Part shown: in pieces, positions 1-64,000 of the stretch
How positions within the stretch are numbered: the first letter of the stretch is position 1
Layout of the letters: each line of letters begins with the position of its first letter
DNA from: Eubacteriales Family XIII. Incertae Sedis bacterium
Lineage (GTDB): Bacteria > Bacillota > Clostridia > Peptostreptococcales > Anaerovoracaceae
Assembly: GCA_031272365.1 (NCBI GenBank)
Contig: JAISTX010000039.1
Span: forward strand, 1 to 64,000
DNA length: 64,000 bases
Direction: 5' to 3'
The notes under the pieces: model-generated
Databases searched by the model: none
What the model was told of the DNA's origin: nothing
Seen by the model: only the letters and a program-made list of their open reading frames with translations
Made by a program: the position numbers and the translations under genes

Positions 1-510
1 CGCATGAAGGACATCCGCACGACGTTCGAGTACCACGGCGCGGAGCACGAGACGATCCACTGCTTCGAGAGCGGCCTGCCGCTGACGCCGGACAACGCGG
101 ACAGCTTCGAGACGCTGCATCCGCGCTGCGGCACGAGCTTTCTCATGTTCGTGATGATCATCGCGCTGCTGCTGTTTTCGCTGCTCGGCTGGCCGACGCT
201 GCTCTACCGCATCCTGTCGCGCATCATCTTCATCCCGCTCATCGCGGGGCTCTCGTACGAGCTGCTGCGCTACGCGGGACGGACGGACAATCTGTTTGTC
301 CGCGTCATGAGCGTGCCCGGGCTGCTGCTGCAAAAGCTCACGACGCGCAAGCCGGATCGCGCGCAACTCGTCGTCGCGATCGCCGCGCTCAAGGCGGTGC
401 TCGTGCAGAAGGCCACGCCCGTGATCGAAGGGTTTTGCGACGAGGAGGGCGCCCTGGTGGAGGAGGAAGACGCAGCGGAAGGCGCGGATCCGGGGGCGAG
501 GCCGGAATGA
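1..510 (+). CDS. DUF1385 (YqhQ-like) membrane protein, 5' truncated
   Basis: Only the C-terminal ~169 residues are in the window; the reading frame is open at base 1, so the gene starts upstream. Visible features are the EYHGAEHETIHCFE stretch, the HPRCGTSFL motif and two hydrophobic segments, all typical of the DUF1385/YqhQ family, an integral membrane family of unknown biochemical role. The tail after about residue 130 is acidic. The stop codon overlaps the start of prmC (ATGA), so the two are translationally coupled. DUF1385-prmC is a common neighbour pair in Gram-positive genomes, often next to rpmE and prfA. The family call is firm; the function is unknown. Confidence 0.85.
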   Translation, partial: RMKDIRTTFEYHGAEHETIHCFESGLPLTPDNADSFETLHPRCGTSFLMFVMIIALLLFSLLGWPTLLYRILSRIIFIPLIAGLSYELLRYAGRTDNLFVRVMSVPGLLLQKLTTRKPDRAQLVVAIAALKAVLVQKATPVIEGFCDEEGALVEEEDAAEGADPGARPE

Positions 511-1358
511 CCCTGCGCGTCCTGCTGGCGGACGCGGCTTCGAGGCTGCGGGACGCCGGCGTCCCGGACGCGCGGCACGACGCCGAGGCGCTCCTCTGCC
601 ACGCCGGCGGCTTTAGCCGGGAATCCCTTTTTTTGAATAACAACCTCCCGCCGGACGGCCAACTGGCGGAAAGATACGCCTCTTACGTCGGCCGGCGGAT
701 GCGCGGCGAGCCGCTGCAGTACATCACCGGCGAGGCCTGGTTCTACGGGCGGCGCTTCGCCGTCGGGCCCGGCGTGCTGATCCCCAGGCCCGAGACGGAG
801 ACCCTCGCCGCGGCCGCGCTCTCCATCGCGGACGGCGGGGCGTGCCGCTCGGCGCTGGACCTGTGCACCGGCAGCGGGGCCCTCGCCGTGACGCTCGCGG
901 CCGAGCGGCCAGGGCTCTCTGTGACCGCGACGGACATCTCGGCGGAGGCCCTGGCCTACGCGCGGCGCAACGCGGAGGCGCACGGCGCCCAGGCCCGCAT
1001 CACGTTCCTCGAGGGGGACCTGTTTGCGGCACTGGGCAGCCGGCCGGGCGCCGCTTTCGACCTCATCGCATCGAACCCCCCTTACGTCCGCAGCGGCGAC
1101 CTCGCCTCCCTGCAGCGCGAGATCCGGGAGCACGAGCCGGCCATAGCGCTCGACGGCGGCGCGGGCGGCCTGGCCTTCTACGAGCGGATCGCCGGGCAGG
1201 CGGCCCGTTATTTGAATCCGCGCGGGGCGCTGCTGCTGGAAATCGGCGCGGACCAGGGCGAAGGCGTCCGGGGGATCCTCGAAAGCCGCGGCTTCAAGGG
1301 TATACAGATACTACATGACCTTTCCGAAAAACCGCGTGTTGCGCGCGCCTTCCTGTGA
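507..1358 (+). CDS. prmC: Peptide chain release factor N5-glutamine methyltransferase
   Basis: A 283-residue cytosolic class I SAM-dependent methyltransferase that methylates the Gln of the GGQ motif in RF1/RF2. The N-terminal helical domain (about 1-75) is followed by a Rossmann MTase domain with the SAM motif DLCTGSGALAVTLA and the diagnostic NPPYV catalytic motif near residue 190. Length matches the family. The ATG at 507 is chosen because it overlaps the upstream stop (ATGA) and begins a PrmC-like N-terminus; an in-frame upstream ATG at 435 would add a low-complexity, family-atypical extension. No prfA is visible next to it, because the next gene is an MFS transporter. Confidence 0.95.
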   Translation: MTLRVLLADAASRLRDAGVPDARHDAEALLCHAGGFSRESLFLNNNLPPDGQLAERYASYVGRRMRGEPLQYITGEAWFYGRRFAVGPGVLIPRPETETLAAAALSIADGGACRSALDLCTGSGALAVTLAAERPGLSVTATDISAEALAYARRNAEAHGAQARITFLEGDLFAALGSRPGAAFDLIASNPPYVRSGDLASLQREIREHEPAIALDGGAGGLAFYERIAGQAARYLNPRGALLLEIGADQGEGVRGILESRGFKGIQILHDLSEKPRVARAFL

Positions 1359-1444
1359 TAGAATAGTGGCCGTAGGTTGCCGGTGCGGGGCTTCCGCATG
1401 ACGGCAAAAGGTAGTTTCGTGGGGTTTTTTAGGAGGTTGGCAAA

Positions 1445-2674
1445 ATGCAAAAACAGGGAAACAAGGTAACGCTGCTTGCGGTCGGGACGGTGATGCTGCT
1501 GTTCCTCGGCCTGATCTACGCGTGGTCGATCTTCCGCGCGCCGCTCGGCGAGCTCTTCGACTGGACGACGACGCAGATGTCGATGACGTTCACGCTCTCC
1601 ATGGTCTTTTTCTGCCTGGGCGGCTTCGTCGCGGGCAAGCTCGCGGAGCGCCTGAACCGGCGCACCATCATCTGGCTGTCCGCGGCCTTCGTGCTCGTCG
1701 GCTTCCTCCTGATCGGGCTGCTGCTCGACCCGGGCAAGCCCGGGGCAAGCCTCGCCCTGCTGTACGTCTGCTACGGCGTGCTCGTCGGGTCGGGCGTCGG
1801 GTTTTCATACAACACCCTGCTCGGCGTCATCGCGCGCTGGTGGGTCGGCAAGACCGGCATGGCGTCCGGCATCCTGCTGCTCGGCTTCGGGGTCGGCAGC
1901 CTCGTGCTCGGCTTCCTCGTCGAGGCGCTGAACGCCGCCTACGGCCTGAACACGACATTCCTCGTCCTCGGCGTGCTGCTGGCGGCGATCCTGTTCGCGG
2001 GCTCCGTCTTCGTGCGGATGCCGGAAGCGGCGGGCGCGGCGGCGGCGGGCGCGGGCGGCGCGGCCCCCGCGGCCGATGAGCCGAGGAGCTACACGCTCGG
2101 CGAGGCGGCGAGGTTCCCGGCGTTCTGGATCATGTTCGTCTGGATCCTCCTGCTGTGCATCAACGGCATGACGGTCATCAACAGCGCGGCGCCGATCGCG
2201 AAAGAGGCCGGCGTGGCCGGCGTGATCGGGCTGATCTTCGGCATCTTCAACGGCGCGGGGCGCCCGATCCTCGGCACGGTCATGGACCGCTTCGGGCGGC
2301 GGACGGCCATGACGCTCAACGCGGTCATCATGCTCGCGGGCAGCGTGATCCTGCTGGCCGGCGGGCTGACCACGAGCGCGCCGCTGATCCTGATCGCCCT
2401 GCCCATCATCGGCATCGCCTACGGCGGCACGCCGGCGCTCGAGGCCGCGTCCGTCAACAAGTTTTTCGGGCCGAGGCACTACCAGGTCATCTTCGGCGTC
2501 GTGACGTTCGCGCTCGCGGTCGCGGCCATCATCGGCCCGCTCGTGTCCAGCAAGCTCCAGGAGTCGTCCGGCAGCTACGTGTCGTCCTTCGTGATGCTCG
2601 TCATCCTCGCCGCCGCCTCCATCGGCCTGGGCTTCCTTTTGAACGCGTCGGCGAAGAAATCCGGCCTCGAGTAG
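1445..2674 (+). CDS. OFA-type MFS transporter (oxalate/formate antiporter-like)
   Basis: A 409-residue membrane protein with about 12 hydrophobic segments. The N-terminus (LIYAWSIFRAPLGELF) and the GRPILGTVMDRFGRR loop in the second half are characteristic of the OFA subfamily of major facilitator carriers, which exchange small carboxylates. An Ala/Gly-rich central loop (about 195-215) separates the two bundles. The start is fixed by a strong TTAGGAGG site 8 bases upstream. A terminator-like perfect inverted repeat follows. The next gene is a MalT-like regulator on the same strand, which could control this carrier; that link is inferred from position only. The substrate cannot be read from the sequence. 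Confidence 0.85.
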   Translation: MQKQGNKVTLLAVGTVMLLFLGLIYAWSIFRAPLGELFDWTTTQMSMTFTLSMVFFCLGGFVAGKLAERLNRRTIIWLSAAFVLVGFLLIGLLLDPGKPGASLALLYVCYGVLVGSGVGFSYNTLLGVIARWWVGKTGMASGILLLGFGVGSLVLGFLVEALNAAYGLNTTFLVLGVLLAAILFAGSVFVRMPEAAGAAAAGAGGAAPAADEPRSYTLGEAARFPAFWIMFVWILLLCINGMTVINSAAPIAKEAGVAGVIGLIFGIFNGAGRPILGTVMDRFGRRTAMTLNAVIMLAGSVILLAGGLTTSAPLILIALPIIGIAYGGTPALEAASVNKFFGPRHYQVIFGVVTFALAVAAIIGPLVSSKLQESSGSYVSSFVMLVILAAASIGLGFLLNASAKKSGLE

Positions 2675-2698
2675 CGGCCGGCGGCTTGTCGAAAAAAG

Positions 2699-2783
2699 AA
2701 TCGCGCGGGGCGGGTTAGATTTGAGGAACTCCGTCGCCAAGGGGGTAATACGGCTGGCTGATAGGAGACCGCCCCGCGCGATT
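2699..2783 (+). terminator. Long-loop 15-bp perfect inverted repeat, probable terminator
   Basis: AATCGCGCGGGGCGG at 2699-2713 is exactly complementary to 2769-2783, giving a very stable GC stem. A-rich sequence precedes the left arm and ATTTTT includes and follows the end of the right arm, so it could end transcription from either strand. The loop is unusually long (55 nt) for an intrinsic terminator. It lies 24 bases after the MFS stop codon. Confidence 0.6.
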
Positions 2784-3047
2784 TTTAGAGAAGATTGGGC
2801 GTCTCTGGTAGGATACATTAGCACATCCACCCGCGCAGGAAAATCCGCCGCGTACTAATTTTGAAAAAATATTCCCCGTAATTTTTCCCCGTTTCTGCCG
2901 GGTAGATGGGACGATTTGGGAATCGACTTATAGTATGGCGCGCATGGTTTCCATTTTTTCTCATTGGTCTTACAACAGACGCCTTCCCGGACGCACGGTT
3001 TTCCGCGCGAAACAGGCCGCGCGCCAGCGCAGGCCGGCCGGGGGCTC
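2784..3047. other. Intergenic stretch without a recognisable gene
   Basis: The stretch between the MFS terminator and the promoter of the LuxR regulator holds no reading frame with a convincing ribosome site or family match. It is mixed in composition and more AT-rich than the coding sequence. I see no RNA gene or repeat in it. Confidence 0.5.
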
Positions 3048-3077
3048 TTGATTTTTCGAAAGCAACTCCGCTATAAT
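3048..3077 (+). promoter_or_regulatory. Sigma70-type promoter of the LuxR regulator
   Basis: TTGATT at 3048-3053 and a perfect TATAAT at 3072-3077 are separated by 18 bp, a near-consensus housekeeping promoter about 70 bases upstream of the regulator. A TTCGAA hexamer lies within the spacer (3055-3060) and recurs in the downstream hairpin. Confidence 0.65.
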
Positions 3078-3098
3078 GCAAATTGCAATAGTGATATT

Positions 3099-3123
3099 TT
3101 TCGAATGTTTTTGACATTCGAAA
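3099..3123 (+). promoter_or_regulatory. 10-bp inverted repeat just upstream of the regulator's ribosome site
   Basis: TTTCGAATGT (3099-3108) is the exact reverse complement of ACATTCGAAA (3114-3123) with a 5-nt loop. It abuts AGGAGG at 3125-3130, so it could be an operator in the leader or an RNA hairpin limiting ribosome access. With the TTCGAA copy in the promoter it makes a three-copy TTCGAA array. Confidence 0.55.
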
Positions 3124-3148
3124 TAGGAGGGATGCACAAATCAATTTG

Positions 3149-5683
3149 ATGCGGAACAAATTGAGGCCGCCCGATCTTTCCTCAGGATATGAGCCACGGG
3201 AAGACCTCATGCGCGTGTTTGACGAGGCAGAGGACTCCGGGGTGCTGTTCCTCTGCGCCCCGGCGGGGTACGGCAAATCCGTCAGCGCCCGGCTGTGGCT
3301 GGAGAAGACGGGCCGGCGCTTTGCCTGGGTCGGGCTAGACGAATACGACAATACGCCCTCGGTGTTCTACCGGCTGTTTTGCGACGCGGTGCTTTCGTGC
3401 GCCCCCGGGGGCGGGGCGATGGAGGAAGCCTTCCGCGACGCGGCTTTCCCGACCGCGCCGGTGGAGCACACGATCCGGGGGCTCTCGGAATTCGTGCCGG
3501 ACGGGGTGCCGCGCGCGATCGTGCTCGACGACTACCACCTCATCACGAACGCGGAGATCCGCCGGACGCTGCCGTTCGTGCTCATGCGCCTGCCGCAGCC
3601 CTGCATCGTGCTCATCGCCTCCCGGAACCTGTGCGAGGCGGAGACAGCGGAATTCAAGGGGCACGCGTGCGACACGCCCTGCATCACGGCCGCGGACCTG
3701 CAGTTCAAGCCCGAGGAGGTGCGCCGGTTTTTGGACGGCAAGGGGATCGAGGCCACGAGCGCGCAGCTTGACGAGCTGATGCGCGGCACCGGGGGGTGGG
3801 CCTTCGGCGTCAACGCGGTGTCCCAGGCAGGCGTCGTCACCGAGCGCGTCCTCGACGATATCACGCTGGACAGTTATTTGAAAAGCGAGATTTGGAGCAA
3901 ATGGAGCGCGCGGCTCCAGGGCTTCCTGCTGAAGATATCGGTCACGGACGAGGTCGACGCGGCGCTTGCGGAGGCGCTCACGGGCGAGGGGGACGCCGAG
4001 GCGCTGCTGGAGGAGGCGTGCCGGAAGAGCGCCTTCATCGTCGCGGCGGCGCCGCATGTATACCGGTGCCACAGCCTCTTCCTGCGGTTCCTGCGCGCCT
4101 CCGCGGCGGCGGCGGGGGTCGACTTCGCGCCGCTCCACCGGACCATGGCGGAGTGGTGCCTGGAGCACCGGCGTTATTTCGAGGCCCGCTACCACGCCAT
4201 CTACTCGGAGGACGCGGAGCTCATGGCGCGCGCGGTGCAGATGTCGCAGGCGTACACGAACCCGTCGTTCGACGAATACGTCACCTTCTACGAGGCGTTC
4301 AACCGGGACAAGCTGCCGGACGCCATCCTGGACGCCTACCCGTTCCTGCTCGCCTCCCCGATCATCTGCAACTACCTGCGCGGCCACCGGGAGGAGACCA
4401 TCCGCTACCTCGACCGCCTCTACCGGCTGTACCCGGTCATCGGCGCGTCGTTCCCGGCCTTCCGGGAGCCGGCGATCTCGATGTCCGTGCTGGACCCGCG
4501 CCTCCCGCTGGTGGACCAGCTCCGCCGCTTCCGGGATCTGTGGGGCCGCATCCCGTGGGTGGACCACGTGACGACCAGCGCCCTCTCCTTCCACTTCCCG
4601 CTGATCCACCGCAGCATCCTCGACTACCACGAGCTGACGGACGCCGGGTCTTTCGAGCTGTACGCCGGGACGCTCGGGCGCATGGCGAAGGGGTTCTTCC
4701 CGATCGCGGACTGCGCCCTCCGCGCGGGGCTGCTGGCCGAGCAGCTGCGCTTCCCCGAGGCGTCCGCGATCCTGCGCCCGGTCCTCGCGGAGCTGCGGGC
4801 GCCGGACGGGATCTGCGCCGAGGCCCCCGCCGAGTTTTGCTTCGGCCTCTTCATGCTGTCGGCGCTCCTGGAGTTCGAGCAGGGAAACGCCGACCTGTCC
4901 GCAGCGGAGCTGCGCCGCGCGGGGGAGATGATCCGTGCCCGGCACGCGGAATACCTCGACCGCAATTTCCGCGCGGTGAAGGCGGGCTACGCGCTCGAGC
5001 GGGGCGAGGCGGCGGCGGCCTCGGAGTGGCTGTCCCAGTTTGCGCTCGAGCTGGAGGGCGACGGGCGGCCGATGCTCTTCAAGATCCCCCGCCACCTGAC
5101 GACGGCGCGCGCCTTCCTCGTGGCCGGCCAGCCCGACCGCGCGGAAAACACCGCGCAGGCCGTCCGGCGGCTGGCGCTGGAATTCCGCCGCCCGCTCGAC
5201 GCGGCGGAGGCGGGCGCGCTCATCTCCGTCTGCCGCTGGCAGCGCGGGGACAAGGCTGGCGCGGCAGAGGTCCTCGCCGAGGTGGTGCGCGCGCTGGCGC
5301 CCTCTGGGTTCGCGCGCCCGGTCACGGACGAGGGCAGGGCCATCCTGCCGGTCCTGCGCAAGCTGCTGCGCGAGGCGAAGCCCCAGGGCGACCCCGCCTA
5401 CCGCCAAAGCCTCGGCCGCCTCATCTCAGGCGCGCAGCGCGTCGCGCGCTACCGCAGGGGCCTGACGGGGGAGCCGCAGAGCAAGCCCCTGAAGCTGACC
5501 CGGCAGCAGGAGCGGCTGCTGAAAATGTGCCGCGAGGGCTACACCCGCGCGGAGATCGCCGACGAGATGTTCCTCTCCGTCCACACCGTCAAGGCGCATT
5601 TCCAGATCATCTACCGCAAGCTCGAAGTGCACAGCGCGACGGAGGCGATCCTGAAGGCCGAGCAGCTCGGGCTCCTCGACTGA
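3149..5683 (+). CDS. MalT-like LuxR-family transcriptional regulator
   Basis: An 844-residue LAL-type (large ATP-binding LuxR) activator. The N-terminal STAND NTPase has a Walker A motif APAGYGKS near residue 40 and a hydrophobic VLDDYH Walker B-like motif. A long helical-repeat sensor region (about 330-750) follows, then a C-terminal LuxR/GerE helix-turn-helix in the last ~65 residues (LTRQQERLLKMC ... AEIADEMFLSVHTVKAHF). Such proteins activate transcription when an inducer binds the repeat domain. The start is uncertain: the only strong SD (3125-3130) serves a 5-codon frame, ATG 3132 to TGA 3149, whose stop overlaps the ATG at 3149; a TTG at 3146 is also in frame. Probable target: the neighbouring MFS gene, by position only. 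Confidence 0.85.
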   Translation: MRNKLRPPDLSSGYEPREDLMRVFDEAEDSGVLFLCAPAGYGKSVSARLWLEKTGRRFAWVGLDEYDNTPSVFYRLFCDAVLSCAPGGGAMEEAFRDAAFPTAPVEHTIRGLSEFVPDGVPRAIVLDDYHLITNAEIRRTLPFVLMRLPQPCIVLIASRNLCEAETAEFKGHACDTPCITAADLQFKPEEVRRFLDGKGIEATSAQLDELMRGTGGWAFGVNAVSQAGVVTERVLDDITLDSYLKSEIWSKWSARLQGFLLKISVTDEVDAALAEALTGEGDAEALLEEACRKSAFIVAAAPHVYRCHSLFLRFLRASAAAAGVDFAPLHRTMAEWCLEHRRYFEARYHAIYSEDAELMARAVQMSQAYTNPSFDEYVTFYEAFNRDKLPDAILDAYPFLLASPIICNYLRGHREETIRYLDRLYRLYPVIGASFPAFREPAISMSVLDPRLPLVDQLRRFRDLWGRIPWVDHVTTSALSFHFPLIHRSILDYHELTDAGSFELYAGTLGRMAKGFFPIADCALRAGLLAEQLRFPEASAILRPVLAELRAPDGICAEAPAEFCFGLFMLSALLEFEQGNADLSAAELRRAGEMIRARHAEYLDRNFRAVKAGYALERGEAAAASEWLSQFALELEGDGRPMLFKIPRHLTTARAFLVAGQPDRAENTAQAVRRLALEFRRPLDAAEAGALISVCRWQRGDKAGAAEVLAEVVRALAPSGFARPVTDEGRAILPVLRKLLREAKPQGDPAYRQSLGRLISGAQRVARYRRGLTGEPQSKPLKLTRQQERLLKMCREGYTRAEIADEMFLSVHTVKAHFQIIYRKLEVHSATEAILKAEQLGLLD

Positions 5684-5692
5684 GGCTCTTGC

Positions 5693-5768
5693 AAAGTTAT
5701 GAAAAGCGATGTAAAGTTATGAAAGCAAAAGCGAATTTATGAAAGGGCGGCAGAAGTTATGAAAAGCG
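5693..5768 (+). repeat. Four ~20-bp direct repeats before the AAA ATPase
   Basis: The core TTATGAAA occurs at 5697, 5717, 5737 and 5757, exactly 20 bp apart, within longer AAGTTATGAAAAGCGA-like units. The last copy contains the start codon of the ATPase gene (ATG 5759). The 20-bp period puts every copy on nearly the same face of the helix, as in a multimeric operator. It begins just after the stop codon of the LuxR gene. Confidence 0.8.
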
Positions 5769-6850
5769 AAAAGCAGGTGCTGTTCAATCCGCGCTTCGGC
5801 CTGAAGCCGGACTTGTTTATCGGCCGCACAGCTATCATAGACAGGATTTTGGATGCGCAGGATTCCACGAACAGCCCCTATCGCACCACATTTGTCACAG
5901 GGATTCGGGGAAGCGGGAAGACAAGCCTGCTCAGCGACATTGCCATCGAATTTGAGCAGAGGGGCGAATTGGTTGTGAGCGTGTCGGAGACGGATGACAT
6001 GCTCGCCGCCATCATTGACCAACTGCTGCTGAAGAGCAGAAGCAGCGCCAGGAAAATCTCCGGTATTTCCGCATCAGCGCTGGGGTTCTCTTTCGGCGTC
6101 ACGCTGTCGGAGAACGCACAGACGCACAGCTTTCGGGGGGCGCTCGGGAAAATCCTGTCAGCGCTGAAAAAGCACAAGACATCTCCCGTCATTTTGATCG
6201 ACGAAGCGTCCGGGGAAACGGCCGCTCTGCGGGAATTTGCTTCCACCTATCAGCTGCTCGCGCGGGAGGGCCTGGATATGCTGGTAGTCGCCGCAGGCCT
6301 GCCGAAATCGGTCAGCAAAGTACTGACCGAGCGTGCTCTCACTTTTCTGCAACGGGCAGGACGCATCAAGCTGGACCCGCTGCCGATGGATGAGATTGTG
6401 GATTCGTACTTGAAGGTGTTTTCGCAGAAAGACCCGGCGGTCCCGTACGATCTTGTGAAGTCGCTTTCGGCGCAGACCTTCGGATTCCCCTATTTGTACC
6501 AGCTCATCGGCTATTATGTGACGGAGCTGTCGGATGCGCGGATTGACCATACCGTTGCTGCAAACGCCGTCAGCCGCGCCCGGGAACTGTTTTTTGAAAA
6601 CGTGCTCGCCATGCTCCTCCGGGACACCACCGAAAAGGAGCGGGATTTTCTCTTTGCGATGCTCGAAGATGCGCAAGACAGCGCGTTCGGGGATATCGCG
6701 AACCGGATGGGCGTCTCGAAAGGCTATGCGGTCAAATACCGTCAAAGGCTGCTGGACGCCATGCTGGTTGAGAGCGCAGGCTACGGAAAGCTGCGGTTTT
6801 CGCCGCCGATGTTCGCCGAGTTCCTCGCGCAGGAAAGACCAAACTACTGA
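5759..6850 (+). CDS. AAA-family ATPase with C-terminal winged-helix-like region
   Basis: A 363-residue predicted cytosolic P-loop ATPase. The Walker A motif TGIRGSGKTS is near residue 47 and the Walker B-like SPVILIDEASG near residue 140. The C-terminal ~80 residues (LFAMLEDAQDSAFGDIANRMGVSKGYAVKYRQRLL) look like a winged helix, as in archaeal-type/AAA_16 ATPases. Such proteins serve in regulation, mobile-element biology or defence, and nothing here selects one role. Codon use is less GC-biased than in neighbouring genes, hinting at transfer. The ribosome site is weak, and the start lies inside the fourth copy of a 20-bp repeat, which suggests autoregulation. Confidence 0.7.
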   Translation: MKSEKQVLFNPRFGLKPDLFIGRTAIIDRILDAQDSTNSPYRTTFVTGIRGSGKTSLLSDIAIEFEQRGELVVSVSETDDMLAAIIDQLLLKSRSSARKISGISASALGFSFGVTLSENAQTHSFRGALGKILSALKKHKTSPVILIDEASGETAALREFASTYQLLAREGLDMLVVAAGLPKSVSKVLTERALTFLQRAGRIKLDPLPMDEIVDSYLKVFSQKDPAVPYDLVKSLSAQTFGFPYLYQLIGYYVTELSDARIDHTVAANAVSRARELFFENVLAMLLRDTTEKERDFLFAMLEDAQDSAFGDIANRMGVSKGYAVKYRQRLLDAMLVESAGYGKLRFSPPMFAEFLAQERPNY

Positions 6851-6860
6851 TTGCCCTGCC

Positions 6861-6880
6861 ATGATACAATAACAGAATGA
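6861..6880 (+). promoter_or_regulatory. Extended -10 promoter giving a leaderless tmk start
   Basis: TGATACAAT (extended -10; hexamer at 6863-6868) lies 8 bases before the tmk ATG, and no Shine-Dalgarno sequence is present. A transcript from it would begin at or next to the start codon. No good -35 is visible. Confidence 0.4.
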
Positions 6881-7509
6881 AGCAGACGGAAACACGCGGG
6901 AAATTCATCGCCCTGGAGGGCATCGACGGGAGCGGCAAATCGACGCAGGCCCGGCTTCTAGCCGACCGGCTGCTGGCGGATGGCCTCGCGGTCCACGCCA
7001 CCTTCGAGCCGACCCGGGGGGACATCGGCGCCCTGCTCCGCCGCCACCTGACGGGGGAGCTGCGCGCGGACGAGCGCGTGGTCGCCGCCCTGTTCGCCGC
7101 CGACCGCCTCGACCACCTGCTCAACGAGGCGGACGGCCTCGCAGGCAAGATCGAGGGCGGCGTCAACGTCATTTCGGATCGTTATTATTTCTCCTCTTAC
7201 GCCTACCATAGCCTATCCGTGCCGATGGACTGGGTCATCGCCGCGAACGCCTTGAGCGCGGGGCTGGTGCGCCCGGACGTGAACATCTTCATCGACACCG
7301 ACCCGGAGGCCTGCATGCAGCGCATCGCGGCGGGGCGGCAGGATACCGAAAAATACGAGCAGCTCGACGTCCTGCGCCGGGTGCGGGAGAAGTACTACGA
7401 GGCGTTCGACCGGCTCGCAGGCGAGGAAACCGTCGCCATCGTAGACGGCGACCGGCCCGAAGCGGCGGTCGCGCAGGACATCCTGGGGATCGCCCGCCGG
7501 GTGCTTTAG
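6877..7509 (+). CDS. tmk: Thymidylate kinase (dTMP kinase)
   Basis: A 210-residue cytosolic kinase that phosphorylates dTMP to dTDP for DNA synthesis. The P-loop GIDGSGKST is at about residues 13-21. The FEPTRG segment matches the family's conserved E-P-x-R motif, FAADRLDHL carries the DR motif, and DRYYFSSYAYHSL supplies thymidine-site residues. Length is normal. The ATG at 6877 has no SD but starts the usual family N-terminus (GKFIALEGIDG). It is followed by a convergent gene set, so this is probably a single-gene unit. Confidence 0.93.
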   Translation: MKQTETRGKFIALEGIDGSGKSTQARLLADRLLADGLAVHATFEPTRGDIGALLRRHLTGELRADERVVAALFAADRLDHLLNEADGLAGKIEGGVNVISDRYYFSSYAYHSLSVPMDWVIAANALSAGLVRPDVNIFIDTDPEACMQRIAAGRQDTEKYEQLDVLRRVREKYYEAFDRLAGEETVAIVDGDRPEAAVAQDILGIARRVL

Positions 7510-7601
7510 CTGGCAGGCGGCCGCCCCTTCTGGAATCCTCGGCCCTAAGCTTTCGGGGGCAAACGGGCCCCAGAGGGGCGCGGGAGCCAGCGCGGGCGCC
7601 C

Positions 7602-8312
7602 TCACCCCTGGCCGTAGTACGCGTCCTTGCCGTGCTTCCTCAGGAAGTGCTTGTCGAGGAGCTCCTTTTGCATGGGGGGCAGGGCCGGGTCGAAGGCGAG
7701 GCCGTGCCAGGCCATGAAGGCGAGCTCCTCGAGGACGGCGGCCCCCTCTACGGCGGCGGCGGCGGATGCGCCCCACACGAACGGGCCGTGGCTCGCCACG
7801 AGCGCCGCCTGGACATAAGCCGGGTCGATGCCGCGCGCGGCGAAGGTCTCGGCGATGACGCGGCCGGTCTCCAGCTCGTAGTGCCCCGCGATCTCAGAGG
7901 GCGTGAGCTGCCTCGTGCAGGGCACCTCCCCGTAGAAGTAGTCCGCGTGCGTCGTGCCGAGCGCCGGGACCCCGCGCCCCGCCTGCGCGAAGATGGTCGC
8001 CCAGCGGCTGTGCGTGTGCACGATGCCGCCGGCGGACGGGAAGGCGCGGTAGAGCTCCAGGTGCGTCGCTGTGTCCGAGGAGGGCTTGTACCGCCCGTCC
8101 ACCACCTCACCCGTATCGAGGCTGACGACGACCATGTCCCCGGCCGACATCCCCTCGTACTCGACGCCGCTCGGCTTGATGGCCATGACGCCCGCCTCGC
8201 GGTCGGCCTCGCTCGCGTTGCCCCAGGTGAACGTGACGAGGCCGTACGCCGGCAGCTGCAGGTTCGCCGCGCAGGTCTTTTCTTTCAGTTCGTCTATCCG
8301 ATTCTGATCCAT
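7602..8312 (-). CDS. araD: L-ribulose-5-phosphate 4-epimerase-like class II aldolase
   Basis: A 236-residue zinc-dependent class II aldolase/adducin-fold enzyme, expected to convert L-ribulose-5-P to D-xylulose-5-P in the cytosol. Conserved features are [10 protein letters not shown], the KPSGV motif, [14 protein letters not shown], the metal-ligand pair in IVHTHSRWA and the GTTHADYF segment. ATG 8312 is preferred over an in-frame GTG at 8321 because AGGTGG lies 5 bases before it. It is the last gene of the arabinose operon, 12 bases after the isomerase. L-fuculose-phosphate aldolase is a relative, but the motif spacing and context favour AraD. Confidence 0.88.
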
Positions 8313-8324
8313 CGCCGCCACCTG

Positions 8325-9809
8325 TCAACCGAACGGGTTTTCCGTCGGGTACGGCAGCCCGGCCGGCCTGTTATACGCTATATCGGGGACGCCGAGGTAG
8401 CGGAAGAGGTCGAACAGCGCCTTCCCGCAGTGCGCGAAGGCGACGGCCCCGTGGTGCGGGTAGCGCTTCTCGATGAGCACGTGCCGGTAGAACCGCCCCA
8501 TCTCCTTGATGGCGAAGACGCCGATGCCGCCGAACGAGCCCGTCGGCACGGGCAGCACCTCGCCCTCCGCCACGTAAGCGCGCAGCGCGCCCTCGCTGTC
8601 GCACTGCAGCCGGTAGAACGTGATGTCGGACGCCGCGATGTCGCCCTCGATCGTGCCCCGGGAGATGTCCGGCTCCGAGCCCTCCGGCTCGAGCACGCGG
8701 TGCTGGATGACCTGGTATTTGATCGCGCGGCCCTCGCACATCTTCCGGCTCGGCGTGTTGCCGCAGTGGAAGCCCATGAACGTGTCCGTCAGGGCGTAGG
8801 GGGTTTTGCCCGCGATCTCCTTCTCGTAGAGCGCGGGCGGCACGGTGTTGTTGATGTCGAGCAGCGTCACCGCGTCCTGCGTCACGCAGGCGCCGATGTA
8901 CTCGGAGAGCGCGCCGTAGATGTCCACCTCGCACGAGACCGGCATGCCACGCGAGCTGAGCCTGGAATTGACATAACAGGGCACGAAGCCGAACGAGCCC
9001 GGGAACGCCGGCCAGCACTTGTTTGCGAAGGCCACGTAGCTGCGCGCGCCCTTGTGGGACTCGGCCCAGTCGAGCAGCGTCAGCTCGTACTGGGCGAGCC
9101 GCTCGTTTAAGTCCGGGTAGTATTTGCCCTCGCCCATCTCCTGCGCCATGTCCGCCATCACGTCCGCGATGCGCGGGTCGCCCGCGTGCTCCCGGAACGA
9201 CACGAGGAGGTCGAGCTCCGAGTTCTCCTCGATCTCGACGCCGAGCTCGTACAGGCCCTTGATCGGCGCGTTGCACGCGAAGAAGTCCTGCGGCCGGGGG
9301 CCGAAGCTGATGATCTTGAGCCCGCGCAGGCCGATGGCGGCGCGGGCGGCCGGCACGAAGTCCCGGATCCTCTGCGCGATCTCTTCCGCCGACCCGACGG
9401 GGCTCTCGGGGATGAAGGCCCTCAGCTTCCGCATCCCGAGGTTGTACGAGCAGTTGAGCAGCCCGCAGTAGGCGTCGCCGCGCCCGTCTATGAGGTCGCC
9501 GTCCCCCTCCGCCGCCGCGACGTAGAGGCACGGGCCGTGGAAGTATTTCGCGATCAGCGTCTCGGGCGTCTCAGGCCCGAAATTGCCGAGGAAGACCGTG
9601 AGCGCGTTGCACCCCTTTTCCCTCGCCTCGGCCACCGCCGCGCGCATGTCGGCTTCGTTCTCGACCGTCTTCTTGACCTCGCAGACGTCCACGCCGATCT
9701 GCGCGCACGCCGCCACGGCCGCCGCCCGGCGCCGCTCGGAAAGCGCGATCGGGAAGCAGTCGCGCGAAACCGCGACCAGCCCCATCTTCACATCCGGAAT
9801 ATTCCCCAT
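8325..9809 (-). CDS. L-fucose/L-arabinose isomerase family protein
   Basis: A 494-residue cytosolic protein of the L-fucose/L-arabinose isomerase superfamily: the N-terminal alpha/beta region GLVAVSRDCFPIALSERR, CNALTVFLGNFGPE in the middle, and the C-terminal segment GFHCGNTPSRKMC. It is not the classic araA type. Directly upstream of araD in the same operon, it most likely performs the aldose-ketose isomerisation feeding AraD, L-arabinose being the likely substrate. The start at 9809 is set by GGAGG 5 bases upstream. No ribulokinase is in the operon, so the phosphorylation step must be encoded elsewhere. Confidence 0.8.
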   Translation of the reverse strand: MGNIPDVKMGLVAVSRDCFPIALSERRRAAAVAACAQIGVDVCEVKKTVENEADMRAAVAEAREKGCNALTVFLGNFGPETPETLIAKYFHGPCLYVAAAEGDGDLIDGRGDAYCGLLNCSYNLGMRKLRAFIPESPVGSAEEIAQRIRDFVPAARAAIGLRGLKIISFGPRPQDFFACNAPIKGLYELGVEIEENSELDLLVSFREHAGDPRIADVMADMAQEMGEGKYYPDLNERLAQYELTLLDWAESHKGARSYVAFANKCWPAFPGSFGFVPCYVNSRLSSRGMPVSCEVDIYGALSEYIGACVTQDAVTLLDINNTVPPALYEKEIAGKTPYALTDTFMGFHCGNTPSRKMCEGRAIKYQVIQHRVLEPEGSEPDISRGTIEGDIAASDITFYRLQCDSEGALRAYVAEGEVLPVPTGSFGGIGVFAIKEMGRFYRHVLIEKRYPHHGAVAFAHCGKALFDLFRYLGVPDIAYNRPAGLPYPTENPFG

Positions 9810-9825
9810 GTTTCCCTCCTTCATA

Positions 9826-11010
9826 TTACAATGCAATACCTTTACCCACTTCTTGCTTCGGCTTCGGCTTCGGCTTTGGCTTCGCGCCCGGCTCTTGCCT
9901 TGGCTCCGCAGGCGCCGCCTTCCCGACCTTCGCCGTCGACGCCCGCTTCACGAGCTTGGGCGCGAACAGCACGTCCTCCTGCCCGCTCGCGGGGTCCTCC
10001 AGTTTCCCGAGCATGATCTTCGCGACGGTCTCGCCGAGCAGCTGCATCGGGTGCCGCACGGAGGTGAGCGGCGTCTCGCAGACCCGCGCGATCCGGGCGT
10101 CGTCGATCCCGCAGACGGACAGGTCCTCCGGGACGCGGATCCCATGCTGCCGGCAGAAGGCCAGCAGCCCGACCGCCAGGTCGTCGTTGTAGCACACCAC
10201 CGCGGTGCTGTCCCTGAGGAGCGGGAGCAGCCGCCCCGCCGCCGCCTCGAACATCGCCGCCTGCTCCTGCGTCGAATACCAGAAGACGCAGTCCTCGGGG
10301 TTGTCCAGGCCGTGGTTCCCGAGGGCCTCCGAGAAGCCCTGGTACCGTTTGTGGCCCTGCATGTTGTTGAACACGAACATGCCGAGGAGCTTCCTGTGCC
10401 CCAAAGAGATCAGGTGCTCCGCCGCGATCCGCGCCGCCAGGACGTCGTCCATCGCGATGAGCGGCTGGGGCAAGGCGGGGTATTTCGCGTTGAAGAACAG
10501 GAGCGGCATCTCCCGCGCGCAGATCTCCTCGTAGAGGGCCGCGTTCGGGTTGGGGAGCGCGCTCTGCGAGGGCTCGACGATGAGCCCCTTGATGTTGCTC
10601 TGCGACAGCATGGCCATCAGCGCGCGGCGCTCCTCCGCCACCGAATTCGACGTGGTCATCAGCTGCATGGCGACGCCGTTCTTCGTCAGCACCTTCTCGA
10701 TGCCGGTCAGGATGCTCGGGAAGATGTAGTCGCTGAAATACGTGGACACGACGCCCACGGCCAGCGTCTGCGCAGGCCGCGCCAGGGCGCCCGCCCCCGG
10801 GTCCTGCACGAAGGTGCCGCTGCCCCGCCGGCGCAGGAGCACGCCCTCGCTTTCGAGGTCCGCGAGCGCCTGCCGCACCGTCTGGCGGCTCACGTGGTGG
10901 ATCTCGCACAGCTCCGTCTCCGGGTAAAACCGGTCGCCGGGGGAGAGGCCCTCCTTCCGGATGGCCTCCCTGGCCCAGTTCGCTATCTCGATGTATTTGT
11001 AGTCCCTCAC
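9826..11010 (-). CDS. araR: AraR-like repressor (GntR HTH + LacI-type sensor)
   Basis: A 394-residue regulator with a GntR winged helix at about 1-75 (PETELCEIHHVSRQTVRQALADLESEGVLLRRRGSGTFV) fused to a periplasmic-binding-protein-like sugar sensor (about 85-350), the architecture of AraR of Bacillus. It probably represses the surrounding arabinose genes until arabinose binds. The start is GTG 11010 with AGGGAAGG upstream. The C-terminal tail contains an unusual Lys-Pro tract (KPKPKPKPKQ), encoded by a short tandem repeat at about 9856-9885 that may vary by slippage. It sits inside the operon it probably controls. Confidence 0.82.
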   Translation of the reverse strand: MRDYKYIEIANWAREAIRKEGLSPGDRFYPETELCEIHHVSRQTVRQALADLESEGVLLRRRGSGTFVQDPGAGALARPAQTLAVGVVSTYFSDYIFPSILTGIEKVLTKNGVAMQLMTTSNSVAEERRALMAMLSQSNIKGLIVEPSQSALPNPNAALYEEICAREMPLLFFNAKYPALPQPLIAMDDVLAARIAAEHLISLGHRKLLGMFVFNNMQGHKRYQGFSEALGNHGLDNPEDCVFWYSTQEQAAMFEAAAGRLLPLLRDSTAVVCYNDDLAVGLLAFCRQHGIRVPEDLSVCGIDDARIARVCETPLTSVRHPMQLLGETVAKIMLGKLEDPASGQEDVLFAPKLVKRASTAKVGKAAPAEPRQEPGAKPKPKPKPKQEVGKGIAL

Positions 11011-11029
11011 AAACCTGCCTTCCCTACTG

Positions 11030-12118
11030 TCATGGCGCCTCCCCGTCCCGGGTGCGCAAGGACGCCTTGAGCCACGGCGGGCGCTGCAGCTTGAATCCGC
11101 CGCTGCGATCCCTCAGCCAGATGATAACACTTTGCAGGACGATGAAAAAGCACAATAAAAACCCGCTGATGATCGTCTGTATGTTCGAGTCGATCCCGGC
11201 CGCGCGGATGATCTCGTTGATCGTGAGCAGCGACAGCGCGCCGATCGGGGAGCCCAGGATATTCCCGACGCCCCCCGTCAGCATCGTGCCGCCGATGATC
11301 GACGCCGCAATGGCCTTCATCTCGAACCCGCTGGCGTTGCCCACGTTGCCCGCCGCCGTTGTAAGGAGGAAAGCGTAGCCGGCGATACCGGACAGGAGGC
11401 CGCACAGCAGGTACGAGAGAAACCGCGTACGTTTCACGTTGATGCCCAGCATGAGCGCGCTCTGCGCGTTGCCCCCGACCGCGTAGAGGTTGCGCCCGAA
11501 CCGGGACCATTTGAGGAGCAACGCGACCGCCACGATCACGCCCACCGCGATCAGCATGCTGATGCTGATCTTGCACGGGATGAACATGCCGTGCCGGTTG
11601 ACGGTGCCGAGCCACGCGATCTTCAGCTTCGTCTCGAAGAGCGCGACGAAGGCCGGCAGCTCCACGCGGATCGGCGTGGAGTTGACGATCGTCATGACCC
11701 CGTTGGCGAGGAACATCCCGGCCAGCGTGATGATGAAGGGCTGGATCTCCAGGTAGGCGATGAGGAAGCCCTGCAGGGCGCCGAACGCGAGGCCGATGGC
11801 CAGGGCCAGCAGGACGGACCTGCCGACGTCCGCGCCCGCGGACTGCAGGAACACGGCGCAGCTCATCGTGACGAGCCCGCACACGCCGCCGACGGAGATG
11901 TCGATCCCGCCCCCGATCATGACGACGCTCATCCCGCAAGCGAGGATGATGAGGGCGGCGTTGTTGTTGAAAAGGTCGAAAAAGGTCTGCGGCTGCGTGA
12001 AGCTCTCGGGGAAGAGCGCGATGGCGAACAGATACATCACCAGCAGGATCACGGCCGCGATGATGAAGAGCAGGTTCGCGTTGGACAGGGGGACCCTGTT
12101 TTCTTTCAGCTTGGTCAT
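11030..12118 (-). CDS. Sugar ABC transporter permease (YjfF-like)
   Basis: A 362-residue inner-membrane permease of the RbsC/MglC/YjfF family with about 8-10 hydrophobic segments and the family motif GGGIDISVGGVCGL. With the adjacent permease it forms the heterodimeric channel of a ribose/galactofuranose-type importer. ATG 12118 is chosen because GGAGGG precedes it and it follows the upstream stop by one base (TGAGATG). Operon context with AraD and AraR suggests arabinose, probably the furanose form, as substrate. Confidence 0.85.
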   Translation of the reverse strand: MTKLKENRVPLSNANLLFIIAAVILLVMYLFAIALFPESFTQPQTFFDLFNNNAALIILACGMSVVMIGGGIDISVGGVCGLVTMSCAVFLQSAGADVGRSVLLALAIGLAFGALQGFLIAYLEIQPFIITLAGMFLANGVMTIVNSTPIRVELPAFVALFETKLKIAWLGTVNRHGMFIPCKISISMLIAVGVIVAVALLLKWSRFGRNLYAVGGNAQSALMLGINVKRTRFLSYLLCGLLSGIAGYAFLLTTAAGNVGNASGFEMKAIAASIIGGTMLTGGVGNILGSPIGALSLLTINEIIRAAGIDSNIQTIISGFLLCFFIVLQSVIIWLRDRSGGFKLQRPPWLKASLRTRDGEAP

Positions 12119-12119
12119 C

Positions 12120-13181
12120 TCATGCACCCTCCGTCTTTGGGCCGCCGTATTTGTCAGAGGCGGATTTCTCGAGCCGCCCCGCGATCTTCCCCCTCGCCTT
12201 GTCAAGCAGCGACATGACGACCGGGGAGCTCACGATCATCAGGAAGATGATGAAGGCCGCCTTGACGGCTTTGATCGCGTCCGGGCTGATGCCGAAGCGC
12301 AGCAGCGTGCGGTTCAGCACCTCGATCGTGTACGCGCCGATGATCGCGCCGGGCAGGTTGAACTTGCCGCCGATCAGGGCGTTGCCGCCGAGGGCCACCG
12401 CGAGGATCGCGTCCATCTCGATCAGCTTCAGCAGGTTGACGCTGTCGTGGCGCTCGTTCTTGCAGACGCTGATGAAGCCGGCCACCGCGCAGCAGATGCC
12501 GAGGATGACGAAGACGAGCAGCTTGACCTTCACGGGGTCGATCCCGTTCAGCCGCGCCGCCTTCTCGTTGATCCCGACCGTCTGCGTGTAAAGCCTGAGG
12601 TTTGTCAGCTTGAAGAGGACGGCGAAGACGGCGATCACGACGACCGTGAGGATGATCGGCGTCTGGATGGGCACGCCGGGGATGACGCCCCCGATCTGGG
12701 TCGTGACGGCGTTTTTCAGGTTCGGCGAGACCTTCCCGTCGATGAGGAAGGCGATGGAGCGCCCGGCCGTGAAGAGGATCAGCGTCGCGACCATGGGCTG
12801 GATGCGGAAGATCGCGACGAGCGTGCCGTTGAACAGGCCCAGCAGCGCGCCCACGGCGCAGCTGACGACGAGCGCGCCCGCCACGCTGAGCCAGGAGACG
12901 GGGCCGAAGGCGGCCAGCGCCTGGATGAAGACGGCCGACGTGATCGTCGCGACGACGCCGACGCTGATGTCCTGCCCGCCCGAGGCCGAGGTGACGAGCG
13001 TCATGCCGATCGTGATGATCACGAGCTCCGTGGCGCCGAAGAGGATGTTCGGGATGTTCCCGTACAGGGCGCCGTTCACGTTCGATATGTCGAGGAAGTC
13101 CACGTCCTTGATGACGTTGATGAGGAGCAGCAGCAAGAGCACGGTGAGGGGGATCAGCACCCCGCGCAAGGCCTTAGGCAT
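12120..13181 (-). CDS. Sugar ABC transporter permease (YtfT-like)
   Basis: A 353-residue polytopic permease, paralogous to the next gene, with the conserved SGGQDISVGVVATI loop and GGNALIGGKFNLPG near the C-terminal coupling region. It pairs with the YjfF-like permease. ATG 13181 has an AGGGGGG site about 7 bases upstream and overlaps the ATPase stop by 8 bases, so translation is coupled. Confidence 0.85.
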   Translation of the reverse strand: MPKALRGVLIPLTVLLLLLLINVIKDVDFLDISNVNGALYGNIPNILFGATELVIITIGMTLVTSASGGQDISVGVVATITSAVFIQALAAFGPVSWLSVAGALVVSCAVGALLGLFNGTLVAIFRIQPMVATLILFTAGRSIAFLIDGKVSPNLKNAVTTQIGGVIPGVPIQTPIILTVVVIAVFAVLFKLTNLRLYTQTVGINEKAARLNGIDPVKVKLLVFVILGICCAVAGFISVCKNERHDSVNLLKLIEMDAILAVALGGNALIGGKFNLPGAIIGAYTIEVLNRTLLRFGISPDAIKAVKAAFIIFLMIVSSPVVMSLLDKARGKIAGRLEKSASDKYGGPKTEGA

Positions 13182-14685
13182 CGGCGCGCCCCCCTTTCGC
13201 AATCGTCCGCATGACGTCGTCCTGCGTCAGCTGCTCGCCCGCGAGCTCGCCGACGATATGGCGGTCCTTCATGACGATGAGGCGCGAGCAGGTCCTGAGC
13301 ATCTCCTCGATCTCGGACGAGATGAAGGTGACGCCCATGCCCTCCGACGCCAGCCGCAGGACGAGCTTCTGTATCTCGACCTTGGTCCCGATGTCGATGC
13401 CGCGGGTCGGCTCGTCGAGGATCAGGTAGTCCGGGTGGGTGAGCAGCCAGCGCGCGAGGATGACCTTCTGCTGGTTGCCGCCCGACAACGAGCCCACCGG
13501 CGTGTCCGCCGACGCCGTCTTGATGTTGAGCGCCGCGATGTACTCGTCGGCGAAGGCCTGCGCCTCGGCCTTCGAGAACGGCCGCAGGAAGCCCTTCATG
13601 ACCTGGAGCGCAAGGATGATGTTGTCGCGGACGGACAGATCCGCGATGATGCCGTCGGCCTTGCGGTCCTCCGGCAGGTAGCCGATCCCCTGCTTCATCG
13701 CCTTGATCGGCTTGTCGATCTTCACGCGCTTGCCCTTCACCTTCACGGCGCCGCCGGTCACTTTGTCGGCGGCGAAGATGGCGCGGACGCTCTCGCTGCG
13801 CCCGGAGCCGAGCAGCCCGGTGAAGCCGTTGACCTCGCCCTTGCGGATGTGGAAATCGAAGGGGCTGATCCCGGCGCTGCTCGCCAGGCCCTCAGCCTCG
13901 AAAAGGTATTCCTCTCCGGATTCCATGGCCGCCTGCGTGTTCTTGATCTCGTCTATGTCTTCCAGAGCCTTGCCCATCATCTTGGAAACGAGCTCGTATT
14001 GCGGGAGGTCCTTCGCGACGTATTCGCCCACCAGCTCGCCGCCCCGCAGCACCGTGATCCGGTCGCTGACCTCGTACACCTGGTCCAGGAAATGCGTGAC
14101 GAACAGGATCGCGACGCCGCGCGCCTTGAGGTCGCGCATCAGGGAAAACAGCTTCTTCACCTCGTCCTCGTCCAGCGAGGAGGTCGGCTCGTCCAGGACC
14201 AGGATCTTGCAGTCCATGTCCACCGCGCGCGCGATCGCGATCATCTGCTGCACGGCCAGCGAGCAGGACGAGAGCTGCTGGCCGGGCATCGCCGGGATGC
14301 CCAGCGAATCGAGGATCGCCTTCGCCCCCGCGTTCATGCCCTTCCATTTGATGAAGGGGCTCTTCCCGCGGCCGATGAAGAGGTTCTCCGCGACCGTGAT
14401 GTTCGGGCAGAGCGTGACCTCCTGGTAGACCGTGCCCACGCCGCCGTCCTGCGCCTCCTGGGGCGATTTGAAATGGACGGGCGCCCCCGCGACCCGGATC
14501 TCGCCGGCGTCCTTCGTGTAGACGGCCGTCAGCACCTTGATGAGCGTGGACTTGCCGGCGCCGTTCTCGCCCATCAGCGCGTGGACCTCGCCCGCGCGGA
14601 GCGTGAAGTCCACATTGTGCAAGGCGCGCACCCCAGGGAACGCCTTGCATATCCCTCGCATTTCCAGTACGGTTCCTTCTTGCAT
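13174..14685 (-). CDS. Sugar ABC transporter ATPase with two NBDs (YtfR/RbsA-like)
   Basis: A 503-residue cytosolic ATPase with tandem nucleotide-binding domains. NBD1 has Walker A GENGAGKST (about residue 40), an atypical signature (SSCSLAVQQM) and Walker B ILVLDEPTSSLD. NBD2 has the degenerate Walker A GLLGSGRSE usual for this family, signature SLSGGNQQKV and Walker B LILDEPTRGID. It powers the two permeases. A GC-rich hairpin with a T-run lies between this gene and the binding-protein gene, probably reducing its expression relative to that protein. Confidence 0.9.
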   Translation of the reverse strand: MQEGTVLEMRGICKAFPGVRALHNVDFTLRAGEVHALMGENGAGKSTLIKVLTAVYTKDAGEIRVAGAPVHFKSPQEAQDGGVGTVYQEVTLCPNITVAENLFIGRGKSPFIKWKGMNAGAKAILDSLGIPAMPGQQLSSCSLAVQQMIAIARAVDMDCKILVLDEPTSSLDEDEVKKLFSLMRDLKARGVAILFVTHFLDQVYEVSDRITVLRGGELVGEYVAKDLPQYELVSKMMGKALEDIDEIKNTQAAMESGEEYLFEAEGLASSAGISPFDFHIRKGEVNGFTGLLGSGRSESVRAIFAADKVTGGAVKVKGKRVKIDKPIKAMKQGIGYLPEDRKADGIIADLSVRDNIILALQVMKGFLRPFSKAEAQAFADEYIAALNIKTASADTPVGSLSGGNQQKVILARWLLTHPDYLILDEPTRGIDIGTKVEIQKLVLRLASEGMGVTFISSEIEEMLRTCSRLIVMKDRHIVGELAGEQLTQDDVMRTIAKGGRADA

Positions 14686-14721
14686 AGGGCCCTCGCCTCA
14701 CTTTCCCACAACTTCGAAAAC

Positions 14722-14758
14722 GCGGCGCGGGGGGATTTCCATCCAACCGCCGCGCCGC
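14722..14758 (-). terminator. Intercistronic hairpin between binding protein and ATPase genes
   Basis: CCGCGCCGC (14750-14758) pairs with GCGGCGCGG (14722-14730). Read on the - strand, the stem is followed by GTTTTCG. A 9-bp GC stem with a short T-run between a substrate-binding protein gene and its transporter genes fits a partial terminator or an mRNA-stabilising structure. Confidence 0.5.
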
Positions 14759-14786
14759 TTTGCTACATGATTCCCTACAGCCCCTG

Positions 14787-15860
14787 TCAAGCGGCTTCGT
14801 TGACGGACTCAACCACGCCCGGGTCCTCGTTGATGCCCCGCTCGAGGATGTCATCCTCCGTGATGCTGTCGGTGTCGACGCCGATCTCGTCCAGATAGAC
14901 CGTGCCGACCGGGGGCTCCTCGCCGCTCTCGATCGTCTGGATCCACTCGGCGATCTTGGACGCCTGGCGGGGGTTGCACTGCCCGTCGTAGTTCCAGTTG
15001 CCCGCCTGCACCTCGCGCAGCGCGAAGCGGTTGAAGTCAAATCCCATAATAATGACGTCGCCGCCCTTGCCGTGGGAGATGCCTGCCGCGTCGAGCGCCT
15101 TGACCGCGCCCTGCGCCATGCCGTCGTTCTCCGCATAGATCACGTTGAAGTCGACGCCGCCCGTGATGGCCGCCTCGACGACCTTGCGCGCCTCGACGTC
15201 GCTCCACGTGTCGCCGCCCGTGCCGTCCGCGACGATGGTCAGGTCGCCGGCTTCATCGGCCTTCTCGACCGCGTCGCTGCGCCCGATCTCCGCCGCCGAG
15301 CCGATCTGCCCGCGGATCAGGATCACGTTGTACGCATCCAGGCCCTGGCCGAGCAGCCAGTCCACGGCGGTCTGGCCTTCCTCGTAGGTGTTGGAGACCA
15401 GCGCGGCCTGGTAGTTGCTCTCGTCCGTCTCGATGAAGCGGTCGAACAGGAACACGGTGACGCCCGCTTCCTTGGCCGACGCCAGGACGCCGTCCCAGCC
15501 CGTCGCGTTCGCGGCCGAGATCAGCAGGTAGTCGACGCCGTCGCGGATGTAGCCCTCGGCGGCCGCGATCTGCTCGCTGTTGTCCGCCGCGTTGCTCTGC
15601 TTCGCGTCATAGCCGTTTGCCGCCGAGAAGACCTCGTTCATGTCCTCCACGTTGGCCTGCCGGTAGCCGGACTCCTCCGGGGGCAGGTTCACGATGCCCA
15701 CCTTGATCGCCTCGCCGGACGCGCCGCCGCCTGAGCCTTCGTCCACCGGCGCGGCGCTTCCCGTATCCGCAGGGGCCGCGCTGCTGCCGCCGCCACCGCT
15801 GCAAGCCGCGAGCGCAAACACGAGCGCCAGCACGATAACAATCGCAAACACTTTCTTCAT
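14787..15860 (-). CDS. Sugar ABC transporter substrate-binding lipoprotein (YtfQ-like)
   Basis: A 357-residue secreted lipoprotein. The signal peptide ends in a lipobox (FALAACSG) with lipidation expected at Cys20. A Gly/Ser/Ala-rich linker follows, then a two-lobe type I periplasmic-binding fold. Segments such as QIAAAEGYIRDGVDYLLISAAN and DVIIMGFDFNRFAL resemble the galactofuranose-binding YtfQ group. It captures the sugar outside the membrane and delivers it to the permeases. It is the first gene of the operon behind a strong promoter, with GGAGGAG as ribosome site. Confidence 0.88.
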   Translation of the reverse strand: MKKVFAIVIVLALVFALAACSGGGGSSAAPADTGSAAPVDEGSGGGASGEAIKVGIVNLPPEESGYRQANVEDMNEVFSAANGYDAKQSNAADNSEQIAAAEGYIRDGVDYLLISAANATGWDGVLASAKEAGVTVFLFDRFIETDESNYQAALVSNTYEEGQTAVDWLLGQGLDAYNVILIRGQIGSAAEIGRSDAVEKADEAGDLTIVADGTGGDTWSDVEARKVVEAAITGGVDFNVIYAENDGMAQGAVKALDAAGISHGKGGDVIIMGFDFNRFALREVQAGNWNYDGQCNPRQASKIAEWIQTIESGEEPPVGTVYLDEIGVDTDSITEDDILERGINEDPGVVESVNEAA

Positions 15861-15937
15861 GGGTTCTCTCCTCCTTTTGTTTGATCACACCAATGAAATA
15901 TCAAATTCGCACTATCTTAGCTCAATCTGTCTGCACA

Positions 15938-15966
15938 AATATACTGCAATCAAGGCGTGTTGTCAA
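15938..15966 (-). promoter_or_regulatory. Promoter of the arabinose operon
   Basis: On the - strand, TTGACA (15961-15966) and TATATT (15938-15943) are 17 bp apart, a near-consensus sigma70 promoter about 75 bases before the lipoprotein gene. TTTGTATTGACAAC overlapping the -35 and TTTGTGCAGACA just after the -10 resemble half-sites of the AraR type; this operator reading is tentative. Confidence 0.7.
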
Positions 15967-15996
15967 TACAAATTTTTTCGCAATTTTTTCAGAATA

Positions 15997-18900
15997 TTAT
16001 TCCGTATCCTTCAGCACTGCGGACGGCGACAGGCGGTTCAGCTTCCCGGCCAGCGCCGTGCGGATGAGTAGGTAGCACAGGAGCATCCCGGCGTACACGG
16101 CCGCGTAGAGCAGCGGCGGCCAGCGCAGGTCGAGCCCGGTCGGCACGTTCGCCACGAGCATTGGAAATACGGCGTCCATCGCCATTTTCGCGGCAGGGAT
16201 CATCGCCAGCGCGCCGAGCGCGATCAGGAGGAAATTGCCGTCCAGATAGAGTTTGCGGATTTCCCGGCCGCGGTACCCGAAGACTTTCATCAGCGAGATG
16301 CCGCCTGCGGCGCGGTCGACCATGACCTTCGTCATCTGGTACAGGACGATCAGGAACATGAGCGCGGCGCAGCCGACCATCGTCGCGATCATCGACCGCA
16401 GGACGTCCATGAAGATGTCTGCACTTTTGAGCACGTCCGCCCTCGTGGTGGTGGCGTACAGGCGCCCCGCCGGGATGTCGAGCGCGCGGCTTGCGTACAC
16501 GGTGTTGTAGAAGCCCTCGTCCCGGCCGAACAGCGACCGCATACTGCCGAGCTCCATGAAGCAGACGAGCCCGACCGAGTACGGCACGACCTCACGAACC
16601 GTGAACCCGTAGTCCCGGTCGTTCACCTCGTCGCTCAGCACGACCTTGTCGCCCGGGGACAGCCCGAATTTTTCGGCCATGGAGGAGGAGACGCTGATCT
16701 CGTTCTCCTTGCGGCTGGTGATCGCCGGGAAATAGGGGTTCCCCTCCGGCAGGCCGATGACGCTGACGTCCATGTCGTAGCTGTATATCCCCTTCTTGAG
16801 GTTTTCGACGTACGCGGGGGTGCCGCCTTCCGGCGCGGCTTCCGACGGGTATTTGTATTGGTACGAAAACGCGTATTTCGTGTCCGCCTCCGTCTGCTCC
16901 GCAATGTTGACGACGAGCGCGTAGCAATCCAGCCCCAGCGTCAACACGAGCAGCGAGATGAACATGCCCGCCAGCACGGCGAAGCAGCTGCGCTTCTCCC
17001 GCAGGAACTGGCGCACCTGGAACGCCCGCACGAACGGCATGTTTTTCAGGCGCGCGCCGCCGCCTGCGCCCTGAAACCTCTCCTTGCGCAGGAGGGACAG
17101 CGCGCTCCGGCCCAGCTTCTTCCGGATGACGAGCAGGTTGACGAGGAAGGCAGCGGCCGGGGGCAGGGCAACCCCGTAGGCCAGGACCGCAGGATGGTAG
17201 GCGATCTCGATTTCGGGGATCGAAAAATAGCTGTACGTGTCGCCCGCCAGGAAAGACAGCGCAAACCCGGTATGCCCGAGCAGCGTGCCCGCCACTCCCC
17301 CGGCGGCGCAGAGCAGGACCGGCGCCATCGTATAGTGCAGCGCCAGCTGCCGGCGCCGCAGGCCCAGGGCGTACAGGGCCCCGAGCATGGCGCTTTCCCG
17401 GTCGATCGAATGGACGACGAAGACGGAGATCACGTACGCGATGAGGATCAAAATCATCACGCCGGCCACAAACCCCGCATTGACGTTGATGGCAACGTCG
17501 TCCTTCGACGCTTTGATGCGCGGGTTGTCCCCGGCGGGGAGGAAATCGGTGAGGGCCTCGATCTCCAAGGGGAAATGCGCCTCCAGCATTGCGTCCGTTT
17601 CCTCCTTCAGCTCCGCCGCGCCGTCCCGGAGCGCCCCGCTGCTGTCTGCGAGCAGCCTCGCGCCCTCGTTCATGTCCTGCGCGCCCGCGGCGATCCTCTC
17701 GTAGTTTTCCCGGATCGACCCGACCCCGCGCGTGTAGGAGGAGACGCCCGCGTCCAGCGACTCGTCGCTCGCCCGGAGCGCCGCGATCGCGCCCTGGAGC
17801 TTCCCGATCCCGCCGTTCAGCGCGTCGACCGCGCCCGGCAGCGCCGCCATGGATTCGTTGAACGCCGCGAGCTGCCCCTCGAGGGCGGCCGCAGCGGCGG
17901 CGGCCTCCGCCAGGCCTTTGTCGACCTCGTCCAGGTAGGCCTGCGTAACGCCGAGCGCCACCTGCGCGTCCGGGGACAGCGCGTCGGGGTCCATCCCGGC
18001 CTGCGCCAGCGCATCCCGGACGGCCGGCTCGAGGACCTCGTAGCCGACCCCTCCGGACAGGGCGCCCAGGCTGCCGGACAGGGCTGCCTGGGCATCGGCC
18101 AGCGCGGCGGCCGCGCCGCTGAGGTCCCGTGCGGAGGAGGCGGAAAACGACAAGGCGCCCGCGCCGGATTCGATCTCGCGCAGGGCCGCGAGGACCGCGG
18201 AAGACCCTGCTGCCAGATCCGCCGATTTCCCGTCCAGCGCGGCGAGCCCGTCCTTCACGCCCTGAACGCCGTCGAGGAGCTCCTGCGCGCCGCCGCTCAG
18301 CTTCGCCGCCGCCTCATCGATTTCCCGCGACCCGTCCGACAGGTCTGAAACGCCGCCCTCAAGGCTGTCGCGGTCCTCGGCCTCCCGCCGCACCGCTTCC
18401 TGGAAATAGATGTCCTCCACTTCTTCCGGGCTGATTTCCAGCGCGAGCAGATGGTCTTTCAGCGCCCCCTCGCCCGCGCCCGGCCCGAGCCGGTAGGCAT
18501 AGCGGTACGTCTCGCCGAACTGCGCCCCGCCGCCCACGCGCAAGCGCTCGTAGTCCCCCTCCGTGACAAACGCCGTGCCGAACCCCCAGTCGTCGGACGC
18601 CATGTCCGTCAAATTCCTCTTGCAGGTATCGTAGTCCGGCGTCGTGACGGTGCCGGTGACCTGGAACGATCGGCCCGCGATCAAAAGATCGCCGCCGGCG
18701 GAAAGCCCGTGCGCTGCCGCGTAGAGCCGCTCGACCGCGATCTCGCCCGCCGCCGACGCCACGCGCCCTTCCGTGGGCTCCAAGAGGTTGATGGCCTCCC
18801 GGTTTTTCATCACGCGCAGGACGGTCCCGTCGTCCATCTCGAATTCGAGGTAGAAGCAGGGCTCTATCGTCACGCCCAGCGCCTCTATCCCTGTTATTTC

Positions 18901-19113
18901 CGTTTCAGCCAGCGGGACGAGCGTCCCGAATTCCCCGTCCTCCAGCTGGTTGGCCGCCGCCTTCCCGTCGACGGTCCGCATCACGCTCAGGCCGGACCCG
19001 ATGATCCCGGTGACGAGGAACATGGAGACGGCGATCAGGCAAAACAGCATGGCGTTGCGGACCGCGTTCGCCTTCAGATCCCGCAGGGCGCGCTTGAATA
19101 ATATGCCCTGCAT
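15997..19113 (-). CDS. FtsX-like ABC transporter permease with large coiled-coil ectodomain
   Basis: A 1038-residue membrane protein with one N-terminal membrane segment (about 15-40), a long extracytoplasmic region, and two clusters of membrane segments with FtsX/MacB-type core (about 540-690 and 880-1030). The region at about 270-530 is rich in Ala, Gly, Leu and Ser with repeated L-x-D-G / L-S-G-G units, as in YhgE/Pip-type proteins, and should form coiled coil. The start at 19113 overlaps the ATPase stop (TGATG). Last gene of the 28-kb operon; with the ATPase it may export the product or act on the envelope. The substrate is unknown. Confidence 0.8.
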   Translation of the reverse strand: MQGILFKRALRDLKANAVRNAMLFCLIAVSMFLVTGIIGSGLSVMRTVDGKAAANQLEDGEFGTLVPLAETEITGIEALGVTIEPCFYLEFEMDDGTVLRVMKNREAINLLEPTEGRVASAAGEIAVERLYAAAHGLSAGGDLLIAGRSFQVTGTVTTPDYDTCKRNLTDMASDDWGFGTAFVTEGDYERLRVGGGAQFGETYRYAYRLGPGAGEGALKDHLLALEISPEEVEDIYFQEAVRREAEDRDSLEGGVSDLSDGSREIDEAAAKLSGGAQELLDGVQGVKDGLAALDGKSADLAAGSSAVLAALREIESGAGALSFSASSARDLSGAAAALADAQAALSGSLGALSGGVGYEVLEPAVRDALAQAGMDPDALSPDAQVALGVTQAYLDEVDKGLAEAAAAAAALEGQLAAFNESMAALPGAVDALNGGIGKLQGAIAALRASDESLDAGVSSYTRGVGSIRENYERIAAGAQDMNEGARLLADSSGALRDGAAELKEETDAMLEAHFPLEIEALTDFLPAGDNPRIKASKDDVAINVNAGFVAGVMILILIAYVISVFVVHSIDRESAMLGALYALGLRRRQLALHYTMAPVLLCAAGGVAGTLLGHTGFALSFLAGDTYSYFSIPEIEIAYHPAVLAYGVALPPAAAFLVNLLVIRKKLGRSALSLLRKERFQGAGGGARLKNMPFVRAFQVRQFLREKRSCFAVLAGMFISLLVLTLGLDCYALVVNIAEQTEADTKYAFSYQYKYPSEAAPEGGTPAYVENLKKGIYSYDMDVSVIGLPEGNPYFPAITSRKENEISVSSSMAEKFGLSPGDKVVLSDEVNDRDYGFTVREVVPYSVGLVCFMELGSMRSLFGRDEGFYNTVYASRALDIPAGRLYATTTRADVLKSADIFMDVLRSMIATMVGCAALMFLIVLYQMTKVMVDRAAGGISLMKVFGYRGREIRKLYLDGNFLLIALGALAMIPAAKMAMDAVFPMLVANVPTGLDLRWPPLLYAAVYAGMLLCYLLIRTALAGKLNRLSPSAVLKDTE

Positions 19114-19811
19114 CACCACACCAGCTCCGCGGCGGGCGCCGGATGGCTATTTGCGTACTCCGCCTGAATCATCCCGTCCCGCAGCTTGACCACCTGGTGC
19201 GCCATCCCGCTCACCGCTTCGTTGTGCGTGACGATGAGCATCGTGGTCCCGTAGGCGCGGTTGACCTTCTCCAGCAGGATGAGCACGTCCTTCGCCGTCG
19301 CAGAGTCCAGCGCGCCCGTCGGCTCGTCGCAGAGCAGCAGCTTCGGGTTTTTGACCAGGGCGCGCGCGAGCGCGCAGCGCTGCTGCTGGCCGCCGGAGAG
19401 CTGCGGCGGGAATTTGCCGCGCTGGTCCCAGATGTCCATCGTCTCCAGCAGCCCCCCCACGTCCAGCGGGTCGTCCGACAGGTAGGCGCAGACCTCTATG
19501 TTCTCCGCGACCGTGAGGTTCGGGATCAGGTTGTAGAACTGGAACACGAAGCCCAGCGTGCTCCGCCGGTATTCCGAGAGCGCCGCCGGAGCGAGGCCCG
19601 TGACCTCCAGCCCGCCCACGCGGATGTGGCCGCCGTCCACCGCGTCCAGCCCGCCGATGACATTGAGCAGCGTGGACTTCCCGGATCCGGACGGCCCCAG
19701 GATCACGCAGACACTGCCTTCCGCGACCTGCATGCTGACGCCGCTGAGAACCTGCGCATGGCTGCCGCCGGCGCCGTAGCTCTTGCTGATGTTTTCCGTC
19801 TCTACGAACAT
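19113..19811 (-). CDS. LolD/MacB-type ABC transporter ATP-binding protein
   Basis: A 232-residue cytosolic ATPase with Walker [10 protein letters not shown] near residue 40, signature [16 protein letters not shown], Walker [13 protein letters not shown], and the H-loop IVTHN. Length and motifs fit the LolD/MacB/YknY clade, whose partners are FtsX-type permeases like the one encoded next. AGGAGG 8 bases before ATG 19811 sets the start. It lies 28 bases downstream of the phosphopantetheinyl transferase gene, so it is probably still in the metallophore operon. Confidence 0.9.
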
Positions 19812-19839
19812 AGCGCACACCTCCTACAAAGCAGCCGCA

Positions 19840-20475
19840 TCATATGACCAAGTCGTTGACGCCGAAAACGCCAAGCCTTACCGGCAATCTGCAGCCGGAA
19901 CACACGGTCAAATAAAACCCTTGAAACCGCCTGGACCAATACCACCTGCCCCCGGAGCAAAACGCCGCGCCCGGGGCTGCGTGGAAATCCATATGGGCCA
20001 GGCCGTCCCGTATCCCCGCCCCGCTGTATTTCAGGCAGGCCTCCTTCAGCGTCCACAGCCGGGTGAACTCCACCTGCGGCTCTTTCGAACGCGCAATATG
20101 CGCCCGTTCCCCTTCCGCCAGCGCAAGAGGGACGATATACTCCGCGAATTCCTCGACGTCGATGCCGACCGGGCTTTCCGCGACCGCACAAGCCGCGACA
20201 TCCCCGCTATGGGAAAGGCTGAAATGAACGCCGCGCCCGTCGCGCAAAACCGGTTTTTCGCCCGGCAAATGCTTTAGCTCCGGCCGCTTGCCGCGGTAGC
20301 CCGTTTTTTTCAGCGCCATCGCCAATAGCGCATAGGCAGCGGCCGAGAGGCGTTTGTCGCGAAAATAGCAAAAGCGGTCGATCTTCTCCCGGCGTTGATC
20401 CGGGCAAGCCGCGTATAGCGTTTCAAAAACACCCTCCGTCATGCTCTGGACATCGTGGGACAGATAGATCAGCAT
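19840..20475 (-). CDS. 4'-phosphopantetheinyl transferase (Sfp type)
   Basis: A 211-residue cytosolic enzyme that transfers phosphopantetheine from CoA to the carrier-domain Ser of megasynthases. Diagnostic motifs are GIDVEEF (Mg-binding Asp/Glu) and RLWTLKEACLKYSG (catalytic Glu and Lys). HFSLSHSGD upstream is also conserved in the Sfp/EntD group. It overlaps the thioesterase gene by 7 bases. It should activate the four carrier domains encoded upstream in the operon (FAAL-ACP, the two carriers of the megasynthase, and those of the two smaller NRPS proteins would make five in all). Confidence 0.92.
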   Translation of the reverse strand: MLIYLSHDVQSMTEGVFETLYAACPDQRREKIDRFCYFRDKRLSAAAYALLAMALKKTGYRGKRPELKHLPGEKPVLRDGRGVHFSLSHSGDVAACAVAESPVGIDVEEFAEYIVPLALAEGERAHIARSKEPQVEFTRLWTLKEACLKYSGAGIRDGLAHMDFHAAPGAAFCSGGRWYWSRRFQGFYLTVCSGCRLPVRLGVFGVNDLVI

Positions 20476-21164
20476 ATCAGCAAGCGGTTGATCGCCCCGC
20501 AGACCGCTTCGGCGTTTTCAAGCAAAAACATATGCGTCCCCTCAAACTCGAAAAACTCGCATTTCCCAGATGCGTAGTGTCCCCAGGAGAGTATTTTCTC
20601 CCGGTCCATGGCCTCCCCGGCCCCGCAGAGTATGGCTATGTCGCAGGGGTATTTGACAGGCTGCCGGGGCTCATCGCCATATGCCTCCAGCATCCGGAAA
20701 TCGCTGCGCAGCACCGGCAGGAACAGATCCCGCAAAGGTTTTTTCTGGAACACCTCGGGCGGGATGTCGCCATACCGCTCCAGCGCGCACATGAAGTCTT
20801 CATCCGAAAGCGGCGACAGCACCTCCCCGACATTGCCCAGATGCGGCGGGTAGTTTCCGGACAGGAGCACCCTGCAAGGCAACGGGTCCCCCCCGGCGGC
20901 AAGGCAGCCCAATACCTCTGCCGCGATCCAGCTTCCCATGCTATGCCCCAAAATCACATACGGCTCCCCGTCCAATTCGCGAAGTATGACATGATAGGCG
21001 TCGAGCGCCGCGGCGTGAAGGCTGTCATACAAAGGCTCGCGGATGCGCGCGCCGCGCCCGGCCAGTTCGACCGGAACCAGCTGGATCCCCTCATCTAAGT
21101 GCGCGGACAATTTCCGGTAGGAAACGGCAGATCCGCCGGCATGCGGGATGCAAAACAGTTTCAA
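20469..21164 (-). CDS. Type II thioesterase (GrsT/SrfAD-like)
   Basis: A 231-residue alpha/beta-hydrolase that removes aberrant acyl groups from carrier domains. It begins with the family-typical KLFCIPHAGGSAVSYRKL, has the nucleophile elbow GHSMGS, and ends with FEGTHMFLLEN carrying the catalytic His. The start is a TTG at 21164, because it begins the family N-terminus, has AAGGTG 5 bases upstream, and overlaps the megasynthase stop (ATTGA); no ATG fits. It has the normal Ser nucleophile, unlike the terminal TE domain of the NRPS. Confidence 0.9.
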   Translation of the reverse strand: MKLFCIPHAGGSAVSYRKLSAHLDEGIQLVPVELAGRGARIREPLYDSLHAAALDAYHVILRELDGEPYVILGHSMGSWIAAEVLGCLAAGGDPLPCRVLLSGNYPPHLGNVGEVLSPLSDEDFMCALERYGDIPPEVFQKKPLRDLFLPVLRSDFRMLEAYGDEPRQPVKYPCDIAILCGAGEAMDREKILSWGHYASGKCEFFEFEGTHMFLLENAEAVCGAINRLLIC

Positions 21165-24100
21165 TTCATCACCTTCTCTCTGTCTTCGAGCGCGGACAGG
21201 ATCCGTATCATCCCGTCTTTTTCGTAGACGGCCTCGACGCCGGCATCCACCCAGTCCGCCTCTTCCTCCTGGCCGCCTGCGCTTTTTTTCATGCAATGCA
21301 GATGCCCCTTCACGCCTATTGCGCAAACGGAACCCAGATAGTTTCGAATCTGCATGCTTTCCGCATGGAAAGGGTACCCGCCGGCCGGCAAGGGCTCTGC
21401 GGTGTTGATCTGCGCCACGGGGTAGTAGAGCGCGGGCGGATCGACGCCGGGTATCTCGGGGATCACGAAAATATCCGCATGGATGAAATGCAGCCTGACT
21501 TGCTCCGCCTGGCTGCCCTGGATCCCGTTCCCGTAAAGCACCACGGTGTGGATATCCTGGCAGCCGAAATGCGCCTCCGCTTGTGCCTCTTGGAGCAATT
21601 CCCCGACCGATTCGGCGGCGCAAAACAGCACGGAGCTGTCAACCACGTAGGGCGCGCCATTCCGGGACCGCAGCAAGCCTTCCACCTTCCCGGACAAAAG
21701 CCCCTCCGGCGCGGCCTCGCCGCCCGCCAAAAGCTGCGCCGGCGGCTTGGGCGCAATGCCGTCAAAATCCGAGCCGCGTTCGCATATCCCGTCCAGCAGC
21801 GCGACGAAAGCGTCGAACATGCTCCGGACAAGCGCCGGGTCCATGGCGTTTTCGACAAAATCCCAGGCGATTGTGAGCTTCCCGCCAAGCACGGTGACCT
21901 GGTTGTCCAGCAGAATCTGCGGCGTCTGGCTGATCGCGTATTTCAATTCCCCGAAATCCTCCCATCCGGCGACATCCTCGTCAAAAATGGCGCAGGTGAA
22001 GACCGCCGGCACAAACGCCTGCTCTGCGCCGCCCGCTTGGCGCCTCAGGTCCTTCAGGAATTCGATGCCGTCGTAATACCTATGGTCCAGGTCGGCGGCA
22101 AACTGTTTCTGCACCGCACGCGCCTGCCCCCAGAAATCCAGCCCTTTTTCCATCATCACCTCGAAGATGACCGTCGACGTAAAATCCCCCATAAACTCAT
22201 TGAGATGCTCATAAAACCCCAGCCTATTGAACATCGTGATATTGATGCAATAATGCTCTTCGTTGCAGTATTCGGACAGAATCCGGCAGTAGGCGGCGCA
22301 GATCAGCGATGCGGGCGTGACATTGTTCTCGGCCGCCGCGCGCTTGATGCGATCCCACCGGCCGCGGTCGAACGCGGCCTGGAGCCGGCGGAACACCGGC
22401 TGCCGCACCCGGTCGATATCCGTGAGGACAGGCAGGGAAATCGGCGCGGGGAAACCCGGGGCTCTGCTTTGCCAATAATCCCTGTGCCGCGCGTAGGTAT
22501 CGGATTCCTGGAACGCGCGGAGCGAAGCCAGATAATCCGCCATATGGAAGTCAAAGCCCGGCAGCGGCTCGTCCGTCCGGCTGCAATGGAGCAGCTCGCC
22601 GCTGAAAATAAAGAAGCTGGCCGCATCCGCAATCATCACGTCGATGTCGATGAAAAGCAAATGGCGCCCTTCCGACAGCTTCATGGCGTAGATGCGGAAG
22701 AGGGGCCATTTCCCCAGGTCAAACAGCCGGTGCGACGCCGCGCCCCTGAATTCCTTGATCCGCAAATCCTGCGCATACGAGGACATCGCGGAAATGTCCT
22801 CGACCTCGATGGTATACGGGGGGGCCTCGCGCAGCACTTGCTGGGCGCCCTCGGGATACACCACTGTCCGCAGGGCCGGCTGGCGCGCGATGACAAGGTT
22901 CAGGCCCCGCTGCAGCGTTTCGATATCCATCGAGGACTCGACCTCCGCATAGTAGTGGCAAGAGGTGTTGCCCAACGCGAACCCGCCCCTGCGCCCCAGC
23001 AGATACGCCGCCTGGATCGCGCCCAGCGGGAATGCCTGGTCCGTTTGCTGCGGCTGGACCCGGAAAGCGGACATATCTTCCTGTATGGCTGCCCCCCCTC
23101 CCCTGGAATCAACCAGCGCCGCAAGGCTTTCGATCTCCGGGCGCTCGTAGACGTCGCTCAGGGAAACCGTGATGCCTGCCTCCTTGAGCCGGGACACGAT
23201 CTCGATCGTTTTCAGGGAATCCCCCCCGATTTCAAAGAGGTTCGCGCCCACGCCTATCCGGTCGACTTTCAGCACATCCGCAAAAATGCGGCACATGGTC
23301 TTCTCCGTTTCCGTGGCCGGCTCTTTCAACGGGGCGCCTTCCGCGCCCAGCTGCGGCAGCGGCAGGGCCTTCCGGTCCACCTTCCCGTTTTGGTTGAGCG
23401 GGATGGCGTCAATCGGGAAGATATGCGAAGGGACCATGTATGCCGGCAGTTTCTGCGCAAGATAACCCTTCAATTCGATTTCCGGGATATAGCGGACCCG
23501 CTTGTTTGCAAACGCGAGGACCACGTGCTGGTCGAAGCACGCTGCCGGGGCGCCGTCCGCCGGGAAATAGCGCACGCGGTCAAACCCCTGCCCCTCCATT
23601 TTCCTTTTCCATTGCGGCGCGTCCAGCAGCACATCGTTTGTGAGCAGCCGCTCGTCCTCGTACCCGGAAAAGCCCTCGATCAAGCCGATGGACACTTTGT
23701 AGTACAGCTTGTTCTGCGTCAACTCCAGGATGGCGAGCATGCCGCCGTCGGACAGCAAAGACCGCAAATGGCCGAGCGTGGCATCCAGGATTTTCGCATC
23801 ATGGAGCACATTCGCGCCGATGACGATATCGTAGGACCCCAATGGAAAGCCTTGCACCTGCGGGTACAGATCGATGTTGTAAAGCTTGTACTCCATGCAT
23901 TCAAAGCCCTTGAATTTCTCTTCTGCCTGATGCGTGAAGAAGGTGGAGATGTCCGTGAAGGTGTAGCGCACGGAATACCCTTTGACCTTTTCGAGGACGG
24001 CGGCGGTCGTCCCCCCCGTCCCCGCCCCAAATTCAAGGATGGAGACGGTGCGGCCCTGCCCGTTTTGGCGGATGTACTCTTCGACAGAGCTTGCGATCAG

Positions 24101-27100
24101 CCCGTTTACGTATTCCGCCACGGGGTTGTAGCGGTAGAAATTTTCGGCGCGCCCGGTGGTTCCGTCCTGGAACAAAATCGTCAGCGGGTTCATATCGGCT
24201 TTGAGTATTTCCGCGATATGGCGGTTGCACAAGATCAGGTACTCCACGGATTCCTGCCATAATGGATAGTATTCCGACTCCTTTATCTGCGCGAGATAGG
24301 CGTCGATGTCCACGAGCCCCGGCGCTTCTACCGCCGCGTATCCCCCGCCCCTCCTTTCCAAAATCCCCTGCTGCACGAGCGCGTCGGCCCATTGCGCCAT
24401 CAGCTTCCGGTATTTTTCCGCGACCTTGCCCTGTTGCACCAGCCGGTCGACAGACAGCCCCGGGCCCGCGGCGTCGAAAGCGCCGAACCCAAGGAACGTA
24501 TTGACCATGATGCCCAGGCTCATATTTTCCAGGATCTGCGACGTGCGCAGATATTCCTGCGGCGTGATCGTATCCGGCAGGATTTCCGACTGCCTGAGGA
24601 TCGCCGCTTCCGAAAACGCGGGCGCGCAGGGTTCGGCGCGTTCCATTTCTTCCGGCGTGTAGTAGGCGAGGATTCTCTTCTCGTTTCCGCCCTGCCCCAC
24701 CACCGTTGCGACCGCTTCCTCGACGCCTTTGTATTCCGACAGGCATTTTTCGATCTCGCCGAGCTCCACGCGGAATCCCCGGATTTTCACCTGCTCGTCT
24801 TTCCGGCCGCGGAATTCGATGCACCCCTGGCCCATATACCGCCCGAAATCCCCCGTGTCGTACATGCGGTCCTTCCCCGCCCCGACCCTCCGGAAGGACT
24901 GATCCGTCAACCCCTCTTCGTTGAGATAGCCTTCCGCCAGCCCCTTCCCCGCAATGAACAGGCGGCCTTCCACCCAGTCCGGGCAGGGGCGGCCGAACAC
25001 ATCGAATATATGGAACTGCTGGTTGGCCAAAGGATATCCGTAGGGAATGGAATTCCATTCAGGCTCGATGCCGGAAACCTCATAATAATTCGACCAAATG
25101 GACGCCTCGGTGGCGCCGCCCATGCTGATCAGCCTTGCGTTTGGGAGGGCCCTTCGGATTTTGTCAAAGCAATCCAGCGGGATCCAGTCCCCCGACAAAA
25201 TGACATGGCGTATGGACAAGTCCTGGTGCCCGCCATGCAGCAGGAAATTCAAATAGGCTTCCAATAGCGCGGGGACCGTATTCCATAAGGTGACGCCGTT
25301 TTTCATGGACAAATCCCGCCACGCCACCGGGTCGGTCCGCTCCGCTTCCGTCGGCAGGACAAGCGTCCCGCCGGCGGACAGCACGCCGAAGATATCGTAC
25401 ACGGACAGGTCGAAGCTCACCGATGACAAACCCAATACGCGGTCCTGGCAGGAGAGCTTCAGCAGCCTGGACACATCCTGGATGGTGTTCATCGCCGCCT
25501 TGTGCGTGATCATGACGCCCTTGGGCGCCCCTGTCGAGCCCGACGTGTAGATGACGTAGGCAAGGCTGTCCGGGGAGGGCCTTGCCTCCGCGAAGGGCGG
25601 CGTATCCACCGCAAAATCCGGCGGGGTTTGCACGGCAAACGCAACCTCCCCCGCCCCCTCCAGGCAGCTGTCCGTGATGAGCATCCGGCTTCCGGATTGC
25701 TCCGCGATCAGGCGCGTCCGTTCCCAAGGCGATGTGCAGAGCAGCGGGACATACACGGCGCCCGCGCGCAAAATCCCGAAGATGACCGCGATCAAGTCGA
25801 AGGATTTCTCCATCTGGACCACGATCTTGTCCCCGGCCGCGATGCCTTGGGATTGCAGGCATGCGGCAATCTGCCCGGAGCGCTCCCACAGCTGCGCGTA
25901 CCGATACGCCTCGCCCCGGCAGACGACCGCGACGCGGTTTTCGGGATCCGCGGCATGGGCAGCGGCCAGCTCGTGCAGCAGCAATTCCGGCAACTCCCTG
26001 GCAGTGGCGTTTGCCCGCCCATGCTCCTGTTTCTGCCTCTCCGGCCGCAGATCGCCGACGCAGTCGTCGAAGCGCGCGGCATCGCCGCAAAGCCGCTCTA
26101 TGATCTGCATGTTTGCGTCGAACATGTCGTCGGCCACCCGGTCGCAAAACACCCCTTCGAGGACGTCCCAGGAGATCGCGACGCCGCCCGCTTCCGGGTA
26201 GATCTGGTAATCCATCCACACCTGCGGCGTCGAAGACACGGACCACCCGATATTGCCGTAAAACCGGTTCATCGCCGCCGCGTCGACCTCAAGCCCGATC
26301 GCGCTCGTGAAAACGACGGGGTAGATGCGTGGCTCGCCGGCGCAGTGCTGGTTGATATCCTTGACGAAGCGCACCGCCGAATAATCGCTGTGCGCCATGT
26401 CCTGGAGGATCTGCGCCTGCAGGCGTTTTGCGTTCCCGGCGAGCGGCTCGTTTTTCCTTTCGATTTCCACGAGCATCAGTTTTGTGAAATCGCCGACGAT
26501 GTCCCTGACCTGGCCATGCACCGCGTCGCGCTCGAAGACGGTCAGCATGACGCCGAACCGCTCCCCCGCGCCCCAGGCCGAAAGCACTTCCGCGTAGATC
26601 GCCAGGAGCGCCGAAGACGGGGTGAGGCCGCGCGCGGAAGCGCAATCCGCAAAGCGTTTCCACGCGTCTTTTGGGATCAGGCGCTTCCTCCTTTGAAACC
26701 TCCCCCGGAAGCCCCTTGCGTCGACGTTTTTCACAGGGAGCTTCGGCGGCCCGGGGAAGCCTTTGGCCCGGCTTCTCCAGTATTCTTCGCATTGGCTGTA
26801 ATGCGGCGCGTTCTTTTTGGCTTCCCGGTATTGCAGGTAGTCGCGGAAGGAGATCTCCAGCGGGGCCGGGTCTTCCCCCGCATACAGCCTTTCCAGGTCG
26901 CGCCAAAGTATCTGCAGGCTCATCGCGTCCGCAATCATGAAATCAATCCCAAAATGAATGCGCCAATCCGTTTCGCTGATTTGCGTCAGGCGCAAATCAA
27001 ACAGGGGCTCCCCCAGCGGTATGACGCGGCTGGACATGGCGTCGCGCGTCTTTGCCAGATGCGCGTCCATGTCCCCGATCCCGTCCATGCGGTATACGGT

Positions 27101-30079
27101 ATAGGGAATCCGTATCTCCTCCTCCACCTTTTGATGCCCTTCGATCGAAATGGTTGCCCGAAGCATGTCATGGCGCTCCACGAGCCGGGAGACGGCATCA
27201 AAAAAGCGCCGCTCCTCCAGGTCCGGCATGTCCGCCTCGTAATATGCGTAGCAGCTGTTGCCGCCCCATTCGACGCCCTCGCTCCTGCCAATGCAATAGG
27301 CCTGCTGTACCTCCGAAAGCCCGAACGGTTCGAATCGGCCCTCCGGCAGCGGGCGGAACCCCGGGGAGGGCCCGCCTTTTTCCTCCCTGCCGCCCCCCTC
27401 TGCTTGAATCATCGATTCGATCAAATCCGCCCATGCATGGATCGTGCAGTTTTCCAAGAACCCCGCCAATTCGACCGGGAAATGAAAGGCGTCGGCCCAG
27501 CGGTCCACAAGCTGGTACAGGATGATGGAGTCCAGGCCGAGCAGCAGCAGATTGTCGTCGTCGCCGATTTGATCGCTCCCCATATTCATTATTTCAAACA
27601 CATCGTCCCTTACCAAGCCGAGGATTTCGTTTTGCCCCGTTTCGGCCGTGGACTGGCACGGGGTTTCCGGTTTGGCGGGAACCGGCTGCGGATGCCATTC
27701 TTCCCGGAACCTGTACGAGGGGACGCGGACGCGGCCTTGCGCCTTGAGGTAGAGCCGCCAGTCGATGTCCACACCGCACCCGAAAAGGGAAAACATCACC
27801 GCGTCAAGGTCGGAGGCGGCTTGTTCCCGGTCCATCGCACCGGTGCAAAAGCCCGTGATCTCGCCGCCGACCATACCCCTGATCAGCCCAAGCAGCACGG
27901 GGGACGCCCCGATTTCAAGGTAGATGTTGTCCTTCGCATAGGACAGGCTCTGGATGCTTTCATGGAATTTCACCTCAGAGTGGATGTGGTCCACCCAGTA
28001 GTCCGCGCCGCAAAAGGCTTTGTCTTCATAGCGCCCCGTCAAATTTGAAATGATCGGCACCCGGGGGAACTGGTACTGCACCCGCCCGGCCACGTCACGG
28101 AATGCTTTGCTATCCGCATTCATGCCCTGTGCGCGGGCAACGATCAGGCTGATTGCGTCAGGCAAGGAAAATACGCCGCCCACGCAGGCGGCCACGTATT
28201 CCCCTGCACCGTGCCCGATCATCAAAGACGGCTTGACGCCGTATGCCAGGAACATGCGGGCGGCCGCGTACTCGACGGCAAAGATCGCCGGCTGCGCGTA
28301 TTTTGCCTCCGACAGTTTCTCCGGGGCGTTTCGGATGATGCCGTCCAAGTCCTCCCCCGTTCTTTCCGCATACAACCGGCAGCAGGCCTCATACTGCTCG
28401 CGGAAAAACGGGTCCGTTTTCGCAAGCCCGGAAAACATGCCTGCCCGCTCGGCCCCCTGCCCGGTGAACAGGAAGACAAGCTCGCGGTCAGCGCCTGCCA
28501 CGCCCCCGCCTCCAAGGGCCGCGCGATCGATATCCTCTATGACCTCTTTTGCGTCCGTGCCTTCCACCACGCAGCGCCATGGCAAGCTTGGCCTCGTCGC
28601 GTTGTGCGCGCGGAAGATCCCTTCCAGGCGGCCCGGGTTTGCATCAAGCGCGGCCTCTTCCGCCAGGAAGCCACGGAAGGCCTCCAGCTGCGCCCGCAAA
28701 CCGCTTTCGTCCGACGCGGAGAACCGGAAACGGTATCGCTGCCGATCCGGCGCGCGCCCCCGGGCCGCGGCGGCCGCCGGATAGGATTCCAAGACTGTAT
28801 GCGCGTTTGTCCCGCTGAGCCCAAACGAGCTTACCGCCGCAAGGCGCCGTTGCCCCGCCTTCTCTTCCCATGCTATATTCTCCCGGGGCATTTCAAACCG
28901 GTACGCGTCCCATGCAATCTTCCTCGATGGCTCCTCGAATCCGCACGCGGCCGGGATCAGGTTGTGGTTCAAAACCAAAACCGCTTTCATCAGGCCCGCC
29001 ACGCCGCTCCCCGCCTCGAGGTGGCCGATGTTTGCCTTCACCGACCCTATGTACAGCGGCGCCTCGCGGCCCTTGATGACATTGCCGATCGACGCGGTTT
29101 CGATCGCGTCCCCGATATCCGTGCCCGTCCCGTGCAGCTCCACGTACCGGATGTCCTCGGTGCCGGCGCCGGCGGACGCCCACGCCCGCGCGATCAGTTT
29201 TTCCTGCGCCGGGCCGTAGGGCGAAGTGAGGCCGGAGCTCTTCCCGTCCTGGTTGATGGCGCTGCCGCAAATACAGGCGTAGATGGAATCCCCGTCCCGC
29301 TCGGCGTCCGAGAGCTTTTTCAGCACGACGATCCCGCAGCCCTCCCCGCGAACCGTCCCATTCGCCCTGTCGTCGCAAGTGCGGAGCTCGCATGTCGCGG
29401 ATAGGATGTTCATCCGCGAAAGCAGCTCGGTCGAGCGGTCGCTGTAAAGGACGTTGACGCCGCCCGCCAAAGCCATGCTGCAATCGCCTCCGCGCAGGCC
29501 GAGGCAGGCTTCGTGGATGCTGACGAGCGAGGAGGAGCAAGCCGTGTCGATGGTCAGCGCCGGCCCCTGAAAACCGAAATAATAAGAAACGCGGCCGCTC
29601 AAAAACGAGATGCCGGTGCCGGTGACGTCCTTGGGGCCGTACGCGTCCCCGGGGGACGCAAACAGATTGTTTGCGTAGTCCGTCGCGGATACCCCGGCAT
29701 AGACGCCGGTGTCCGTGCCTTCGAGGGAGTCCGGCGCATACCCGGCATCCTCCAGCGCCTCCCAGCACACTTTCAATGCCAGCTTCTGCTGCGGGTCCAT
29801 CCGCTCGGCCTCGGCAGCCGAAATGCGGAACAGCAGATGGTCGAATTTCGCCGGGTCCTCATCCAGGTACCCGGCTTTTTCCGCGTACCGGCTTTTCGGG
29901 CCGCGCTCCGGGAAGCGCGCTTCCGTCCCGCTGCCGATGACGCACGCCTGATTTGAGATCACCTCCCAAAACCGATCCATGTCGTGGATGCCGCCCGGGA
30001 AGCGGCAAGCCATGCCGATGACGGCGATCGGTTCCGCCGCCCAGGTTCCATTCTTCTTTTTTCCCTGCGTCTTTTTCAT
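21161..30079 (-). CDS. Hybrid PKS-NRPS: KS-AT(degenerate)-ACP-Cy-A(MT)-PCP-Cy-(A remnant)
   Basis: A 2972-residue cytosolic megasynthase. KS at about 14-440 has DTACSSS (Cys181), HGTGT (about 315) and NIGHLEAG. The AT-like region (about 535-760) has FTGQG, but GHGAGEY in place of GHSxGE (Gly624) and lacks about 90 residues holding the usual catalytic His. A carrier follows (LGLDSI, Ser851), then Cy1 with D1046-x4-D1051-x2-S1054, then an A domain (YTSGSTGAPKG about 1510) whose hand-read code is DLYNISMIWK (Cys-like), with a SAM methyltransferase (EFGAGTGG about 2015) inserted between A8 and A10. Next are a PCP (Ser2288) and Cy2 (D2480-x4-D2485-x2-S2488). The last ~200 residues resemble a decayed A domain. 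No KR, DH or ER is seen. Predicted role: extend an acyl chain by two carbons, then build thiazoline rings. Confidence 0.9.
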   Translation of the reverse strand: MKKTQGKKKNGTWAAEPIAVIGMACRFPGGIHDMDRFWEVISNQACVIGSGTEARFPERGPKSRYAEKAGYLDEDPAKFDHLLFRISAAEAERMDPQQKLALKVCWEALEDAGYAPDSLEGTDTGVYAGVSATDYANNLFASPGDAYGPKDVTGTGISFLSGRVSYYFGFQGPALTIDTACSSSLVSIHEACLGLRGGDCSMALAGGVNVLYSDRSTELLSRMNILSATCELRTCDDRANGTVRGEGCGIVVLKKLSDAERDGDSIYACICGSAINQDGKSSGLTSPYGPAQEKLIARAWASAGAGTEDIRYVELHGTGTDIGDAIETASIGNVIKGREAPLYIGSVKANIGHLEAGSGVAGLMKAVLVLNHNLIPAACGFEEPSRKIAWDAYRFEMPRENIAWEEKAGQRRLAAVSSFGLSGTNAHTVLESYPAAAAARGRAPDRQRYRFRFSASDESGLRAQLEAFRGFLAEEAALDANPGRLEGIFRAHNATRPSLPWRCVVEGTDAKEVIEDIDRAALGGGGVAGADRELVFLFTGQGAERAGMFSGLAKTDPFFREQYEACCRLYAERTGEDLDGIIRNAPEKLSEAKYAQPAIFAVEYAAARMFLAYGVKPSLMIGHGAGEYVAACVGGVFSLPDAISLIVARAQGMNADSKAFRDVAGRVQYQFPRVPIISNLTGRYEDKAFCGADYWVDHIHSEVKFHESIQSLSYAKDNIYLEIGASPVLLGLIRGMVGGEITGFCTGAMDREQAASDLDAVMFSLFGCGVDIDWRLYLKAQGRVRVPSYRFREEWHPQPVPAKPETPCQSTAETGQNEILGLVRDDVFEIMNMGSDQIGDDDNLLLLGLDSIILYQLVDRWADAFHFPVELAGFLENCTIHAWADLIESMIQAEGGGREEKGGPSPGFRPLPEGRFEPFGLSEVQQAYCIGRSEGVEWGGNSCYAYYEADMPDLEERRFFDAVSRLVERHDMLRATISIEGHQKVEEEIRIPYTVYRMDGIGDMDAHLAKTRDAMSSRVIPLGEPLFDLRLTQISETDWRIHFGIDFMIADAMSLQILWRDLERLYAGEDPAPLEISFRDYLQYREAKKNAPHYSQCEEYWRSRAKGFPGPPKLPVKNVDARGFRGRFQRRKRLIPKDAWKRFADCASARGLTPSSALLAIYAEVLSAWGAGERFGVMLTVFERDAVHGQVRDIVGDFTKLMLVEIERKNEPLAGNAKRLQAQILQDMAHSDYSAVRFVKDINQHCAGEPRIYPVVFTSAIGLEVDAAAMNRFYGNIGWSVSSTPQVWMDYQIYPEAGGVAISWDVLEGVFCDRVADDMFDANMQIIERLCGDAARFDDCVGDLRPERQKQEHGRANATARELPELLLHELAAAHAADPENRVAVVCRGEAYRYAQLWERSGQIAACLQSQGIAAGDKIVVQMEKSFDLIAVIFGILRAGAVYVPLLCTSPWERTRLIAEQSGSRMLITDSCLEGAGEVAFAVQTPPDFAVDTPPFAEARPSPDSLAYVIYTSGSTGAPKGVMITHKAAMNTIQDVSRLLKLSCQDRVLGLSSVSFDLSVYDIFGVLSAGGTLVLPTEAERTDPVAWRDLSMKNGVTLWNTVPALLEAYLNFLLHGGHQDLSIRHVILSGDWIPLDCFDKIRRALPNARLISMGGATEASIWSNYYEVSGIEPEWNSIPYGYPLANQQFHIFDVFGRPCPDWVEGRLFIAGKGLAEGYLNEEGLTDQSFRRVGAGKDRMYDTGDFGRYMGQGCIEFRGRKDEQVKIRGFRVELGEIEKCLSEYKGVEEAVATVVGQGGNEKRILAYYTPEEMERAEPCAPAFSEAAILRQSEILPDTITPQEYLRTSQILENMSLGIMVNTFLGFGAFDAAGPGLSVDRLVQQGKVAEKYRKLMAQWADALVQQGILERRGGGYAAVEAPGLVDIDAYLAQIKESEYYPLWQESVEYLILCNRHIAEILKADMNPLTILFQDGTTGRAENFYRYNPVAEYVNGLIASSVEEYIRQNGQGRTVSILEFGAGTGGTTAAVLEKVKGYSVRYTFTDISTFFTHQAEEKFKGFECMEYKLYNIDLYPQVQGFPLGSYDIVIGANVLHDAKILDATLGHLRSLLSDGGMLAILELTQNKLYYKVSIGLIEGFSGYEDERLLTNDVLLDAPQWKRKMEGQGFDRVRYFPADGAPAACFDQHVVLAFANKRVRYIPEIELKGYLAQKLPAYMVPSHIFPIDAIPLNQNGKVDRKALPLPQLGAEGAPLKEPATETEKTMCRIFADVLKVDRIGVGANLFEIGGDSLKTIEIVSRLKEAGITVSLSDVYERPEIESLAALVDSRGGGAAIQEDMSAFRVQPQQTDQAFPLGAIQAAYLLGRRGGFALGNTSCHYYAEVESSMDIETLQRGLNLVIARQPALRTVVYPEGAQQVLREAPPYTIEVEDISAMSSYAQDLRIKEFRGAASHRLFDLGKWPLFRIYAMKLSEGRHLLFIDIDVMIADAASFFIFSGELLHCSRTDEPLPGFDFHMADYLASLRAFQESDTYARHRDYWQSRAPGFPAPISLPVLTDIDRVRQPVFRRLQAAFDRGRWDRIKRAAAENNVTPASLICAAYCRILSEYCNEEHYCINITMFNRLGFYEHLNEFMGDFTSTVIFEVMMEKGLDFWGQARAVQKQFAADLDHRYYDGIEFLKDLRRQAGGAEQAFVPAVFTCAIFDEDVAGWEDFGELKYAISQTPQILLDNQVTVLGGKLTIAWDFVENAMDPALVRSMFDAFVALLDGICERGSDFDGIAPKPPAQLLAGGEAAPEGLLSGKVEGLLRSRNGAPYVVDSSVLFCAAESVGELLQEAQAEAHFGCQDIHTVVLYGNGIQGSQAEQVRLHFIHADIFVIPEIPGVDPPALYYPVAQINTAEPLPAGGYPFHAESMQIRNYLGSVCAIGVKGHLHCMKKSAGGQEEEADWVDAGVEAVYEKDGMIRILSALEDREKVMN

Positions 30080-30088
30080 GTGCCTTCC

Positions 30089-32125
30089 CTATTCTTTCCC
30101 GTGTGCGCTTGCCGCCCTGTTTTTCTCGGCGAAAAGATAGTCCGCCAGTTTGTTCACCGAATTGTAGTTGAACATGGCCTCTGTCCCGATCTGCAGCCCG
30201 GTCGCGCGGGTGAGCCGATCCAGCACGGATAGATAGATTGCGGAATCCATGCCGATTTCCGTGAACGGCTTGTCTGCGTCAAGCTGGTCGACCCCCAGAA
30301 CGTCGCTGAGCATCTCGCGCAGCCAGGCCCTGTATTCCGTCGCTGTGTGCAGTGCATCGGGGGGAACCATGCCCGCTTGCAGGTCGGATATGCCCAGCGC
30401 GCCCACCCACCCATCTGCCGCGTCGATCCCGGCGGCTGCAAGCCTTTGTATTTTTCCATTGGGCGTTCTCGGGATCGCGTATTGCGGGACAAAAACGATG
30501 CGGTCCACCGAAACGCCGCAGGCCTCCGCCGCCGCGCGCCGGATATGCCGGCTCCATTCCTTGATGCGCGCATCGCCCGACCCCTCGCGTATCTCCTGTA
30601 TCACGGCCAGCTGCCCGGCGCCGCCCCTCGGGACGACGGCGATCCCGCCCGCGAAAAACGCGCCTTCCAGCTGCGTGACGGCATTCTCGATATCGTGCGG
30701 GTAGTAGTTTCTCCCGTGTATGATCAGCATCTCCTTTTTCCGCCCTGTGATGAACAGTTCCCCGTTTTGGTTTAGAAAGCCGATATCCCCCGTCTTGAGC
30801 ACCCGCGCCCCGTCATCCAGCACACAGAACACTTCCCCGGTTTTCTCCGGCCTGCCCCAGTAGCCGCCGCTCAGGGAGGCGCCCGAGAAGCAGATCTCGC
30901 CGACGCAATCCGGCCCGAGCGGCTGAAATGTTTCGGGGTCGCGGATTTCGATGCGATGGCCCGGAATCTGATACCCGTTCCCGACATAGCAGCTGCCGTC
31001 AGGGCTTTCCCGGAACCGGCCTGCGTCCACTTCGCTCAGCAGCCCGCTTTCCAACACTTTGACCCGGTTCTCCCGGAGCTCATGCTTGTCCACGCGCACC
31101 CAGGTCGCGTGGCCGGAGCCTTTTGGGTAGGTGCTGACCAGCAAGGTCGCCTCCGCCAGCCCGTACCCCGGGTATATATTGAAGGCCTTCGCGCCGTACA
31201 TTTTCTCCGCCTCGTAGAACGCCGCCGCCGTGCGGACGTCATTGGGTTCCCCGCCGAGGAAAATTGCCTCCAAGGACTCAAAGGAAACCGTGCCTTTGCA
31301 CTGCTCGCGCTGCTCCACGAGCACCTTGCCGAGCAGCTGCAAGGCGAAATTGGGCGCCGCGGTATGCGTGCTCCTGTATTTTGTGATCGCCTGCGCCCAG
31401 AGGATCGGGCTCTTGACGAAGTCCTCGGGGTTCTGCACTACGAGCGTCCCGCCGGCGTACAGGGTGAGCAGTATCACGATCAGGCCAAAATCGTGGTAAT
31501 AGGGGAGCCACATGACATACCGGCTCCGGTCGTCAATGCCGAGGATGTCCCGGATCCGCCGGATGTTTTCCGTGACGGATTCCTGTGTCACGATGACGCC
31601 CTCGGGGTTGCCGGTCGAACCGGACGTGTATTGGAGGAAGGCGATTTTGTTTTCGTGCGTGCCCACGGAAACCGCCTCCCCATCCGGAAGCCCGGTTTCG
31701 CTCAGCACCTCTGTGGCAGACAGCGCCGGTAAATCCTTGAAAGCCTCCTTTAGGAAGCCTGCTGTCTTCCCTGCGGTCAGAATGGCGCGCGCGCCGGTTT
31801 CACCCGCGATCCTCTCCCATTTGCCCGGGTCGCTTCCGGGATGCGGCATGTCGAGCGGGACGGGGATCAAGCCGGCCAGGTTGCACGCCGCAAAGGCGAC
31901 GATGAATTCTATCCCCTGCGGAAACAGCAGCAGACATCTTTCCCCCTCCTGAATCCCCTTTTGACGCAAAGCGCCGGCAAGCACCTCCCCGCGCCGGTAC
32001 AATGCCCGGTAATGGATGCGTTCTTCCCGCATCTCGCGGTCCAAATGGATATAGGCGCATCCGTCCGGGTTGGCCTCTGCCCTGTGCAAAAGCATTTCCC
32101 TGATTGACCCAAATTCGTTTTTCAT
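30089..32125 (-). CDS. Fatty-acyl-AMP ligase fused to acyl carrier protein (FAAL-ACP)
   Basis: A 678-residue starter-loading protein. The FAAL-like adenylating domain (about 1-560) has LQYTSGSTGNPEGVIVT, WLPYYHDFGLI, and GYGLAEATLLVS, which are the hallmark FAAL versions of the ANL motifs. A C-terminal carrier has EIGMDSAIY with Ser628 for phosphopantetheine. It should activate a fatty acid as acyl-AMP and load it on its own ACP to prime the KS encoded 9 bases downstream. The start at 32125 is one base past the upstream stop (TGATATG). The chain length cannot be read. Confidence 0.88.
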   Translation of the reverse strand: MKNEFGSIREMLLHRAEANPDGCAYIHLDREMREERIHYRALYRRGEVLAGALRQKGIQEGERCLLLFPQGIEFIVAFAACNLAGLIPVPLDMPHPGSDPGKWERIAGETGARAILTAGKTAGFLKEAFKDLPALSATEVLSETGLPDGEAVSVGTHENKIAFLQYTSGSTGNPEGVIVTQESVTENIRRIRDILGIDDRSRYVMWLPYYHDFGLIVILLTLYAGGTLVVQNPEDFVKSPILWAQAITKYRSTHTAAPNFALQLLGKVLVEQREQCKGTVSFESLEAIFLGGEPNDVRTAAAFYEAEKMYGAKAFNIYPGYGLAEATLLVSTYPKGSGHATWVRVDKHELRENRVKVLESGLLSEVDAGRFRESPDGSCYVGNGYQIPGHRIEIRDPETFQPLGPDCVGEICFSGASLSGGYWGRPEKTGEVFCVLDDGARVLKTGDIGFLNQNGELFITGRKKEMLIIHGRNYYPHDIENAVTQLEGAFFAGGIAVVPRGGAGQLAVIQEIREGSGDARIKEWSRHIRRAAAEACGVSVDRIVFVPQYAIPRTPNGKIQRLAAAGIDAADGWVGALGISDLQAGMVPPDALHTATEYRAWLREMLSDVLGVDQLDADKPFTEIGMDSAIYLSVLDRLTRATGLQIGTEAMFNYNSVNKLADYLFAEKNRAASAHGKE

Positions 32126-32126
32126 A

Positions 32127-33242
32127 TCACAGTTCTCCCTCTTCCGATATGCCCGGATTCGTGATTTCGCCCGCCTCCAAGGAAACCTGGCTGTATCTTG
32201 CCAGATCGTTTTCATGCTTCAGCGCTTTGATGACTTCTCTGCTGTCGAGGAACTCCCATGCCCACTGGACGCCCGGCGCCATGTCCGAAACCAGGGCCTT
32301 TTCGGCGGCCAAAGCCGCTATCCGCGACGTCAGCCTGTTGCTCTCCCCCGTCGAGACCACGATGCGCTCTGCGCACGGCCTTCCCGCAGCGGTGCCTGCC
32401 GCTTCCGCCACGACGGCATACCAGGGGTGCTTCCCGAACATTGCCTTTTCGCAGTCCCGCATCAGGCCGTGCGCGCACTGCGCCAGCGTCTGCTCGTCCT
32501 TCCGCGACGCCAGCGCCCCAAGCTGGCGCAGGATGGAATCGCGCAAAGACTCGTCGCTTACCACGTTGTAGCCGTGCACTTCATGAACCGCAAACCGGTC
32601 GGCCACATCCGCGAGCTCCCAGGTGACATAGGGGTTCACATACACTTCTTCCGGGAAGCCCGGGATGATGGTTTTCCCCATTCGGGCAGGCGCTTCCGGA
32701 ACCGGTGCCCTGTCAATCAAGCATTGCCCTGATAGCCCATACCCATTCAGCGAGCTGAGGAGGATGTCCACCGCCGCGCCAAAACCGCAGCTGTCGATGC
32801 CGCCGCAATAGACACGCAGGCTGTCCACCTTCTCAAAGCCATAGCGCGCCAGATGCGCCGCCAAGATCCCGGTCAAGCCCGGCACATTCCCGGCGCCGAT
32901 CACCACCGGCGCCCCGCCGGGCATGGCCCGGCGCCCCTCTCCGCCCAGCATGACGCCAAACGTATCGACGCAAACAGCGCCGGCGGCGGCGGCGGCATGC
33001 GCCACCATCTCGCTGTACCGGTAGGACGGGCCCAGGCAATTGACGACCACGTGGCAGCCCTCGCAGAATTCCGCAAGGCTGTTTGGGTTTGCGGCATCCG
33101 TTTCTTTCCATTCAAAACCCGGGGGGCATAGCCCGCAGGCCGAGCGCTGGCCCCCGCGGATGCGCCGCCCTTCCCGCGCAAGCGACGCCACGACGCCACG
33201 CCCGATCACACCCCCGCATCCCAGCACGCCGATTTCCATCAT
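32127..33242 (-). CDS. Saccharopine dehydrogenase-like NAD(P)-dependent reductase
   Basis: A 371-residue Rossmann-fold protein. The N-terminal dinucleotide motif GVLGCGGVIGRGV and segments VVVNCLGPSYRYSEMVAHAA and VIGAGNVPGLTGILAAHLA match the saccharopine dehydrogenase/homospermidine synthase-like family. The start overlaps the NRPS stop (ATGATG). In related thiazoline pathways an unrelated thiazolinyl imide reductase (Irp3/PchG, Gfo/Idh fold) reduces one ring. No such gene is present here, so this protein is a candidate for that step. That assignment is inference from context. Confidence 0.72.
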   Translation of the reverse strand: MMEIGVLGCGGVIGRGVVASLAREGRRIRGGQRSACGLCPPGFEWKETDAANPNSLAEFCEGCHVVVNCLGPSYRYSEMVAHAAAAAGAVCVDTFGVMLGGEGRRAMPGGAPVVIGAGNVPGLTGILAAHLARYGFEKVDSLRVYCGGIDSCGFGAAVDILLSSLNGYGLSGQCLIDRAPVPEAPARMGKTIIPGFPEEVYVNPYVTWELADVADRFAVHEVHGYNVVSDESLRDSILRQLGALASRKDEQTLAQCAHGLMRDCEKAMFGKHPWYAVVAEAAGTAAGRPCAERIVVSTGESNRLTSRIAALAAEKALVSDMAPGVQWAWEFLDSREVIKALKHENDLARYSQVSLEAGEITNPGISEEGEL

Positions 33243-36200
33243 GCGAATACGCCCCGCTCCTCAAGGTATGCCGCGATCTGCCCCACCTCCGGCAGGCGCA
33301 TGCAGGAGAGGTGGTCCCCTGTGATCGTGCATTCCTCAAAACGCCCGCCCGGCGCCCCGGCGGCTTGGGCAAAGTCCACTTCCGACTCCATGAAAGTCAA
33401 GAAAGCGCGGGAGCGATCCGTACAGGACAGCATGTGGGCCGGCATCGCGAACGGCTCCGGCCGGTACGCAACCACGCTTTTGTAGCTGTGCACAAAGACT
33501 TTGTAGTATTGAATCAGGCGATGGATCTCGAAGTCTGTGATTGTTTCCGCATCGACGTGATGCAGGGTTTTGTACATGTTTTCAAAACGCTCCCATTGCG
33601 GGATCCGGGAGAGCGCTGCATAGCAGTCGCCGACGTTTTTGTGGCGCCCCGCCATGGCGCAAAGATCCTCTTCGCTTGCCAGCACGCCGGCCTGCTCGAA
33701 ATGCGCCTGCAGTGCGGCCCCTAGCGCCTCGTCCGGCGCCGCATGCCCGCAGCGGGCGAGGTCCGCGCCCAGCAGCTGCGCGAAGCCGCGCTCTTGCAGC
33801 AGCACGTTCTCCCGGTAGCTGTCCCCTTTTCTGGGGTCGATCATGAACAGTTCGCTGGCGACCCCGGCCCTCTGGAGCTCCCGGCAGGTTTCGAGCGCAA
33901 TGAGCGCGCCCATGCAGTGCCCCACAAGGCAGATCCGGCGCCCCGGGCCCGACCGCAGCCTTTCCGCGTACTTCCGGCCAAGGCCCACGATGGACTCCGT
34001 CTCCGGCATCCCAAGGAAGGCTTCCGCATCCTCGACCGCGAAACCCGAAATGCGGGTGCTTTCATTCGCTTTGCTCGATAACATTTCGAGGAGCGCGCGG
34101 TAAATGGACAGCGTGCCAGTGCCGTCGGCAAACAGGACGATCTCCTTCAGAAGCGTATCTGTTTCCGCTTTGAGGATGGAGTAGCAATCCGGCTTGGCGG
34201 CCGCGGTTTCCCCGGAAGCCCCCGCCAGCAGGCCCTTTGCGACCCCTTCGACGGTCTGCCCCTCGATCATCAGCTGAAGCAGGGTGTTCCAGTCCAGCGC
34301 TTCGGCAGGCGCGACCGTCTCCTTCATCTTCGACACGACCTGCGCGATGGTCAAGGAATCCCCGCCGATCTCATAGAAATTTTGCCGGCGGCCGATTGGG
34401 CCTTTGCCGAGCACTTCGCTCCATATCCCGGCGATCTGTGCTTCAACGTCGCCAACGGGCGGCTCGAAATCGGTTGATTCCGGGGCTTGGCGGTTTTCGA
34501 TGCGGCGGCGCAGCGCCTCCCGGTTCACTTTCCCGTTCTCCGTCAACGGCAGCGTCGGCAGGGCTTCGATGTAGTGCGGGATCATATAGTGCGGGAGTTT
34601 CCCCCGCAGGTACTCCTCGATTTCCTCCCCGGAGATGCACAGCTGCGGCGAGTCCGCCCGGCAGATGAACAAATGCTGCCCTGTCTCATAGAATTGCTCG
34701 CCCGGCCCGGGGGCGTCGCACACCAGGGCAAGCCCCGCCGCGCGGATCAAATCCATCCAGTGCGCGTGGTCGAAGAAGATGCTGCCTGCGAGGCGCCGGT
34801 CGTCTATGATTTCATCGGAATCGTATACAAACCCCATCGAGGTCATCAGGGAATAGGTTTCGCTGATGGCGTCAATGACGACGAGGAAGCCGCCCGGCGA
34901 GAGCATCTCGGCCATTTTCGCGATGTGCTTTTTCCCGTCCTTTGCATTGTGCAGCACATTGGCGCACAGAATGATGTCCGCCTCCGACGCTTTCAGGCCT
35001 TGCCCGGAATAATCCTCATTGACGTCGTAGATCCCGTACTCCACCCACGGGTACGCCTGAAAGCGCTTTTTGGCTTCATTGAGAAAATAATTCGAGACAT
35101 CGGTAAACCGGTACCGCACATTGAGCCCGTCCAGATGCGGGATGAGCTCGTTGCTGGTGCCACCCACGCCTGCGCCGACCTCGAGGATGCGGACCGGCTG
35201 CCCGGCCCTGGCCTGGTTTAGGTGGCCGGCAATTTTCATCATAACCTGATGCACGATGCCGTTGAAGCAGCGGGCAACCCGGTTGTCCTGGTAAGCGGCA
35301 AGGGCGACGCCGGAGCCCCCTTCCGGGAAAAGGTAGTCGAGCGGCCGCTCCTGGCCGGAGATCAAGCGGACGAGCGCTTCCGGCTCCCGGCACAGAATGC
35401 CCGACAGCACCGGGCTGTTTTGCAGCTCTTTTTCGATTTCGGCAAATTCGGCCTTCTCCGCCCGCAGCCGATCCTCGTCGTACACCACCGCCAGACGGTA
35501 CCCGCCCGCGGAGTCGCATCCCAGCAGGCCTTCCTTCCCCAGGGCGCGCAGCCAACGTGACAGCAAGGCTGTGTATTTGCCATCGGCATGCAGCATTTTT
35601 ATTATTTCGGATTCTGTATGTACGTCGCCGGCGTTCCGGAACAGCCCTGCGCTGCGCAACGCGCCGATCATATTGAAAAGGGCTATCCGCTCCGAAAGGG
35701 CGATCCACCTGTCGAGGACGCCGCCGGGCAATTCCTGGAATGCGGCGGTTTTCACGCTGCCGCAATACTCCCTCAGCTCCTCGGAGAAGGCCAGCCGCCC
35801 ATCGCGCTCCTCGTCCGACTCGGCGGGCAGCACAAACGCGCCGATCCTGTATTCGCCCTGCGCGTCGCGCTCGGCTATGACCGCCGCGTTCCGCAATTTC
35901 GGGTGCGCCTTGAGGACGTTCTCGATTTCGCCGATTTCGACGCGGTAACCGTGGATTTTTATCTGGGAATCATCCCTGCCCAGAAATAGGATGGCGCCGT
36001 CCGCGCGGTACCGCCCGAGATCCCCCGTGTGATAGATGCGTTCCCGGGTCTGCGGGTGATGGAGAAACGCGTGCTTTGTCGCCTCCTCATCATTGAAATA
36101 GCCCTCCGCCAAACCGGAACCGGCGATGTACAAAGACCCCGCGACCTCAAAGGGGCAAGGCTCCAGGCCAGCGTCTAGCACGTGGAACCGCTGGTTCCGC

Positions 36201-38740
36201 AGCGGCGTCCCGTAGGGGATGCTCTCTTCGCCTTTGTAGTTTTCGGTGTCGAAGAAAATTGACCATATGGACGCCTCCGTCGCGCCGCCGAGGCTGATCA
36301 CCTGGGCGCCGGGGCAAAGCTCCCTGACTTCGCCGGGCAGGGAAACGGGGATCCAGTCGCCGGACAGGAGGACCAGGCGCAGCGACCCTGTTTCCGGGCG
36401 GGCGCGATTTGCCGCAAAGCCCGCATACATCTGCATCAACGCGGGGACGGTGTTCCAGATCGAAACCCGGTGCCGAGCGATCAGGTCGTCCCAGTGGCCC
36501 GGATCCGTTTTCCGGCCCGCGTCGGGCAGGACCAGCGCCGCGCCCGCTTGAAATGCGCCGAATATATCGTACACGGAAAGGTCGAACGCGATCTCCGAAA
36601 GCCCGATGATGCGGTCCTCTTGCGTGACGCCGAACCGCTCGTTGATGTCGAGGATCGTGTTGAGCGCCGCCTCGTGCCGGATCACCACGCCCTTCGGCTG
36701 GCCGGTGCTCCCCGAGGTATAGATGATGTACGCCGTGTTTTCGGAAGCGTAGGAAACGGCCTGCAGCCCCCCGCTCCGCTCTTTGGCCAAACGCCCCGGG
36801 TTGACCGGCGTGATGTGGGACAGGCCGGAATCGGGGCCGTCGCCCAGAAGCCCTTCGACATCCGTGACGCACAGCGAGCACGCCGCGTCTTTCAGGATCG
36901 CCCGCTGCCGGGCAAGCGGTTGGCTGACGTTGACCGGCACATAGGCGGCGCCGATGGACAAGACGCCCAGGATCGCGGCGATTTGCCAGACGCCCTTGTC
37001 GAGGGCGATGCATACCCGGTCCTTCTCAGCGGCGCCGAGCGAAAGCAGCTCCTCCTGCACCCTCGCGGCGCATTCCGCCAGCTCCCCGTATGAATACGCG
37101 CCCTCCTCGCAAATCAGCGCGGTGCGCCCCGGGTGATCCTTCGCTTGCGCCAGGAAGCCGTCCATCAGGGTCCCTTTCACGAAGGGGGCCCCGGTCGCGT
37201 TGACGGCGTCCACCACCTCCCGGTATTTGGGGGAAAGCCTGATCGGGGATTGCAGGGAGGGATCGAAATCCGGCTTTGCCAGATCCGCCAGCAAGCCGGT
37301 AAAGGCTTCGAACATATCATCCAAAACCCCCTCGCGGAACACACCTTCCCGCACATCCCAATTGACGCGCACCCCGCCATGCCAGTCGGAGACCTGGCAA
37401 TCGATCCACACCTGGGGCGTCTGGCTGATGCTGTACCGTATTTCGTACGGGGCGCAGCCCGCACCGTCCTCCATTGACATCCCGGCCGTGCTCGTATAGA
37501 CAATCGGGATGATCACATTCCGGCCGTGGGTTTTCGCAAGCTCGCGGAGCACCTGGATGCCGGAAAACGCATTGTGGCCAAGGTCGGACCACAGACGGTT
37601 TTGGATCGCTTTCACGCGTTCCAAGAAGGAGCTGCCGGCTTTGGGGGCGATCTCGAGCACGTCGACGTCCGTGAAATCCCCGACGATCCCGCCGATCTGG
37701 GGGTGCACGTCAGGGCGGTTCAGGAGCGTCAGGTTGACGCAGAAGTTTTTGTTTTTCGACCATTTGCCGAGCATTTCCGCGTAGGCGGCCAGCACCAGCA
37801 CCGACGGCGTCACACGCATCCTCTGCGCCAGGGCGCCGATGCTTTCCCATTCCTCCGCAGACGCGACCCATGCCCGCTGTTCGAACCGCACGTTGTCATT
37901 TGAGATTTTCCCTACCACAGGCAATTCCGGCCCCTGCGGCAAATCCCCGACCCGGCCAAGCCAGTATTCCCGGTCCTGCCGGAGGCGCTCTTTCGCCTTG
38001 AGGCCGCCGGCCTGACGCTCGCGGAAAAGCAGGAAGTCCCGGAACGTGATGTCCAATTCCGGCAGCTCGGCATGGGCGTCCGCGTAGTAGGCCATCATAT
38101 CTTTCAGGACGACGCGGATGCTGACGAAATCCGCGATCAGCATGTCGAACGATACATGGAGCGTGCTCTCGTCGCCGTATTTTGTTATTTCAAAATCGTA
38201 CAGCGGGTATGCATCCGTCTGGTACTGTTTGTGCGACAGCCTTGTGCGCACTTCGGCCACGCGCCTTTCAAAATCCCCGGCGGACGCGGCTTCGTATTCC
38301 GGAATCCCGGGCAGCCGGAACTCGCGCAGCACCTTCTGGCTGCCGTCCGGGTACACGATGGCGTGCAGCATGTCGTGCCTCAGTATCGTCTTGTGCCAGG
38401 CGGCCTCCAGCCGGCCGCGGTCGGCGTTTTTCAGCGCGATTTCGCAATAGGCGTGGCAGCCGACCCCGCTGGAATCAAAATTCTGATTGCGCCCGAAGAG
38501 GTACGCTTCCTGTATGCCCGTCAAAGGAAAGGCCGCGTGCCTGTTTACCTCGTCGTGGATGAGGACCGGCGCGTCCGCGTGGTTGAGATAGGAGACCAGC
38601 GACTCTTTGTGCTTTTTGAGCGTCTCCTTCCTGATGTCTGTCATGACGCCCACGGGGCTTTTGAATTTCAGGGCTCCGTCCTCCACCCACATCTTGACGC
38701 CCAGAACCTCGTATTCTTCTATCAATTCGGAAATATTCAT
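33239..38740 (-). CDS. NRPS: TubC docking-Cy-A(MT)-PCP-TE with Cys nucleophile
   Basis: An 1833-residue terminal NRPS. Residues 1-52 resemble a TubC-type N-terminal docking domain (ELIEEYEVLGVKMWVEDGAL). Cy follows with D199-x4-D204-x2-S207. The A domain (YTSGSTGQPKG about 671) has the hand-read code DLYNLSLIWK, the textbook cysteine code of heterocyclising systems. A SAM methyltransferase (EVGAGVGGTS about 1182) is inserted before A10. PCP has IGGDSL (about 1460). The C-terminal thioesterase has GHCMG with Cys1609 where Ser is usual, and a late TGDHLSCM His motif. Expected job: add and cyclise the last Cys, methylate, and release the product. It overlaps the next gene by ATGA. Confidence 0.9.
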   Translation of the reverse strand: MNISELIEEYEVLGVKMWVEDGALKFKSPVGVMTDIRKETLKKHKESLVSYLNHADAPVLIHDEVNRHAAFPLTGIQEAYLFGRNQNFDSSGVGCHAYCEIALKNADRGRLEAAWHKTILRHDMLHAIVYPDGSQKVLREFRLPGIPEYEAASAGDFERRVAEVRTRLSHKQYQTDAYPLYDFEITKYGDESTLHVSFDMLIADFVSIRVVLKDMMAYYADAHAELPELDITFRDFLLFRERQAGGLKAKERLRQDREYWLGRVGDLPQGPELPVVGKISNDNVRFEQRAWVASAEEWESIGALAQRMRVTPSVLVLAAYAEMLGKWSKNKNFCVNLTLLNRPDVHPQIGGIVGDFTDVDVLEIAPKAGSSFLERVKAIQNRLWSDLGHNAFSGIQVLRELAKTHGRNVIIPIVYTSTAGMSMEDGAGCAPYEIRYSISQTPQVWIDCQVSDWHGGVRVNWDVREGVFREGVLDDMFEAFTGLLADLAKPDFDPSLQSPIRLSPKYREVVDAVNATGAPFVKGTLMDGFLAQAKDHPGRTALICEEGAYSYGELAECAARVQEELLSLGAAEKDRVCIALDKGVWQIAAILGVLSIGAAYVPVNVSQPLARQRAILKDAACSLCVTDVEGLLGDGPDSGLSHITPVNPGRLAKERSGGLQAVSYASENTAYIIYTSGSTGQPKGVVIRHEAALNTILDINERFGVTQEDRIIGLSEIAFDLSVYDIFGAFQAGAALVLPDAGRKTDPGHWDDLIARHRVSIWNTVPALMQMYAGFAANRARPETGSLRLVLLSGDWIPVSLPGEVRELCPGAQVISLGGATEASIWSIFFDTENYKGEESIPYGTPLRNQRFHVLDAGLEPCPFEVAGSLYIAGSGLAEGYFNDEEATKHAFLHHPQTRERIYHTGDLGRYRADGAILFLGRDDSQIKIHGYRVEIGEIENVLKAHPKLRNAAVIAERDAQGEYRIGAFVLPAESDEERDGRLAFSEELREYCGSVKTAAFQELPGGVLDRWIALSERIALFNMIGALRSAGLFRNAGDVHTESEIIKMLHADGKYTALLSRWLRALGKEGLLGCDSAGGYRLAVVYDEDRLRAEKAEFAEIEKELQNSPVLSGILCREPEALVRLISGQERPLDYLFPEGGSGVALAAYQDNRVARCFNGIVHQVMMKIAGHLNQARAGQPVRILEVGAGVGGTSNELIPHLDGLNVRYRFTDVSNYFLNEAKKRFQAYPWVEYGIYDVNEDYSGQGLKASEADIILCANVLHNAKDGKKHIAKMAEMLSPGGFLVVIDAISETYSLMTSMGFVYDSDEIIDDRRLAGSIFFDHAHWMDLIRAAGLALVCDAPGPGEQFYETGQHLFICRADSPQLCISGEEIEEYLRGKLPHYMIPHYIEALPTLPLTENGKVNREALRRRIENRQAPESTDFEPPVGDVEAQIAGIWSEVLGKGPIGRRQNFYEIGGDSLTIAQVVSKMKETVAPAEALDWNTLLQLMIEGQTVEGVAKGLLAGASGETAAAKPDCYSILKAETDTLLKEIVLFADGTGTLSIYRALLEMLSSKANESTRISGFAVEDAEAFLGMPETESIVGLGRKYAERLRSGPGRRICLVGHCMGALIALETCRELQRAGVASELFMIDPRKGDSYRENVLLQERGFAQLLGADLARCGHAAPDEALGAALQAHFEQAGVLASEEDLCAMAGRHKNVGDCYAALSRIPQWERFENMYKTLHHVDAETITDFEIHRLIQYYKVFVHSYKSVVAYRPEPFAMPAHMLSCTDRSRAFLTFMESEVDFAQAAGAPGGRFEECTITGDHLSCMRLPEVGQIAAYLEERGVFA

Positions 38741-38767
38741 CTGCTCTTCCCTTCTGCCTGTTTTGCG

Positions 38768-40579
38768 TCAGATCGTGCCTTCTTCATAATAGGCGCGGCT
38801 CTCTTCGATTTGCTGTTGCACGCGCTCCGCCTCCTCGGCGACCTCGCGCACCGTCGCTTGCGCGATAATGGACTGGATGGTCAGCTCTTCAGGCACGAGC
38901 CCCTGCTTCCGCATTTGCTCCAGGATGCGCATGGCCGCGAGGCTGTTGCCGCCGAGCTCGAAAAAATCGGAGTCCCGGTATATCTCCCGAACGCCCAGCA
39001 CCTCCTGCCAGATTGCGGCGATTTCGCGTTCGGTTTCCGTCCGGCACTCCTCCCCTTTTCGCTCCGCGGCCATTTCGGCGAACAGGCGCGACATAGCTTT
39101 GCGGTCGACCTTGTGGTTCTCGTTCAGGATCAGCTCCGTTCGTTCCAAAAACACGGACGGGGCCATATAGGCCGGCAATTGCGCGCGCAAATGGCCGCGC
39201 AGCTCTTCCTGCGAGACCCGCACATCTTCACGCATGCAATAACAAAGCCCGATCTGCTTCCCGCCTTTCCTGTCGATCAGGACGGCCGCCGCGTCGCGTA
39301 TCGCGGGGTGGCTCTTTGCCTGCTCCTCGATCTCGCCCAGCTCAATCCGGTAACCGTTCAGTTTCACCTGGTCGTCCGCTCGCCCGAGGAATTCCACGTA
39401 CCCGGCTTCGCGGTACACCCCGTTGTCCCCGGTCCGGTACAACCTCCCCAGCGTCCCGCGGCAGACGAAGGCCTCGTCCGTTTTTTCCTTGTTGTTGATA
39501 TACCCCATGCCGACGCCGACCCCGCCGATGTATATCTCGCCTTCTTCGTCCGGGTCCGCCAGGCTTTGGTCCGCCCTCAGCACGTAGATGGACTGGTTTG
39601 GGAGCGGAACCCCGTACGGGATGCTCTTCCACGACGGGTCCACTGCGCCGACCCGGTAGAAAATCGACCAGATGGAGGCCTCGGTCGCGCCGCCGAGGCT
39701 CACGATCTCGGCGTTCGGGAACCGCTTTTGAACCCTTGGTATCAGCTCTTTTGGGATCCAGTCCCCGCTCAGCAGCACGGTTTTCATGGATGGGCACACC
39801 CAATCGTCGGGGCACCCCGCCAGCACCATGTGGAGGATGGACGGGACGGAGTTCCACAGGGTGATCCCCTGGCCCATCAGCTGCCCCCGTATCTGCCGGA
39901 CATCGCGCGCGTCTTTGGACAGCACAAGGCAGGCCCCTTTCGCCAGCATTGCCAGGATGTCGAACACGGACAGGTCGAACCCGAAGGAGGACACGCAGAG
40001 AATCCTGGACCGGCTGCCGACGCCGAACTCGTCGCATACGCTCTGCACCGTGTTGCTTGCGCTTTTGTGCGAGATCATCACGCCCTTCGGGAGCCCGGTG
40101 CTGCCGGATGTGAAAATGATATACGCAAGGGACGCCGGGTCCGGGCATGCGCCATCCTGCAAGTATTCCCTGCACCGGGCGGCCTGGATGCGTTCGGGGC
40201 GCAGCAGCGCCGCGCACGCGCTGGTGGTGAGCAGGTACTCTTTCCTTGCCTGCGGCAGATCCGGGTTGATGGGCACATATACGCACCCCGCCTTGAATAC
40301 GCCTATGATATTTGCAACGGTCCATACCGTCTTCTCCGCCTCTACCGCCACATGGCCGCCCGCCGGGACGCCCTGCTCCCTTATCCGGTTCGCGACTTCG
40401 CCGGAGATCCTGTCAAGCTCCTCGAACGTGAGCGTGTCGCTTGCGTCGCATACCGCCGTCTGCCCCGCGAAGCGCTTCATGGCATCAGCGACCATCTCCG
40501 TCACAGTCATTTCCGGGATGTCCCGGAAATTGTTATTGAAATTTTCCCAAAGCGATTCCGCCCGTCTCTGTTCTATCAT
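38768..40579 (-). CDS. Free-standing NRPS adenylation-PCP didomain
   Basis: A 603-residue A-PCP protein with no condensation domain. The A domain has FTSGSTGLPKGV, FDLSVFD, SGDWIP, GGATEASIWS and NHKVDRK. The hand-read specificity code is DLFNLSLIWK, one residue from the cysteine code. The PCP has ELGGNSLAAM (Ser546). Without its own C/Cy domain it must pair with a Cy in another protein; the orphan C-terminal Cy2 of the 2972-residue protein, followed by a decayed A domain, is the obvious partner. ATG 40579 overlaps the transporter stop (ATGA) and has AGG 4 bases upstream. Confidence 0.88.
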   Translation of the reverse strand: MIEQRRAESLWENFNNNFRDIPEMTVTEMVADAMKRFAGQTAVCDASDTLTFEELDRISGEVANRIREQGVPAGGHVAVEAEKTVWTVANIIGVFKAGCVYVPINPDLPQARKEYLLTTSACAALLRPERIQAARCREYLQDGACPDPASLAYIIFTSGSTGLPKGVMISHKSASNTVQSVCDEFGVGSRSRILCVSSFGFDLSVFDILAMLAKGACLVLSKDARDVRQIRGQLMGQGITLWNSVPSILHMVLAGCPDDWVCPSMKTVLLSGDWIPKELIPRVQKRFPNAEIVSLGGATEASIWSIFYRVGAVDPSWKSIPYGVPLPNQSIYVLRADQSLADPDEEGEIYIGGVGVGMGYINNKEKTDEAFVCRGTLGRLYRTGDNGVYREAGYVEFLGRADDQVKLNGYRIELGEIEEQAKSHPAIRDAAAVLIDRKGGKQIGLCYCMREDVRVSQEELRGHLRAQLPAYMAPSVFLERTELILNENHKVDRKAMSRLFAEMAAERKGEECRTETEREIAAIWQEVLGVREIYRDSDFFELGGNSLAAMRILEQMRKQGLVPEELTIQSIIAQATVREVAEEAERVQQQIEESRAYYEEGTI

Positions 40580-42336
40580 CGTGCCTCCCTCCATTGTTTT
40601 CCCAATTTCCACATGCTGGCCTGGTTTTGGAGCGCGAGCATGTGCGCGTACACGCCGTTCCCCGCGGCAAGCGCATCCGGTGCGCCCTGCTCGGCGACGC
40701 GGCCGTTTTCAAGCACGACGATCTTGTCCGCGCTTGATATCGTCCGCATCCTATGGGCGATGACGATCACCGTCTTGTCCCGGATCAGCGCGGACAGCGC
40801 CGACTGGATGCGCGTCTCGTTCTCCACATCGAGCGACGATGTCGCTTCGTCCAGCAATACGATCGGCGCATCTTTCAGCAGAGCCCGGGCGATCGAGATG
40901 CGCTGCCGCTCGCCGCCCGACAGGCGTTTGCCGTTTTCCCCGATCATCGTTTGATAACCGTTTTCTAGCCGGGCGACGAACTCGTCGCACTGCGCCACTG
41001 CCGCAGCGCGCAGCACCTCTTCATCGGTCGCCTCCTTTCGCCCGATGCGGATGTTCTCGAGAACCGTGTCGTTGAAGAGCACGACGTCCTGGAAGACCAC
41101 CGAGATATACCGCAGCAGCTTCTCCGGTATCACGGCCTGAATATCCACCCCCCCGATCGTGATCGACCCGCTGTCCGGGTCCCAGAAGCGGGCGAGCAGT
41201 TTCCCCACCGTGCTCTTCCCGCTGCCGGAAGGGCCGATGAGGGCAGTGACCTTCCCCTGCTCGGCGGAAAAGCCCACCTTTTCCAGGACGGCCTCGTTCT
41301 CTGCCAGATAGCGGAAGGACACATCTTCGAACTTCACGTCGAAGCGTTCGATGCTCACCTCCTCGTCCCCTTGCTGCTCGGGCTGGTCCATGATGGAGCG
41401 TATGCGCTCCGTCCGCACCGAAGTCCAGAAGATCACGGACAGGTATATGAAGGCCATGCCGATCGGGTCATAGATCCTCGACGCGATGACAAGGAAAACC
41501 AGGTATTTGAAAAAGCTGATCTCCCCAGAAGCGGCGAGGGCGCCGCCGTACAGGATCACGGTCGCAAACCCGAGCCGCAGGATGGACTGCGCCGCCGTGA
41601 CAAACATGCCGGACACCAGCTCGCTTTTCCGCCTGGCCTTTTCCGAGGCTGCCAGATGGCCGCGCAGTTTCCCGAAGACATTCTCGCCGCAATTGAACGC
41701 TTTGATCTCCGGGATGTTCTCGAGCATTTCCTGAATAGCCTCGGCGCAGCAGCGTTCATTTTGCGAAGAAATGGCTGTGCTTTGTTTTTGTTTCGCGGCT
41801 GACGCAACGATCAGGACCGCAGAAACGGGGAGGACCCACAAAAGCGCGCCTGCCATCCGCCAATCGAAAGCGATGACGCCTGCCGCCATGATCAGGGTGG
41901 ATACGGCGGCGCCGAACAGTTGCGGTATGGCATGCGAAAACGCGTGCTCCTGCTCTGTGCAGTCGGCCATGATTGCGGTCGTCAAATCCGTGACGTCCCT
42001 CCGGCTGAAAAATGACAGCGGCAGGACGCGCAGCTTTTCCGCAAGGGATATCCGCTTCATGGCGCTCTCTTTGTATGTTGCGATATAGACACAGCCGTAC
42101 TGCAGATACTGGGTGAGGAAGATGAGCGCCACGCACAAAATGGACAACCCGGCCCAAACCCAGAAACCCTGCCCTTCGCCCCCCGCCGTTTCAAAGCGCG
42201 CGATCGTTTCCTTCAGAAACCATACCAGCAAAAATATCGGAGCCATCAGCGCGATATTGGAGAAGACGCTGGACGCAATGCCCTTTTTCAGGTCTTTTGC
42301 GCCTTCGTCGCTGAGGGCAAAACGTTCCTTTAGCAT
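40576..42336 (-). CDS. ABC half-transporter, exporter fold (YbtQ/IrtB-like)
   Basis: A 586-residue TMD-NBD protein with six membrane segments (about 15-310) and an NBD with Walker [10 protein letters not shown], signature LSGGERQR and Walker B IVLLDEATSSLD. It is adjacent to, and overlaps by 7 bases, a second half-transporter, so the pair is probably a heterodimer. Tandem pairs of this fold in yersiniabactin and mycobactin loci (YbtPQ, IrtAB) import the ferric siderophore despite the exporter fold. Import is therefore plausible here; export is the alternative. Confidence 0.85.
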   Translation of the reverse strand: MLKERFALSDEGAKDLKKGIASSVFSNIALMAPIFLLVWFLKETIARFETAGGEGQGFWVWAGLSILCVALIFLTQYLQYGCVYIATYKESAMKRISLAEKLRVLPLSFFSRRDVTDLTTAIMADCTEQEHAFSHAIPQLFGAAVSTLIMAAGVIAFDWRMAGALLWVLPVSAVLIVASAAKQKQSTAISSQNERCCAEAIQEMLENIPEIKAFNCGENVFGKLRGHLAASEKARRKSELVSGMFVTAAQSILRLGFATVILYGGALAASGEISFFKYLVFLVIASRIYDPIGMAFIYLSVIFWTSVRTERIRSIMDQPEQQGDEEVSIERFDVKFEDVSFRYLAENEAVLEKVGFSAEQGKVTALIGPSGSGKSTVGKLLARFWDPDSGSITIGGVDIQAVIPEKLLRYISVVFQDVVLFNDTVLENIRIGRKEATDEEVLRAAAVAQCDEFVARLENGYQTMIGENGKRLSGGERQRISIARALLKDAPIVLLDEATSSLDVENETRIQSALSALIRDKTVIVIAHRMRTISSADKIVVLENGRVAEQGAPDALAAGNGVYAHMLALQNQASMWKLGKQWREAR

Positions 42337-44138
42337 TTGCCGCCCCTCCCGATTTTCCATTCCGCCGTTTGCAGATAGCTTTCCCACATCCCGGCGTAGA
42401 CTCCGTTCAAGGAAAGGAGCTCTTGGTGCGCGCCCCGCTCGACGACCTCACCCTTCTCCAAAACAAGTATTTCATCCGCGTCGAGGATTGTGGTCAAACG
42501 GTGCGCGATCACCAGCACGGTCTTGTCCTGCGTGAGACGCTGGATGGACCGCTGCATCTTGTGCTCGTTTTCCGGGTCGGAGTACGCCGTCGCCTCGTCC
42601 AGTATGACGATGGGGGCATTTTTCAAAATGCAGCGCGCAAATGAGATCCGCTGCATCTCGCCGCCCGACAGATACACGCCGTCGGGGCCGATCCGCGTTT
42701 CCAGGCCCGACGGCAGCTTGTCCATGATGTCACCGCACTGGGCTTGCTCCAGCGCCTGGTATATCTGCCCGTCCGCCGCCGACGGGTTTGCGACCAGCAG
42801 ATTTTCCCGGAGCGTGCCACGGAACAGGTGCGTGTCCTGAAACACAAAGGACATTTGCGCCATCAATTCGCTCGTCGCCATTTTGCATATCGGCTTCCCC
42901 CCGACCGTGATTTCGCCCGTGTCGGCATCCCAAAATCGTAGCAGAAGGTTCGCAATGGTCGATTTGCCGCTTCCGGATGGCCCCACCAAGGCTACGACTT
43001 GCCTCGGCCGGATCGAAAACGATATGCCGCGGACGCCCAGGCCTTCCGTCCCGGGGTAGCAAAAGCCTACGTTGCGGAACTCCACGCCCAAATCCTTGCC
43101 CGGATGCCTTGCGTTTTCCGCCGCGCCCCTGGGCACCGCTTCCGGTTCCGGCGCGCTTCTTTCGGACAGAATCCCCCCGATCCGGTTCAGGCTGTCCCGG
43201 ACGATCAGGATCGACTCTGACGAAAAAACGATCTTCGACATCATCACCGCGCAGACCGGCGTCAACAGCACAAAGAAGATGAAGTCGGCCAGAAATCCCC
43301 CGTAGTCGGCTTCATGCCTGATGATCAGGAATGACAGCGGTATCAGCACGGCAAACAGCCCGTTCACGCAAACATTGAATGCCGTCAAGGGGATCCGGCA
43401 TGACAAGGCGTAATCCATTACGAATTTTTTGTACTTCATAATGGATTCAAGAAAGCGGTTGAACGAGTAGATCGTTTGCTGGAATATCTTCACCACCGCG
43501 ATGCCCCGTACGTATTCGACAGCCTGCGCGTTCATCGACTCCAATGCACCCTGGTATTCGTCGAGCAGCCGGATCTTGGATGGCCCCATCATGGCAAACA
43601 TGCAGGCCAGCGCGCCGAACATGAGCGCAACGCATGCAAGCCCCAGCCGCCAATCGTTGGCGATGATCAGGACAAGGAAAACGACGGGCGTGGACAGCGC
43701 GCCGCAAAGATCAGGGAGGTTATGCGCAAGGAATGTTTCCGTCTGCGTTGAATTGTCCATGATGATTTTCCTTAGCTTCCCGCTCTGTGCCCTGACAAAA
43801 TACCCTACCGGCAGCGTCAGCAAATGCGCCAGCGCCTTTTCCCGCATATTCCTCGAAACGCGAAATGCTGCCGTGTGGGAGCACAGCAGCGCGAGAAAAT
43901 ACAAGACGATCGCGGCGATGGCATAGGCCATGGCAAAAATGCCGTAGCGGCCTACGGCATCCCCTGCCGGTTCCGGGTAGCGCTCAATCATCAGGCCAAT
44001 GAGTTTTCCGACGCACACGAACGGCATCAGGGACAATACCGCGCTCCCTGCCGATAAGACGCAGGATAGAACAATCATAGGTTTTAGCTCGCCCGCAAAA
44101 GCAAAAAGTTGCCGGGCCGAATTGCTTCGGCTGTCCAT
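42330..44138 (-). CDS. ABC half-transporter, exporter fold (YbtP/IrtA-like)
   Basis: A 602-residue TMD-NBD protein with six membrane segments (about 20-300), Walker [10 protein letters not shown], signature YLSGGEMQR and Walker B IVILDEATAYSD. It is the first gene of the operon, with AAGGAG 6 bases before ATG 44138 and a strong promoter and large palindrome just upstream. IrtA-type proteins carry an additional N-terminal siderophore-interacting reductase domain; none is present here, so reductive iron release would need another protein. Confidence 0.85.
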   Translation of the reverse strand: MDSRSNSARQLFAFAGELKPMIVLSCVLSAGSAVLSLMPFVCVGKLIGLMIERYPEPAGDAVGRYGIFAMAYAIAAIVLYFLALLCSHTAAFRVSRNMREKALAHLLTLPVGYFVRAQSGKLRKIIMDNSTQTETFLAHNLPDLCGALSTPVVFLVLIIANDWRLGLACVALMFGALACMFAMMGPSKIRLLDEYQGALESMNAQAVEYVRGIAVVKIFQQTIYSFNRFLESIMKYKKFVMDYALSCRIPLTAFNVCVNGLFAVLIPLSFLIIRHEADYGGFLADFIFFVLLTPVCAVMMSKIVFSSESILIVRDSLNRIGGILSERSAPEPEAVPRGAAENARHPGKDLGVEFRNVGFCYPGTEGLGVRGISFSIRPRQVVALVGPSGSGKSTIANLLLRFWDADTGEITVGGKPICKMATSELMAQMSFVFQDTHLFRGTLRENLLVANPSAADGQIYQALEQAQCGDIMDKLPSGLETRIGPDGVYLSGGEMQRISFARCILKNAPIVILDEATAYSDPENEHKMQRSIQRLTQDKTVLVIAHRLTTILDADEILVLEKGEVVERGAHQELLSLNGVYAGMWESYLQTAEWKIGRGGKC

Positions 44139-44151
44139 AAATCTCTCCTTC

Positions 44152-44189
44152 GTAACATGGTTGTTAGCATTGACTAACAACCATGTTAC
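44152..44189 (-). promoter_or_regulatory. Perfect 16-bp inverted repeat over -10 and leader of the metallophore operon
   Basis: GTAACATGGTTGTTAG (44152-44167) and its exact reverse complement (44174-44189) flank a 6-base loop. It covers the -10 box, the likely +1 and the leader up to the ribosome site. Its centre (44163-44178) matches the 16-bp palindrome of the other promoters at 13 of 16 positions. It could be an operator, an RNA hairpin over the leader, or both. Confidence 0.8.
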
Positions 44190-44211
44190 CTTCTCCTTTC
44201 TTTCTTGTCAA
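44183..44211 (-). promoter_or_regulatory. Promoter of the metallophore operon
   Basis: On the - strand, a perfect -35 TTGACA (44206-44211) and TAACAT (44183-44188) are 17 bp apart. A 13/16 variant of the shared palindrome (44207-44222) overlaps the -35, and a second variant lies at the start region, so a repressor could block polymerase at both. Confidence 0.75.
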
Positions 44212-44222
44212 CCTATGCTAAC
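44207..44222. promoter_or_regulatory. Variant copy of the 16-bp palindromic box (-35 region)
   Basis: GTCAACCTATGCTAAC matches GTTAGCATATGCTAAC at 13 of 16 positions, with an intact right half. It overlaps the -35 of the metallophore operon promoter. Confidence 0.55.
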
Positions 44223-44236
44223 AAATTTATTTTTTC

Positions 44237-45094
44237 TTACGCCCCCTGCCTCCTGCGGCGGAGATACAGGAAGACGAGTGCCGCCGCTGCGGCGGCCGCC
44301 GCCGCTATGAGCGGGAAGAGCCAGCCCGGGGGCGATGCCGAGCCTTCCGCCCCGGCCTCCGCCGCGCCCGCTGCGGGGCTTCCTACGAGCGGCGTTTTGC
44401 CGTCGCCGATGGCGATGCCCTCCGGCTCCGCCGCTGCTTCCGTGCCTGCCCCGGTTTCCGGCGCAGCGACATCCGCCACATCCAATTCAATAACGGTCTG
44501 CTTCGCCGCGTTGCCACCCGCGAGGTTGACGACGGCTTTCGACGCGGTCGCGGATGCCGACGTGCCGCCGCTGCCGGAAGAGGAAGCGCCGCCGCCGGAG
44601 GATGCCGCCTCGCCGCCGGCGGCCTTGCGCGTGATTTTCACGAGCGTGTCGGGGTTGCTTTTCACCGTGTCGACGCGCAGCGAGTCGCCCTCCCCGGAAA
44701 CGGTGTGCACGCGCACCTCGCTGAACAGGATGCTCTCGGGCGCATCCCCGCTGTATGTAAAAACGAGGTTGCCGAAATGGACAGCGCCGTTTTCGGGCAC
44801 ATAGCGGTTGTCCGTCGAAAAGCAGCCGACGTAGCGTTTGTCCCCGATCGCCGTTTCGGTCTTGTTCTCGAGGTTTTCCGCCGGCTCGAAGCGGACGTAG
44901 GCGAGGCCGGGCGACGCGCTGTATTCAATCTCGGCGCCCGCGATGGCGCCGGCAGCGGGCACGGTGACGGGGATGCTGACCGTGGAGGCGCCCGAAGGCG
45001 CCTCCACGGCATATGCAGGCCCTACCGCAAACGCCCCGGCAAACAGGAGCACCGAAGCCAGGATGCCGAAGAATCTTGTTCGATAGGCTTTCAT
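44237..45094 (-). CDS. Membrane-anchored, cohesin-like surface protein
   Basis: A 285-residue predicted surface protein: signal peptide (FFGILASVLLFAGAFAVGPAYA), then a beta-rich domain (about 35-160) beginning STVSIPVTVPAAGAIAGAEIEYS, which resembles the start of a cohesin. A Ser/Gly/Ala-rich linker (about 165-255) leads to a C-terminal membrane helix ending in RRRR, a membrane anchor. It lies 19 bases downstream of the dockerin protein gene, with GGAGGG before ATG 45094. A membrane cohesin next to a secreted dockerin protein suggests that the two bind each other. The cohesin assignment is by eye and moderate. Confidence 0.55.
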   Translation of the reverse strand: MKAYRTRFFGILASVLLFAGAFAVGPAYAVEAPSGASTVSIPVTVPAAGAIAGAEIEYSASPGLAYVRFEPAENLENKTETAIGDKRYVGCFSTDNRYVPENGAVHFGNLVFTYSGDAPESILFSEVRVHTVSGEGDSLRVDTVKSNPDTLVKITRKAAGGEAASSGGGASSSGSGGTSASATASKAVVNLAGGNAAKQTVIELDVADVAAPETGAGTEAAAEPEGIAIGDGKTPLVGSPAAGAAEAGAEGSASPPGWLFPLIAAAAAAAAALVFLYLRRRRQGA

Positions 45095-45113
45095 AGGATT
45101 CTGCCCTCCTTGC

Positions 45114-47699
45114 TTAACCATACAGGTGGTTGATGATCAGGATGAAGTCCGCAAGGTCGATCACCCCGTCCTCGTTGACGTCGATGCCGCGTTCGGCCAC
45201 CGTGCCCCACGCATCGCCGCCCGCTTCCTCGCTCGCGCGGTAGTACTGCTGCGCGAAGGCCAGGTCCGCGAGGCTTACCTTCCCGTCCCGGTTGAAGTCC
45301 CATGCGTCAAAGCGGATGTCCGTGGCTACGGTCGCCGCGTCCCCTTCCGGCACGAGGACATCCACGTCCTGCTCCGGCGTCGCGCCGGTGGCGGACTTCA
45401 GCGTCACCCGCGCTTCGCCGGCCGTTTGCGCCTTGAAATGGAGCGTCAGCACATCCTGCGCCGCTTCGATGCCCGTGGGCTTGGACGCGCCGAGCACGAT
45501 CTTCTTCGGCGTGCCGTCCGCGTTCTTCAGGACGGTCACGTAGTCGAAGGCCGTCCCGGCCACTTCGGCACCTGTAAATTCCAGATTGCCCGAGTATTCG
45601 ATGTCGGGGATGAGTGTCCGTATGTCGCCCAGATCCGCCGCTTTGACGGTATAGTCGATCGTCGCCCCCGCCGCACTTTCTGCGGGACCCGTGAGGGAGA
45701 GCGCCGGCTTCGCCGTCGCCGCGATCACGTCCAAATAGTACACCTGGTTGTCGAAACCCGCCGACACGAGCGTCAGCACATAGCTGCCCCCGGCCTTGAA
45801 CACGTCCGCGGCGAGGTTGATGGCGTATGTGCCGTCGTCCCCTTTGGCCAGGGCCGCGCCGGCCGCCACCGCCGCGCCGCCGTCTTCGGCGATGGTGCTG
45901 TACCCGCTCCGGCCGGATGTGACGATGCCCGTCGCGAAGGTGTCGTTGCCGAAGTAGATCTTTGTGCCTTTTTCCACCGTCAGCGGGGCGTCCTGCGTAT
46001 AGCCTTCCGCGTAGGCGGAGCCCGGTGCGCCCTGCTCCTTTAGCAGCTTCACGCGCTCCGTGCTCTTCAGCGTGAAAGTGAGCGTCTTGGAGATCACACT
46101 GTCCGTTTCATACGCGATGCTGTAGCTGCCCGGCCAGGACCCGTCCGCGAACAACGCCTTCTTCAGGCTGAGGGCAGCGGTCCCGCCCGCGCCGGCCTTG
46201 AGGGAATAGGCGGAAGCGGCGACTTCCTCGCCGCCTTTGAGCAGCTTCGCGCCCGAGGCGTAAGCGTCCGCGTCTGTCAGCCCTTTCAGGTTGACGGTGG
46301 CGGGCGTCGCGGCAGACGTGCTGGTGACCGGGATCGTCGTGGCTCCGTCGATGGCGGCCGCGCTGTTGATGTACTCCTTCACGTCGAACGAAAACGTCAC
46401 ATCCTCAAAACCCTGCACGTAGACGACGACCGTCCAGGTGTCCGCCGGGTTGAGGCTCTTGAACCGCTCAAAGCGCGAGGGCGATATGGCCACGTCGAAG
46501 TCCTCGTGCATGCGGTGCGTGAAGAGGTTTAGGTGCGGGAGCAGCGGTTCCGTGTGCCCGTCCGAATCTGCGATCAGCCCGCCGTAAATATTATTCGCAA
46601 AATTGTCCCAGTAGTTTGCGCCGGAGAATTCCTCGCCGAGCGCGGCCGCGTCCCCGAAGGAGAAGCCCGTGACGATGTCGCCCCAGTTGCCGCCGTAGGA
46701 GACGCCCTCGGCCGAGCCGCCGTTGCCGAGCCCGGGGAGGCTGCGGCCCGCGGAGGCGTTTACGATTTCCCGCGCGCCGTAGTTCCCGTCCGTCAGCAGC
46801 GGCAGCGCGGCGTAGAGGCCGAGCGATTCCGCCTCCGTCCCGTCCGCCGCGAGGATTTTGCCGGCGGCGGCGATGTTCACTGTGCGGGCGCCTTCCTGCG
46901 TGAGTTTTGCGAGCACGTTCGACGACTGATCCGTCGCCTTGCCGGCCTGCTCGAGCAGCGAGGCGTTTGCGAGCAGGTCGAAGTCCGCCTTCACGCCGGC
47001 TTCCTTGATGCCGGTGATCGCGGAGGTCGGGTCGGTGTTCGACTGGCGCTCGCCGGTGAGCGTGAGGTTGCCGTCCATCGCAAAGTGCACCGTGTCGCCG
47101 TAGGTGGCCGTCGAGACCGCGTCGACTTTTTCTAGCGCGTCCCCCTCCTCGTACGTGGGCGTGTCGACGCCGCCAACGACATTGCCGCTGCGCGTGCCCT
47201 GCGTCACGAAGAGCGCGGGCGCGGCGACCGTGCCGCCCGGCGCAAATGCCGTGTCCGTCGAGAGCACCCCCGTCGGCTGGATGCTATAATAGAATTCGCT
47301 GAACTTCATCGGTACAGCGGCATAGACGGTATCAGGCGCGGCGCGGCCGGGTTCCGCAAAATGGAGCGTTGTTGCAACCGCTGCTCCGTCCGCGGATTTG
47401 ATCTCGAGCGCCGCCTCCGTCTTCCCCGGGATTTCGATCTTCACGAGCGACCCGTCTTTCAGCACGGGCGTCGCTTCGGCCGGCTCCCCGTCCACTGTGT
47501 AGCTGACATCCCCTGTCAACCCATCAGGGTTTACGATGACATAGTTGACGCTGTAGGATGTGCCGGGGATGGTGACGGTGCTTTCGTCGGCGGTCACGCC
47601 GATCCCCTGCGGCGCGACGGACGCATAGGCCGGCGCGAACGGCGCCATGGCCATCAGTGCGGACGCAAATAGCGTCAAAAACCTTTTTGGTAGTCTCAT
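45114..47699 (-). CDS. Large secreted protein with cohesin-like domain and C-terminal dockerin
   Basis: An 861-residue protein with a signal peptide (about 1-30). A long N-terminal region of beta-rich domains contains a His-rich stretch (HLNLFTHRMHEDFD) and may be distantly related to Tp47-type domains. A cohesin-like domain (about 660-790) and a dockerin at the C-terminus follow; the dockerin has two calcium-loop repeats (DFNRDGKVSLADL and DVNEDGVIDLADF). Start ATG 47699 has AGGAG 6 bases upstream. Its promoter's -10 sits inside the perfect 16-bp palindrome, so it probably belongs to the metal-responsive set. A receptor role for metal, haem or metallophore is a hypothesis only. Confidence 0.6.
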   Translation of the reverse strand: MRLPKRFLTLFASALMAMAPFAPAYASVAPQGIGVTADESTVTIPGTSYSVNYVIVNPDGLTGDVSYTVDGEPAEATPVLKDGSLVKIEIPGKTEAALEIKSADGAAVATTLHFAEPGRAAPDTVYAAVPMKFSEFYYSIQPTGVLSTDTAFAPGGTVAAPALFVTQGTRSGNVVGGVDTPTYEEGDALEKVDAVSTATYGDTVHFAMDGNLTLTGERQSNTDPTSAITGIKEAGVKADFDLLANASLLEQAGKATDQSSNVLAKLTQEGARTVNIAAAGKILAADGTEAESLGLYAALPLLTDGNYGAREIVNASAGRSLPGLGNGGSAEGVSYGGNWGDIVTGFSFGDAAALGEEFSGANYWDNFANNIYGGLIADSDGHTEPLLPHLNLFTHRMHEDFDVAISPSRFERFKSLNPADTWTVVVYVQGFEDVTFSFDVKEYINSAAAIDGATTIPVTSTSAATPATVNLKGLTDADAYASGAKLLKGGEEVAASAYSLKAGAGGTAALSLKKALFADGSWPGSYSIAYETDSVISKTLTFTLKSTERVKLLKEQGAPGSAYAEGYTQDAPLTVEKGTKIYFGNDTFATGIVTSGRSGYSTIAEDGGAAVAAGAALAKGDDGTYAINLAADVFKAGGSYVLTLVSAGFDNQVYYLDVIAATAKPALSLTGPAESAAGATIDYTVKAADLGDIRTLIPDIEYSGNLEFTGAEVAGTAFDYVTVLKNADGTPKKIVLGASKPTGIEAAQDVLTLHFKAQTAGEARVTLKSATGATPEQDVDVLVPEGDAATVATDIRFDAWDFNRDGKVSLADLAFAQQYYRASEEAGGDAWGTVAERGIDVNEDGVIDLADFILIINHLYG

Positions 47700-47759
47700 C
47701 ATGCTCTCCTTTCTTTGTAAGAGATGAAATAACCGAACTGCAATAGATTGTCTGTCGAA

Positions 47760-47775
47760 GTTAGCATATGCTAAC
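47760..47775. promoter_or_regulatory. 16-bp palindromic operator box, copy 1
   Basis: A perfect GTTAGCATATGCTAAC palindrome. On the - strand it contains the -10 (TATGCT, 47763-47768) of a promoter whose -35 TTGACG (47786-47791) is 17 bp upstream. A protein bound here would directly block transcription of the dockerin protein gene. Confidence 0.8.
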
Positions 47776-47807
47776 ATCACAACAGCGTCAATCCCGCAAT
47801 CGGACAT

Positions 47808-48395
47808 TTATTGAGGCGGCCTTCTGTTTGATTGGATGCGAAGCGCGCGGATCTTCGGGAGCGCGCATTTCACGAGGACGCCCGTGAGCACGCCGCTGGC
47901 GGCACCGAGCAGGGCGGGGACCGGCAGCATCGCGAGCAAGGAGGCGTTGTGGATCACGGCGGCGGCCGCGAGGTACTGCCCCACGACATGGAGGGTTGCG
48001 CCGGCCGCGCTGACAGCAACGGGGGCTTTGACCCATTTCAGCAGCAGCCACATCGCCAGGAAGCTGAGCATCGAGCCGGAGAGGCTGTAGAGGAAGGAGG
48101 ACATGCCGCCGGCGAGCGCGGCCATCAATGCGCATTTCAGGAGGGCAAGGCACAGTGACGTGCAAGGCCGGAAGAGGTAGAGCGAGAGGAGGATGACGGC
48201 GTTCGACAGGCCGAGGTGGACGCCCGGCACGGTGAGGCTCAGGGGGATCTGCCGCTCGATATAGCCGACGACGGCGATGATGGCGAGGAAGACGCCGACC
48301 AACGCGACGTCTCTTGCAAGCGGCTTCCCGGGCGCGGGGCGCGCTGCGCTTTCCGTGTGGCCGGTGCGTTCAGCCCGCAACGGTGTCCGCACCAA
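47808..48395 (-). CDS. Gx-family transporter (Hpre_diP_synt_I domain)
   Basis: A 195-residue membrane protein with about five hydrophobic segments. IERQIPLSLTVPGVHLGLSN and the SLSGSML stretch match the Gx transporter family (pfam name Hpre_diP_synt_I). These are ECF-like membrane proteins often encoded beside ApbE and FMN-binding or NusG_II proteins, and they may supply a flavin or quinone precursor. Start TTG 48395 overlaps the apbE gene and has GGAAGG upstream; GTG 48392 is the alternative. Transport substrate unproven. Confidence 0.75.
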   Translation of the reverse strand: MVRTPLRAERTGHTESAARPAPGKPLARDVALVGVFLAIIAVVGYIERQIPLSLTVPGVHLGLSNAVILLSLYLFRPCTSLCLALLKCALMAALAGGMSSFLYSLSGSMLSFLAMWLLLKWVKAPVAVSAAGATLHVVGQYLAAAAVIHNASLLAMLPVPALLGAASGVLTGVLVKCALPKIRALRIQSNRRPPQ

Positions 48396-49746
48396 GGTCC
48401 GCGCCTTCCTCGATTTTGATGACGAGGCTGTGCGGCAGGCAGACGATCATGTCGCCGGCCGCCGCATGCGCGCCCATTTGGACGCAGGTCTGGTTTGCGC
48501 AGTTCGCCTCCGCGACGCGGACGCTGCCGCCCTCGACCAAAATCCTGTTTTCCATCCCGTCCCGCTCGAAGACGTACTCCCGGTCCTGCCCGAGGCGCAG
48601 CGTTTTCACGGGCTCGTTTTCGTAGTACACGACCGCGACGCCCTCTTCCTGCGGAAGCGTGAAGCGGTCGTCCGCGGGGGAGACGACGCCGATCAGCCCA
48701 GCCGTGACGTGGATCGTACCGTCCGCCGTGATGAACACGCCCTCGGCCTCCGGGATGGAGTCGAGCAAGGCCATGCCCCGGTCCAACCCGAGGACGAAGC
48801 AGGCCGTCGACAGGCCGTCCGCCAGCGTGGAGGACGGCGCCACGATGGACACCGACAGCAGATTGCCCTCCACCGGGTAGCCGGTGGCCGGGTCGAGGAT
48901 GTGGTGGTAGATCACACCGCCCTCTTCGAAAAATTTCTGGTACCCGCCCGAAGTCACGACGGCGGCGTCCATGGCCGGCACCGTGCACGCGACCGACCCG
49001 TCGCCCGGGTAAGGCGACGCGATGCCGATCGTATACGCCTCCCCGCCGGGCTTCGCGCCGAGGGCGTATACGTTGCCCCCGAAGTCGAGCAGCGCCGAGG
49101 ACACGCCCTGCCCCCGCAGCGCTTCCGCCGCGCGGTCGCAGGCGTAGCCCTTCGCGATCGCGCCGAGATCCAGCCGCGTCCCCGGGAACGCGAGGCGGAC
49201 CGTCCCGTCCGCACGCAGCTCCACGTTCCCCGCGCCTGCGCCGGGGCGCGCCGCAGCGATCTCTTCCGCGGACGGCAGGCGCGCAAACGCGCCGTCCTCT
49301 TTCCAAAGCTCCGTGAGCCCCCCGATGGCGGGGTCGAACGCGCCGCCGGAGAGCTCCGCAATCCGCAGCGCCTCTTCGAGGATTGCATACGTGCCCTCCG
49401 AAACAGGCACGGCCGCCCCGAAGCCGCTTTCGTTGACGCGGGAAATCTCGCTGTCCGGGCGGTTCACCGACATCGCCTCATCCACTTCCGTGGCCGCGGC
49501 AAACGCTGCTTCGAATGCCGCGCTTCCGGGCTCGGCGCCGCGCCCGTATACCGTGACCGTCACCACGGTGCCGAGCAGGCCGGTCCGCGATTCGGAAACG
49601 GGCGCGGCAGGCGCGGCGGCGGCCTCGGGCTCTTTCACGGCGGCTCGCGAAGCCCCGCTCGGCGCCGCGCAGGCGGCGAGCAGCAGCAGGGCTGTTATTG
49701 CCATGGGCAATAGGGAGGCGGGCGTCGCGGCATTTCGTTTCAACAT
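48370..49746 (-). CDS. apbE: ApbE FAD:protein FMN transferase fused to NusG_II domain
   Basis: A 458-residue lipoprotein. The signal ends in ALLLLAACAAP (Cys lipidation). The ApbE domain (about 50-345) has SVNRPDSEISRVNE, FDPAIGGLTELW, RLDLGAIAKGYACDRA and HHILDPATGYPV; the family covalently attaches FMN to Thr of extracytoplasmic FMN-binding proteins. A C-terminal NusG_II-like domain (about 360-450) has NCANQTCVQMG and CLPHSLVIKI; this domain is often separate from ApbE. The start overlaps the AraC gene by 7 bases. No obvious flavinylation target gene is in the window. Confidence 0.85.
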   Translation of the reverse strand: MLKRNAATPASLLPMAITALLLLAACAAPSGASRAAVKEPEAAAAPAAPVSESRTGLLGTVVTVTVYGRGAEPGSAAFEAAFAAATEVDEAMSVNRPDSEISRVNESGFGAAVPVSEGTYAILEEALRIAELSGGAFDPAIGGLTELWKEDGAFARLPSAEEIAAARPGAGAGNVELRADGTVRLAFPGTRLDLGAIAKGYACDRAAEALRGQGVSSALLDFGGNVYALGAKPGGEAYTIGIASPYPGDGSVACTVPAMDAAVVTSGGYQKFFEEGGVIYHHILDPATGYPVEGNLLSVSIVAPSSTLADGLSTACFVLGLDRGMALLDSIPEAEGVFITADGTIHVTAGLIGVVSPADDRFTLPQEEGVAVVYYENEPVKTLRLGQDREYVFERDGMENRILVEGGSVRVAEANCANQTCVQMGAHAAAGDMIVCLPHSLVIKIEEGADLGADTVAG

Positions 49747-50123
49747 CGCGCCCTTTCCCAAGCGGGGGCTTCCGCGGCCGTCTTGCGGTATTCGCTCGGG
49801 CGGACGCCCGTGACTTTACGGAAGGCGGCGGAAAAGGCGCTGGGCTTCTGGTAGCCGACCATCGCGGCGATGGCGTGCAGCGGGATCTCCGTCTCGCGGA
49901 TCAGGCGCTTGGCCTTCTCGACGCGCGACTGCGAGACGTAGGCGTGGATCGTGCTGCCGCAGACGAGGCGGAAGCAAAATTTCAATTTCGTCGGGCTCAT
50001 GTGGGCGAAGCGCGCCAGCCGCGCGATCGTGACCGGCTCCGCGCAGTTCGACTCGATGTGCGCGCGCAGCGCCTCGATCTGCGCCCTGTCCTCCTGCTTG
50101 ATTTCGTAGCTCTCCCCGTACAA
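49740..50123 (-). CDS. Small AraC-family regulator (HTH only)
   Basis: A 127-residue protein made almost entirely of the AraC/XylS DNA-binding domain: two helix-turn-helix units (ARLARFAHMSPTKLKFCFR and HAIAAMVGYQKPSAFSAAFRKVTG) ending with the RPSEYR signature. No ligand-binding domain. I favour a TTG start at 50123, with GGGAGGG 7 bases upstream; an ATG at 50171 lies inside the palindromic operator and has no ribosome site. Yersiniabactin loci use an AraC protein (YbtA) with ferric siderophore as signal, so this is a candidate activator of the metallophore operon. Confidence 0.8.
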   Translation of the reverse strand: MYGESYEIKQEDRAQIEALRAHIESNCAEPVTIARLARFAHMSPTKLKFCFRLVCGSTIHAYVSQSRVEKAKRLIRETEIPLHAIAAMVGYQKPSAFSAAFRKVTGVRPSEYRKTAAEAPAWERARC

Positions 50124-50163
50124 CCCTCGGCCCTCCCGCTTCTCTGCGAATTGACACTTATTT

Positions 50164-50179
50164 GTTAGCATATGCTAAC
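50164..50179. promoter_or_regulatory. 16-bp palindromic operator box, copy 2
   Basis: A perfect GTTAGCATATGCTAAC palindrome, 11 bp downstream of a TATAAT -10 (- strand, 50191-50196), so it covers the transcription start of the AraC-ApbE-Gx operon. Confidence 0.8.
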
Positions 50180-50190
50180 TACTTGGTTGC

Positions 50191-50196
50191 ATTATA
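50191..50196 (-). promoter_or_regulatory. -10 element of the AraC-ApbE-Gx operon
   Basis: A perfect TATAAT on the - strand, about 70 bases upstream of the preferred AraC start; no good -35 is visible, which would fit a promoter that needs an activator. Confidence 0.5.
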
Positions 50197-50244
50197 GCAC
50201 AGGCTGCCAATCGGGAAAGCCCTATTCGGACTTTTTTTCGTGCT

Positions 50245-51294
50245 CTATGCGTTTGCCTTGCAGCGCTCGATGTACGCCCGCGTCAGCGCCACGCGCGTGC
50301 CGTCGCCCTTGGCGAGGTGCGTGAACCCGGCCTGCCACAGCATCTCGCGGCACGCCGTCACGTCCAGCCCGCGTCCGCGCGCCGTGTCGGCGGCCGTGTC
50401 GCGGGGGTTGACGCCGGTCTCCGCGCAGATGCTGTTGGCCCCGCTGGCGAGGCTGACCGGGTCCGCCTCGTGCACGGGGATCCACGGGTACGGGTCGAGG
50501 GCCATGACGGCCAGCGCGTTGACGGCGACGATCTGAGCGAGCCGGGCGTTCGTGATCTCGTCGGTGAACACGGTGCCCGGGACGGGCGTGCGCTTCATGA
50601 CGCCTGCGGTGTCGAAGCCGCCCGCGATCGTCGCGAAGATATGGTCGACCAGCTCCTCCGGCGTGTGCTCCGTCCCGATCGGCTCGAGGCAGTCCTGAAG
50701 CATCAGCCCCGCGCGCCGCGCCGCCTCGATGGTCTCGCGCCGGCGCGCCGGCGGGATCGCCGTGTACGTCCCCTCCCCGAGCCGGACGACGTGGTAGGCC
50801 CCGTCGGCGCCCGCCGCTTTCAGCTTGACGAAGGTTTCGTAGTCGGTGTCCCCGATGTTTGTGTACAGAAGCGTCTGCGGCGGCGCCGTCTCCCGCGCGA
50901 TCTCCACCGCCCGCAGATAGTAGCCCAGATCGTATTTGTCCATCGTCATGAGCCAGAGGCAGTACAGGTCGCCGTCCTTCGTGAAGTCGTGCACCTTCTG
51001 CCGGATCTCCTCCTCGCCCAGCGTGATCTTCCCCGAAAACCCCGTATGCGTCTTGCCGAACGCGCAAAATTTGCAGTCCGCCTCGCAGGGGTAGAGCTCC
51101 AGCCCGACCTGCCCGAACAGTAGCCCCGTGTTGCCCGTCTTCCCGCGCGCCACGGTGTCGGCGGCGGCCCTGGTCCACGCCGCTTCCGGCGCGTGCTCCG
51201 GGAAACCGAGCAAATAGACGCACTCCTCCCGCCCCGGCGGCGTACCCTCCAGCGCGCGCTCCAAAATCTGCCTGACCCTCTGTTCCATCACCAT
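50245..51294 (-). CDS. Radical SAM enzyme, BioB-like
   Basis: A 349-residue radical SAM protein. CEADCKFCAF supplies the CxxxCxxC ligands of the 4Fe-4S cluster (about residues 65-75). The surrounding sequence, with YTNIGDTDYETFVKLKAAGADGAYHVVRLGEG and the later GANSICAETGVNPRD, resembles the biotin synthase/HydE/PylB-like group. No other biotin gene is nearby, so biotin synthase is not assured. ATG 51294 has AAAGG 4 bases upstream; ATG 51288 is the alternative. The leader is about 220 nt long and holds a 61-bp tandem repeat. Confidence 0.72.
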   Translation of the reverse strand: MVMEQRVRQILERALEGTPPGREECVYLLGFPEHAPEAAWTRAAADTVARGKTGNTGLLFGQVGLELYPCEADCKFCAFGKTHTGFSGKITLGEEEIRQKVHDFTKDGDLYCLWLMTMDKYDLGYYLRAVEIARETAPPQTLLYTNIGDTDYETFVKLKAAGADGAYHVVRLGEGTYTAIPPARRRETIEAARRAGLMLQDCLEPIGTEHTPEELVDHIFATIAGGFDTAGVMKRTPVPGTVFTDEITNARLAQIVAVNALAVMALDPYPWIPVHEADPVSLASGANSICAETGVNPRDTAADTARGRGLDVTACREMLWQAGFTHLAKGDGTRVALTRAYIERCKANA

Positions 51295-51317
51295 GCATCC
51301 TTTCCATATCCGCCCGT

Positions 51318-51465
51318 GCGCAGCGCCACAGCGCCGGCGCAAACCCCGAGCGGCCTCAGCCTTCCCGTTGCCGCAAACGCGCAGCGCCACAGCCCCGGCA
51401 CAAACCCCGAGCGGCCTCAGCCTTCCCGCTGCCGCAAACGCGCAGCGCCACAGCCCCGGCACGCG
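51318..51465. repeat. 61-bp tandem repeat, about 2.4 copies
   Basis: Units starting at 51318, 51379 and 51440 (each begins GCGCAGCGCC) are nearly identical over 61 bp, with the third incomplete. It lies between the promoter and start of the radical SAM gene. The period is not a multiple of three, so it does not encode a repeated peptide. Confidence 0.85.
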
Positions 51466-51517
51466 CACGCCGCCATATTCCGGCTCCCGGCCGGCCCGCA
51501 AGTATTATTATTATTGA

Positions 51518-51546
51518 AGCATACACTGAATATCGAAATATTTCAA
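51518..51546 (-). promoter_or_regulatory. Promoter of the radical SAM gene
   Basis: On the - strand, TTGAAA (51541-51546) and TATGCT (51518-51523) are 17 bp apart in an AT-rich pocket. The transcript would carry the 61-bp repeats in its leader. Confidence 0.5.
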
Positions 51547-51577
51547 TATAATAACCCGCCGCTACGCACAACATTCG

Positions 51578-51658
51578 TCCGATGTAGGACTTGTTGCAAG
51601 GACACCCCCGTTTTCCGGCATTCATAAGGCGATTTCGTGCAACAACCCCCACATCGGA
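51578..51658. repeat. ~80-bp imperfect palindromic element, copy A
   Basis: TCCGATGT (51578-51585) pairs with ACATCGGA (51651-51658) and TTGTTGCA (51591-51598) with TGCAACAA (51638-51645). It shares the outer GTAGGACTTGTTGC and an inner CGTTTT ... AGGCGATT core with copy B at 53274-53354, in the same orientation. One copy lies on each side of the AbiEi/DUF559-type gene. Confidence 0.75.
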
Positions 51659-51701
51659 CACATCTATTGACATTTTCATAGAATTTCGAGAGAATAGTCG
51701 A

Positions 51702-53063
51702 ATGAGGAAGCTGCTGTTTTCATCGAGGAAAAACGACACGGCGCCGCGGAAAGCGCTGCGGGGCGACGCGTACACACGGCTGTTCCGGGGGGCGGCAGTC
51801 GAACGGGCCTGGTGGAAATCCTTGCGGCCGAGCGGCCAGCACGTGGTGCGCGCGGCGGCGCTGGGCGGGCTCCGGCCGGGATGGGTGCTGACAAAGCTGA
51901 GCGCCGCAGCTGTGCTCGGGGCGCAGATCAAAACCTGCCCCTCCGAGATCACGTGCGCGGCGGCACCGGGGAAGGGCCGGGCTTTCACGGAACTGCCCGG
52001 GGTGCGGGCGGGCTTGCTGCCGCCGCACGCCAAGGTCGTCCGGCAGGCCGTCGCGGTCGAGGCGGGCGCGGAAGTGGCCGTCCTGTGCACATCGCCCGCC
52101 TGCACCATGTTCGACGTGGCCGCATCGTGCCCCCTCGACGAGTCCCTCGTCGTCATCAACTCGCTGCTTGCGAAAGCCTCCGCGGACGCGGCGCGGTCGG
52201 AGGCGCTCAAGAAAGAGGCCGATATGCTGAAGGGCCTGCATCCCATCGTGGACGCAAGCAAGCTGGCCCGCCAGGAGTCGTTTGACTATCTTCGCATGTC
52301 CGCTGCGGAGGTCGAAGCGGAAGCCGGGCGGCTCATGCGGGAGAACGGGCGCGCGCTGCGGGCAGGCGGGCGGCAGTTTTGCCGGCAGGGAGCCCGCCGG
52401 GACGAGCTCGCTGCAGGGACCGCCGCCGCGCTGCTGGGCGCAAAGTCGTTCCGGGCATTCCGCTCCCAGGTCGATCGCTACCGGCAGCACGGTTTGAACA
52501 CCAAGACCGCCGCCGGCCTGTACGAGGAATGCCTCGCGCTTGTATGGAAAAACCGCCGGAGATTCGGCGTGCGGCGCGCGCTGCTCGCTTTGCTGTTCGC
52601 GACGGACCAGTGCGAGTCCGCCGCCGAGAGCCTCTCCTGCGCACGGTTTTTCGAACTGGGCTTCTCACAGCCCACGCTGCAAGTCGAGTTCCTCGCGGCG
52701 GACTCCGGAAGGGCGGTCTACCGCGTCGACGGCGCGTGGGATCTGCGGGAGACGCCGCGCGGGAAAGCCCGGGGCCCGTTCCCTGACGCCGTCGTTTTGG
52801 GCGCGCCCGCGCCCCCGGCCTCCAAACAAGCGCTGCTCTTCGAATTTGACGGCGCGGCCAAATACCGAGACCCGGAAATGCTGCGGGGTCGCGACCGGGG
52901 GGATGTCCTGGCCGCCCAAATCCGGCGCGAAGCGGACCTCCGCGAAAAGGGCTACGAAATCGTCCGCGTCATTTGGGGCGACCTCAACCCGCCGGCCGGC
53001 CTCGCGCGGAAACTCAGCCGCTTCGACATCCCGCGGCTCCGGCTTCGGAAGCGGAAGCGCTGA
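51702..53063 (+). CDS. AbiEi/DUF559-type protein with PD-(D/E)XK nuclease-like C-terminus
   Basis: A 453-residue protein. The C-terminal ~150 residues contain FEFDGAAKYRDPEMLRG, READLREKGYEIVRVIWGDL and conserved spacing typical of the DUF559/Vsr-like endonuclease tail found on AbiEi-like proteins. The upstream region has an AbiEi-antitoxin-like middle (LGGLRPGWVLTKLSAA ... LPPHAKVVRQAVAV). A possible role is nuclease-linked defence or a toxin-antitoxin partner, but no toxin gene adjoins it. ATG 51702 has only a weak ribosome site; an earlier in-frame start (51591) lies inside palindromic copy A. The gene stands alone between two copies of the same repeat, suggesting an acquired unit. Confidence 0.55.
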   Translation: MRKLLFSSRKNDTAPRKALRGDAYTRLFRGAAVERAWWKSLRPSGQHVVRAAALGGLRPGWVLTKLSAAAVLGAQIKTCPSEITCAAAPGKGRAFTELPGVRAGLLPPHAKVVRQAVAVEAGAEVAVLCTSPACTMFDVAASCPLDESLVVINSLLAKASADAARSEALKKEADMLKGLHPIVDASKLARQESFDYLRMSAAEVEAEAGRLMRENGRALRAGGRQFCRQGARRDELAAGTAAALLGAKSFRAFRSQVDRYRQHGLNTKTAAGLYEECLALVWKNRRRFGVRRALLALLFATDQCESAAESLSCARFFELGFSQPTLQVEFLAADSGRAVYRVDGAWDLRETPRGKARGPFPDAVVLGAPAPPASKQALLFEFDGAAKYRDPEMLRGRDRGDVLAAQIRREADLREKGYEIVRVIWGDLNPPAGLARKLSRFDIPRLRLRKRKR

Positions 53064-53383
53064 CCCCGCGCCCCGCATTCACCCACCCATTTTCCAACAA
53101 CACACACGCAGAACTGCCAAGGGCTTTGCGCGGAAATGCGCCCATGCACGCACTCCCGCATTGCCAGGCAAATCGGTGGGTGCGCTTCTTTGCGGGGCGC
53201 TTCCCCACCGTGGTGCTTCCCCACCGGCGCGCGCCTTCACGAGGGCGGCAGCCACCGTTTCCGGACTTGGTGCGTCCGGTGTAGGACTTGTTGCGCAAAT
53301 TTCGCCGTTTTTCGAGCGAATCAGGCGATTCTCGGCAACAAGTCCCACAAGCGGCGCATATTATTGAATAATATAACGCTTGC
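53064..53383. other. Intergenic region with repeat copy B, no gene
   Basis: This gap between the DUF559-type gene and the flavodoxin holds a GC-rich stretch with two CTTCCCCACCG copies (about 53200-53225) and the palindromic element copy B. I see no supported coding sequence. Confidence 0.6.
53274..53354. repeat. ~80-bp imperfect palindromic element, copy B
   Basis: GTAGGACTTGTTGC (53281-53294) pairs with GCAACAAGTCCCAC (53335-53348) with one mismatch. The inner sequence CGTTTTTCGAGCGAATCAGGCGAT parallels copy A, though only 14-base arms are compared here. It could fold as a cruciform, a REP-like element or a terminator at the end of the flavodoxin transcript. Confidence 0.75.
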
Positions 53384-53803
53384 TCATCCTGCGAGCCCGG
53401 CCCCGAACGCCTTGCAGCGGCCAGCCTCCTCGCCGGCCGGCGCCTCGTTGACGATGAGCCCGTCGCCGAGGACGTCCGCGCCGGCGTCCCGCGCGCGCTG
53501 CACCCAGTTGCGCATCCACTCTCCGTCGCCCCAGCCGTACGAGCCGAACAGCGCGAGCTTGCGGCCGGCCAGCTTGCCCTCGACGGAGGAAAACCACGGG
53601 TCGAACTCCGTTTCCTCGAGTTCCTCCGCGCCCATCGACGGGCAGCCGAGCGCGAGCACGTCACAGTCCAGATCCGCGTCCGTCGCCCCCGATACCGTTT
53701 TTGCGGCAACCTCCGCGCCGCCGCTTTCCGCGCCCTCCCGGATCAGCCCGGCCATCGCCTCCGTGTTGCCCGTGCCGCTCCAATAAATGATGTTGATCTT
53801 CAT
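53384..53803 (-). CDS. Flavodoxin
   Basis: A 139-residue cytosolic FMN electron carrier. The N-terminal phosphate-binding loop YWSGTGNTEAMA, the ALGCPSMGAEELEE loop and LFGSYGWGDGEWM loop contact the FMN. Length is typical of short-chain clostridial flavodoxins. It would replace ferredoxin when iron is scarce, which fits the perfect palindromic box upstream of this two-gene operon. It lies 21 bases downstream of a small unknown gene. Confidence 0.92.
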   Translation of the reverse strand: MKINIIYWSGTGNTEAMAGLIREGAESGGAEVAAKTVSGATDADLDCDVLALGCPSMGAEELEETEFDPWFSSVEGKLAGRKLALFGSYGWGDGEWMRNWVQRARDAGADVLGDGLIVNEAPAGEEAGRCKAFGAGLAG

Positions 53804-53824
53804 GACCCTACGACTCCTTTCTGT

Positions 53825-54061
53825 TCAAAAAACCTTTACGATCTCATTGGCCGCGTCCGCGCGCGCCTGGTCGATCCTGCCGCAGAGCGCGCGCGCCGAT
53901 TCCGTATCGTGGTATACCTTCCAAAGCGCGTTCAACGCGTAGCCCTGCCCCCCGTTTTCGATGAACGCCGCCTCGTGCGCCGCCGCGTACAAAAACTGCA
54001 TCCGGAGCCGCTCGCAATCAGGCGCCCCCCGCACGTATTCCTGGAACTCAAACTTGCCCAT
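53825..54061 (-). CDS. Small protein of unknown function, flavodoxin operon
   Basis: A 78-residue, probably helical cytosolic protein without a family I recognise. It has one Cys pair positioned far apart and no signal peptide. The start at ATG 54061 is supported by GGGAGG 7 bases upstream. It is the first gene after the palindromic box and precedes flavodoxin, so it is probably co-induced with it. Confidence 0.6.
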   Translation of the reverse strand: MGKFEFQEYVRGAPDCERLRMQFLYAAAHEAAFIENGGQGYALNALWKVYHDTESARALCGRIDQARADAANEIVKVF

Positions 54062-54093
54062 CTCAAAGCCTCCCTTATCACGCAAGACACGGT

Positions 54094-54109
54094 GTTAGCA
54101 TATGCTAAC
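54094..54109. promoter_or_regulatory. 16-bp palindromic operator box, copy 3
   Basis: A perfect GTTAGCATATGCTAAC palindrome 18 bp downstream of a TATAAT -10 (- strand, 54128-54133), in the leader of the small gene-flavodoxin operon. Confidence 0.8.
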
Positions 54110-54127
54110 CAATAACATATACCCTGC

Positions 54128-54133
54128 ATTATA
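54128..54133 (-). promoter_or_regulatory. -10 element of the flavodoxin operon
   Basis: A perfect TATAAT on the - strand, about 67 bases before the first start codon; no clear -35 is visible. Confidence 0.5.
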
Positions 54134-54192
54134 AAGGACACAGACGGCCCGCGCCGCCCGGTTCGGACAATTTTCTACCTCATTCGGACAAT

Positions 54193-54903
54193 TTATGCGT
54201 CGGGGTCCCGCAGCCGGTACCCCACGCCGATTTCCGTCGTGATGTACTCCGGGTCGGCGGGGTTCTTCTCGATCTTGCGGCGAATGTTGGCCATGTTCAC
54301 GCGCAGGATCTGGTTGTCGCCCACCATGGCCGGCCCCCAGACCTCTTTGAGCAGGTAGTCGTACGTGAGCACGCGGCCGGCGTTGCGCGCGAGCAGCGCG
54401 AGAATCCGGTATTCGTTTTGCGTCAGATGGGCGGTTTCCCCGTCGACCAGCACCTTCCTCTTGTCAAGGTCAATGGCCAACCCGCCCGTCACAAGGCGGC
54501 CTGTCGACGAGGCGCCCTGATTGAAGCCCCTCTCGCGCGAATGCCGGATCGCGGTGCGGATGCGCGCCAAAAGCTCAGAGGATCCAAACGGTTTCGTGAT
54601 ATAGTCGTCCGCCCCCGCGTCCAGCGCTTCGACCTTGTCCTTTTCGTGCATCCTGGCGGACACCACCAAGATGGGGACGGCGGACCAGCCCCGCATCCTC
54701 TTCAGGACAGCGAGGCCATCCTCGTCGGGGAGGCCGAGGTCCAGCAGCACGAGGTCCGGCGCGCGCGACGTGACCATGGAGATGGCCTCCTTGCCCGTGC
54801 GCGCAGCGATCACCTCATATTCGTTCGCTTCGAGGACAGTCGTGAGGAAGCGCAAGATGCTGTTCTCGTCGTCGACAACCAGAATCCGGGCCTTATGCGA
54901 CAT
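54193..54903 (-). CDS. OmpR-family response regulator, KdpE-like
   Basis: A 236-residue regulator. The receiver domain has ILVVDDE, phospho-acceptor Asp in LVLLDLGLPDEDG (about residue 54), and the K of YITKPFG. A C-terminal winged helix (about 135-230) ends with EYITTEIGVGYRL. The similarity to KdpE is strong, particularly VGDNQILRVNMANIRRKIE. No kdpFABC genes are in the window, so its target may differ. It overlaps the kinase gene by 11 bases. Confidence 0.88.
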   Translation of the reverse strand: MSHKARILVVDDENSILRFLTTVLEANEYEVIAARTGKEAISMVTSRAPDLVLLDLGLPDEDGLAVLKRMRGWSAVPILVVSARMHEKDKVEALDAGADDYITKPFGSSELLARIRTAIRHSRERGFNQGASSTGRLVTGGLAIDLDKRKVLVDGETAHLTQNEYRILALLARNAGRVLTYDYLLKEVWGPAMVGDNQILRVNMANIRRKIEKNPADPEYITTEIGVGYRLRDPDA

Positions 54904-55966
54904 GCGACGCCCTCCCCTCCATCGGCAGCCAGAAGCGGAAGGCTACGCCCCCGGATTCCAGGTTTTCTGCCGTGATGGCGCCGCCGTGCGCCCGGATGAT
55001 CGAGGCGCAGACGGACAGCCCAATCCCCATATTGCGCTTCCCGTCCATAGACGGGCGCTTCTCATCATGGACAAACAGCTTCCCCGCCTGGAAGCGCTTC
55101 AGCAGGACAGGGTCGATGTGCACGCCGTCGTTTTCCACGCGGAATTCCGCCCTGCCCCCCTCCACGAAAGCCGTGAGCGCCACATAGGTCAGCGTCTTCC
55201 CGTGGACGACTGCGTTCTCCATCAGGTTCAGCAGGACCTGCTCGACCAACGTGGCGTCCATCGGGACGAACACAAGGCTGCCCGGGATGGTCACGCGCAG
55301 CTCCGTGCCCGGGAACCGCACCCGGAACTTCCGCGCCGCGCCCCCGACCACTTCCTCCAACGCCTCCGGCGTTTTCCGAAGCCGCGCCTCTCCCTGCATC
55401 CGCGTCACGGACAGCACGTTCTCCACCATGCCGACCAGCCATTCGGAATTCTCCTTCACGTCCTGCAGCAGCGCCCGCCTTTGCCCCGGCGGCAGGCTGC
55501 CCTCATTTTCGAGGATGGCGGCGTCCCCGCCCGCGATCGCCGTAAGGGGCGTCCGCAGATCATGCGAGACCGACCGCAGGAAATTTGCGTAGAGCTTTTC
55601 CCGCTCCGCTTCGGCGCGCAGCCGCTCCTGCTGCTTGATCTGAGACGTCAGCGCGCTCGTGATCACGGACACGACGAACATGGTGGCGAAGGTGACCGGG
55701 TAGCCGGCGATCGAGAAATTCAGCGCGAAGTAGGGGTAGGTAAAGGCGTAGTTGACACCGAAAACGGCAAGCACCGACGTGAGGATGCCGTAGAAATAGC
55801 CGCTGGTCAGGCGCGAGACCATCAGGACGCCCAAGACGAAAATCAGGGGCACGTAGATGTCCGACCCGGACGCTTCGCGGAGGAGGGCGCAGATCGCCGA
55901 AGCGGCCGCGATGACCGCGACCGTGATCAGAGTGTCCTTCAGGTTGAAAGAGAAGAAGCTTTTCAT
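54893..55966 (-). CDS. Sensor histidine kinase, short KdpD-like
   Basis: A 357-residue membrane kinase. Four closely spaced hydrophobic segments (about 10-105, KdpD DUF4118 type) precede a HisKA domain with SVSHDLRTPLTAI (phospho-His about residue 140) and a HATPase with N-box NLMENAVVHG and G-box MGIGLSV. It lacks the ~400-residue N-terminal KdpD/USP sensor of full-length KdpD, so its input signal is probably different. The start at 55966 leaves a clean KdpD-like membrane N-terminus. Confidence 0.85.
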   Translation of the reverse strand: MKSFFSFNLKDTLITVAVIAAASAICALLREASGSDIYVPLIFVLGVLMVSRLTSGYFYGILTSVLAVFGVNYAFTYPYFALNFSIAGYPVTFATMFVVSVITSALTSQIKQQERLRAEAEREKLYANFLRSVSHDLRTPLTAIAGGDAAILENEGSLPPGQRRALLQDVKENSEWLVGMVENVLSVTRMQGEARLRKTPEALEEVVGGAARKFRVRFPGTELRVTIPGSLVFVPMDATLVEQVLLNLMENAVVHGKTLTYVALTAFVEGGRAEFRVENDGVHIDPVLLKRFQAGKLFVHDEKRPSMDGKRNMGIGLSVCASIIRAHGGAITAENLESGGVAFRFWLPMEGRASHVA

Positions 55967-55973
55967 TTTTCGA

Positions 55974-56543
55974 TTATACAGCAGCGAAAACCTTGGCGCT
56001 ATCCTCCTCCGTGAGGTTGTAGAAGACCAAGCCAACCAGGCGGTCCTCCTTGTCCAGCTTCCCGTTCCCGGATATCCTCATCAGCTTCGAAGCGGGCGCG
56101 CCGTCCAGCGCGGAGCCCACAAGGATATGCTGGTTCCCCGGGAATGCAGCCAGCCTCTGCACCCTGTCAATCGATTCGATTGGCAGCGACCGCGTCTTGT
56201 CCGGCGTGTTGATATTTTTGTGGCAAATGAGGGCCCGGCGGTTGGTGACGGCATAGATCTGCCCGAGCACCTGCCTGTAGTCCCGTATCGGGTCGACGAA
56301 GATGAGCGCGGGTATCCCGACAGTGAAGAGGAACACCGGCGGCTTCACCTCTATCCCGCGCACGCCGCAGACGACGAGGTAGCCGACCGTCAAAAAAAGC
56401 AATACGGCGATGGCGACGCCCCAAAAGACGAGCGTCCGCCTCCGGTTCGGACCGTCCAGCAGCTTGAACGGCTGCGACACCCCGGCCCACCGCAAGGCCT
56501 CCCCCTCCGCAAGTGCTTCATCCAACAGTTCCTTCATTTTCAT
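55974..56543 (-). CDS. Membrane protein with bacterial PH-like domain
   Basis: A 189-residue protein with two adjacent membrane segments (about 38-80) followed by a beta-rich domain with GQIYAVTNRRALICH and a final helix (NLTEEDSAKVFAAV), as in bacterial PH-domain proteins (YdbS/YdbT-like). It sits 7 bases upstream of the sensor kinase, so it may be part of the same signalling unit. The function of such domains in bacteria is poorly defined. The ribosome site GGAAAG is 5 bases upstream. Confidence 0.6.
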   Translation of the reverse strand: MKMKELLDEALAEGEALRWAGVSQPFKLLDGPNRRRTLVFWGVAIAVLLFLTVGYLVVCGVRGIEVKPPVFLFTVGIPALIFVDPIRDYRQVLGQIYAVTNRRALICHKNINTPDKTRSLPIESIDRVQRLAAFPGNQHILVGSALDGAPASKLMRISGNGKLDKEDRLVGLVFYNLTEEDSAKVFAAV

Positions 56544-56599
56544 AGGCTTTCCTTTCCAAGCCGCGCACCGGCTTCAACGACTGCATTATAGGCGGGGAA

Positions 56600-56640
56600 G
56601 CCGTAAAGATGCCGCTAAGATTGGCGTGGATGCCGTTAAG
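56600..56640. repeat. Three short direct repeats upstream of the DUF3786 gene
   Basis: GCCGTAAAGA, GCCGCTAAGA and GCCGTTAAGA start at 56600, 56611 and 56632, roughly one and two helical turns apart. They lie between the divergent PH-domain and DUF3786 genes and could bind a regulator. Confidence 0.45.
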
Positions 56641-56660
56641 AAATGTTATATAATCGCCTT

Positions 56661-57206
56661 ATGCCGAATAATTATGAAAAAGCCTACCTCTCTTTGGTGC
56701 CCTGGCTCGACGGCGTGCCCGAGCCCGTGGAGCTGCAATTCCTCGGCCGCGGGTTCCGCGTGGGCGCGGGCGGCGTCGAGCAGCTTTCGGGCCCACCCGT
56801 GCACGTCAACGGCAAGTCGGTGCTCATCTGGTACGTCACGCAGTACGGCGGCGGCGAGAAGCCGTCCTATGATTTCCGCCCGATCAGCAGCTTTTCCTTC
56901 GGGATCTTCGCGGGGTCGGGCGTGAGCTGGCAGCAGAAGCAGCAGCCCCGTTTCGGCGGGCTGACGGCGGAGGGCTTCCGCCGCGAGGCAGAGCGCATCG
57001 GCGCGGCGCCCCTGCGCCCGGAGCGCTACGGGGAGAGCTGGCTGCTGCACGCCTTCCCGGAGCTGCCCGCCCTGCTCACCTTCACGGAGGCGGACGAGGA
57101 ATTCCCCGCCGACGTGGACGTCAAATTCGGGGCGAACGCCACGCGCGTCCTGCCCTTCGAAACGCTGGCGGTGCTCCAAAGCCTGATCGAAAGCGAGTTC
57201 CGCTGA
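56661..57206 (+). CDS. DUF3786 domain protein
   Basis: A 181-residue cytosolic protein. The C-terminal DVKFGANATRVLPFETLAVLQSL fits DUF3786, a family common in anaerobes, with unknown function. A TATAAT (56649-56654) 7 bases before ATG 56661 and no SD suggest a leaderless transcript; an earlier in-frame ATG (56643) overlaps that promoter. Divergent from the PH-domain/two-component operon. Confidence 0.72.
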   Translation: MPNNYEKAYLSLVPWLDGVPEPVELQFLGRGFRVGAGGVEQLSGPPVHVNGKSVLIWYVTQYGGGEKPSYDFRPISSFSFGIFAGSGVSWQQKQQPRFGGLTAEGFRREAERIGAAPLRPERYGESWLLHAFPELPALLTFTEADEEFPADVDVKFGANATRVLPFETLAVLQSLIESEFR

Positions 57207-57268
57207 CGCCCACACAGGCAAACTGCAGATTCCCGTGAATGATCGCTCTCTATGGATCTACCGGCGTG

Positions 57269-57811
57269 TCACGGCTGCTTTTGGAATTCGACGGATTCGA
57301 TATAGAGAACGCCACCTTCGTCAATCCGGAATGCCATATCCTTTGCGTAAGCAGGGGTTTCAAGATGTATTGTGCTTCCATCAACAATAGAATACGTGCA
57401 CGGCACTTCGACGCCGCCGATCAGGATCGTGTATTCGCTGTCGGAAATGAAGTTCCACTCCGTCCCCGTCGCAAAACTGTCTTCGGTGCCATACTCGCCC
57501 GAATTCGTGATGACATACGCTCCAAGCGGTATGCCGTTGCCCCCGCCGGAATCTACCGGGCTGCCCTCGGAGGGCATCTCTTCGTCGCTGTCGCTGGCAA
57601 CGGCACCGGCGCTGCCGCTGTCACCGGCGCTGTCGCTGGCACCATCTTTGGCAGCTTCCTCGGCCGGCGCGATCATGCTCGAGCTCGAGCCGCCCGCAGC
57701 TTCAGCGGTGTCGCCATTGCCCGCAGAGCAAGCAGCAAGCGCAACAACCATCACGCCAGCAAGCAATGCCGCCAATACAACAATGAAATTGAAATCGTTC
57801 TTTTTTTCCAT
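57269..57811 (-). CDS. Secreted lipoprotein of unknown function
   Basis: A 180-residue lipoprotein: lipobox VVALAACSAG, then a long low-complexity Ser/Gly/Asp/Ala linker (about 30-85), then a small beta-rich domain (about 90-180). The last segment (GTEWNFISDSEYTILIGGVEVPCTYS) resembles lipocalin-like or DUF-type small beta domains found on clostridial lipoproteins. AAGGGA lies 8 bases before the ATG. No operon partner. Confidence 0.7.
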   Translation of the reverse strand: MEKKNDFNFIVVLAALLAGVMVVALAACSAGNGDTAEAAGGSSSSMIAPAEEAAKDGASDSAGDSGSAGAVASDSDEEMPSEGSPVDSGGGNGIPLGAYVITNSGEYGTEDSFATGTEWNFISDSEYTILIGGVEVPCTYSIVDGSTIHLETPAYAKDMAFRIDEGGVLYIESVEFQKQP

Positions 57812-57974
57812 AATATATCCCTTGTACAAATTGCCTTATGTGTATATACAGCCATTTTACCACGGTTCTTCAGCCAAACTACTGACGGGTTTCAGGAGAA
57901 CTACAGATGTGTCCGCTATGCTTTCCCCATGGACAAGACCCGGGCGCAAATCAGAAGGGGATGGAAGCAGCGCC

Positions 57975-58098
57975 GGCGCGCGGCGGTACGGGCTTCGAAC
58001 AGACGGCGCAGTTCCGGTGGCTCTCGGCGCACTGCCAGAAGTACGGCTTCATCCTGCGCTACCCGGAGGGCAAGGACGCTGGTTTCTTCTGGAGCAAC
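57975..58098 (+). pseudogene. Remnant of a VanY-type D-Ala-D-Ala carboxypeptidase
   Basis: The translated segment GFEQTAQFRWLSAHCQKYGF-ILRYPEGK matches the C-terminal part of VanY/DacY-like carboxypeptidases, in which the same phrase precedes the W-H-Y/F-R metal-site motif. Here that motif and the whole N-terminal catalytic part (SxHxxGxAxD) are missing; after the match, the frame runs into unrelated hydrophobic sequence. It is a decayed fragment. The rest of the 57830-58267 gap holds no supported gene. Confidence 0.6.
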
Positions 58099-58267
58099 AC
58101 CGTCTACAACCTCGTCATCTTTGTACCCTTTTTGGTGTACACTTTCCAATTGGTGCCGGGCCGCCAGACGTTCCTCGCGAAGTTCGCGCCGGGCATCGGC
58201 GTCAACGCCGTCCTCGAAAAATTATTGCCGAAGGCCGTCGGTGGTCTGGCCCTGGCGTCGACTGCGG

Positions 58268-59419
58268 TCAGCAGGCCCTCCTTGCGGCGAGCCCGTGGAG
58301 CAGCAGGTAGATCATGAGCGCGGCCGCGCATACGACGGCTTCGGCCAGGTAGGCGCCGCTGAAACCCCGCGCCGTCACGACGAGGCCGACGAGGAACGGC
58401 CCCAGGCCCATGCCCGTGTCCGAAAACATGAAATATGTCGACGTCGCCAGGGCGACGCGCTCGGGCGGCGCGGCCTTGACGGCGACCGCCTGCCCCATGT
58501 TCAGGACGTTCCCGTAGCCGAGCGCCATCAGCAGCGCCGTCAGCAGGAACAGCGGCCACGTGCCGGAAAACGCCAGCACGACGAGCGAGGCAGCGAAGAA
58601 CACGATCGTCGGCACCATGACGGCGTTGTCGCCCCGCCGGTCGAGCAGCTTTCCGGCAAGCGGGCGGAACGCGAGGATGAACGCCGCGTAGACGATGAAG
58701 AACACGGGCGCCGCCGCCGAGAGCCCGCGCGTCTCCGTGTAGGATTCCAGGAAGGTCGTCACGCCGGTGTAGCACAGGCTGCAGAGGAGGATGACGAAGG
58801 CGAGCGGGAGCGCGGATTTTTCAATAATATGGTTCGACGGCCGCCGCTGCGCCTCCGCCACGATGCGCAGAAGGAGCGCGAGCGCGAAGCCGACGGCCGC
58901 CAGGCCGGTGCAGAAGACGAAGAGCGCCGTGTACGAAAACGCCCGGCTGACCGTCATCCCGACGAAGGGGCCGAGCGCCGTCGCGATCACGAAGTTTAGG
59001 GAGAAGAAGCCGATCCCCTCCCCGAGGCGCGCCTTCGGGATGTAGGACACCACGATCGTGGACAGTGCGCTGTGCACCACGCCGAAGGCAAACCCGTGCA
59101 CCGTCCGTAGCGCCAGGAACGCCGCGAGCGGCATGGGCACGAGGTAGAGCGCGCTGAGCAGGATGAACAGCCCGTTCGCGGAGAGCAGCAGCCTCTTCCT
59201 CCCGATGCGCTCGAGCGTCCTGCCGCAAAACATGCGCCCGATCACGGAGCCGATCACGAAGATGCTCGCGGTCAGGCCCGACAGGCTCGCGCCCGCGTCG
59301 TACACGCGCTGCGCGTAGAGCGCGAGCGTCGTCATTGTGATGTAGAAGACGAGCGCCGAGAAGAGGCCCGACAACGTCGCCATCACGAAATTCCGCGTCC
59401 ACAATTTTTCCGTCGCCAT
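58268..59419 (-). CDS. Major facilitator superfamily transporter
   Basis: A 383-residue membrane protein with about 12 hydrophobic segments. The loop GRMFCGRTLERIGRKRLL between TM2 and TM3 is the MFS signature, and FRPLAGKLLDRRG is its C-half copy. The overall shape resembles drug/arabinose-efflux-type carriers (YfcJ-like). ATG 59419 has AGGAG 9 bases upstream. A 17-bp dyad (59459-59504) immediately upstream suggests a dedicated regulator, which is not encoded next to it. The substrate is unknown. Confidence 0.82.
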   Translation of the reverse strand: MATEKLWTRNFVMATLSGLFSALVFYITMTTLALYAQRVYDAGASLSGLTASIFVIGSVIGRMFCGRTLERIGRKRLLLSANGLFILLSALYLVPMPLAAFLALRTVHGFAFGVVHSALSTIVVSYIPKARLGEGIGFFSLNFVIATALGPFVGMTVSRAFSYTALFVFCTGLAAVGFALALLLRIVAEAQRRPSNHIIEKSALPLAFVILLCSLCYTGVTTFLESYTETRGLSAAAPVFFIVYAAFILAFRPLAGKLLDRRGDNAVMVPTIVFFAASLVVLAFSGTWPLFLLTALLMALGYGNVLNMGQAVAVKAAPPERVALATSTYFMFSDTGMGLGPFLVGLVVTARGFSGAYLAEAVVCAAALMIYLLLHGLAARRAC

Positions 59420-59458
59420 AGATACAATCTCCTTCGCCAATGCAATCGCGTATACAGA

Positions 59459-59504
59459 AACGCGTTGCGTTTTCAACTGGTCTTACGTGAAAACACAACG
59501 CGTT
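59459..59504 (-). promoter_or_regulatory. 17-bp inverted repeat operator upstream of the MFS gene
   Basis: AACGCGTTGCGTTTTCA (59459-59475) pairs with TGAAAACACAACGCGTT (59488-59504) with one mismatch and a 12-base spacer. Each arm also contains the palindrome AACGCGTT. It lies 40-85 bases before the start codon, where an operator is expected. Confidence 0.6.
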
Positions 59505-59548
59505 GCGGATGGAATTGTATCACAAATTCAGTTTTTTTGCAAAATCAC

Positions 59549-62161
59549 CTACCTTCTGAGCAGCGCCGCCAGGTTTTTCAGCAAGTTCTTCAGGGTGTTG
59601 ACCAGGTTTTGGAACGGGTTCGGGGCCGGGGCCGGCTTCACCACCTCGCTGGGCTCTTTCACCGTGACGGACACGTCGAACGTCTTCTTCTCCTCCTTGT
59701 AATAGGCATGGGCCATCTCCCCGTAATTCCCGAGCTCGAAGGTGCCCGTCCAGGCGTCGACCTCTATGGTCGCCTTGTAGGTGCCCGGCTCGAGCCCGGC
59801 CTTCGGGGAGACGCCGAACGAGAGCGTCCCGCCAGGGCCGTCCAAAGAACCCGAGGTCAGCTGCTTCCCGTTCTCCAGGTGCGTGCCGCTCGTCGCGTCC
59901 GGGAGCGCCGAACCGTCCGCCGCGGTGACCTCGAACGCATCGGGGTCAGCCCCGCTGATGCTGCCGTTCAAATAAAAATAATACATATTGCCTTCGTTGG
60001 TGAGCGTGACGACCTTGCTCGGCACCACGCCCTCGACCTCGCCGAAGTCAAGCGCCTCCGTCTGATCGATGCGCAGATCCCACTCGGGGTACTCGACGGA
60101 GATCACGAGCGCCTTGTAGGTCTTCGGGCTGTAGCGCGCGCTGTCCTCCGGGTAGATCGTGTAGGAGAAGGTCTCCTCCGTGCCGGCCTTGCCGATGACG
60201 GTGTCGCCGTCCTGATCCCATTCGATCCTATCAATGTCGCCGGGGATGTACGGCGGGGGCAGCTCGACCTCGCTGAGCTTCGAGCCCTCGTAGGCCCGCA
60301 CGTCGGAGCCCCAGTACGGGAAGTCGTACGGGAACTCCGTTTTCCCCACGGAGAAGGAAATCTTGCATTCCTCCGTGACGACGTCATAGCCGAACCCGTC
60401 GATGCCGTAGTTTTGGAGCGGCGTCCGGAGATAGATCCAGCTCACCTCCGCGGTCGCCTCATAGTCGCCCGCCGCGAGGTTGGCCTTCGGCGTGATCATG
60501 TACGAGCAATACTGCCGCCCCTGCAGATAATCCGTGAGCTGCCCGTAGCCGTCCCCAAGCTCCTTGATGCGGAAATTCACGTTTGTGTACATCGCCCTTC
60601 CGTTCAGGTACGTCGCCTTGAACGCGGAGGCGTCCTCCCCGGTGAGGCGCACGCTCACGTAGTCCATCTCCGCCGTGCCGTTATTGTAGACGGAGAAGAC
60701 GCTCCCGACCAGGTTGCCGTACCCGACGTTTTGCGGCTTGAAGGTGTAGGACTTCTCCGGTTCAAAGAAGTAGTCCCGGACCGGTTTCGCGAGGACCTTG
60801 ACGTCCACCGTGTACTGCTTCGGGTTGTAGACGCTGGACTCCTTGAAGTACACCGTGTAGGTGAACTGGCCTGTTGTGCCGGCCGCCCCGACGGACGTGT
60901 CCAGCGGGTCGTCCCACTCGATGTGGTCCGCCGGCGAGTCCTCCTCGGAGTCGTCGAGTTCCATGTACAGCGGCGGCAGCGGCGCGTCCTTCAGCGTCGA
61001 CCCCTCGTAGACCTCGATGGCCGCCCCCCACCAATACCCGTCGTCGGGGAAGTCAATCTTGTCGATCGGCCCGATCAGCGGCTCCACGACGAAGGTGAGC
61101 GCGACGGAATCCTGGTGCGTGTCGTAGCCCATGCCGACGGCGCCGTAGTTGTTGAGGATCGCCGTGTAGCTGACCCAGGCGACTTCCACCTCTACGTTGT
61201 AGGCGCCGGCGGCGAGGCCCGTCTTCGGCGTCACGTCGAAGGGGGCGACATTGAAATACGGGAGCAAGGGGCTCGTCGTGCCATCCAGCGAATCCATCAG
61301 CACGCCGTAGCCCTCCCCGAACAGGGACTTCGACCAGCTGTCCTGCTCGTCGAGGGCGGACCCGTCCGGTTTTGTTATTGTAAATAAATCGGCGTCCTTG
61401 CCGCTCAGGCGCAGCTGCAGCCTCGTCATGGGCTGGTTGCCCGTATTCGTGATGTCCACTTCGAAGGGCGGCGCCTCCTCGTAGCCCTCCTTCGCAATCC
61501 ACTTCTCGCCGCCGTTCGACGCGTCGATTTCGTGGCTGTAGTCCGGGTAGGGCTTGACGGTGATCTCGACCTCGTAGGTCTTCGGGGCGTAGTACACCCC
61601 GCCGACCACCTGCGGGTACTCATCCCCGAAACTGATGGTGTACGAGAATTTGTTGATGGTGCCGGGATCGCCGACCGGCGTGTCGAGCGGGTCGTCCCAT
61701 TCGACGCTGACGGCTTCCGACGGCGTGTTGTAGTCGAGGTACAGCGGCGGCAGCGGCGCGTCCTTCAGCGTCGCGCCCTCGTAGACCTCGATCGGCGCGC
61801 CCCACCACTTCCCCTCATACGGGTATTCGATGAGCGTGTACGTGTCGCCGCCCGTGTCGTCCTGCTCCGGATCCGCGATGACGACGCCCGGCAATGGCTC
61901 GTCTGCATCCGGCTCCGGGTCAGCGATGACGACAGTCGGCAGCGGCTCGTCCGGCGCCGGCTCCGGGTCGGCGATGACGACGCCTGTCTGCGGCTCGTCC
62001 GCCGGCGGATCCGGGTCGACGATGACCACCGCCGACTGCCCGTCGGCCACGCCGCCGTAAGCGACGGCAAGGCCCCCCATAGAAACAACGAGGCTCAGCG
62101 TCACCAGCAGCGCAATGCACCGCGCAAGCGACCCGAGCCGGACCCCATAATGCTTCTTCAT
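59549..62161 (-). CDS. Repeat-rich secreted/surface protein
   Basis: An 870-residue protein with an N-terminal signal peptide (about 1-37). A proline/acid-rich region follows with four tandem ~19-residue units of the VVIADPEP-x-DEPLP type (about 48-125). Then come three large (~220-residue) homologous blocks, each with WWGAPIEVYEGATLKDAPLPPLY-like, WDDPLDT and YSPKTY/YNPKQY motifs, and Ig-like linkers. The C-terminus is amphipathic and ends without LPXTG or an obvious membrane anchor (NLVNTLKNLLKNLAALLRR). The ribosome site GGGAGAG precedes ATG 62161. The binding target is unknown. Confidence 0.7.
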   Translation of the reverse strand: MKKHYGVRLGSLARCIALLVTLSLVVSMGGLAVAYGGVADGQSAVVIVDPDPPADEPQTGVVIADPEPAPDEPLPTVVIADPEPDADEPLPGVVIADPEQDDTGGDTYTLIEYPYEGKWWGAPIEVYEGATLKDAPLPPLYLDYNTPSEAVSVEWDDPLDTPVGDPGTINKFSYTISFGDEYPQVVGGVYYAPKTYEVEITVKPYPDYSHEIDASNGGEKWIAKEGYEEAPPFEVDITNTGNQPMTRLQLRLSGKDADLFTITKPDGSALDEQDSWSKSLFGEGYGVLMDSLDGTTSPLLPYFNVAPFDVTPKTGLAAGAYNVEVEVAWVSYTAILNNYGAVGMGYDTHQDSVALTFVVEPLIGPIDKIDFPDDGYWWGAAIEVYEGSTLKDAPLPPLYMELDDSEEDSPADHIEWDDPLDTSVGAAGTTGQFTYTVYFKESSVYNPKQYTVDVKVLAKPVRDYFFEPEKSYTFKPQNVGYGNLVGSVFSVYNNGTAEMDYVSVRLTGEDASAFKATYLNGRAMYTNVNFRIKELGDGYGQLTDYLQGRQYCSYMITPKANLAAGDYEATAEVSWIYLRTPLQNYGIDGFGYDVVTEECKISFSVGKTEFPYDFPYWGSDVRAYEGSKLSEVELPPPYIPGDIDRIEWDQDGDTVIGKAGTEETFSYTIYPEDSARYSPKTYKALVISVEYPEWDLRIDQTEALDFGEVEGVVPSKVVTLTNEGNMYYFYLNGSISGADPDAFEVTAADGSALPDATSGTHLENGKQLTSGSLDGPGGTLSFGVSPKAGLEPGTYKATIEVDAWTGTFELGNYGEMAHAYYKEEKKTFDVSVTVKEPSEVVKPAPAPNPFQNLVNTLKNLLKNLAALLRR

Positions 62162-62300
62162 TTGTTTTCTCTCCCTCCGACAATGAAATTTGGAACAACT
62201 ACTAGCGACCCCATCACACCCGCATACAAAAACAGTATATGAGGAAGAGGAACGTTTCCGCCAAAAAAGACGCATTTCTTTATATATTTTTTTTCATGCT

Positions 62301-64000
62301 CTATCTTTCCAGCTCAAAGAATGCTATGTTTGTATTTGTATCCCGGTTCAGCAGGCTGTAGGTGTCGCTTTTCTCGTCCTTGATGAAATGAACCATCCCG
62401 CCGAGTGGAACGTCGATGGCTTTGTATCTATCAGAATCATATCGATTGTTCATTAAATAATGCGTTAACAGGATCGAGACAGAAGTCGTGCAGACGATAA
62501 TAACAAAACCGGAATTACTCAGATTATTGAAAAACGATTCCGCTCTTTCCCAGAATTTTTCTGGTGCTTCCATCCCTGATTCTTTATTTCGTTCGTAAAG
62601 CTCCTGTATAGATATTCGTTTGTCGCGCCACAAATCAAGATGATGATACTCTTCGCTCTGAATCAAATCGCTCTCGCTTTTTCCTTGCAGTTTTTCCCCT
62701 AATGTAACTGGTAGCAAATTTTCATTATTCTCGCTGTGTGCCTGTGGAAGCAGTTTCTGCAATATCGTTACTGTTTCAGAAACCTGCTTCTTTCCAAATC
62801 CGTATATAAATACGTCCTCCTGCTTAAACCCCCTGTCGTCAATATAAGATTTGATTCTTGCAGATAGCTCTTCGATATCGCTGCGGCCAATTTGGGTCAA
62901 GGAACCTTCGCCGCTAATAATTTTCCGCACATTCTTCTCTGATTCACCATGTCTGATCAGAAGGATATGCTTTGGCTTCAAATATGTGATGAAACGATTG
63001 TACTCTGCCGAGTCTCTATGTGCGCTGGCGACCGACACCCCCTCAGCCGCATATTTTCTCGCTTCTTCCTCTTCATTGTTGCTTAGGTGGAATTCTATCA
63101 GCGACTTGATATTCTTGTAGAATTCATCATATCTTGCGATTCGACGGCTTTCATCATGACCCAATTTGAATTGCTGTTTGGCCTTTTCGCGAGCACCCTC
63201 GGCAAAATGAATCCGGCCTCTTAGATTGTAGCATTTCACCTGCCGATCTTCATCGCGGATAAGTTCATACTCTCTCTCTGCATCATCAATCAAACTTAGT
63301 GCCGTCTTGAATTGGTCATGATCATTTTTTTTCAACACTATCTCAGCTTTAAGAAAAAGCAAATTGGCCATCATTCTCTTTCTGTCATCCTTATTGGAAA
63401 TTTTGTTGATTTCTGTTTCCAATGCCTGCATTACAGATCGCTGATCAAGCAAATCGAAACTAAGAATATGCCGGTCCGCTTGGCAAATGAGATAGTGGAA
63501 TTTCCTTTCATCCTGTAGTCTATCTCTCGTTTTAACAAGCATGGGACTGACTTCTGATTGTTCTTTGCAAAGACTATCCTCAAAAGCTCCTAAACCTTTT
63601 TCGTGAACATATTGTCTCAAACGCGTTCTTTCATTAGGCTCAAGTTTATATTGACTCCATCCCAAATCGTTTACTTTAATATAATACTCAGCATAACTCT
63701 TAGCTTCTTGTTGGCTGGCAGCTTCTTCTGTGTGCTGATACAAGGAGATGGCTTTTAGAACGTATATGCCATTCAACACGCGAATATAGTGTTTTCCAAG
63801 GCGAAGAAAAATACTGCTGCTGAAAAGACCGATTTTTATTGCGTCCTTATACTTTTTCGTATCGATTGCTTGAATGATGGGATCTAACAACCGGGTTTCA
63901 TCATCAACATACGCCAAGGTCTGTAAAATCAACACTCTGCTATACGCTACTTCCTCGGATTCCAGTATCGGGAAATACTTCTCTTTATCGGCCTTTCTGA
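62301..64000 (-). CDS. Helical-repeat/histidine-phosphatase fusion protein, 5' truncated
   Basis: The reading frame is open through the window end, so the N-terminus is missing; at least 566 residues remain. The first ~350 are helical and TPR-like (for example YNLRGRIHFAEGAREKAKQQFKLG). The C-terminal ~200 have LLIRHGESEKN, the phosphohistidine motif of the phosphoglycerate mutase superfamily. It is markedly AT-rich and uses different codons from the rest of the window, implying recent transfer. Role unknown; the architecture recalls defence- or regulation-linked proteins, but I cannot name a system. Confidence 0.65.
   Translation of the reverse strand, partial: RKADKEKYFPILESEEVAYSRVLILQTLAYVDDETRLLDPIIQAIDTKKYKDAIKIGLFSSSIFLRLGKHYIRVLNGIYVLKAISLYQHTEEAASQQEAKSYAEYYIKVNDLGWSQYKLEPNERTRLRQYVHEKGLGAFEDSLCKEQSEVSPMLVKTRDRLQDERKFHYLICQADRHILSFDLLDQRSVMQALETEINKISNKDDRKRMMANLLFLKAEIVLKKNDHDQFKTALSLIDDAEREYELIRDEDRQVKCYNLRGRIHFAEGAREKAKQQFKLGHDESRRIARYDEFYKNIKSLIEFHLSNNEEEEARKYAAEGVSVASAHRDSAEYNRFITYLKPKHILLIRHGESEKNVRKIISGEGSLTQIGRSDIEELSARIKSYIDDRGFKQEDVFIYGFGKKQVSETVTILQKLLPQAHSENNENLLPVTLGEKLQGKSESDLIQSEEYHHLDLWRDKRISIQELYERNKESGMEAPEKFWERAESFFNNLSNSGFVIIVCTTSVSILLTHYLMNNRYDSDRYKAIDVPLGGMVHFIKDEKSDTYSLLNRDTNTNIAFFELER

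Follow-up and report, generated by a model that had tools for sequence, protein, structure and literature searches.

The repeats that run into the start codon of an AAA+ ATPase gene in the window (by which we mean the whole 64-kb stretch of DNA analysed) are real, and the feature is a general one that extends beyond what the initial annotation had perceived. Phased direct-repeat arrays are typical of the Clostridia members of this ATPase family that were tested. Judging from sequence comparison, the repeats are probably the operator of the ATPase gene, bound cooperatively by the C-terminal winged helix (wHTH) of the encoded protein, which would thereby repress its own gene.

The array and the ATPase in the window

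Four TTATGAAA cores start at positions 5697, 5717, 5737 and 5757, with a period of exactly 20 bp, and the last one contains the start codon, just as the initial annotation had described them. The features of this region are as follows.

5689..5694, + strand: possible -35 box TTGCAA (4/6, weak), immediately 5' of unit 1; placed by analogy with homologues
5695..5704, + strand: array unit 1, AGTTATGAAA; repeat search and unit finder
5705..5714, + strand: degenerate unit AGCGATGTAA (7/10); unit finder
5712..5717, + strand: possible -10 box TAAAGT (4/6, weak), 17 nt past 5694; read from the sequence
5715..5724, + strand: array unit 2, AGTTATGAAA; repeat search and unit finder
5735..5744, + strand: array unit 3, ATTTATGAAA; repeat search and unit finder
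5755..5764, + strand: array unit 4, AGTTATGAAA, overlapping the ATPase start codon (ATG 5759); repeat search and unit finder
5699-5722, 5719-5742 and 5739-5762, + strand: chain of three 7-codon mini-ORFs, the stop of each overlapping the next ATG; translation
5759-6850, + strand: AAA+ ATPase of 363 aa with a predicted C-terminal wHTH; AAA_16 match and structure model
6686..6799, + strand: codons of the predicted wHTH residues 310-347; computed from residue numbers

The sole further copy of TTATGAAA within the 64-kb window lies at 56672, and no other 8-mer of the window recurs with a fixed spacing of 9-39 bp in three or more copies, nor was any such 8-mer obtained in 40 dinucleotide shuffles of the window. 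The exact pattern TTATGAAA-N12-TTATGAAA occurs only at this array in the window's genome, where two poor matches were found elsewhere, and GC content is 36% between 5690 and 5770 vs. 57% in the ATPase gene. Because a degenerate AGCGATGTAA unit starts at 5705, the register of the array may be one of 10 bp with omitted sites; the 20-20-20 spacing of the window is a sparse version of the family array described below, with a degenerate unit in one of its gaps. The promoter scan gave no site of at least 9/12 in the array region, and the TTGCAA and TAAAGT boxes were not accepted.

Each core includes an ATG, as had been stated, but the frame is not a different one each time, because the ATGs at 5699 and 5759 are separated by 60 bp and therefore lie in a common frame. 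Since the TTATGA core holds both an ATG and a TGA, a 20-bp period sets the TGA of the following core 21 nt from each ATG. The first three ATGs therefore start chained mini-ORFs (peptides MKSDVKL*, MKAKANL* and MKGRQKL*), a chain that we judge to be a by-product of the array. Elsewhere in the window, tandem repeats occupy 51318-51462 (61-bp unit, 2.4 copies, 96% match) and 61864-62026 (48-bp unit, 3.4 copies, 80% match).

The ATPase scored 41.7 bits against AAA_16 (Pfam PF13191; cut-off 32.6), a family matched at E ≤ 0.001 by all 27 members of set A1, and 32.8 bits against ATPase_2 (archaeal ATPase, Pfam PF01637), just under the cut-off of 33.2. No ORC or Cdc6 family was present among its Pfam matches at E ≤ 0.001, nor was any MerR or TPR family. 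Its structure model (pLDDT 87.6, pTM 0.85) comprises an AAA+ core, a helical lid and a C-terminal wHTH with helices at residues 310-317 and 321-333 and wing strands at 337-341 and 344-347, so that the predicted protein has the Orc1/Cdc6 layout of an AAA+ domain followed by a winged helix. The closest folds were 2qen (Z 22.8, rmsd 3.7, 320 aligned) and 2fna (Z 21.9, rmsd 3.8, 310 aligned), followed by A. pernix ORC2 (1w5t_A; Z 20.4, rmsd 4.5, 329 aligned) and then by NLR/apoptosome ATPases, and Foldseek ranked DNA-bound Cdc6/Orc1 first; a sequence search of solved structures returned only partial P-loop matches. The annotation name given to the family is only 'ATP-binding protein'. None of the PADLOC anti-phage defence models matched the window protein (represented by L006) at E ≤ 0.001, and other family members gave weak matches only (best 1.2e-07). 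On one side of the gene lies a MalT-like LuxR regulator gene (3146-5683), and on the other a gene for thymidylate kinase (6877-7509), the latter being found in no other genome when it was sought in 26 genomes for empty-site synteny.

Arrays upstream of homologous genes

The spread of the ATPase family is patchy. At order level a protein query (E ≤ 1e-20) found it in 7 of 297 genomes and at class level in 11 of 391, and at phylum level an alignment query (E ≤ 1e-25) found it in 5 of 398 genomes, these three counts taking in the window's own genome; the alignment query also found it in 35 of 200 Lachnospiraceae, the label of this 200-genome group (f37) being deduced from the identity of L029 with the Butyrivibrio locus L034. 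A scan of named genomes confirmed at least 563 relatives, of which 80 were kept, mostly Lachnospiraceae. No relative came from the first genome-contig scan with the window protein, none was confirmed in two viral-contig scans (18 and 2 candidate stretches), and among phage records the window protein had no match and L029 a single partial one. Family genes are both chromosomal and plasmid-borne (68 plasmid records have a family match), with up to eight copies per genome: two paralogues, L013 and L018, are present in the window's genome, and genome G1076 harbors eight family ATPases, seven of which have arrays with seven different words, L205 having none. A recurrent neighbour gene was sought across 103 loci and none was found, the biggest common neighbour family being present in 13 of them.

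Arrays were tested by asking whether 6-mer pairs spaced 9-11, 19-21, 29-30 and 39-40 bp apart were in excess over 400 dinucleotide shuffles per upstream region. Phased direct repeats (P ≤ 0.01) were detected in 102 of the 107 regions tested (one more row, L056, was skipped for its short upstream), i.e., in 98 of 103 non-identical homologues after removal of four duplicate rows (L034, L038, L088, and L108), a set in which a few near-duplicates such as L035 and L036 remain. Control upstreams from the same loci reached the same threshold in 12 of 193 cases, one of them (L041:3761) being a member of the family. From the 62 loci of a second set came 41 usable new genes (17 were identical to genes already counted and 4 lacked an intact ORF), and arrays were present in 38 of them. 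At this threshold the genes without array were L015, L060, and L105 (none by the test) together with L009 and L111 (weak) in the first set, and L188, L205, and L211 in the second. Homologues lacking the repeats, which the initial annotation had named as the outcome that would speak against it when it proposed to look beside homologues, were thus not what either set returned; among distant plasmid homologues, nine of 68 being fetched, arrays were seen in three only (Arthrobacter, Collinsella, and Bacillus subtilis). Homologues carry other repeat words, for which reason a fixed motif was rejected; searching for TTATGAAA by itself would have left the family arrays undetected. The mean upstream GC was 0.29 in homologues vs. 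0.38 in controls.

At L105:4850-5001 (Streptococcus sobrinus), where the array was undetected, a single AGTTATAAAA stands beside the start, possibly as a reduced operator; at L060:4130-4261 a family gene has an upstream region with no detectable array.

Identical 7-mers recur at 10, 19/20, 29/30, 39/40, 48/49, 58, and 68 bp, with 834 pairs at 10 bp and 1169 at 29 bp, ~5-7 being expected, in a spectrum that includes the four duplicate genes; the second set showed the same peaks. This series points to a pitch of ~9.7 bp. A fit based on units leans to 9.8 bp, since the finder links sites near multiples of 9.8, an assumption that is absent from the series. Unit-to-unit steps are mostly of 10 (361) and 19 bp (117), and arrays have a median of 7 units and a maximum of 14. 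With a pitch of ~9.7 bp the sites would slowly rotate round the helix on relaxed B-DNA. The same-face spacing proposed for the window is consequently an approximation only, 20 bp corresponding to 1.90 turns at 10.5 bp per turn, which makes the sites drift by ~100 degrees across 60 bp; binding on one face of relaxed B-DNA was weakened as a candidate by the distance peaks.

A -35-like hexamer is located between -1 and 12 nt 5' of a unit in 62 of 101 genes, compared with 15.2 expected by shuffling. Most of these hexamers (54/73) lie 2-3 nt 5' of the unit and 62 of the 73 have a -10-like box 15-19 nt downstream, a placement that often makes units overlap with the core promoter. The first units of many homologues are found at the -35/-10 region, 5' of the expected transcript start, and an ATG is present in just 12 of the 137 unit words of the family, the join included.

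When the paired-unit pattern of AGTTATAAAA was searched with at most one mismatch in the 14 genomes holding this word, 42 sites were retrieved at 15 places, and all 15 precede a family gene. A near-copy of the promoter of paralogue C70 plus three units was nevertheless found at L123:1235-1320 (G000:C85), before an unrelated lipoprotein-like ORF (L123:1324-2403), and array sites are therefore not strictly private; this copy is possibly a second target or a captured promoter. As a separate observation, the genome of L068 encodes a further ATPase of the family, which has its own 29-bp-spaced unit pairs (L159:1006-1108), with the slightly different word AGTTATAACA.

Covariation of the repeat word with the winged helix

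In a first set of 100 genes with at least three units (L019, truncated, was left out), the distance between words correlated with the distance between wHTHs, given that between ATPase domains, with a partial r of 0.388, which none of 1000 permutations reached (maximum 0.168), whereas the converse, i.e., word against ATPase-domain distance given wHTH distance, gave a partial r of 0.042. The replication set comprised 37 of the 41 new genes (L165 was excluded for its too few units, L188, L205, and L211 for having no array) and returned a partial r of 0.377 (0/1000 permutations, maximum 0.21), or 0.369 when a phase-free word distance was used. Sliding windows of 47 residues reached partial r values of 0.24 and 0.34 over the wHTH and stayed at or below 0.05 in 23 others. 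When the same test was applied to the composition of nearby DNA, r was 0.008 for the -320..-200 region, 0.017 for -450..-330 and 0.003 inside the gene, compared with 0.323 for the array region.

The residues most associated with the word included 342 in the wing and 325, 326, and 321 in the recognition helix, and four of the top ten residue-base associations fell outside the wHTH, at residues such as 275 and 254. Simple one-residue recognition codes were mostly not replicated in the second set: T326 went with G8 in 9/13 cases of the first set and 0/6 of the second, K/R326 with G7 in 5/6 and 2/5, and P326 with G5 in 11/16 and 4/11. The sole rule holding in both sets links Y342 with G2 (64/69, then 10/17), other residues at this position giving 4/31 and 3/23. 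K326 occurred with TGAA, matching the window, in 4/4 cases of the first set, and L075 has the window's word with V326. Phylogenetically independent pairs had the right direction and were too few for significance (K/R326-G7: 3 for, 0 against, of 4). The possibility raised at the outset, of repeats bound by the ATPase's own winged helix, has good support from a word that varies with the wHTH rather than with the ATPase domain, as nearby non-array DNA does not, and we consider it likely that each wHTH binds its own repeats. As a whole, the interpretation given in the initial annotation is partly supported.

Putative operator function and known systems

In the mechanism that we propose, ATPase protomers would occupy successive 10-bp units in a single orientation, head-to-tail, by means of the recognition helix and wing of the wHTH, while the ORC/Cdc6- and STAND-like AAA+ parts would confer cooperativity and nucleotide dependence on binding. 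Occupancy of the array may block transcription, as the units of many homologues extend over the spacer/-10 and as far as the ribosome-binding site, and the gene would hence limit itself and be switched on when the oligomer falls apart. Repression of the own gene is suggested by the placement of the units, and cooperativity and nucleotide control by the fold and the analogy with Orc1-2. With a word for each family member, paralogues of the same genome need not cross-talk. The ATPase may have a further output as well.

A more ambitious reading, which we put forward tentatively and regard as rather unlikely, is that these ORC/STAND-like ATPases of bacteria form a large family, as yet undescribed, whose private arrays of ~9.7-bp pitch coevolve with the winged helix and carry a spiral that is switched by nucleotide and either turns slowly round the DNA or overwinds it, as a switchable platform for a DNA-level function beyond the operator, the words of paralogues diversifying for insulation. 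It is unlikely, too, that the array is an assembly platform where an ATPase spiral acts on DNA and autoregulation is a side effect, for which ORB boxes of archaeal ORC and iterons of partition proteins offer parallels. The presence of ORC/Cdc6 among the best structural matches, arrays that are long for a plain operator, with their median of 7 and up to 14 units, and a pitch implying a spiral or overwound DNA would fit such a platform, but the family is patchy, both chromosomal and plasmid-borne, lacks a partner gene and reaches eight copies per genome.

Promoters are commonly read by other proteins, and the array might be read by another regulator of the cell instead of the ATPase; this we hold to be quite improbable, considering that in both sets the word follows the wHTH of the ATPase itself, that no neighbour gene recurs and that paralogues of one genome differ in word, as the seven arrays with seven words of G1076 do. 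Curved or easily melted AT-rich promoter DNA with phased A-tracts, acting with no specific protein, is a very improbable explanation: although the units are AT-rich with A runs and the upstream regions poorer in GC than controls (0.29 vs. 0.38), some words, e.g., AGTTGTGGAA and CTTTCTACAA, have no A-tract, a pitch of ~9.7 bp drifts out of phase with 10.5 bp, and the covariation with the wHTH is left unexplained. It is hardly credible that the chained mini-ORFs are a translational device whose stop-start overlaps hand ribosomes on to the start of the ATPase, since the exact stop on the next ATG displayed by the three 7-codon ORFs of the window meets the rarity of ATG in the family unit words (12/137) and the location of the first units of many homologues 5' of the expected transcript start. 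Functionless tandem slippage, a known source of tandem repeats and one that the long and nearly perfect tandem of L075 recalls, has the least credit of all in view of arrays in 98/103 and 38/41 genes, their 10/19-bp pattern, their fixed place by the -35-like box and the wHTH covariation.

If the self-binding operator is what these arrays represent, they would provide a function-bearing handle on an ATPase family common in Lachnospiraceae, and more than 100 natural protein-operator pairs with readable covariation from which the choice of DNA by winged helices could be learned and insulated regulators drawn. They would further reveal that bacteria use an ORC-like AAA+ oligomer as a switch that limits itself, and a definite structure, that of a spiral or overwound complex, is predicted by the 9.7-bp pitch. 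In the open-licence literature, no description of such arrays before such an ATPase was found.

In ParR-parC and TubR-tubC, the promoter of the operon itself contains direct repeats of ~10-12 bp that are bound cooperatively as a spiral, and these systems require the partner gene of ParM or TubZ. An adjacent filament-forming partner of this kind is absent here, no neighbour family occurring in more than 13 of the 103 loci. The archaeal ATPases SSO1545 (2fna) and PABY2304 (2qen), closest in fold, share 15% identity with the window protein, and to our knowledge neither has a repeat array or a DNA function. IniR, which controls iniBAC, is described as a STAND-like promoter-controlling ATPase with a sensor between the ATPase and the DNA-binding domain (PMC5760070), whereas the window protein consists of ATPase, lid and wHTH only and has neither the sensor nor the TPR part of MalT/IniR STAND proteins.

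Orc1-2 of Sulfolobus islandicus, an archaeal global DNA-damage regulator that binds a hexanucleotide motif in its own promoter and has stronger DNA binding in the ATP form, resembles the window ATPase as an ORC-type AAA+ protein with a C-terminal winged helix that regulates transcription; in the available portion of its description no phased array of 10-bp units appears, and the ATPase array, in the case tested, occupies one place per genome (PMC9738581). The BldC family is described as forming cooperative head-to-tail wHTH multimers on 9-bp direct repeats, with distortion of the DNA (PMC5859096). The ATPase arrays, whose 10-bp repeats have one orientation and a word covarying with the wHTH, may be bound in a similar manner. 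BldC is itself a MerR-like protein of 68 residues without ATPase, with many targets and one word (PMC5859096), whereas the window protein is not a small MerR-like protein devoid of other domains: its wHTH forms the C-terminal end of an AAA+ ATPase of 363 aa, and diversification of the word goes along with that of the wHTH. RdfS, an oligomeric wHTH protein that builds left-handed superhelical filaments, binds its own promoter in negative autoregulation, and differs as an excision factor of a conjugative element that has no ATPase domain and, in the text available, no clear binding motif reported (PMC11963761). The ATPase family is undescribed in the literature searched, and its proposed mode of binding, that of a self-regulating wHTH bound in tandem, has precedents in BldC and RdfS.

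Follow-up and report, generated by a model that had tools for sequence, protein, structure and literature searches.

A conserved palindrome before metallophore, flavodoxin and ferrous-iron transport genes, probably the operator of a short DtxR-family iron regulator in Anaerovoracaceae

The metallophore locus and its palindromes

The window analysed here, i.e. a stretch of 64,000 nucleotides (contig JAISTX010000039.1, positions 1 to 64,000, assembly GCA_031272365.1) from an Eubacteriales Family XIII. Incertae Sedis bacterium of the Anaerovoracaceae, contains a metallophore operon (19840-44138) with what we read as a yersiniabactin-like gene set, including a reductase of the Sacchrp_dh_NADP type and more than one AMP ligase. 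Next to it lie a gene for a large dockerin protein, an AraC-ApbE-Gx operon and a DUF3793-flavodoxin operon, and all the genes concerned are on the minus strand (Table 1). The first ABC protein has its nearest named relatives, at 38-49 % identity, in taxa as far apart as Bacteroidales, Adlercreutzia, Paenibacillus and Methanogenium, which suggests that such genes may have spread horizontally. A tandem repeat (51318-51462; 61-bp unit, 2.4 copies, 96 % matches) is found 5' of a radical-SAM gene.

Table 1. Genes, boxes and predicted promoter elements of the window
Feature	Position	Strand	Remarks
NRPS, PKS/NRPS, reductase, AMP ligase, thioesterase and phosphopantetheinyl transferase genes	19840..40612	-	metallophore operon
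Second exporter-fold ABC protein	40576..42387	-	metallophore operon
Exporter-fold ABC protein	42330..44138	-	first gene of metallophore operon; GGAGAG ribosome-binding site before start codon
Perfect inverted repeat	44152..44189		arms 16 nt, gap 6 nt; variant box 44163 is the core, -10 hexamer in one arm
Variant box, 13/16	44163..44178		TTAG-N6-CTAA intact; over presumed start point of metallophore operon
Promoter-like TTGACA-17-TAACAT	44183..44211	-	metallophore operon; predicted from sequence
Variant box, 13/16	44207..44222		over -35 of metallophore promoter
294-aa protein of unknown family	44237..45121	-	C-terminal hydrophobic segment and basic tail; behind dockerin gene
Large protein, C-terminal dockerin domain	45114..47702	-	start placed at ATG behind ribosome-binding site
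Exact box	47760..47775		holds -10 of dockerin-protein promoter
Gx-type protein	47808..48395	-	Hpre_diP_synt_I family
ApbE flavin transferase	48370..49761	-	with NusG_II domain
AraC-type DNA-binding domain protein	49740..50171	-	no sensor domain; longest frame, true start probably further in
Exact box	50164..50179		5' of AraC-ApbE-Gx, shortly after TATAAT
Flavodoxin	53384..53803	-	
DUF3793 protein	53825..54085	-	short form
Exact box	54094..54109		5' of DUF3793-flavodoxin

The 16-base palindrome GTTAGCATATGCTAAC, hereafter the box, is present in three exact copies (47760, 50164 and 54094) and in two variants with three mismatches (44163 and 44207), and a scan of the window allowing up to three mismatches gave no match beyond these. 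Dinucleotide shuffles of the window yielded a mean of 0.07 matches within three mismatches, and never five. When the whole genome was searched (2.92 Mb in 88 contigs, around 89 % complete, 63 % G+C), the same three perfect copies were recovered, every one inside the window, while 0.00014 perfect copies are expected genome-wide from composition. All positions given in an earlier note, made from the sequence of the window alone, were thereby reproduced; its remark that there is no other perfect copy extends to the genome, and the motif is not scattered at random.

The same note had placed the two variants at the start and over the -35 of the metallophore promoter, and the -10 of the dockerin-protein gene inside box 47760. 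This agrees with the predicted promoters, i.e. TTGACA-17-TAACAT, which has box 44207 on its -35 and box 44163 on its presumed start point, and TTGACG-17-TATGCT (47791-47763), the TATGCT of which sits within box 47760. TATAAT hexamers are found around 15-20 bp upstream of boxes 50164 and 54094.

Boxes at ferrous-iron transport operons and in related genomes

Further sites in the genome were sought with three mismatches to the box, or as GTTAGC-N4-GCTAAC with one mismatch, and few were found. Both feoAB operons of the genome have boxes directly upstream. On contig C40, GTTAGCGTATGATACC precedes feoA-feoB, and a TTGATG-17-TATGAT promoter can be read there with its -10 within the box, while on contig C81 two boxes make up a perfect inverted repeat with arms of 21 nt just 5' of the second feo operon. 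Ferrous-iron transport operons are the best available marker of iron control, and the box had been defined without regard to them. The predicted regulon thus extends beyond the window locus, and of the four-promoter regulon proposed in the earlier note the window promoters stand, whereas the number four is too low, considering that boxes also precede two feoAB operons. A candidate member is the gene of a 324-aa alpha/beta hydrolase, which has GTTAGCTATTGCTAAC 20 bp 5' of it (contig C26, 1201-1216). Two sites with three mismatches, on contigs C34 and C87, were taken as chance matches, one being AT-rich before a regulator-like gene and the other lying within a coding frame.

A congener carries the exact box at the start of its feoA-feoB genes. 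With at most one mismatch, the box was found in 83 of 297 genomes of the family, as compared with three for the reversed pattern; the same site precedes ferrous-iron uptake genes in dozens of related genera, with the spacing of the half-sites conserved across genera. At 50 of 71 loci examined, the box adjoins feoAB, DUF3793, FMN-binding, ABC, AraC, ZIP, DtxR or other listed iron and flavin gene classes, a count that describes rather than tests, since these classes were set up after the neighbours had been read. Its strong part is the share of feoB, which was met at 21 of the loci even though a genome has only around one to five feoB copies; the other neighbours were feoA (18), DUF3793 (10), FMN-binding (five), exporter-fold ABC (four), AraC and DUF2325 (three each), ZIP and DtxR (two each), and Dps and flavodoxin (one each). 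In other families of the class, the exact box occurs in 12 of about 383 genomes and the reversed pattern in none; among the neighbours, as read by eye, are flavodoxin or DUF3793 in three genomes, genes of the siderophore-ABC type, one exporter-fold ABC gene and FeoA.

That TTAG-N6-CTAA resembles the iron boxes of DtxR and IdeR, and that siderophore-like and flavodoxin genes are targets of iron limitation, had been proposed from the window; both proposals gain from the occurrence of the same box before feoAB genes (twice in this genome, in the congener and in relatives) and before DUF3793/flavodoxin, siderophore-type, ABC, AraC and ZIP genes elsewhere.

DUF3793 genes, often together with flavodoxin, recur behind the box class-wide (in the window and at eight other loci), and an iron-sparing role is possible. 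In the literature library searched, there was no description of the box motif and nothing relevant on DUF3793 with flavodoxin. At eight loci of relatives, the gene behind the box codes for a large protein with a signal-peptide-like start, in some cases similar to the dockerin protein of the window (locus L060), which hints at iron-regulated surface proteins. In another genome, cysK and an ABC transporter gene have a box between them.

Among 84 boxes of relatives, TTGACA-like hexamers peak 11 bases (11 cases) and 16 bases (five cases) upstream of the box, with no more than three cases at any other of 60 offsets; given a 17-bp spacer, the -10 would at these two offsets fall at the end of the box or in its middle. 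At the iron-uptake genes, the box accordingly overlaps predicted promoters or start points, a placement that, as predicted, has the geometry of a repressor site, and IdeR boxes have likewise been described over the -10 or the start point (PMC10317159).

Perfect inverted repeats with arms of 16 and 21 nt lie right before the ribosome-binding site at the metallophore and second feo promoters (the latter at locus L082, 1500-1550), and both are longer than one dimer site needs. Such repeats could be taken to act in RNA, as hairpins or attenuators, and the box as a whole to be a dispersed repeat element rather than a protein site. We consider this very improbable: the 16-mer is rare in the genome and not dispersed, its half-site spacing is kept across genera, and, with the -10 inside the repeat at box 47760 and at the metallophore promoter, the RNA would lack one arm. 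For the long inverted repeats, a hairpin reading was dropped because the -10 falls within them.

A candidate regulator and its recognition helix

The earlier note had stated that the binding protein is not visible, which is true of the window but not of the genome, where a candidate can be named. One match to Fe_dep_repr_C marks the sole DtxR-family protein, while a profile search for the Fur family (PF01475) gave no match, both in an assembly that is around 89 % complete. The candidate has 123 aa (contig C45, locus L010, 1513-1884), is encoded divergently from cysK and matches PF01325 and PF02742, i.e. a winged-helix N-terminal domain and a helical dimerisation domain, after which it ends, so that the C-terminal SH3-like domain is absent. 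Its AlphaFold model (pLDDT 90.5) matches MntR, DtxR and IdeR, with TM values of 0.81-0.87 against 2h09, 1ddn, 2it0 and 2f5f. No recognisable box precedes the dtxR gene of this genome itself; boxes do lie 5' of dtxR-family genes in five other genomes (one of these genes being a diverged paralogue), and a further genome has a box between dtxR and feo. A count by eye over 119 genomes places dtxR within around 3 kb of feoB in about two dozen. In each of two near-complete genomes, one box occurs without a clear DtxR, and this single match may be due to chance. Taken together, it is very probable that an iron-sensing switch protein docks at the palindrome, and the only Cys-type DtxR of the genome is most likely its binder.

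The kind of target genes would suit Fur equally well, and a Fur-family protein is present in many relatives. Nevertheless, a Fur-family operator is the reading that we find hardly credible at all, considering that such a match is absent from this genome, short of a gene in the missing tenth of the assembly, and from near-complete genomes that carry the box (e.g. G036, G040 and G052), and that the Fur half-site is of the GATAAT type, which the box does not contain.

At the metal positions, the candidate has Asn8, Glu11, His77, Cys99, Glu102 and His103 (B. subtilis MntR numbering), of which the Cys, Glu and His do not vary among 22 relatives. Of the soft-ligand pair of IdeR and DtxR (Met10 and Cys102), the Cys is present, while the Met position is occupied by Asn here and by Met, Asn or Asp in relatives; a Cys at the primary metal site of DtxR and IdeR raises the selectivity for Fe(II) (PMC10317159). 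Judged by predicted domains and ligands, the regulator would therefore be a short Cys-type DtxR that is neither IdeR nor MntR proper.

This mixture also bears on a reading of the box as the site of a manganese-responsive or mixed-metal switch of the MntR type instead of an iron switch, which we regard as unlikely. The candidate has the short two-domain form of MntR from B. subtilis and Escherichia coli, with which it shares Glu11, His77, Glu102 and His103, and Asp or Asn is often found at position 8; the core of the E. coli MntR box is also TAGC-N4-GCTA, and ZIP transporter genes lie behind the box in two genomes. Since the position-8 ligands vary (Asn, Met, Asp), a response to Mn(II) is possible. 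In Porphyromonas gingivalis, PgMntR likewise belongs to the DtxR family and has mixed Mn/Fe ligands (Asp, Cys, Glu, His), and with Asp and Cys at these places it binds its promoter better with Mn; unlike the candidate, it has two FeoA domains, regulates a manganese transporter and does not bind the feoB1 promoter (PMC4805248). However, the candidate differs from MntR proper by Cys instead of Glu at position 99, which favours Fe(II) (PMC10317159), and the targets are mostly feoAB, flavodoxin and siderophore-type genes, with no manganese transporter (mntH or a Mn ABC system) recognised among the loci read.

Compared with the single-dimer site of IdeR, i.e. TTAGG-N4-CCTAA within the actinobacterial DtxR/IdeR iron box (TTAGGTTAGSCTAACCTAA; PMC10317159), the box TTAGC-N4-GCTAA has the same 4-bp spacing and the same TTAG and CTAA, but its fifth base is C instead of G, the first base of CCTAA being correspondingly G, and it would form one dimer site, not two overlapping ones. 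In IdeR, the one direct hydrogen bond comes from Gln43 of the recognition helix and goes to the first C of CCTAA (PMC8464063, PMC10317159). Within the family studied here, some genomes have Arg at position 43, as the candidate does, and others have Val, Ile or Tyr. Of 52 genomes with Arg43, 34 carry the box, as do two of 41 without it (Fisher, 5e-10, kinship ignored). When palindromes upstream of feoB were sought without a preset sequence, TTAGC-N4-GCTAA emerged in 21 of 47 Arg43 genomes and TTAGT-N4-ACTAA in seven of 22 Val/Ile43 genomes (21:2 versus 0:7, p 1.8e-5, kinship ignored), and no shared feo palindrome emerged among ten Tyr43 genomes. These p-values overstate the case, since the covariation is largely that of one clade on the DtxR tree, where Arg43 takes around six changes, so few of them well supported that a test of independent pairs has no power. 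A more independent check comes from the 12 box genomes outside the family (eight other families), for the choice of which only the box was used: every one of them encodes a Cys99 DtxR with Arg43, a count to be read against the frequency of Arg43 in the class.

Arg43 may thus contact the changed base. On the other hand, IdeR Q43A binds as well as the wild type, and IdeR, for which indirect readout is reported, was not significantly affected when T replaced C as the first base of the repeat (PMC8464063); residue 43 therefore need not set the preference, and the residue-43 rule is put forward as a hypothesis. Regardless, the link between this DtxR subfamily and the box does not depend on that rule alone.

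The AraC-type protein is itself encoded behind box 50164, within the regulon, and could be imagined to bind the box as an autoregulated operator in a local siderophore circuit like that of YbtA. Genes for AraC proteins also lie behind boxes in three other genomes, and the best named-regulator matches of the protein include Btr (bacillibactin transport) and RhrA (rhizobactin). Even so, we judge this quite improbable: the majority of boxes precede feoAB or flavodoxin genes in genomes without a nearby AraC gene, the protein is a lone DNA-binding domain without a sensor domain, AraC-family members usually bind direct repeats and not perfect palindromes, and across genomes the box follows the recognition helix of DtxR. 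The yersiniabactin cluster, which is controlled by Fur and YbtA, combines NRPS/PKS genes, a gene of the AraC type and a pair of exporter-fold ABC genes with repression by iron. The window resembles it in these genes and in apparent iron repression, and differs in the lack of a Fur match in its genome, in its DtxR-type box and in a lone-domain AraC protein linked to ApbE and Gx; an outer-membrane receptor, as in that cluster, was not found here.

Proposed iron switch and its meaning

We consider it likely, on the combined sequence evidence, that the box is the operator of an iron-responsive DtxR-family repressor, most likely the 123-aa Cys-type protein, with Fe(II)-dependent shut-off of the operons behind it. 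With enough Fe(II), a DtxR dimer would sit on TTAGC-N4-GCTAA and cover the -35, the -10 or the start point, so that the metallophore, AraC-ApbE-Gx, dockerin-protein, flavodoxin and two feoAB operons would be off; a drop in iron would release DtxR and lead to the joint expression of all of them. In this DtxR-type iron regulon with a putatively shifted operator, the change of one base per half-site (first C of CCTAA to G) would pair with the replacement of Gln by Arg at position 43. By analogy, the system would work like that of IdeR, with which it also shares the siderophore and iron-uptake targets, the predicted regulator fold and the Cys of the primary metal site.

One may tentatively go further, although we lean slightly against it, and suppose a class-wide iron switch of anaerobes that is able to replace Fur, i.e. 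a short Cys-type DtxR in which residue 43 sets a shift of the operator by one base in each half-site (GCTAA for Arg, ACTAA for Val or Ile, CCTAA for Gln), so that its regulons could be predicted from the sequence of the regulator.

If the proposed switch is real, many anaerobes that lack Fur, or that have no assigned iron regulator, would have a readable signal of iron regulation, and a single switch would govern a metallophore cluster, an ApbE/Gx operon, a large secreted-type protein, flavodoxin and ferrous-iron uptake. The DtxR family would, in addition, gain a rule leading from protein to operator.

Follow-up and report, generated by a model that had tools for sequence, protein, structure and literature searches.

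A putative iron-regulated cohesin-dockerin pair in a metallophore-type gene cluster of an Anaerovoracaceae bacterium

Results

Two adjacent genes in the 64,000-nucleotide stretch of an Anaerovoracaceae genome analyzed here (hereafter the window) encode a secreted protein ending in a dockerin and a small membrane protein with a cohesin-like domain. We read the pair as an iron-starvation-induced surface display cassette, the core of which takes part in flavin-linked iron acquisition, and give this reading as a whole a probability of about 0.55. The dockerin, the layout of the anchor, the recurrence of the cassette, the operator with its regulon and the linkage to ApbE/EetB in two genomes are features of the sequence itself. 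Cohesin-dockerin pairs are familiar chiefly from complexes that degrade polysaccharides and from a few toxin complexes. In the following, a minus sign after window coordinates denotes the reverse strand.

The open reading frame of the secreted protein is open from position 47807 (897 residues). AGGAG lies 6-7 nt upstream of 47699, a better start than that of the 897-residue frame. The gene most likely starts at 47699 (45114-47699, −), giving a predicted protein of 861 residues with a signal peptide (MMRLPKRFLTLFASALMAMAPFAPAYAS; 47619-47699, −) that was read by eye. As the initial annotation stated, this secreted protein ends in a two-repeat dockerin (45123-45314, −), which is of type I. The Pfam match to PF00404 had an E-value of 1.3e-7, above the gathering score, and both calcium-loop motifs, DFNRDGKVSLAD and DVNEDGVIDLAD, were intact by reading. 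Upstream of the dockerin are a cohesin-like domain (45375-45719, −; residues 697-811 of the 897-residue frame) and a core module of unassigned fold (45717-47612, −), the latter common to homologues in two other genomes at 44-47% identity. The next gene encodes the membrane anchor protein of 294 residues (44237-45121, −), and its start overlaps the 3' end of the dockerin gene by 8 bp. It consists of a signal peptide, a cohesin-like domain (44729-44995, −; residues 43-131), a Ser/Gly/Ala-rich linker and a strongly hydrophobic C-terminal membrane helix (44246-44329, −), modelled as helix 268-292 and followed by RRRR. AlphaFold models of the two proteins, with mean pLDDT values of 40 and 37, were too poor for use. 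PDB sequence searches gave no meaningful match.

The promoter-like site of the pair (TTGACG-17-TATGCT; 47763-47791, −) carries the perfect palindrome GTTAGCATATGCTAAC over its -10 element (47760-47775). The 2.9-Mb genome contains exactly three copies of this palindrome, against an expectation of about 1e-4 from base composition, and all of them are in the window. The other two copies precede an AraC-family regulator gene (49740-50171, −; operator at 50164-50179, just after a TATAAT) and the genes of a DUF3793 protein and a flavodoxin (53384-54085, −; operator at 54094-54109). The promoter of the ABC/NRPS operon (44183-44211) has a degenerate copy on each side, one of them at its -35 element (44207-44222).

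The looser pattern GTTAGC-N4-GCTAAC was found at 63 sites in 40 genomes, versus 4 sites for the reversed control. Among 18 loci returned for the family, the box in 17 adjoins feoA/feoB (7), DUF2325 (4), fused ABC transporters (3), DUF3793, FTR1 or ZnuA. One box (L088) separates feoA from a divergent Fe_dep_repress (DtxR-type) regulator gene, and another (L086) falls within the annotated start of FTR1. Boxes at three loci with no adjacent iron gene (L082, L095 and L070) may be due to chance. We take DUF2325 and DUF3793, on general grounds and from their association with the box, to be iron-regulon members. Two side observations were made at these loci. Similar proteins of unassigned function are encoded at 51591-53063 of the window and at 1431-2714 of L070, with a GTTAGC-N4-GCTAAC box within a few kb of both. 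In a relative (L084, 1642-2085), a small cytochrome b561-like protein (PF01292) is encoded downstream of the iron box, with a DUF2325 gene opposite, and could possibly be an iron-regulated electron-transfer partner.

EqbA regulates the equibactin cluster and is DtxR-like; the operator proposed for it includes GTTAGATGTATCTAAC in a 36-bp palindrome (PMC3672683). The half-sites of the GTTAGC-N4-GCTAAC box and their spacing are identical to those of this proposed operator. A 38-bp inverted repeat with 16-bp perfect arms, which resembles the EqbA palindrome and includes a second degenerate operator (44163-44178), was also found just before the start of the ABC transporter gene (44152-44189); it could alternatively be a hairpin in the leader. 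On the basis of the neighbors of the box in relatives and its likeness to the EqbA operator, we judge the palindrome to be an iron-type box. The metal box that had been proposed for this promoter is thus borne out by the three exact copies and by the boxes before feo and DtxR-type genes in relatives, and expression of the dockerin-anchor pair is very probably controlled by iron.

Downstream of the pair are two ABC transporter genes (42330-44180, − and 40576-42387, −), both with fused membrane and ATPase parts in a YbtP/IrtA-like layout, and metallophore-type biosynthesis genes (19840-40612, −). The latter encode a phosphopantetheinyl transferase, a PKS/NRPS, A-PCP proteins, a reductase and an NRPS with a DxxxxDxxS cyclization motif; the PKS part and this motif were read directly from the sequence. 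With an NRPS/PKS system including a cyclization domain, A-PCP proteins and a fused ABC pair, the cluster is of the Yersiniabactin/equibactin type. Over the biosynthesis and transporter genes (19840-44180), G+C content and third-position G+C are lower, at 0.7-0.8 instead of about 0.9, suggesting horizontal acquisition of the cluster.

A scan of the genome contigs and about 750 whole genomes found the core in only two further genomes. The first (L028, a metagenome-assembled genome labelled Actinomycetes) has a core 44-47% identical, with Big_2 domains and neither dockerin nor cohesin; three boxes lie between its gene and divergent ApbE, NusG_II and PF07456 genes. The second (L031) is from another class of the phylum of the window. 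Its core homologue carries S-layer repeats, and neither a box nor ApbE was found nearby, a fact that we count against the main reading. The core is thus presented in three ways, and the iron box and flavin genes are tied to two of the three.

In the window, two flavin-related genes lie between the AraC gene and the dockerin-anchor pair. One encodes an ApbE FMN transferase fused to NusG domain II (EetA-like; 48370-49761, −) and the other a PF07456 protein (47808-48395, −). We take PF07456 to be the EetB family. EetB-like proteins belong to the FAD exporter S-subunit family; Listeria EetB is required for the export of FAD for flavinylation, and eetB colocalizes with apbE in 2,169 genomes (PMC9973259). 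ApbE modifies [S/T]GA[S/T]-like sites (PMC8238504). The core contains a single DxxSTAT site (DAVSTAT; 47103-47123, −), which resembles the ApbE flavinylation site and is a candidate only. The pattern DxVS[TS]AT is present in all three homologues, with apbE adjacent in two of them; since the STAT site had been noticed before counting, its rarity is not an independent test. FMN_bind gave no match in the dockerin protein or in either ApbE-bearing genome (that of the window and L028). The conserved STAT-type site and the lack of an FMN_bind match in both of these genomes make the core a candidate ApbE substrate. Two points stand against the main reading here: the site reads STAT where SGAT would be canonical, and FMN-binding homology was not detectable in the core. 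Flavin-linked redox chemistry by the core is a tentative proposal. The boldest version of it, that the core represents a new ApbE-substrate family with a non-canonical S[TS]AT site, namely an iron-regulated, flavinylated surface protein that cohesin-dockerin binding fastens next to a metallophore importer and that, in an anaerobic organism, reduces ferric metallophore on the outer side of the membrane, would seem unlikely.

We favor flavin-linked handling or reduction of ferric metallophore by the core, and its main rival is plain capture of metallophore or haem. As a receptor without redox chemistry, the docked core would capture ferric metallophore or haem and hand it to the adjacent ABC transporters, replacing a lipoprotein substrate-binding protein, and ApbE and EetB would serve other proteins. 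This explanation fits the place of the pair, which immediately precedes the two ABC transporter genes, and no gene for a substrate-binding protein was seen in the cluster. It also fits a conserved His/Met-rich block in the core homologues (NLFTHRMHEDFD) and weak matches to the haemoglobin-interacting domain in all three of them (20.9 bits for L031, about 15-16 bits for L028 and 15.5 bits for the dockerin protein, in a Shr-like segment at 45741-45833, −). These matches, however, are below the curated cut-off of 22.3 bits, and no NEAT domain was matched in the Pfam scans. On account of the sub-threshold matches, a haem receptor of the Shr type was rejected. Moreover, the receptor explanation gives no reason why two genomes of different phyla should both have apbE and eetB next to the core and under the same box. 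A receptor without redox chemistry is a possible explanation that we consider rather unlikely.

The pair was further analyzed in the context of the whole genome, in which 15 dockerins and 11 Pfam cohesin matches (nine over the cut-off) were found. Five of the six genes for membrane-anchored cohesins directly follow a dockerin gene. In each of these cassettes, on contigs C4, C22, C58 and C76 and in the window, a gene ending in a dockerin is followed by one for a small secreted single-cohesin protein with a C-terminal helix; the sixth membrane-anchored cohesin gene follows the anchor gene on C22. On the basis of this recurrence, the window pair is regarded as one of several two-gene display cassettes in the genome. 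Six loci in relatives (L037, L042, L047, L053, L059 and L061) also have a cohesin gene immediately after a dockerin gene, with a C-terminal helix in three of them (L037, L053 and L059). Anchoring at L058 appears, as read from the tail, to be via an S-layer repeat.

Among the five pairs in the genome, the similarities of the dockerins mirror those of the adjacent cohesins (r = 0.97, exact p = 1/120; r = 0.88, p = 1/24 without the window pair); among both the dockerins and the cohesins, those of the window diverge most. The mirrored similarities fit paired specificity, and would also fit duplication of whole cassettes, which counts against the main reading. We consider it likely that the dockerin of the 861-residue protein binds the cohesin of the neighboring anchor.

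Nine of the 15 dockerin proteins were scanned for glycoside hydrolase families and none was found. As the genome is about 89% complete, this and the other absences from it are provisional. Membership of the window pair in a cellulosome was rejected for want of such families in the nine. No glycosidase was found among the scanned genes of the window either, in agreement with the earlier remark that none is nearby. The dockerin proteins scanned are adhesin-like (BspA LRR, Ig-like, Glug) or of unassigned function. It would therefore be conceivable that the 861-residue protein is a general adhesin or surface-layer protein merely located in an iron-regulated region, attached by a cassette that serves adhesin-like proteins elsewhere too; the S-layer repeats of the L031 homologue, which has no iron context, agree with this. 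The dockerin gene's own promoter, however, has one of the three perfect iron-type boxes in the genome, and the L028 homologue also has boxes. We regard this explanation as improbable.

Neither cohesin-like domain was detected by Pfam, and when the single sequences were aligned with nine cohesins by hhalign, the E-values were only 0.01-0.05. Because of this weak result, a larger profile was built from cohesin domains gathered from the same bacterial family, in which cohesins were found in 36 of 197 genomes. The profile, iterated to 46 domains, contained no anchor sequence from the window. In the dockerin protein it matched residues 697-811 with 27 bits (E = 9e-8), and in the anchor residues 43-131 with 16 bits (E = 2e-4). 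The top of 400 shuffled decoys reached 9.9 bits, and the top other open reading frame of the window 3.7 bits. The score of the dockerin protein is less independent, since G008, one of the training domains, shares 35% identity with its cohesin-dockerin tail. The NPG motif is absent from the domain of the anchor. The profile scores support the two cohesin-like domains as originally described; for the anchor, the support for a cohesin domain is moderate. The signal peptide and C-terminal helix of the anchor likewise agree with the original description. That both domains are unrelated Ig-like folds, so that the two proteins do not dock and the anchor has a different role, agrees with the misses by Pfam, the weak hhalign result and the lack of NPG, but is highly improbable given that both domains outscored all decoys, that a relative has a tail of Pfam-level cohesin plus dockerin that shares 35% identity with that of the dockerin protein, and that the gene layout is that of four clear cohesin-anchor cassettes in the genome. 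The tail with this identity is found on a calcineurin-like phosphoesterase (L027, 1477-3540).

Discussion

For an iron-regulated protein at the cell surface, encoded next to a metallophore-type transporter pair and a flavin module, iron uptake is the most likely role, and the function of the dockerin protein is probably iron acquisition. The initial annotation had suggested a surface assembly for the capture of metal, haem or metallophore. The link to metal acquisition stands, on the basis of the layout found in five places and the iron-type operator; metal, haem and metallophore would each be a candidate cargo, and the haemoglobin-interacting matches are below threshold. Since an ApbE-NusG_II fusion and an EetB-like FAD exporter, which that annotation passed over, are adjacent, the context points to a redox role besides, or instead of, capture.

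In the mechanism that we propose, a DtxR-type repressor would occupy the GTTAGC-N4-GCTAAC operator over the -10 element when iron is plentiful. When iron is short, the pair would be expressed along with the genes for metallophore synthesis and transport. The dockerin protein would be secreted and held at the surface by binding of its dockerin to the cohesin of the membrane anchor from the adjacent gene. The core would then serve iron acquisition in a role coupled to the neighboring ApbE/EetB flavin module. As a flavin-linked protein outside the cytosol and next to the ABC transporters, it would accept or reduce ferric metallophore or a different ferric or haem source.

Each part of this arrangement is known, namely non-cellulosomal cohesin-dockerin pairs, an EqbA-like box and ApbE/EetB; their combination did not turn up in the literature searched. 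In the publications searched that name cohesin, dockerin and siderophore together, no link among the three is apparent from titles and abstracts. If the reading is true, an iron-controlled pair in a metallophore-type cluster would make cohesin-dockerin binding a general tool of surface display. The equibactin authors left open whether surface proteins have a part in such metallophore uptake in Gram-positive bacteria (PMC3672683), and the pair would be a concrete candidate.

The equibactin (eqb) locus of Streptococcus equi resembles the window cluster: it has a Yersiniabactin-like NRPS and a YbtP/Q-like ABC pair, and for it a DtxR-like operator, GTTAG-N6-CTAAC, has been proposed within a long palindrome. 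Neither a cohesin-dockerin pair nor an ApbE/EetB module is reported in the part of the source available (PMC3672683). The window cluster differs also in being headed by an AraC regulator. As in the Listeria EET/flavinylation locus (EetA, EetB, FmnB, PplA; PMC9973259), ApbE, NusG_II and EetB-family genes lie beside that of a secreted protein; unlike there, this protein has no recognizable FMN_bind, and other EET genes were not seen at the window. Shr of Streptococcus pyogenes (PMC10912661) is likewise a surface iron-acquisition protein, and the window has weak segments like its haemoglobin-interacting domain. The dockerin protein, however, lacks NEAT, is below the cut-off for that domain and is anchored differently.

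Multi-toxin complexes of Clostridium perfringens, as cited in PMC12997984, are also non-cellulosomal and use cohesin-dockerin binding on secreted proteins outside cellulose degradation. The window partner differs from them in being iron-regulated, in having no detected enzyme domain, in its own membrane anchor and in its place inside a metallophore-type cluster. Like organisms with cellulosomes, amylosomes or mucinolysomes, the genome of the window has dockerin proteins and cohesin surface anchors, together with one protein of three cohesins and a dockerin (L018). Its cassettes, in contrast, are one-to-one gene pairs and not enzyme arrays, and no glycoside hydrolase family was found on the scanned dockerin proteins. 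The three-cohesin protein is scaffoldin-like (contig C22, 9894-14698); after it come two membrane-anchored cohesin proteins and one dockerin protein of 1545 residues, an arrangement that is cellulosome-like, but with no glycosidase found. On contig C29 (L021, 5202-17937), four large secreted dockerin proteins, with no adjacent cohesin, are encoded in a row.
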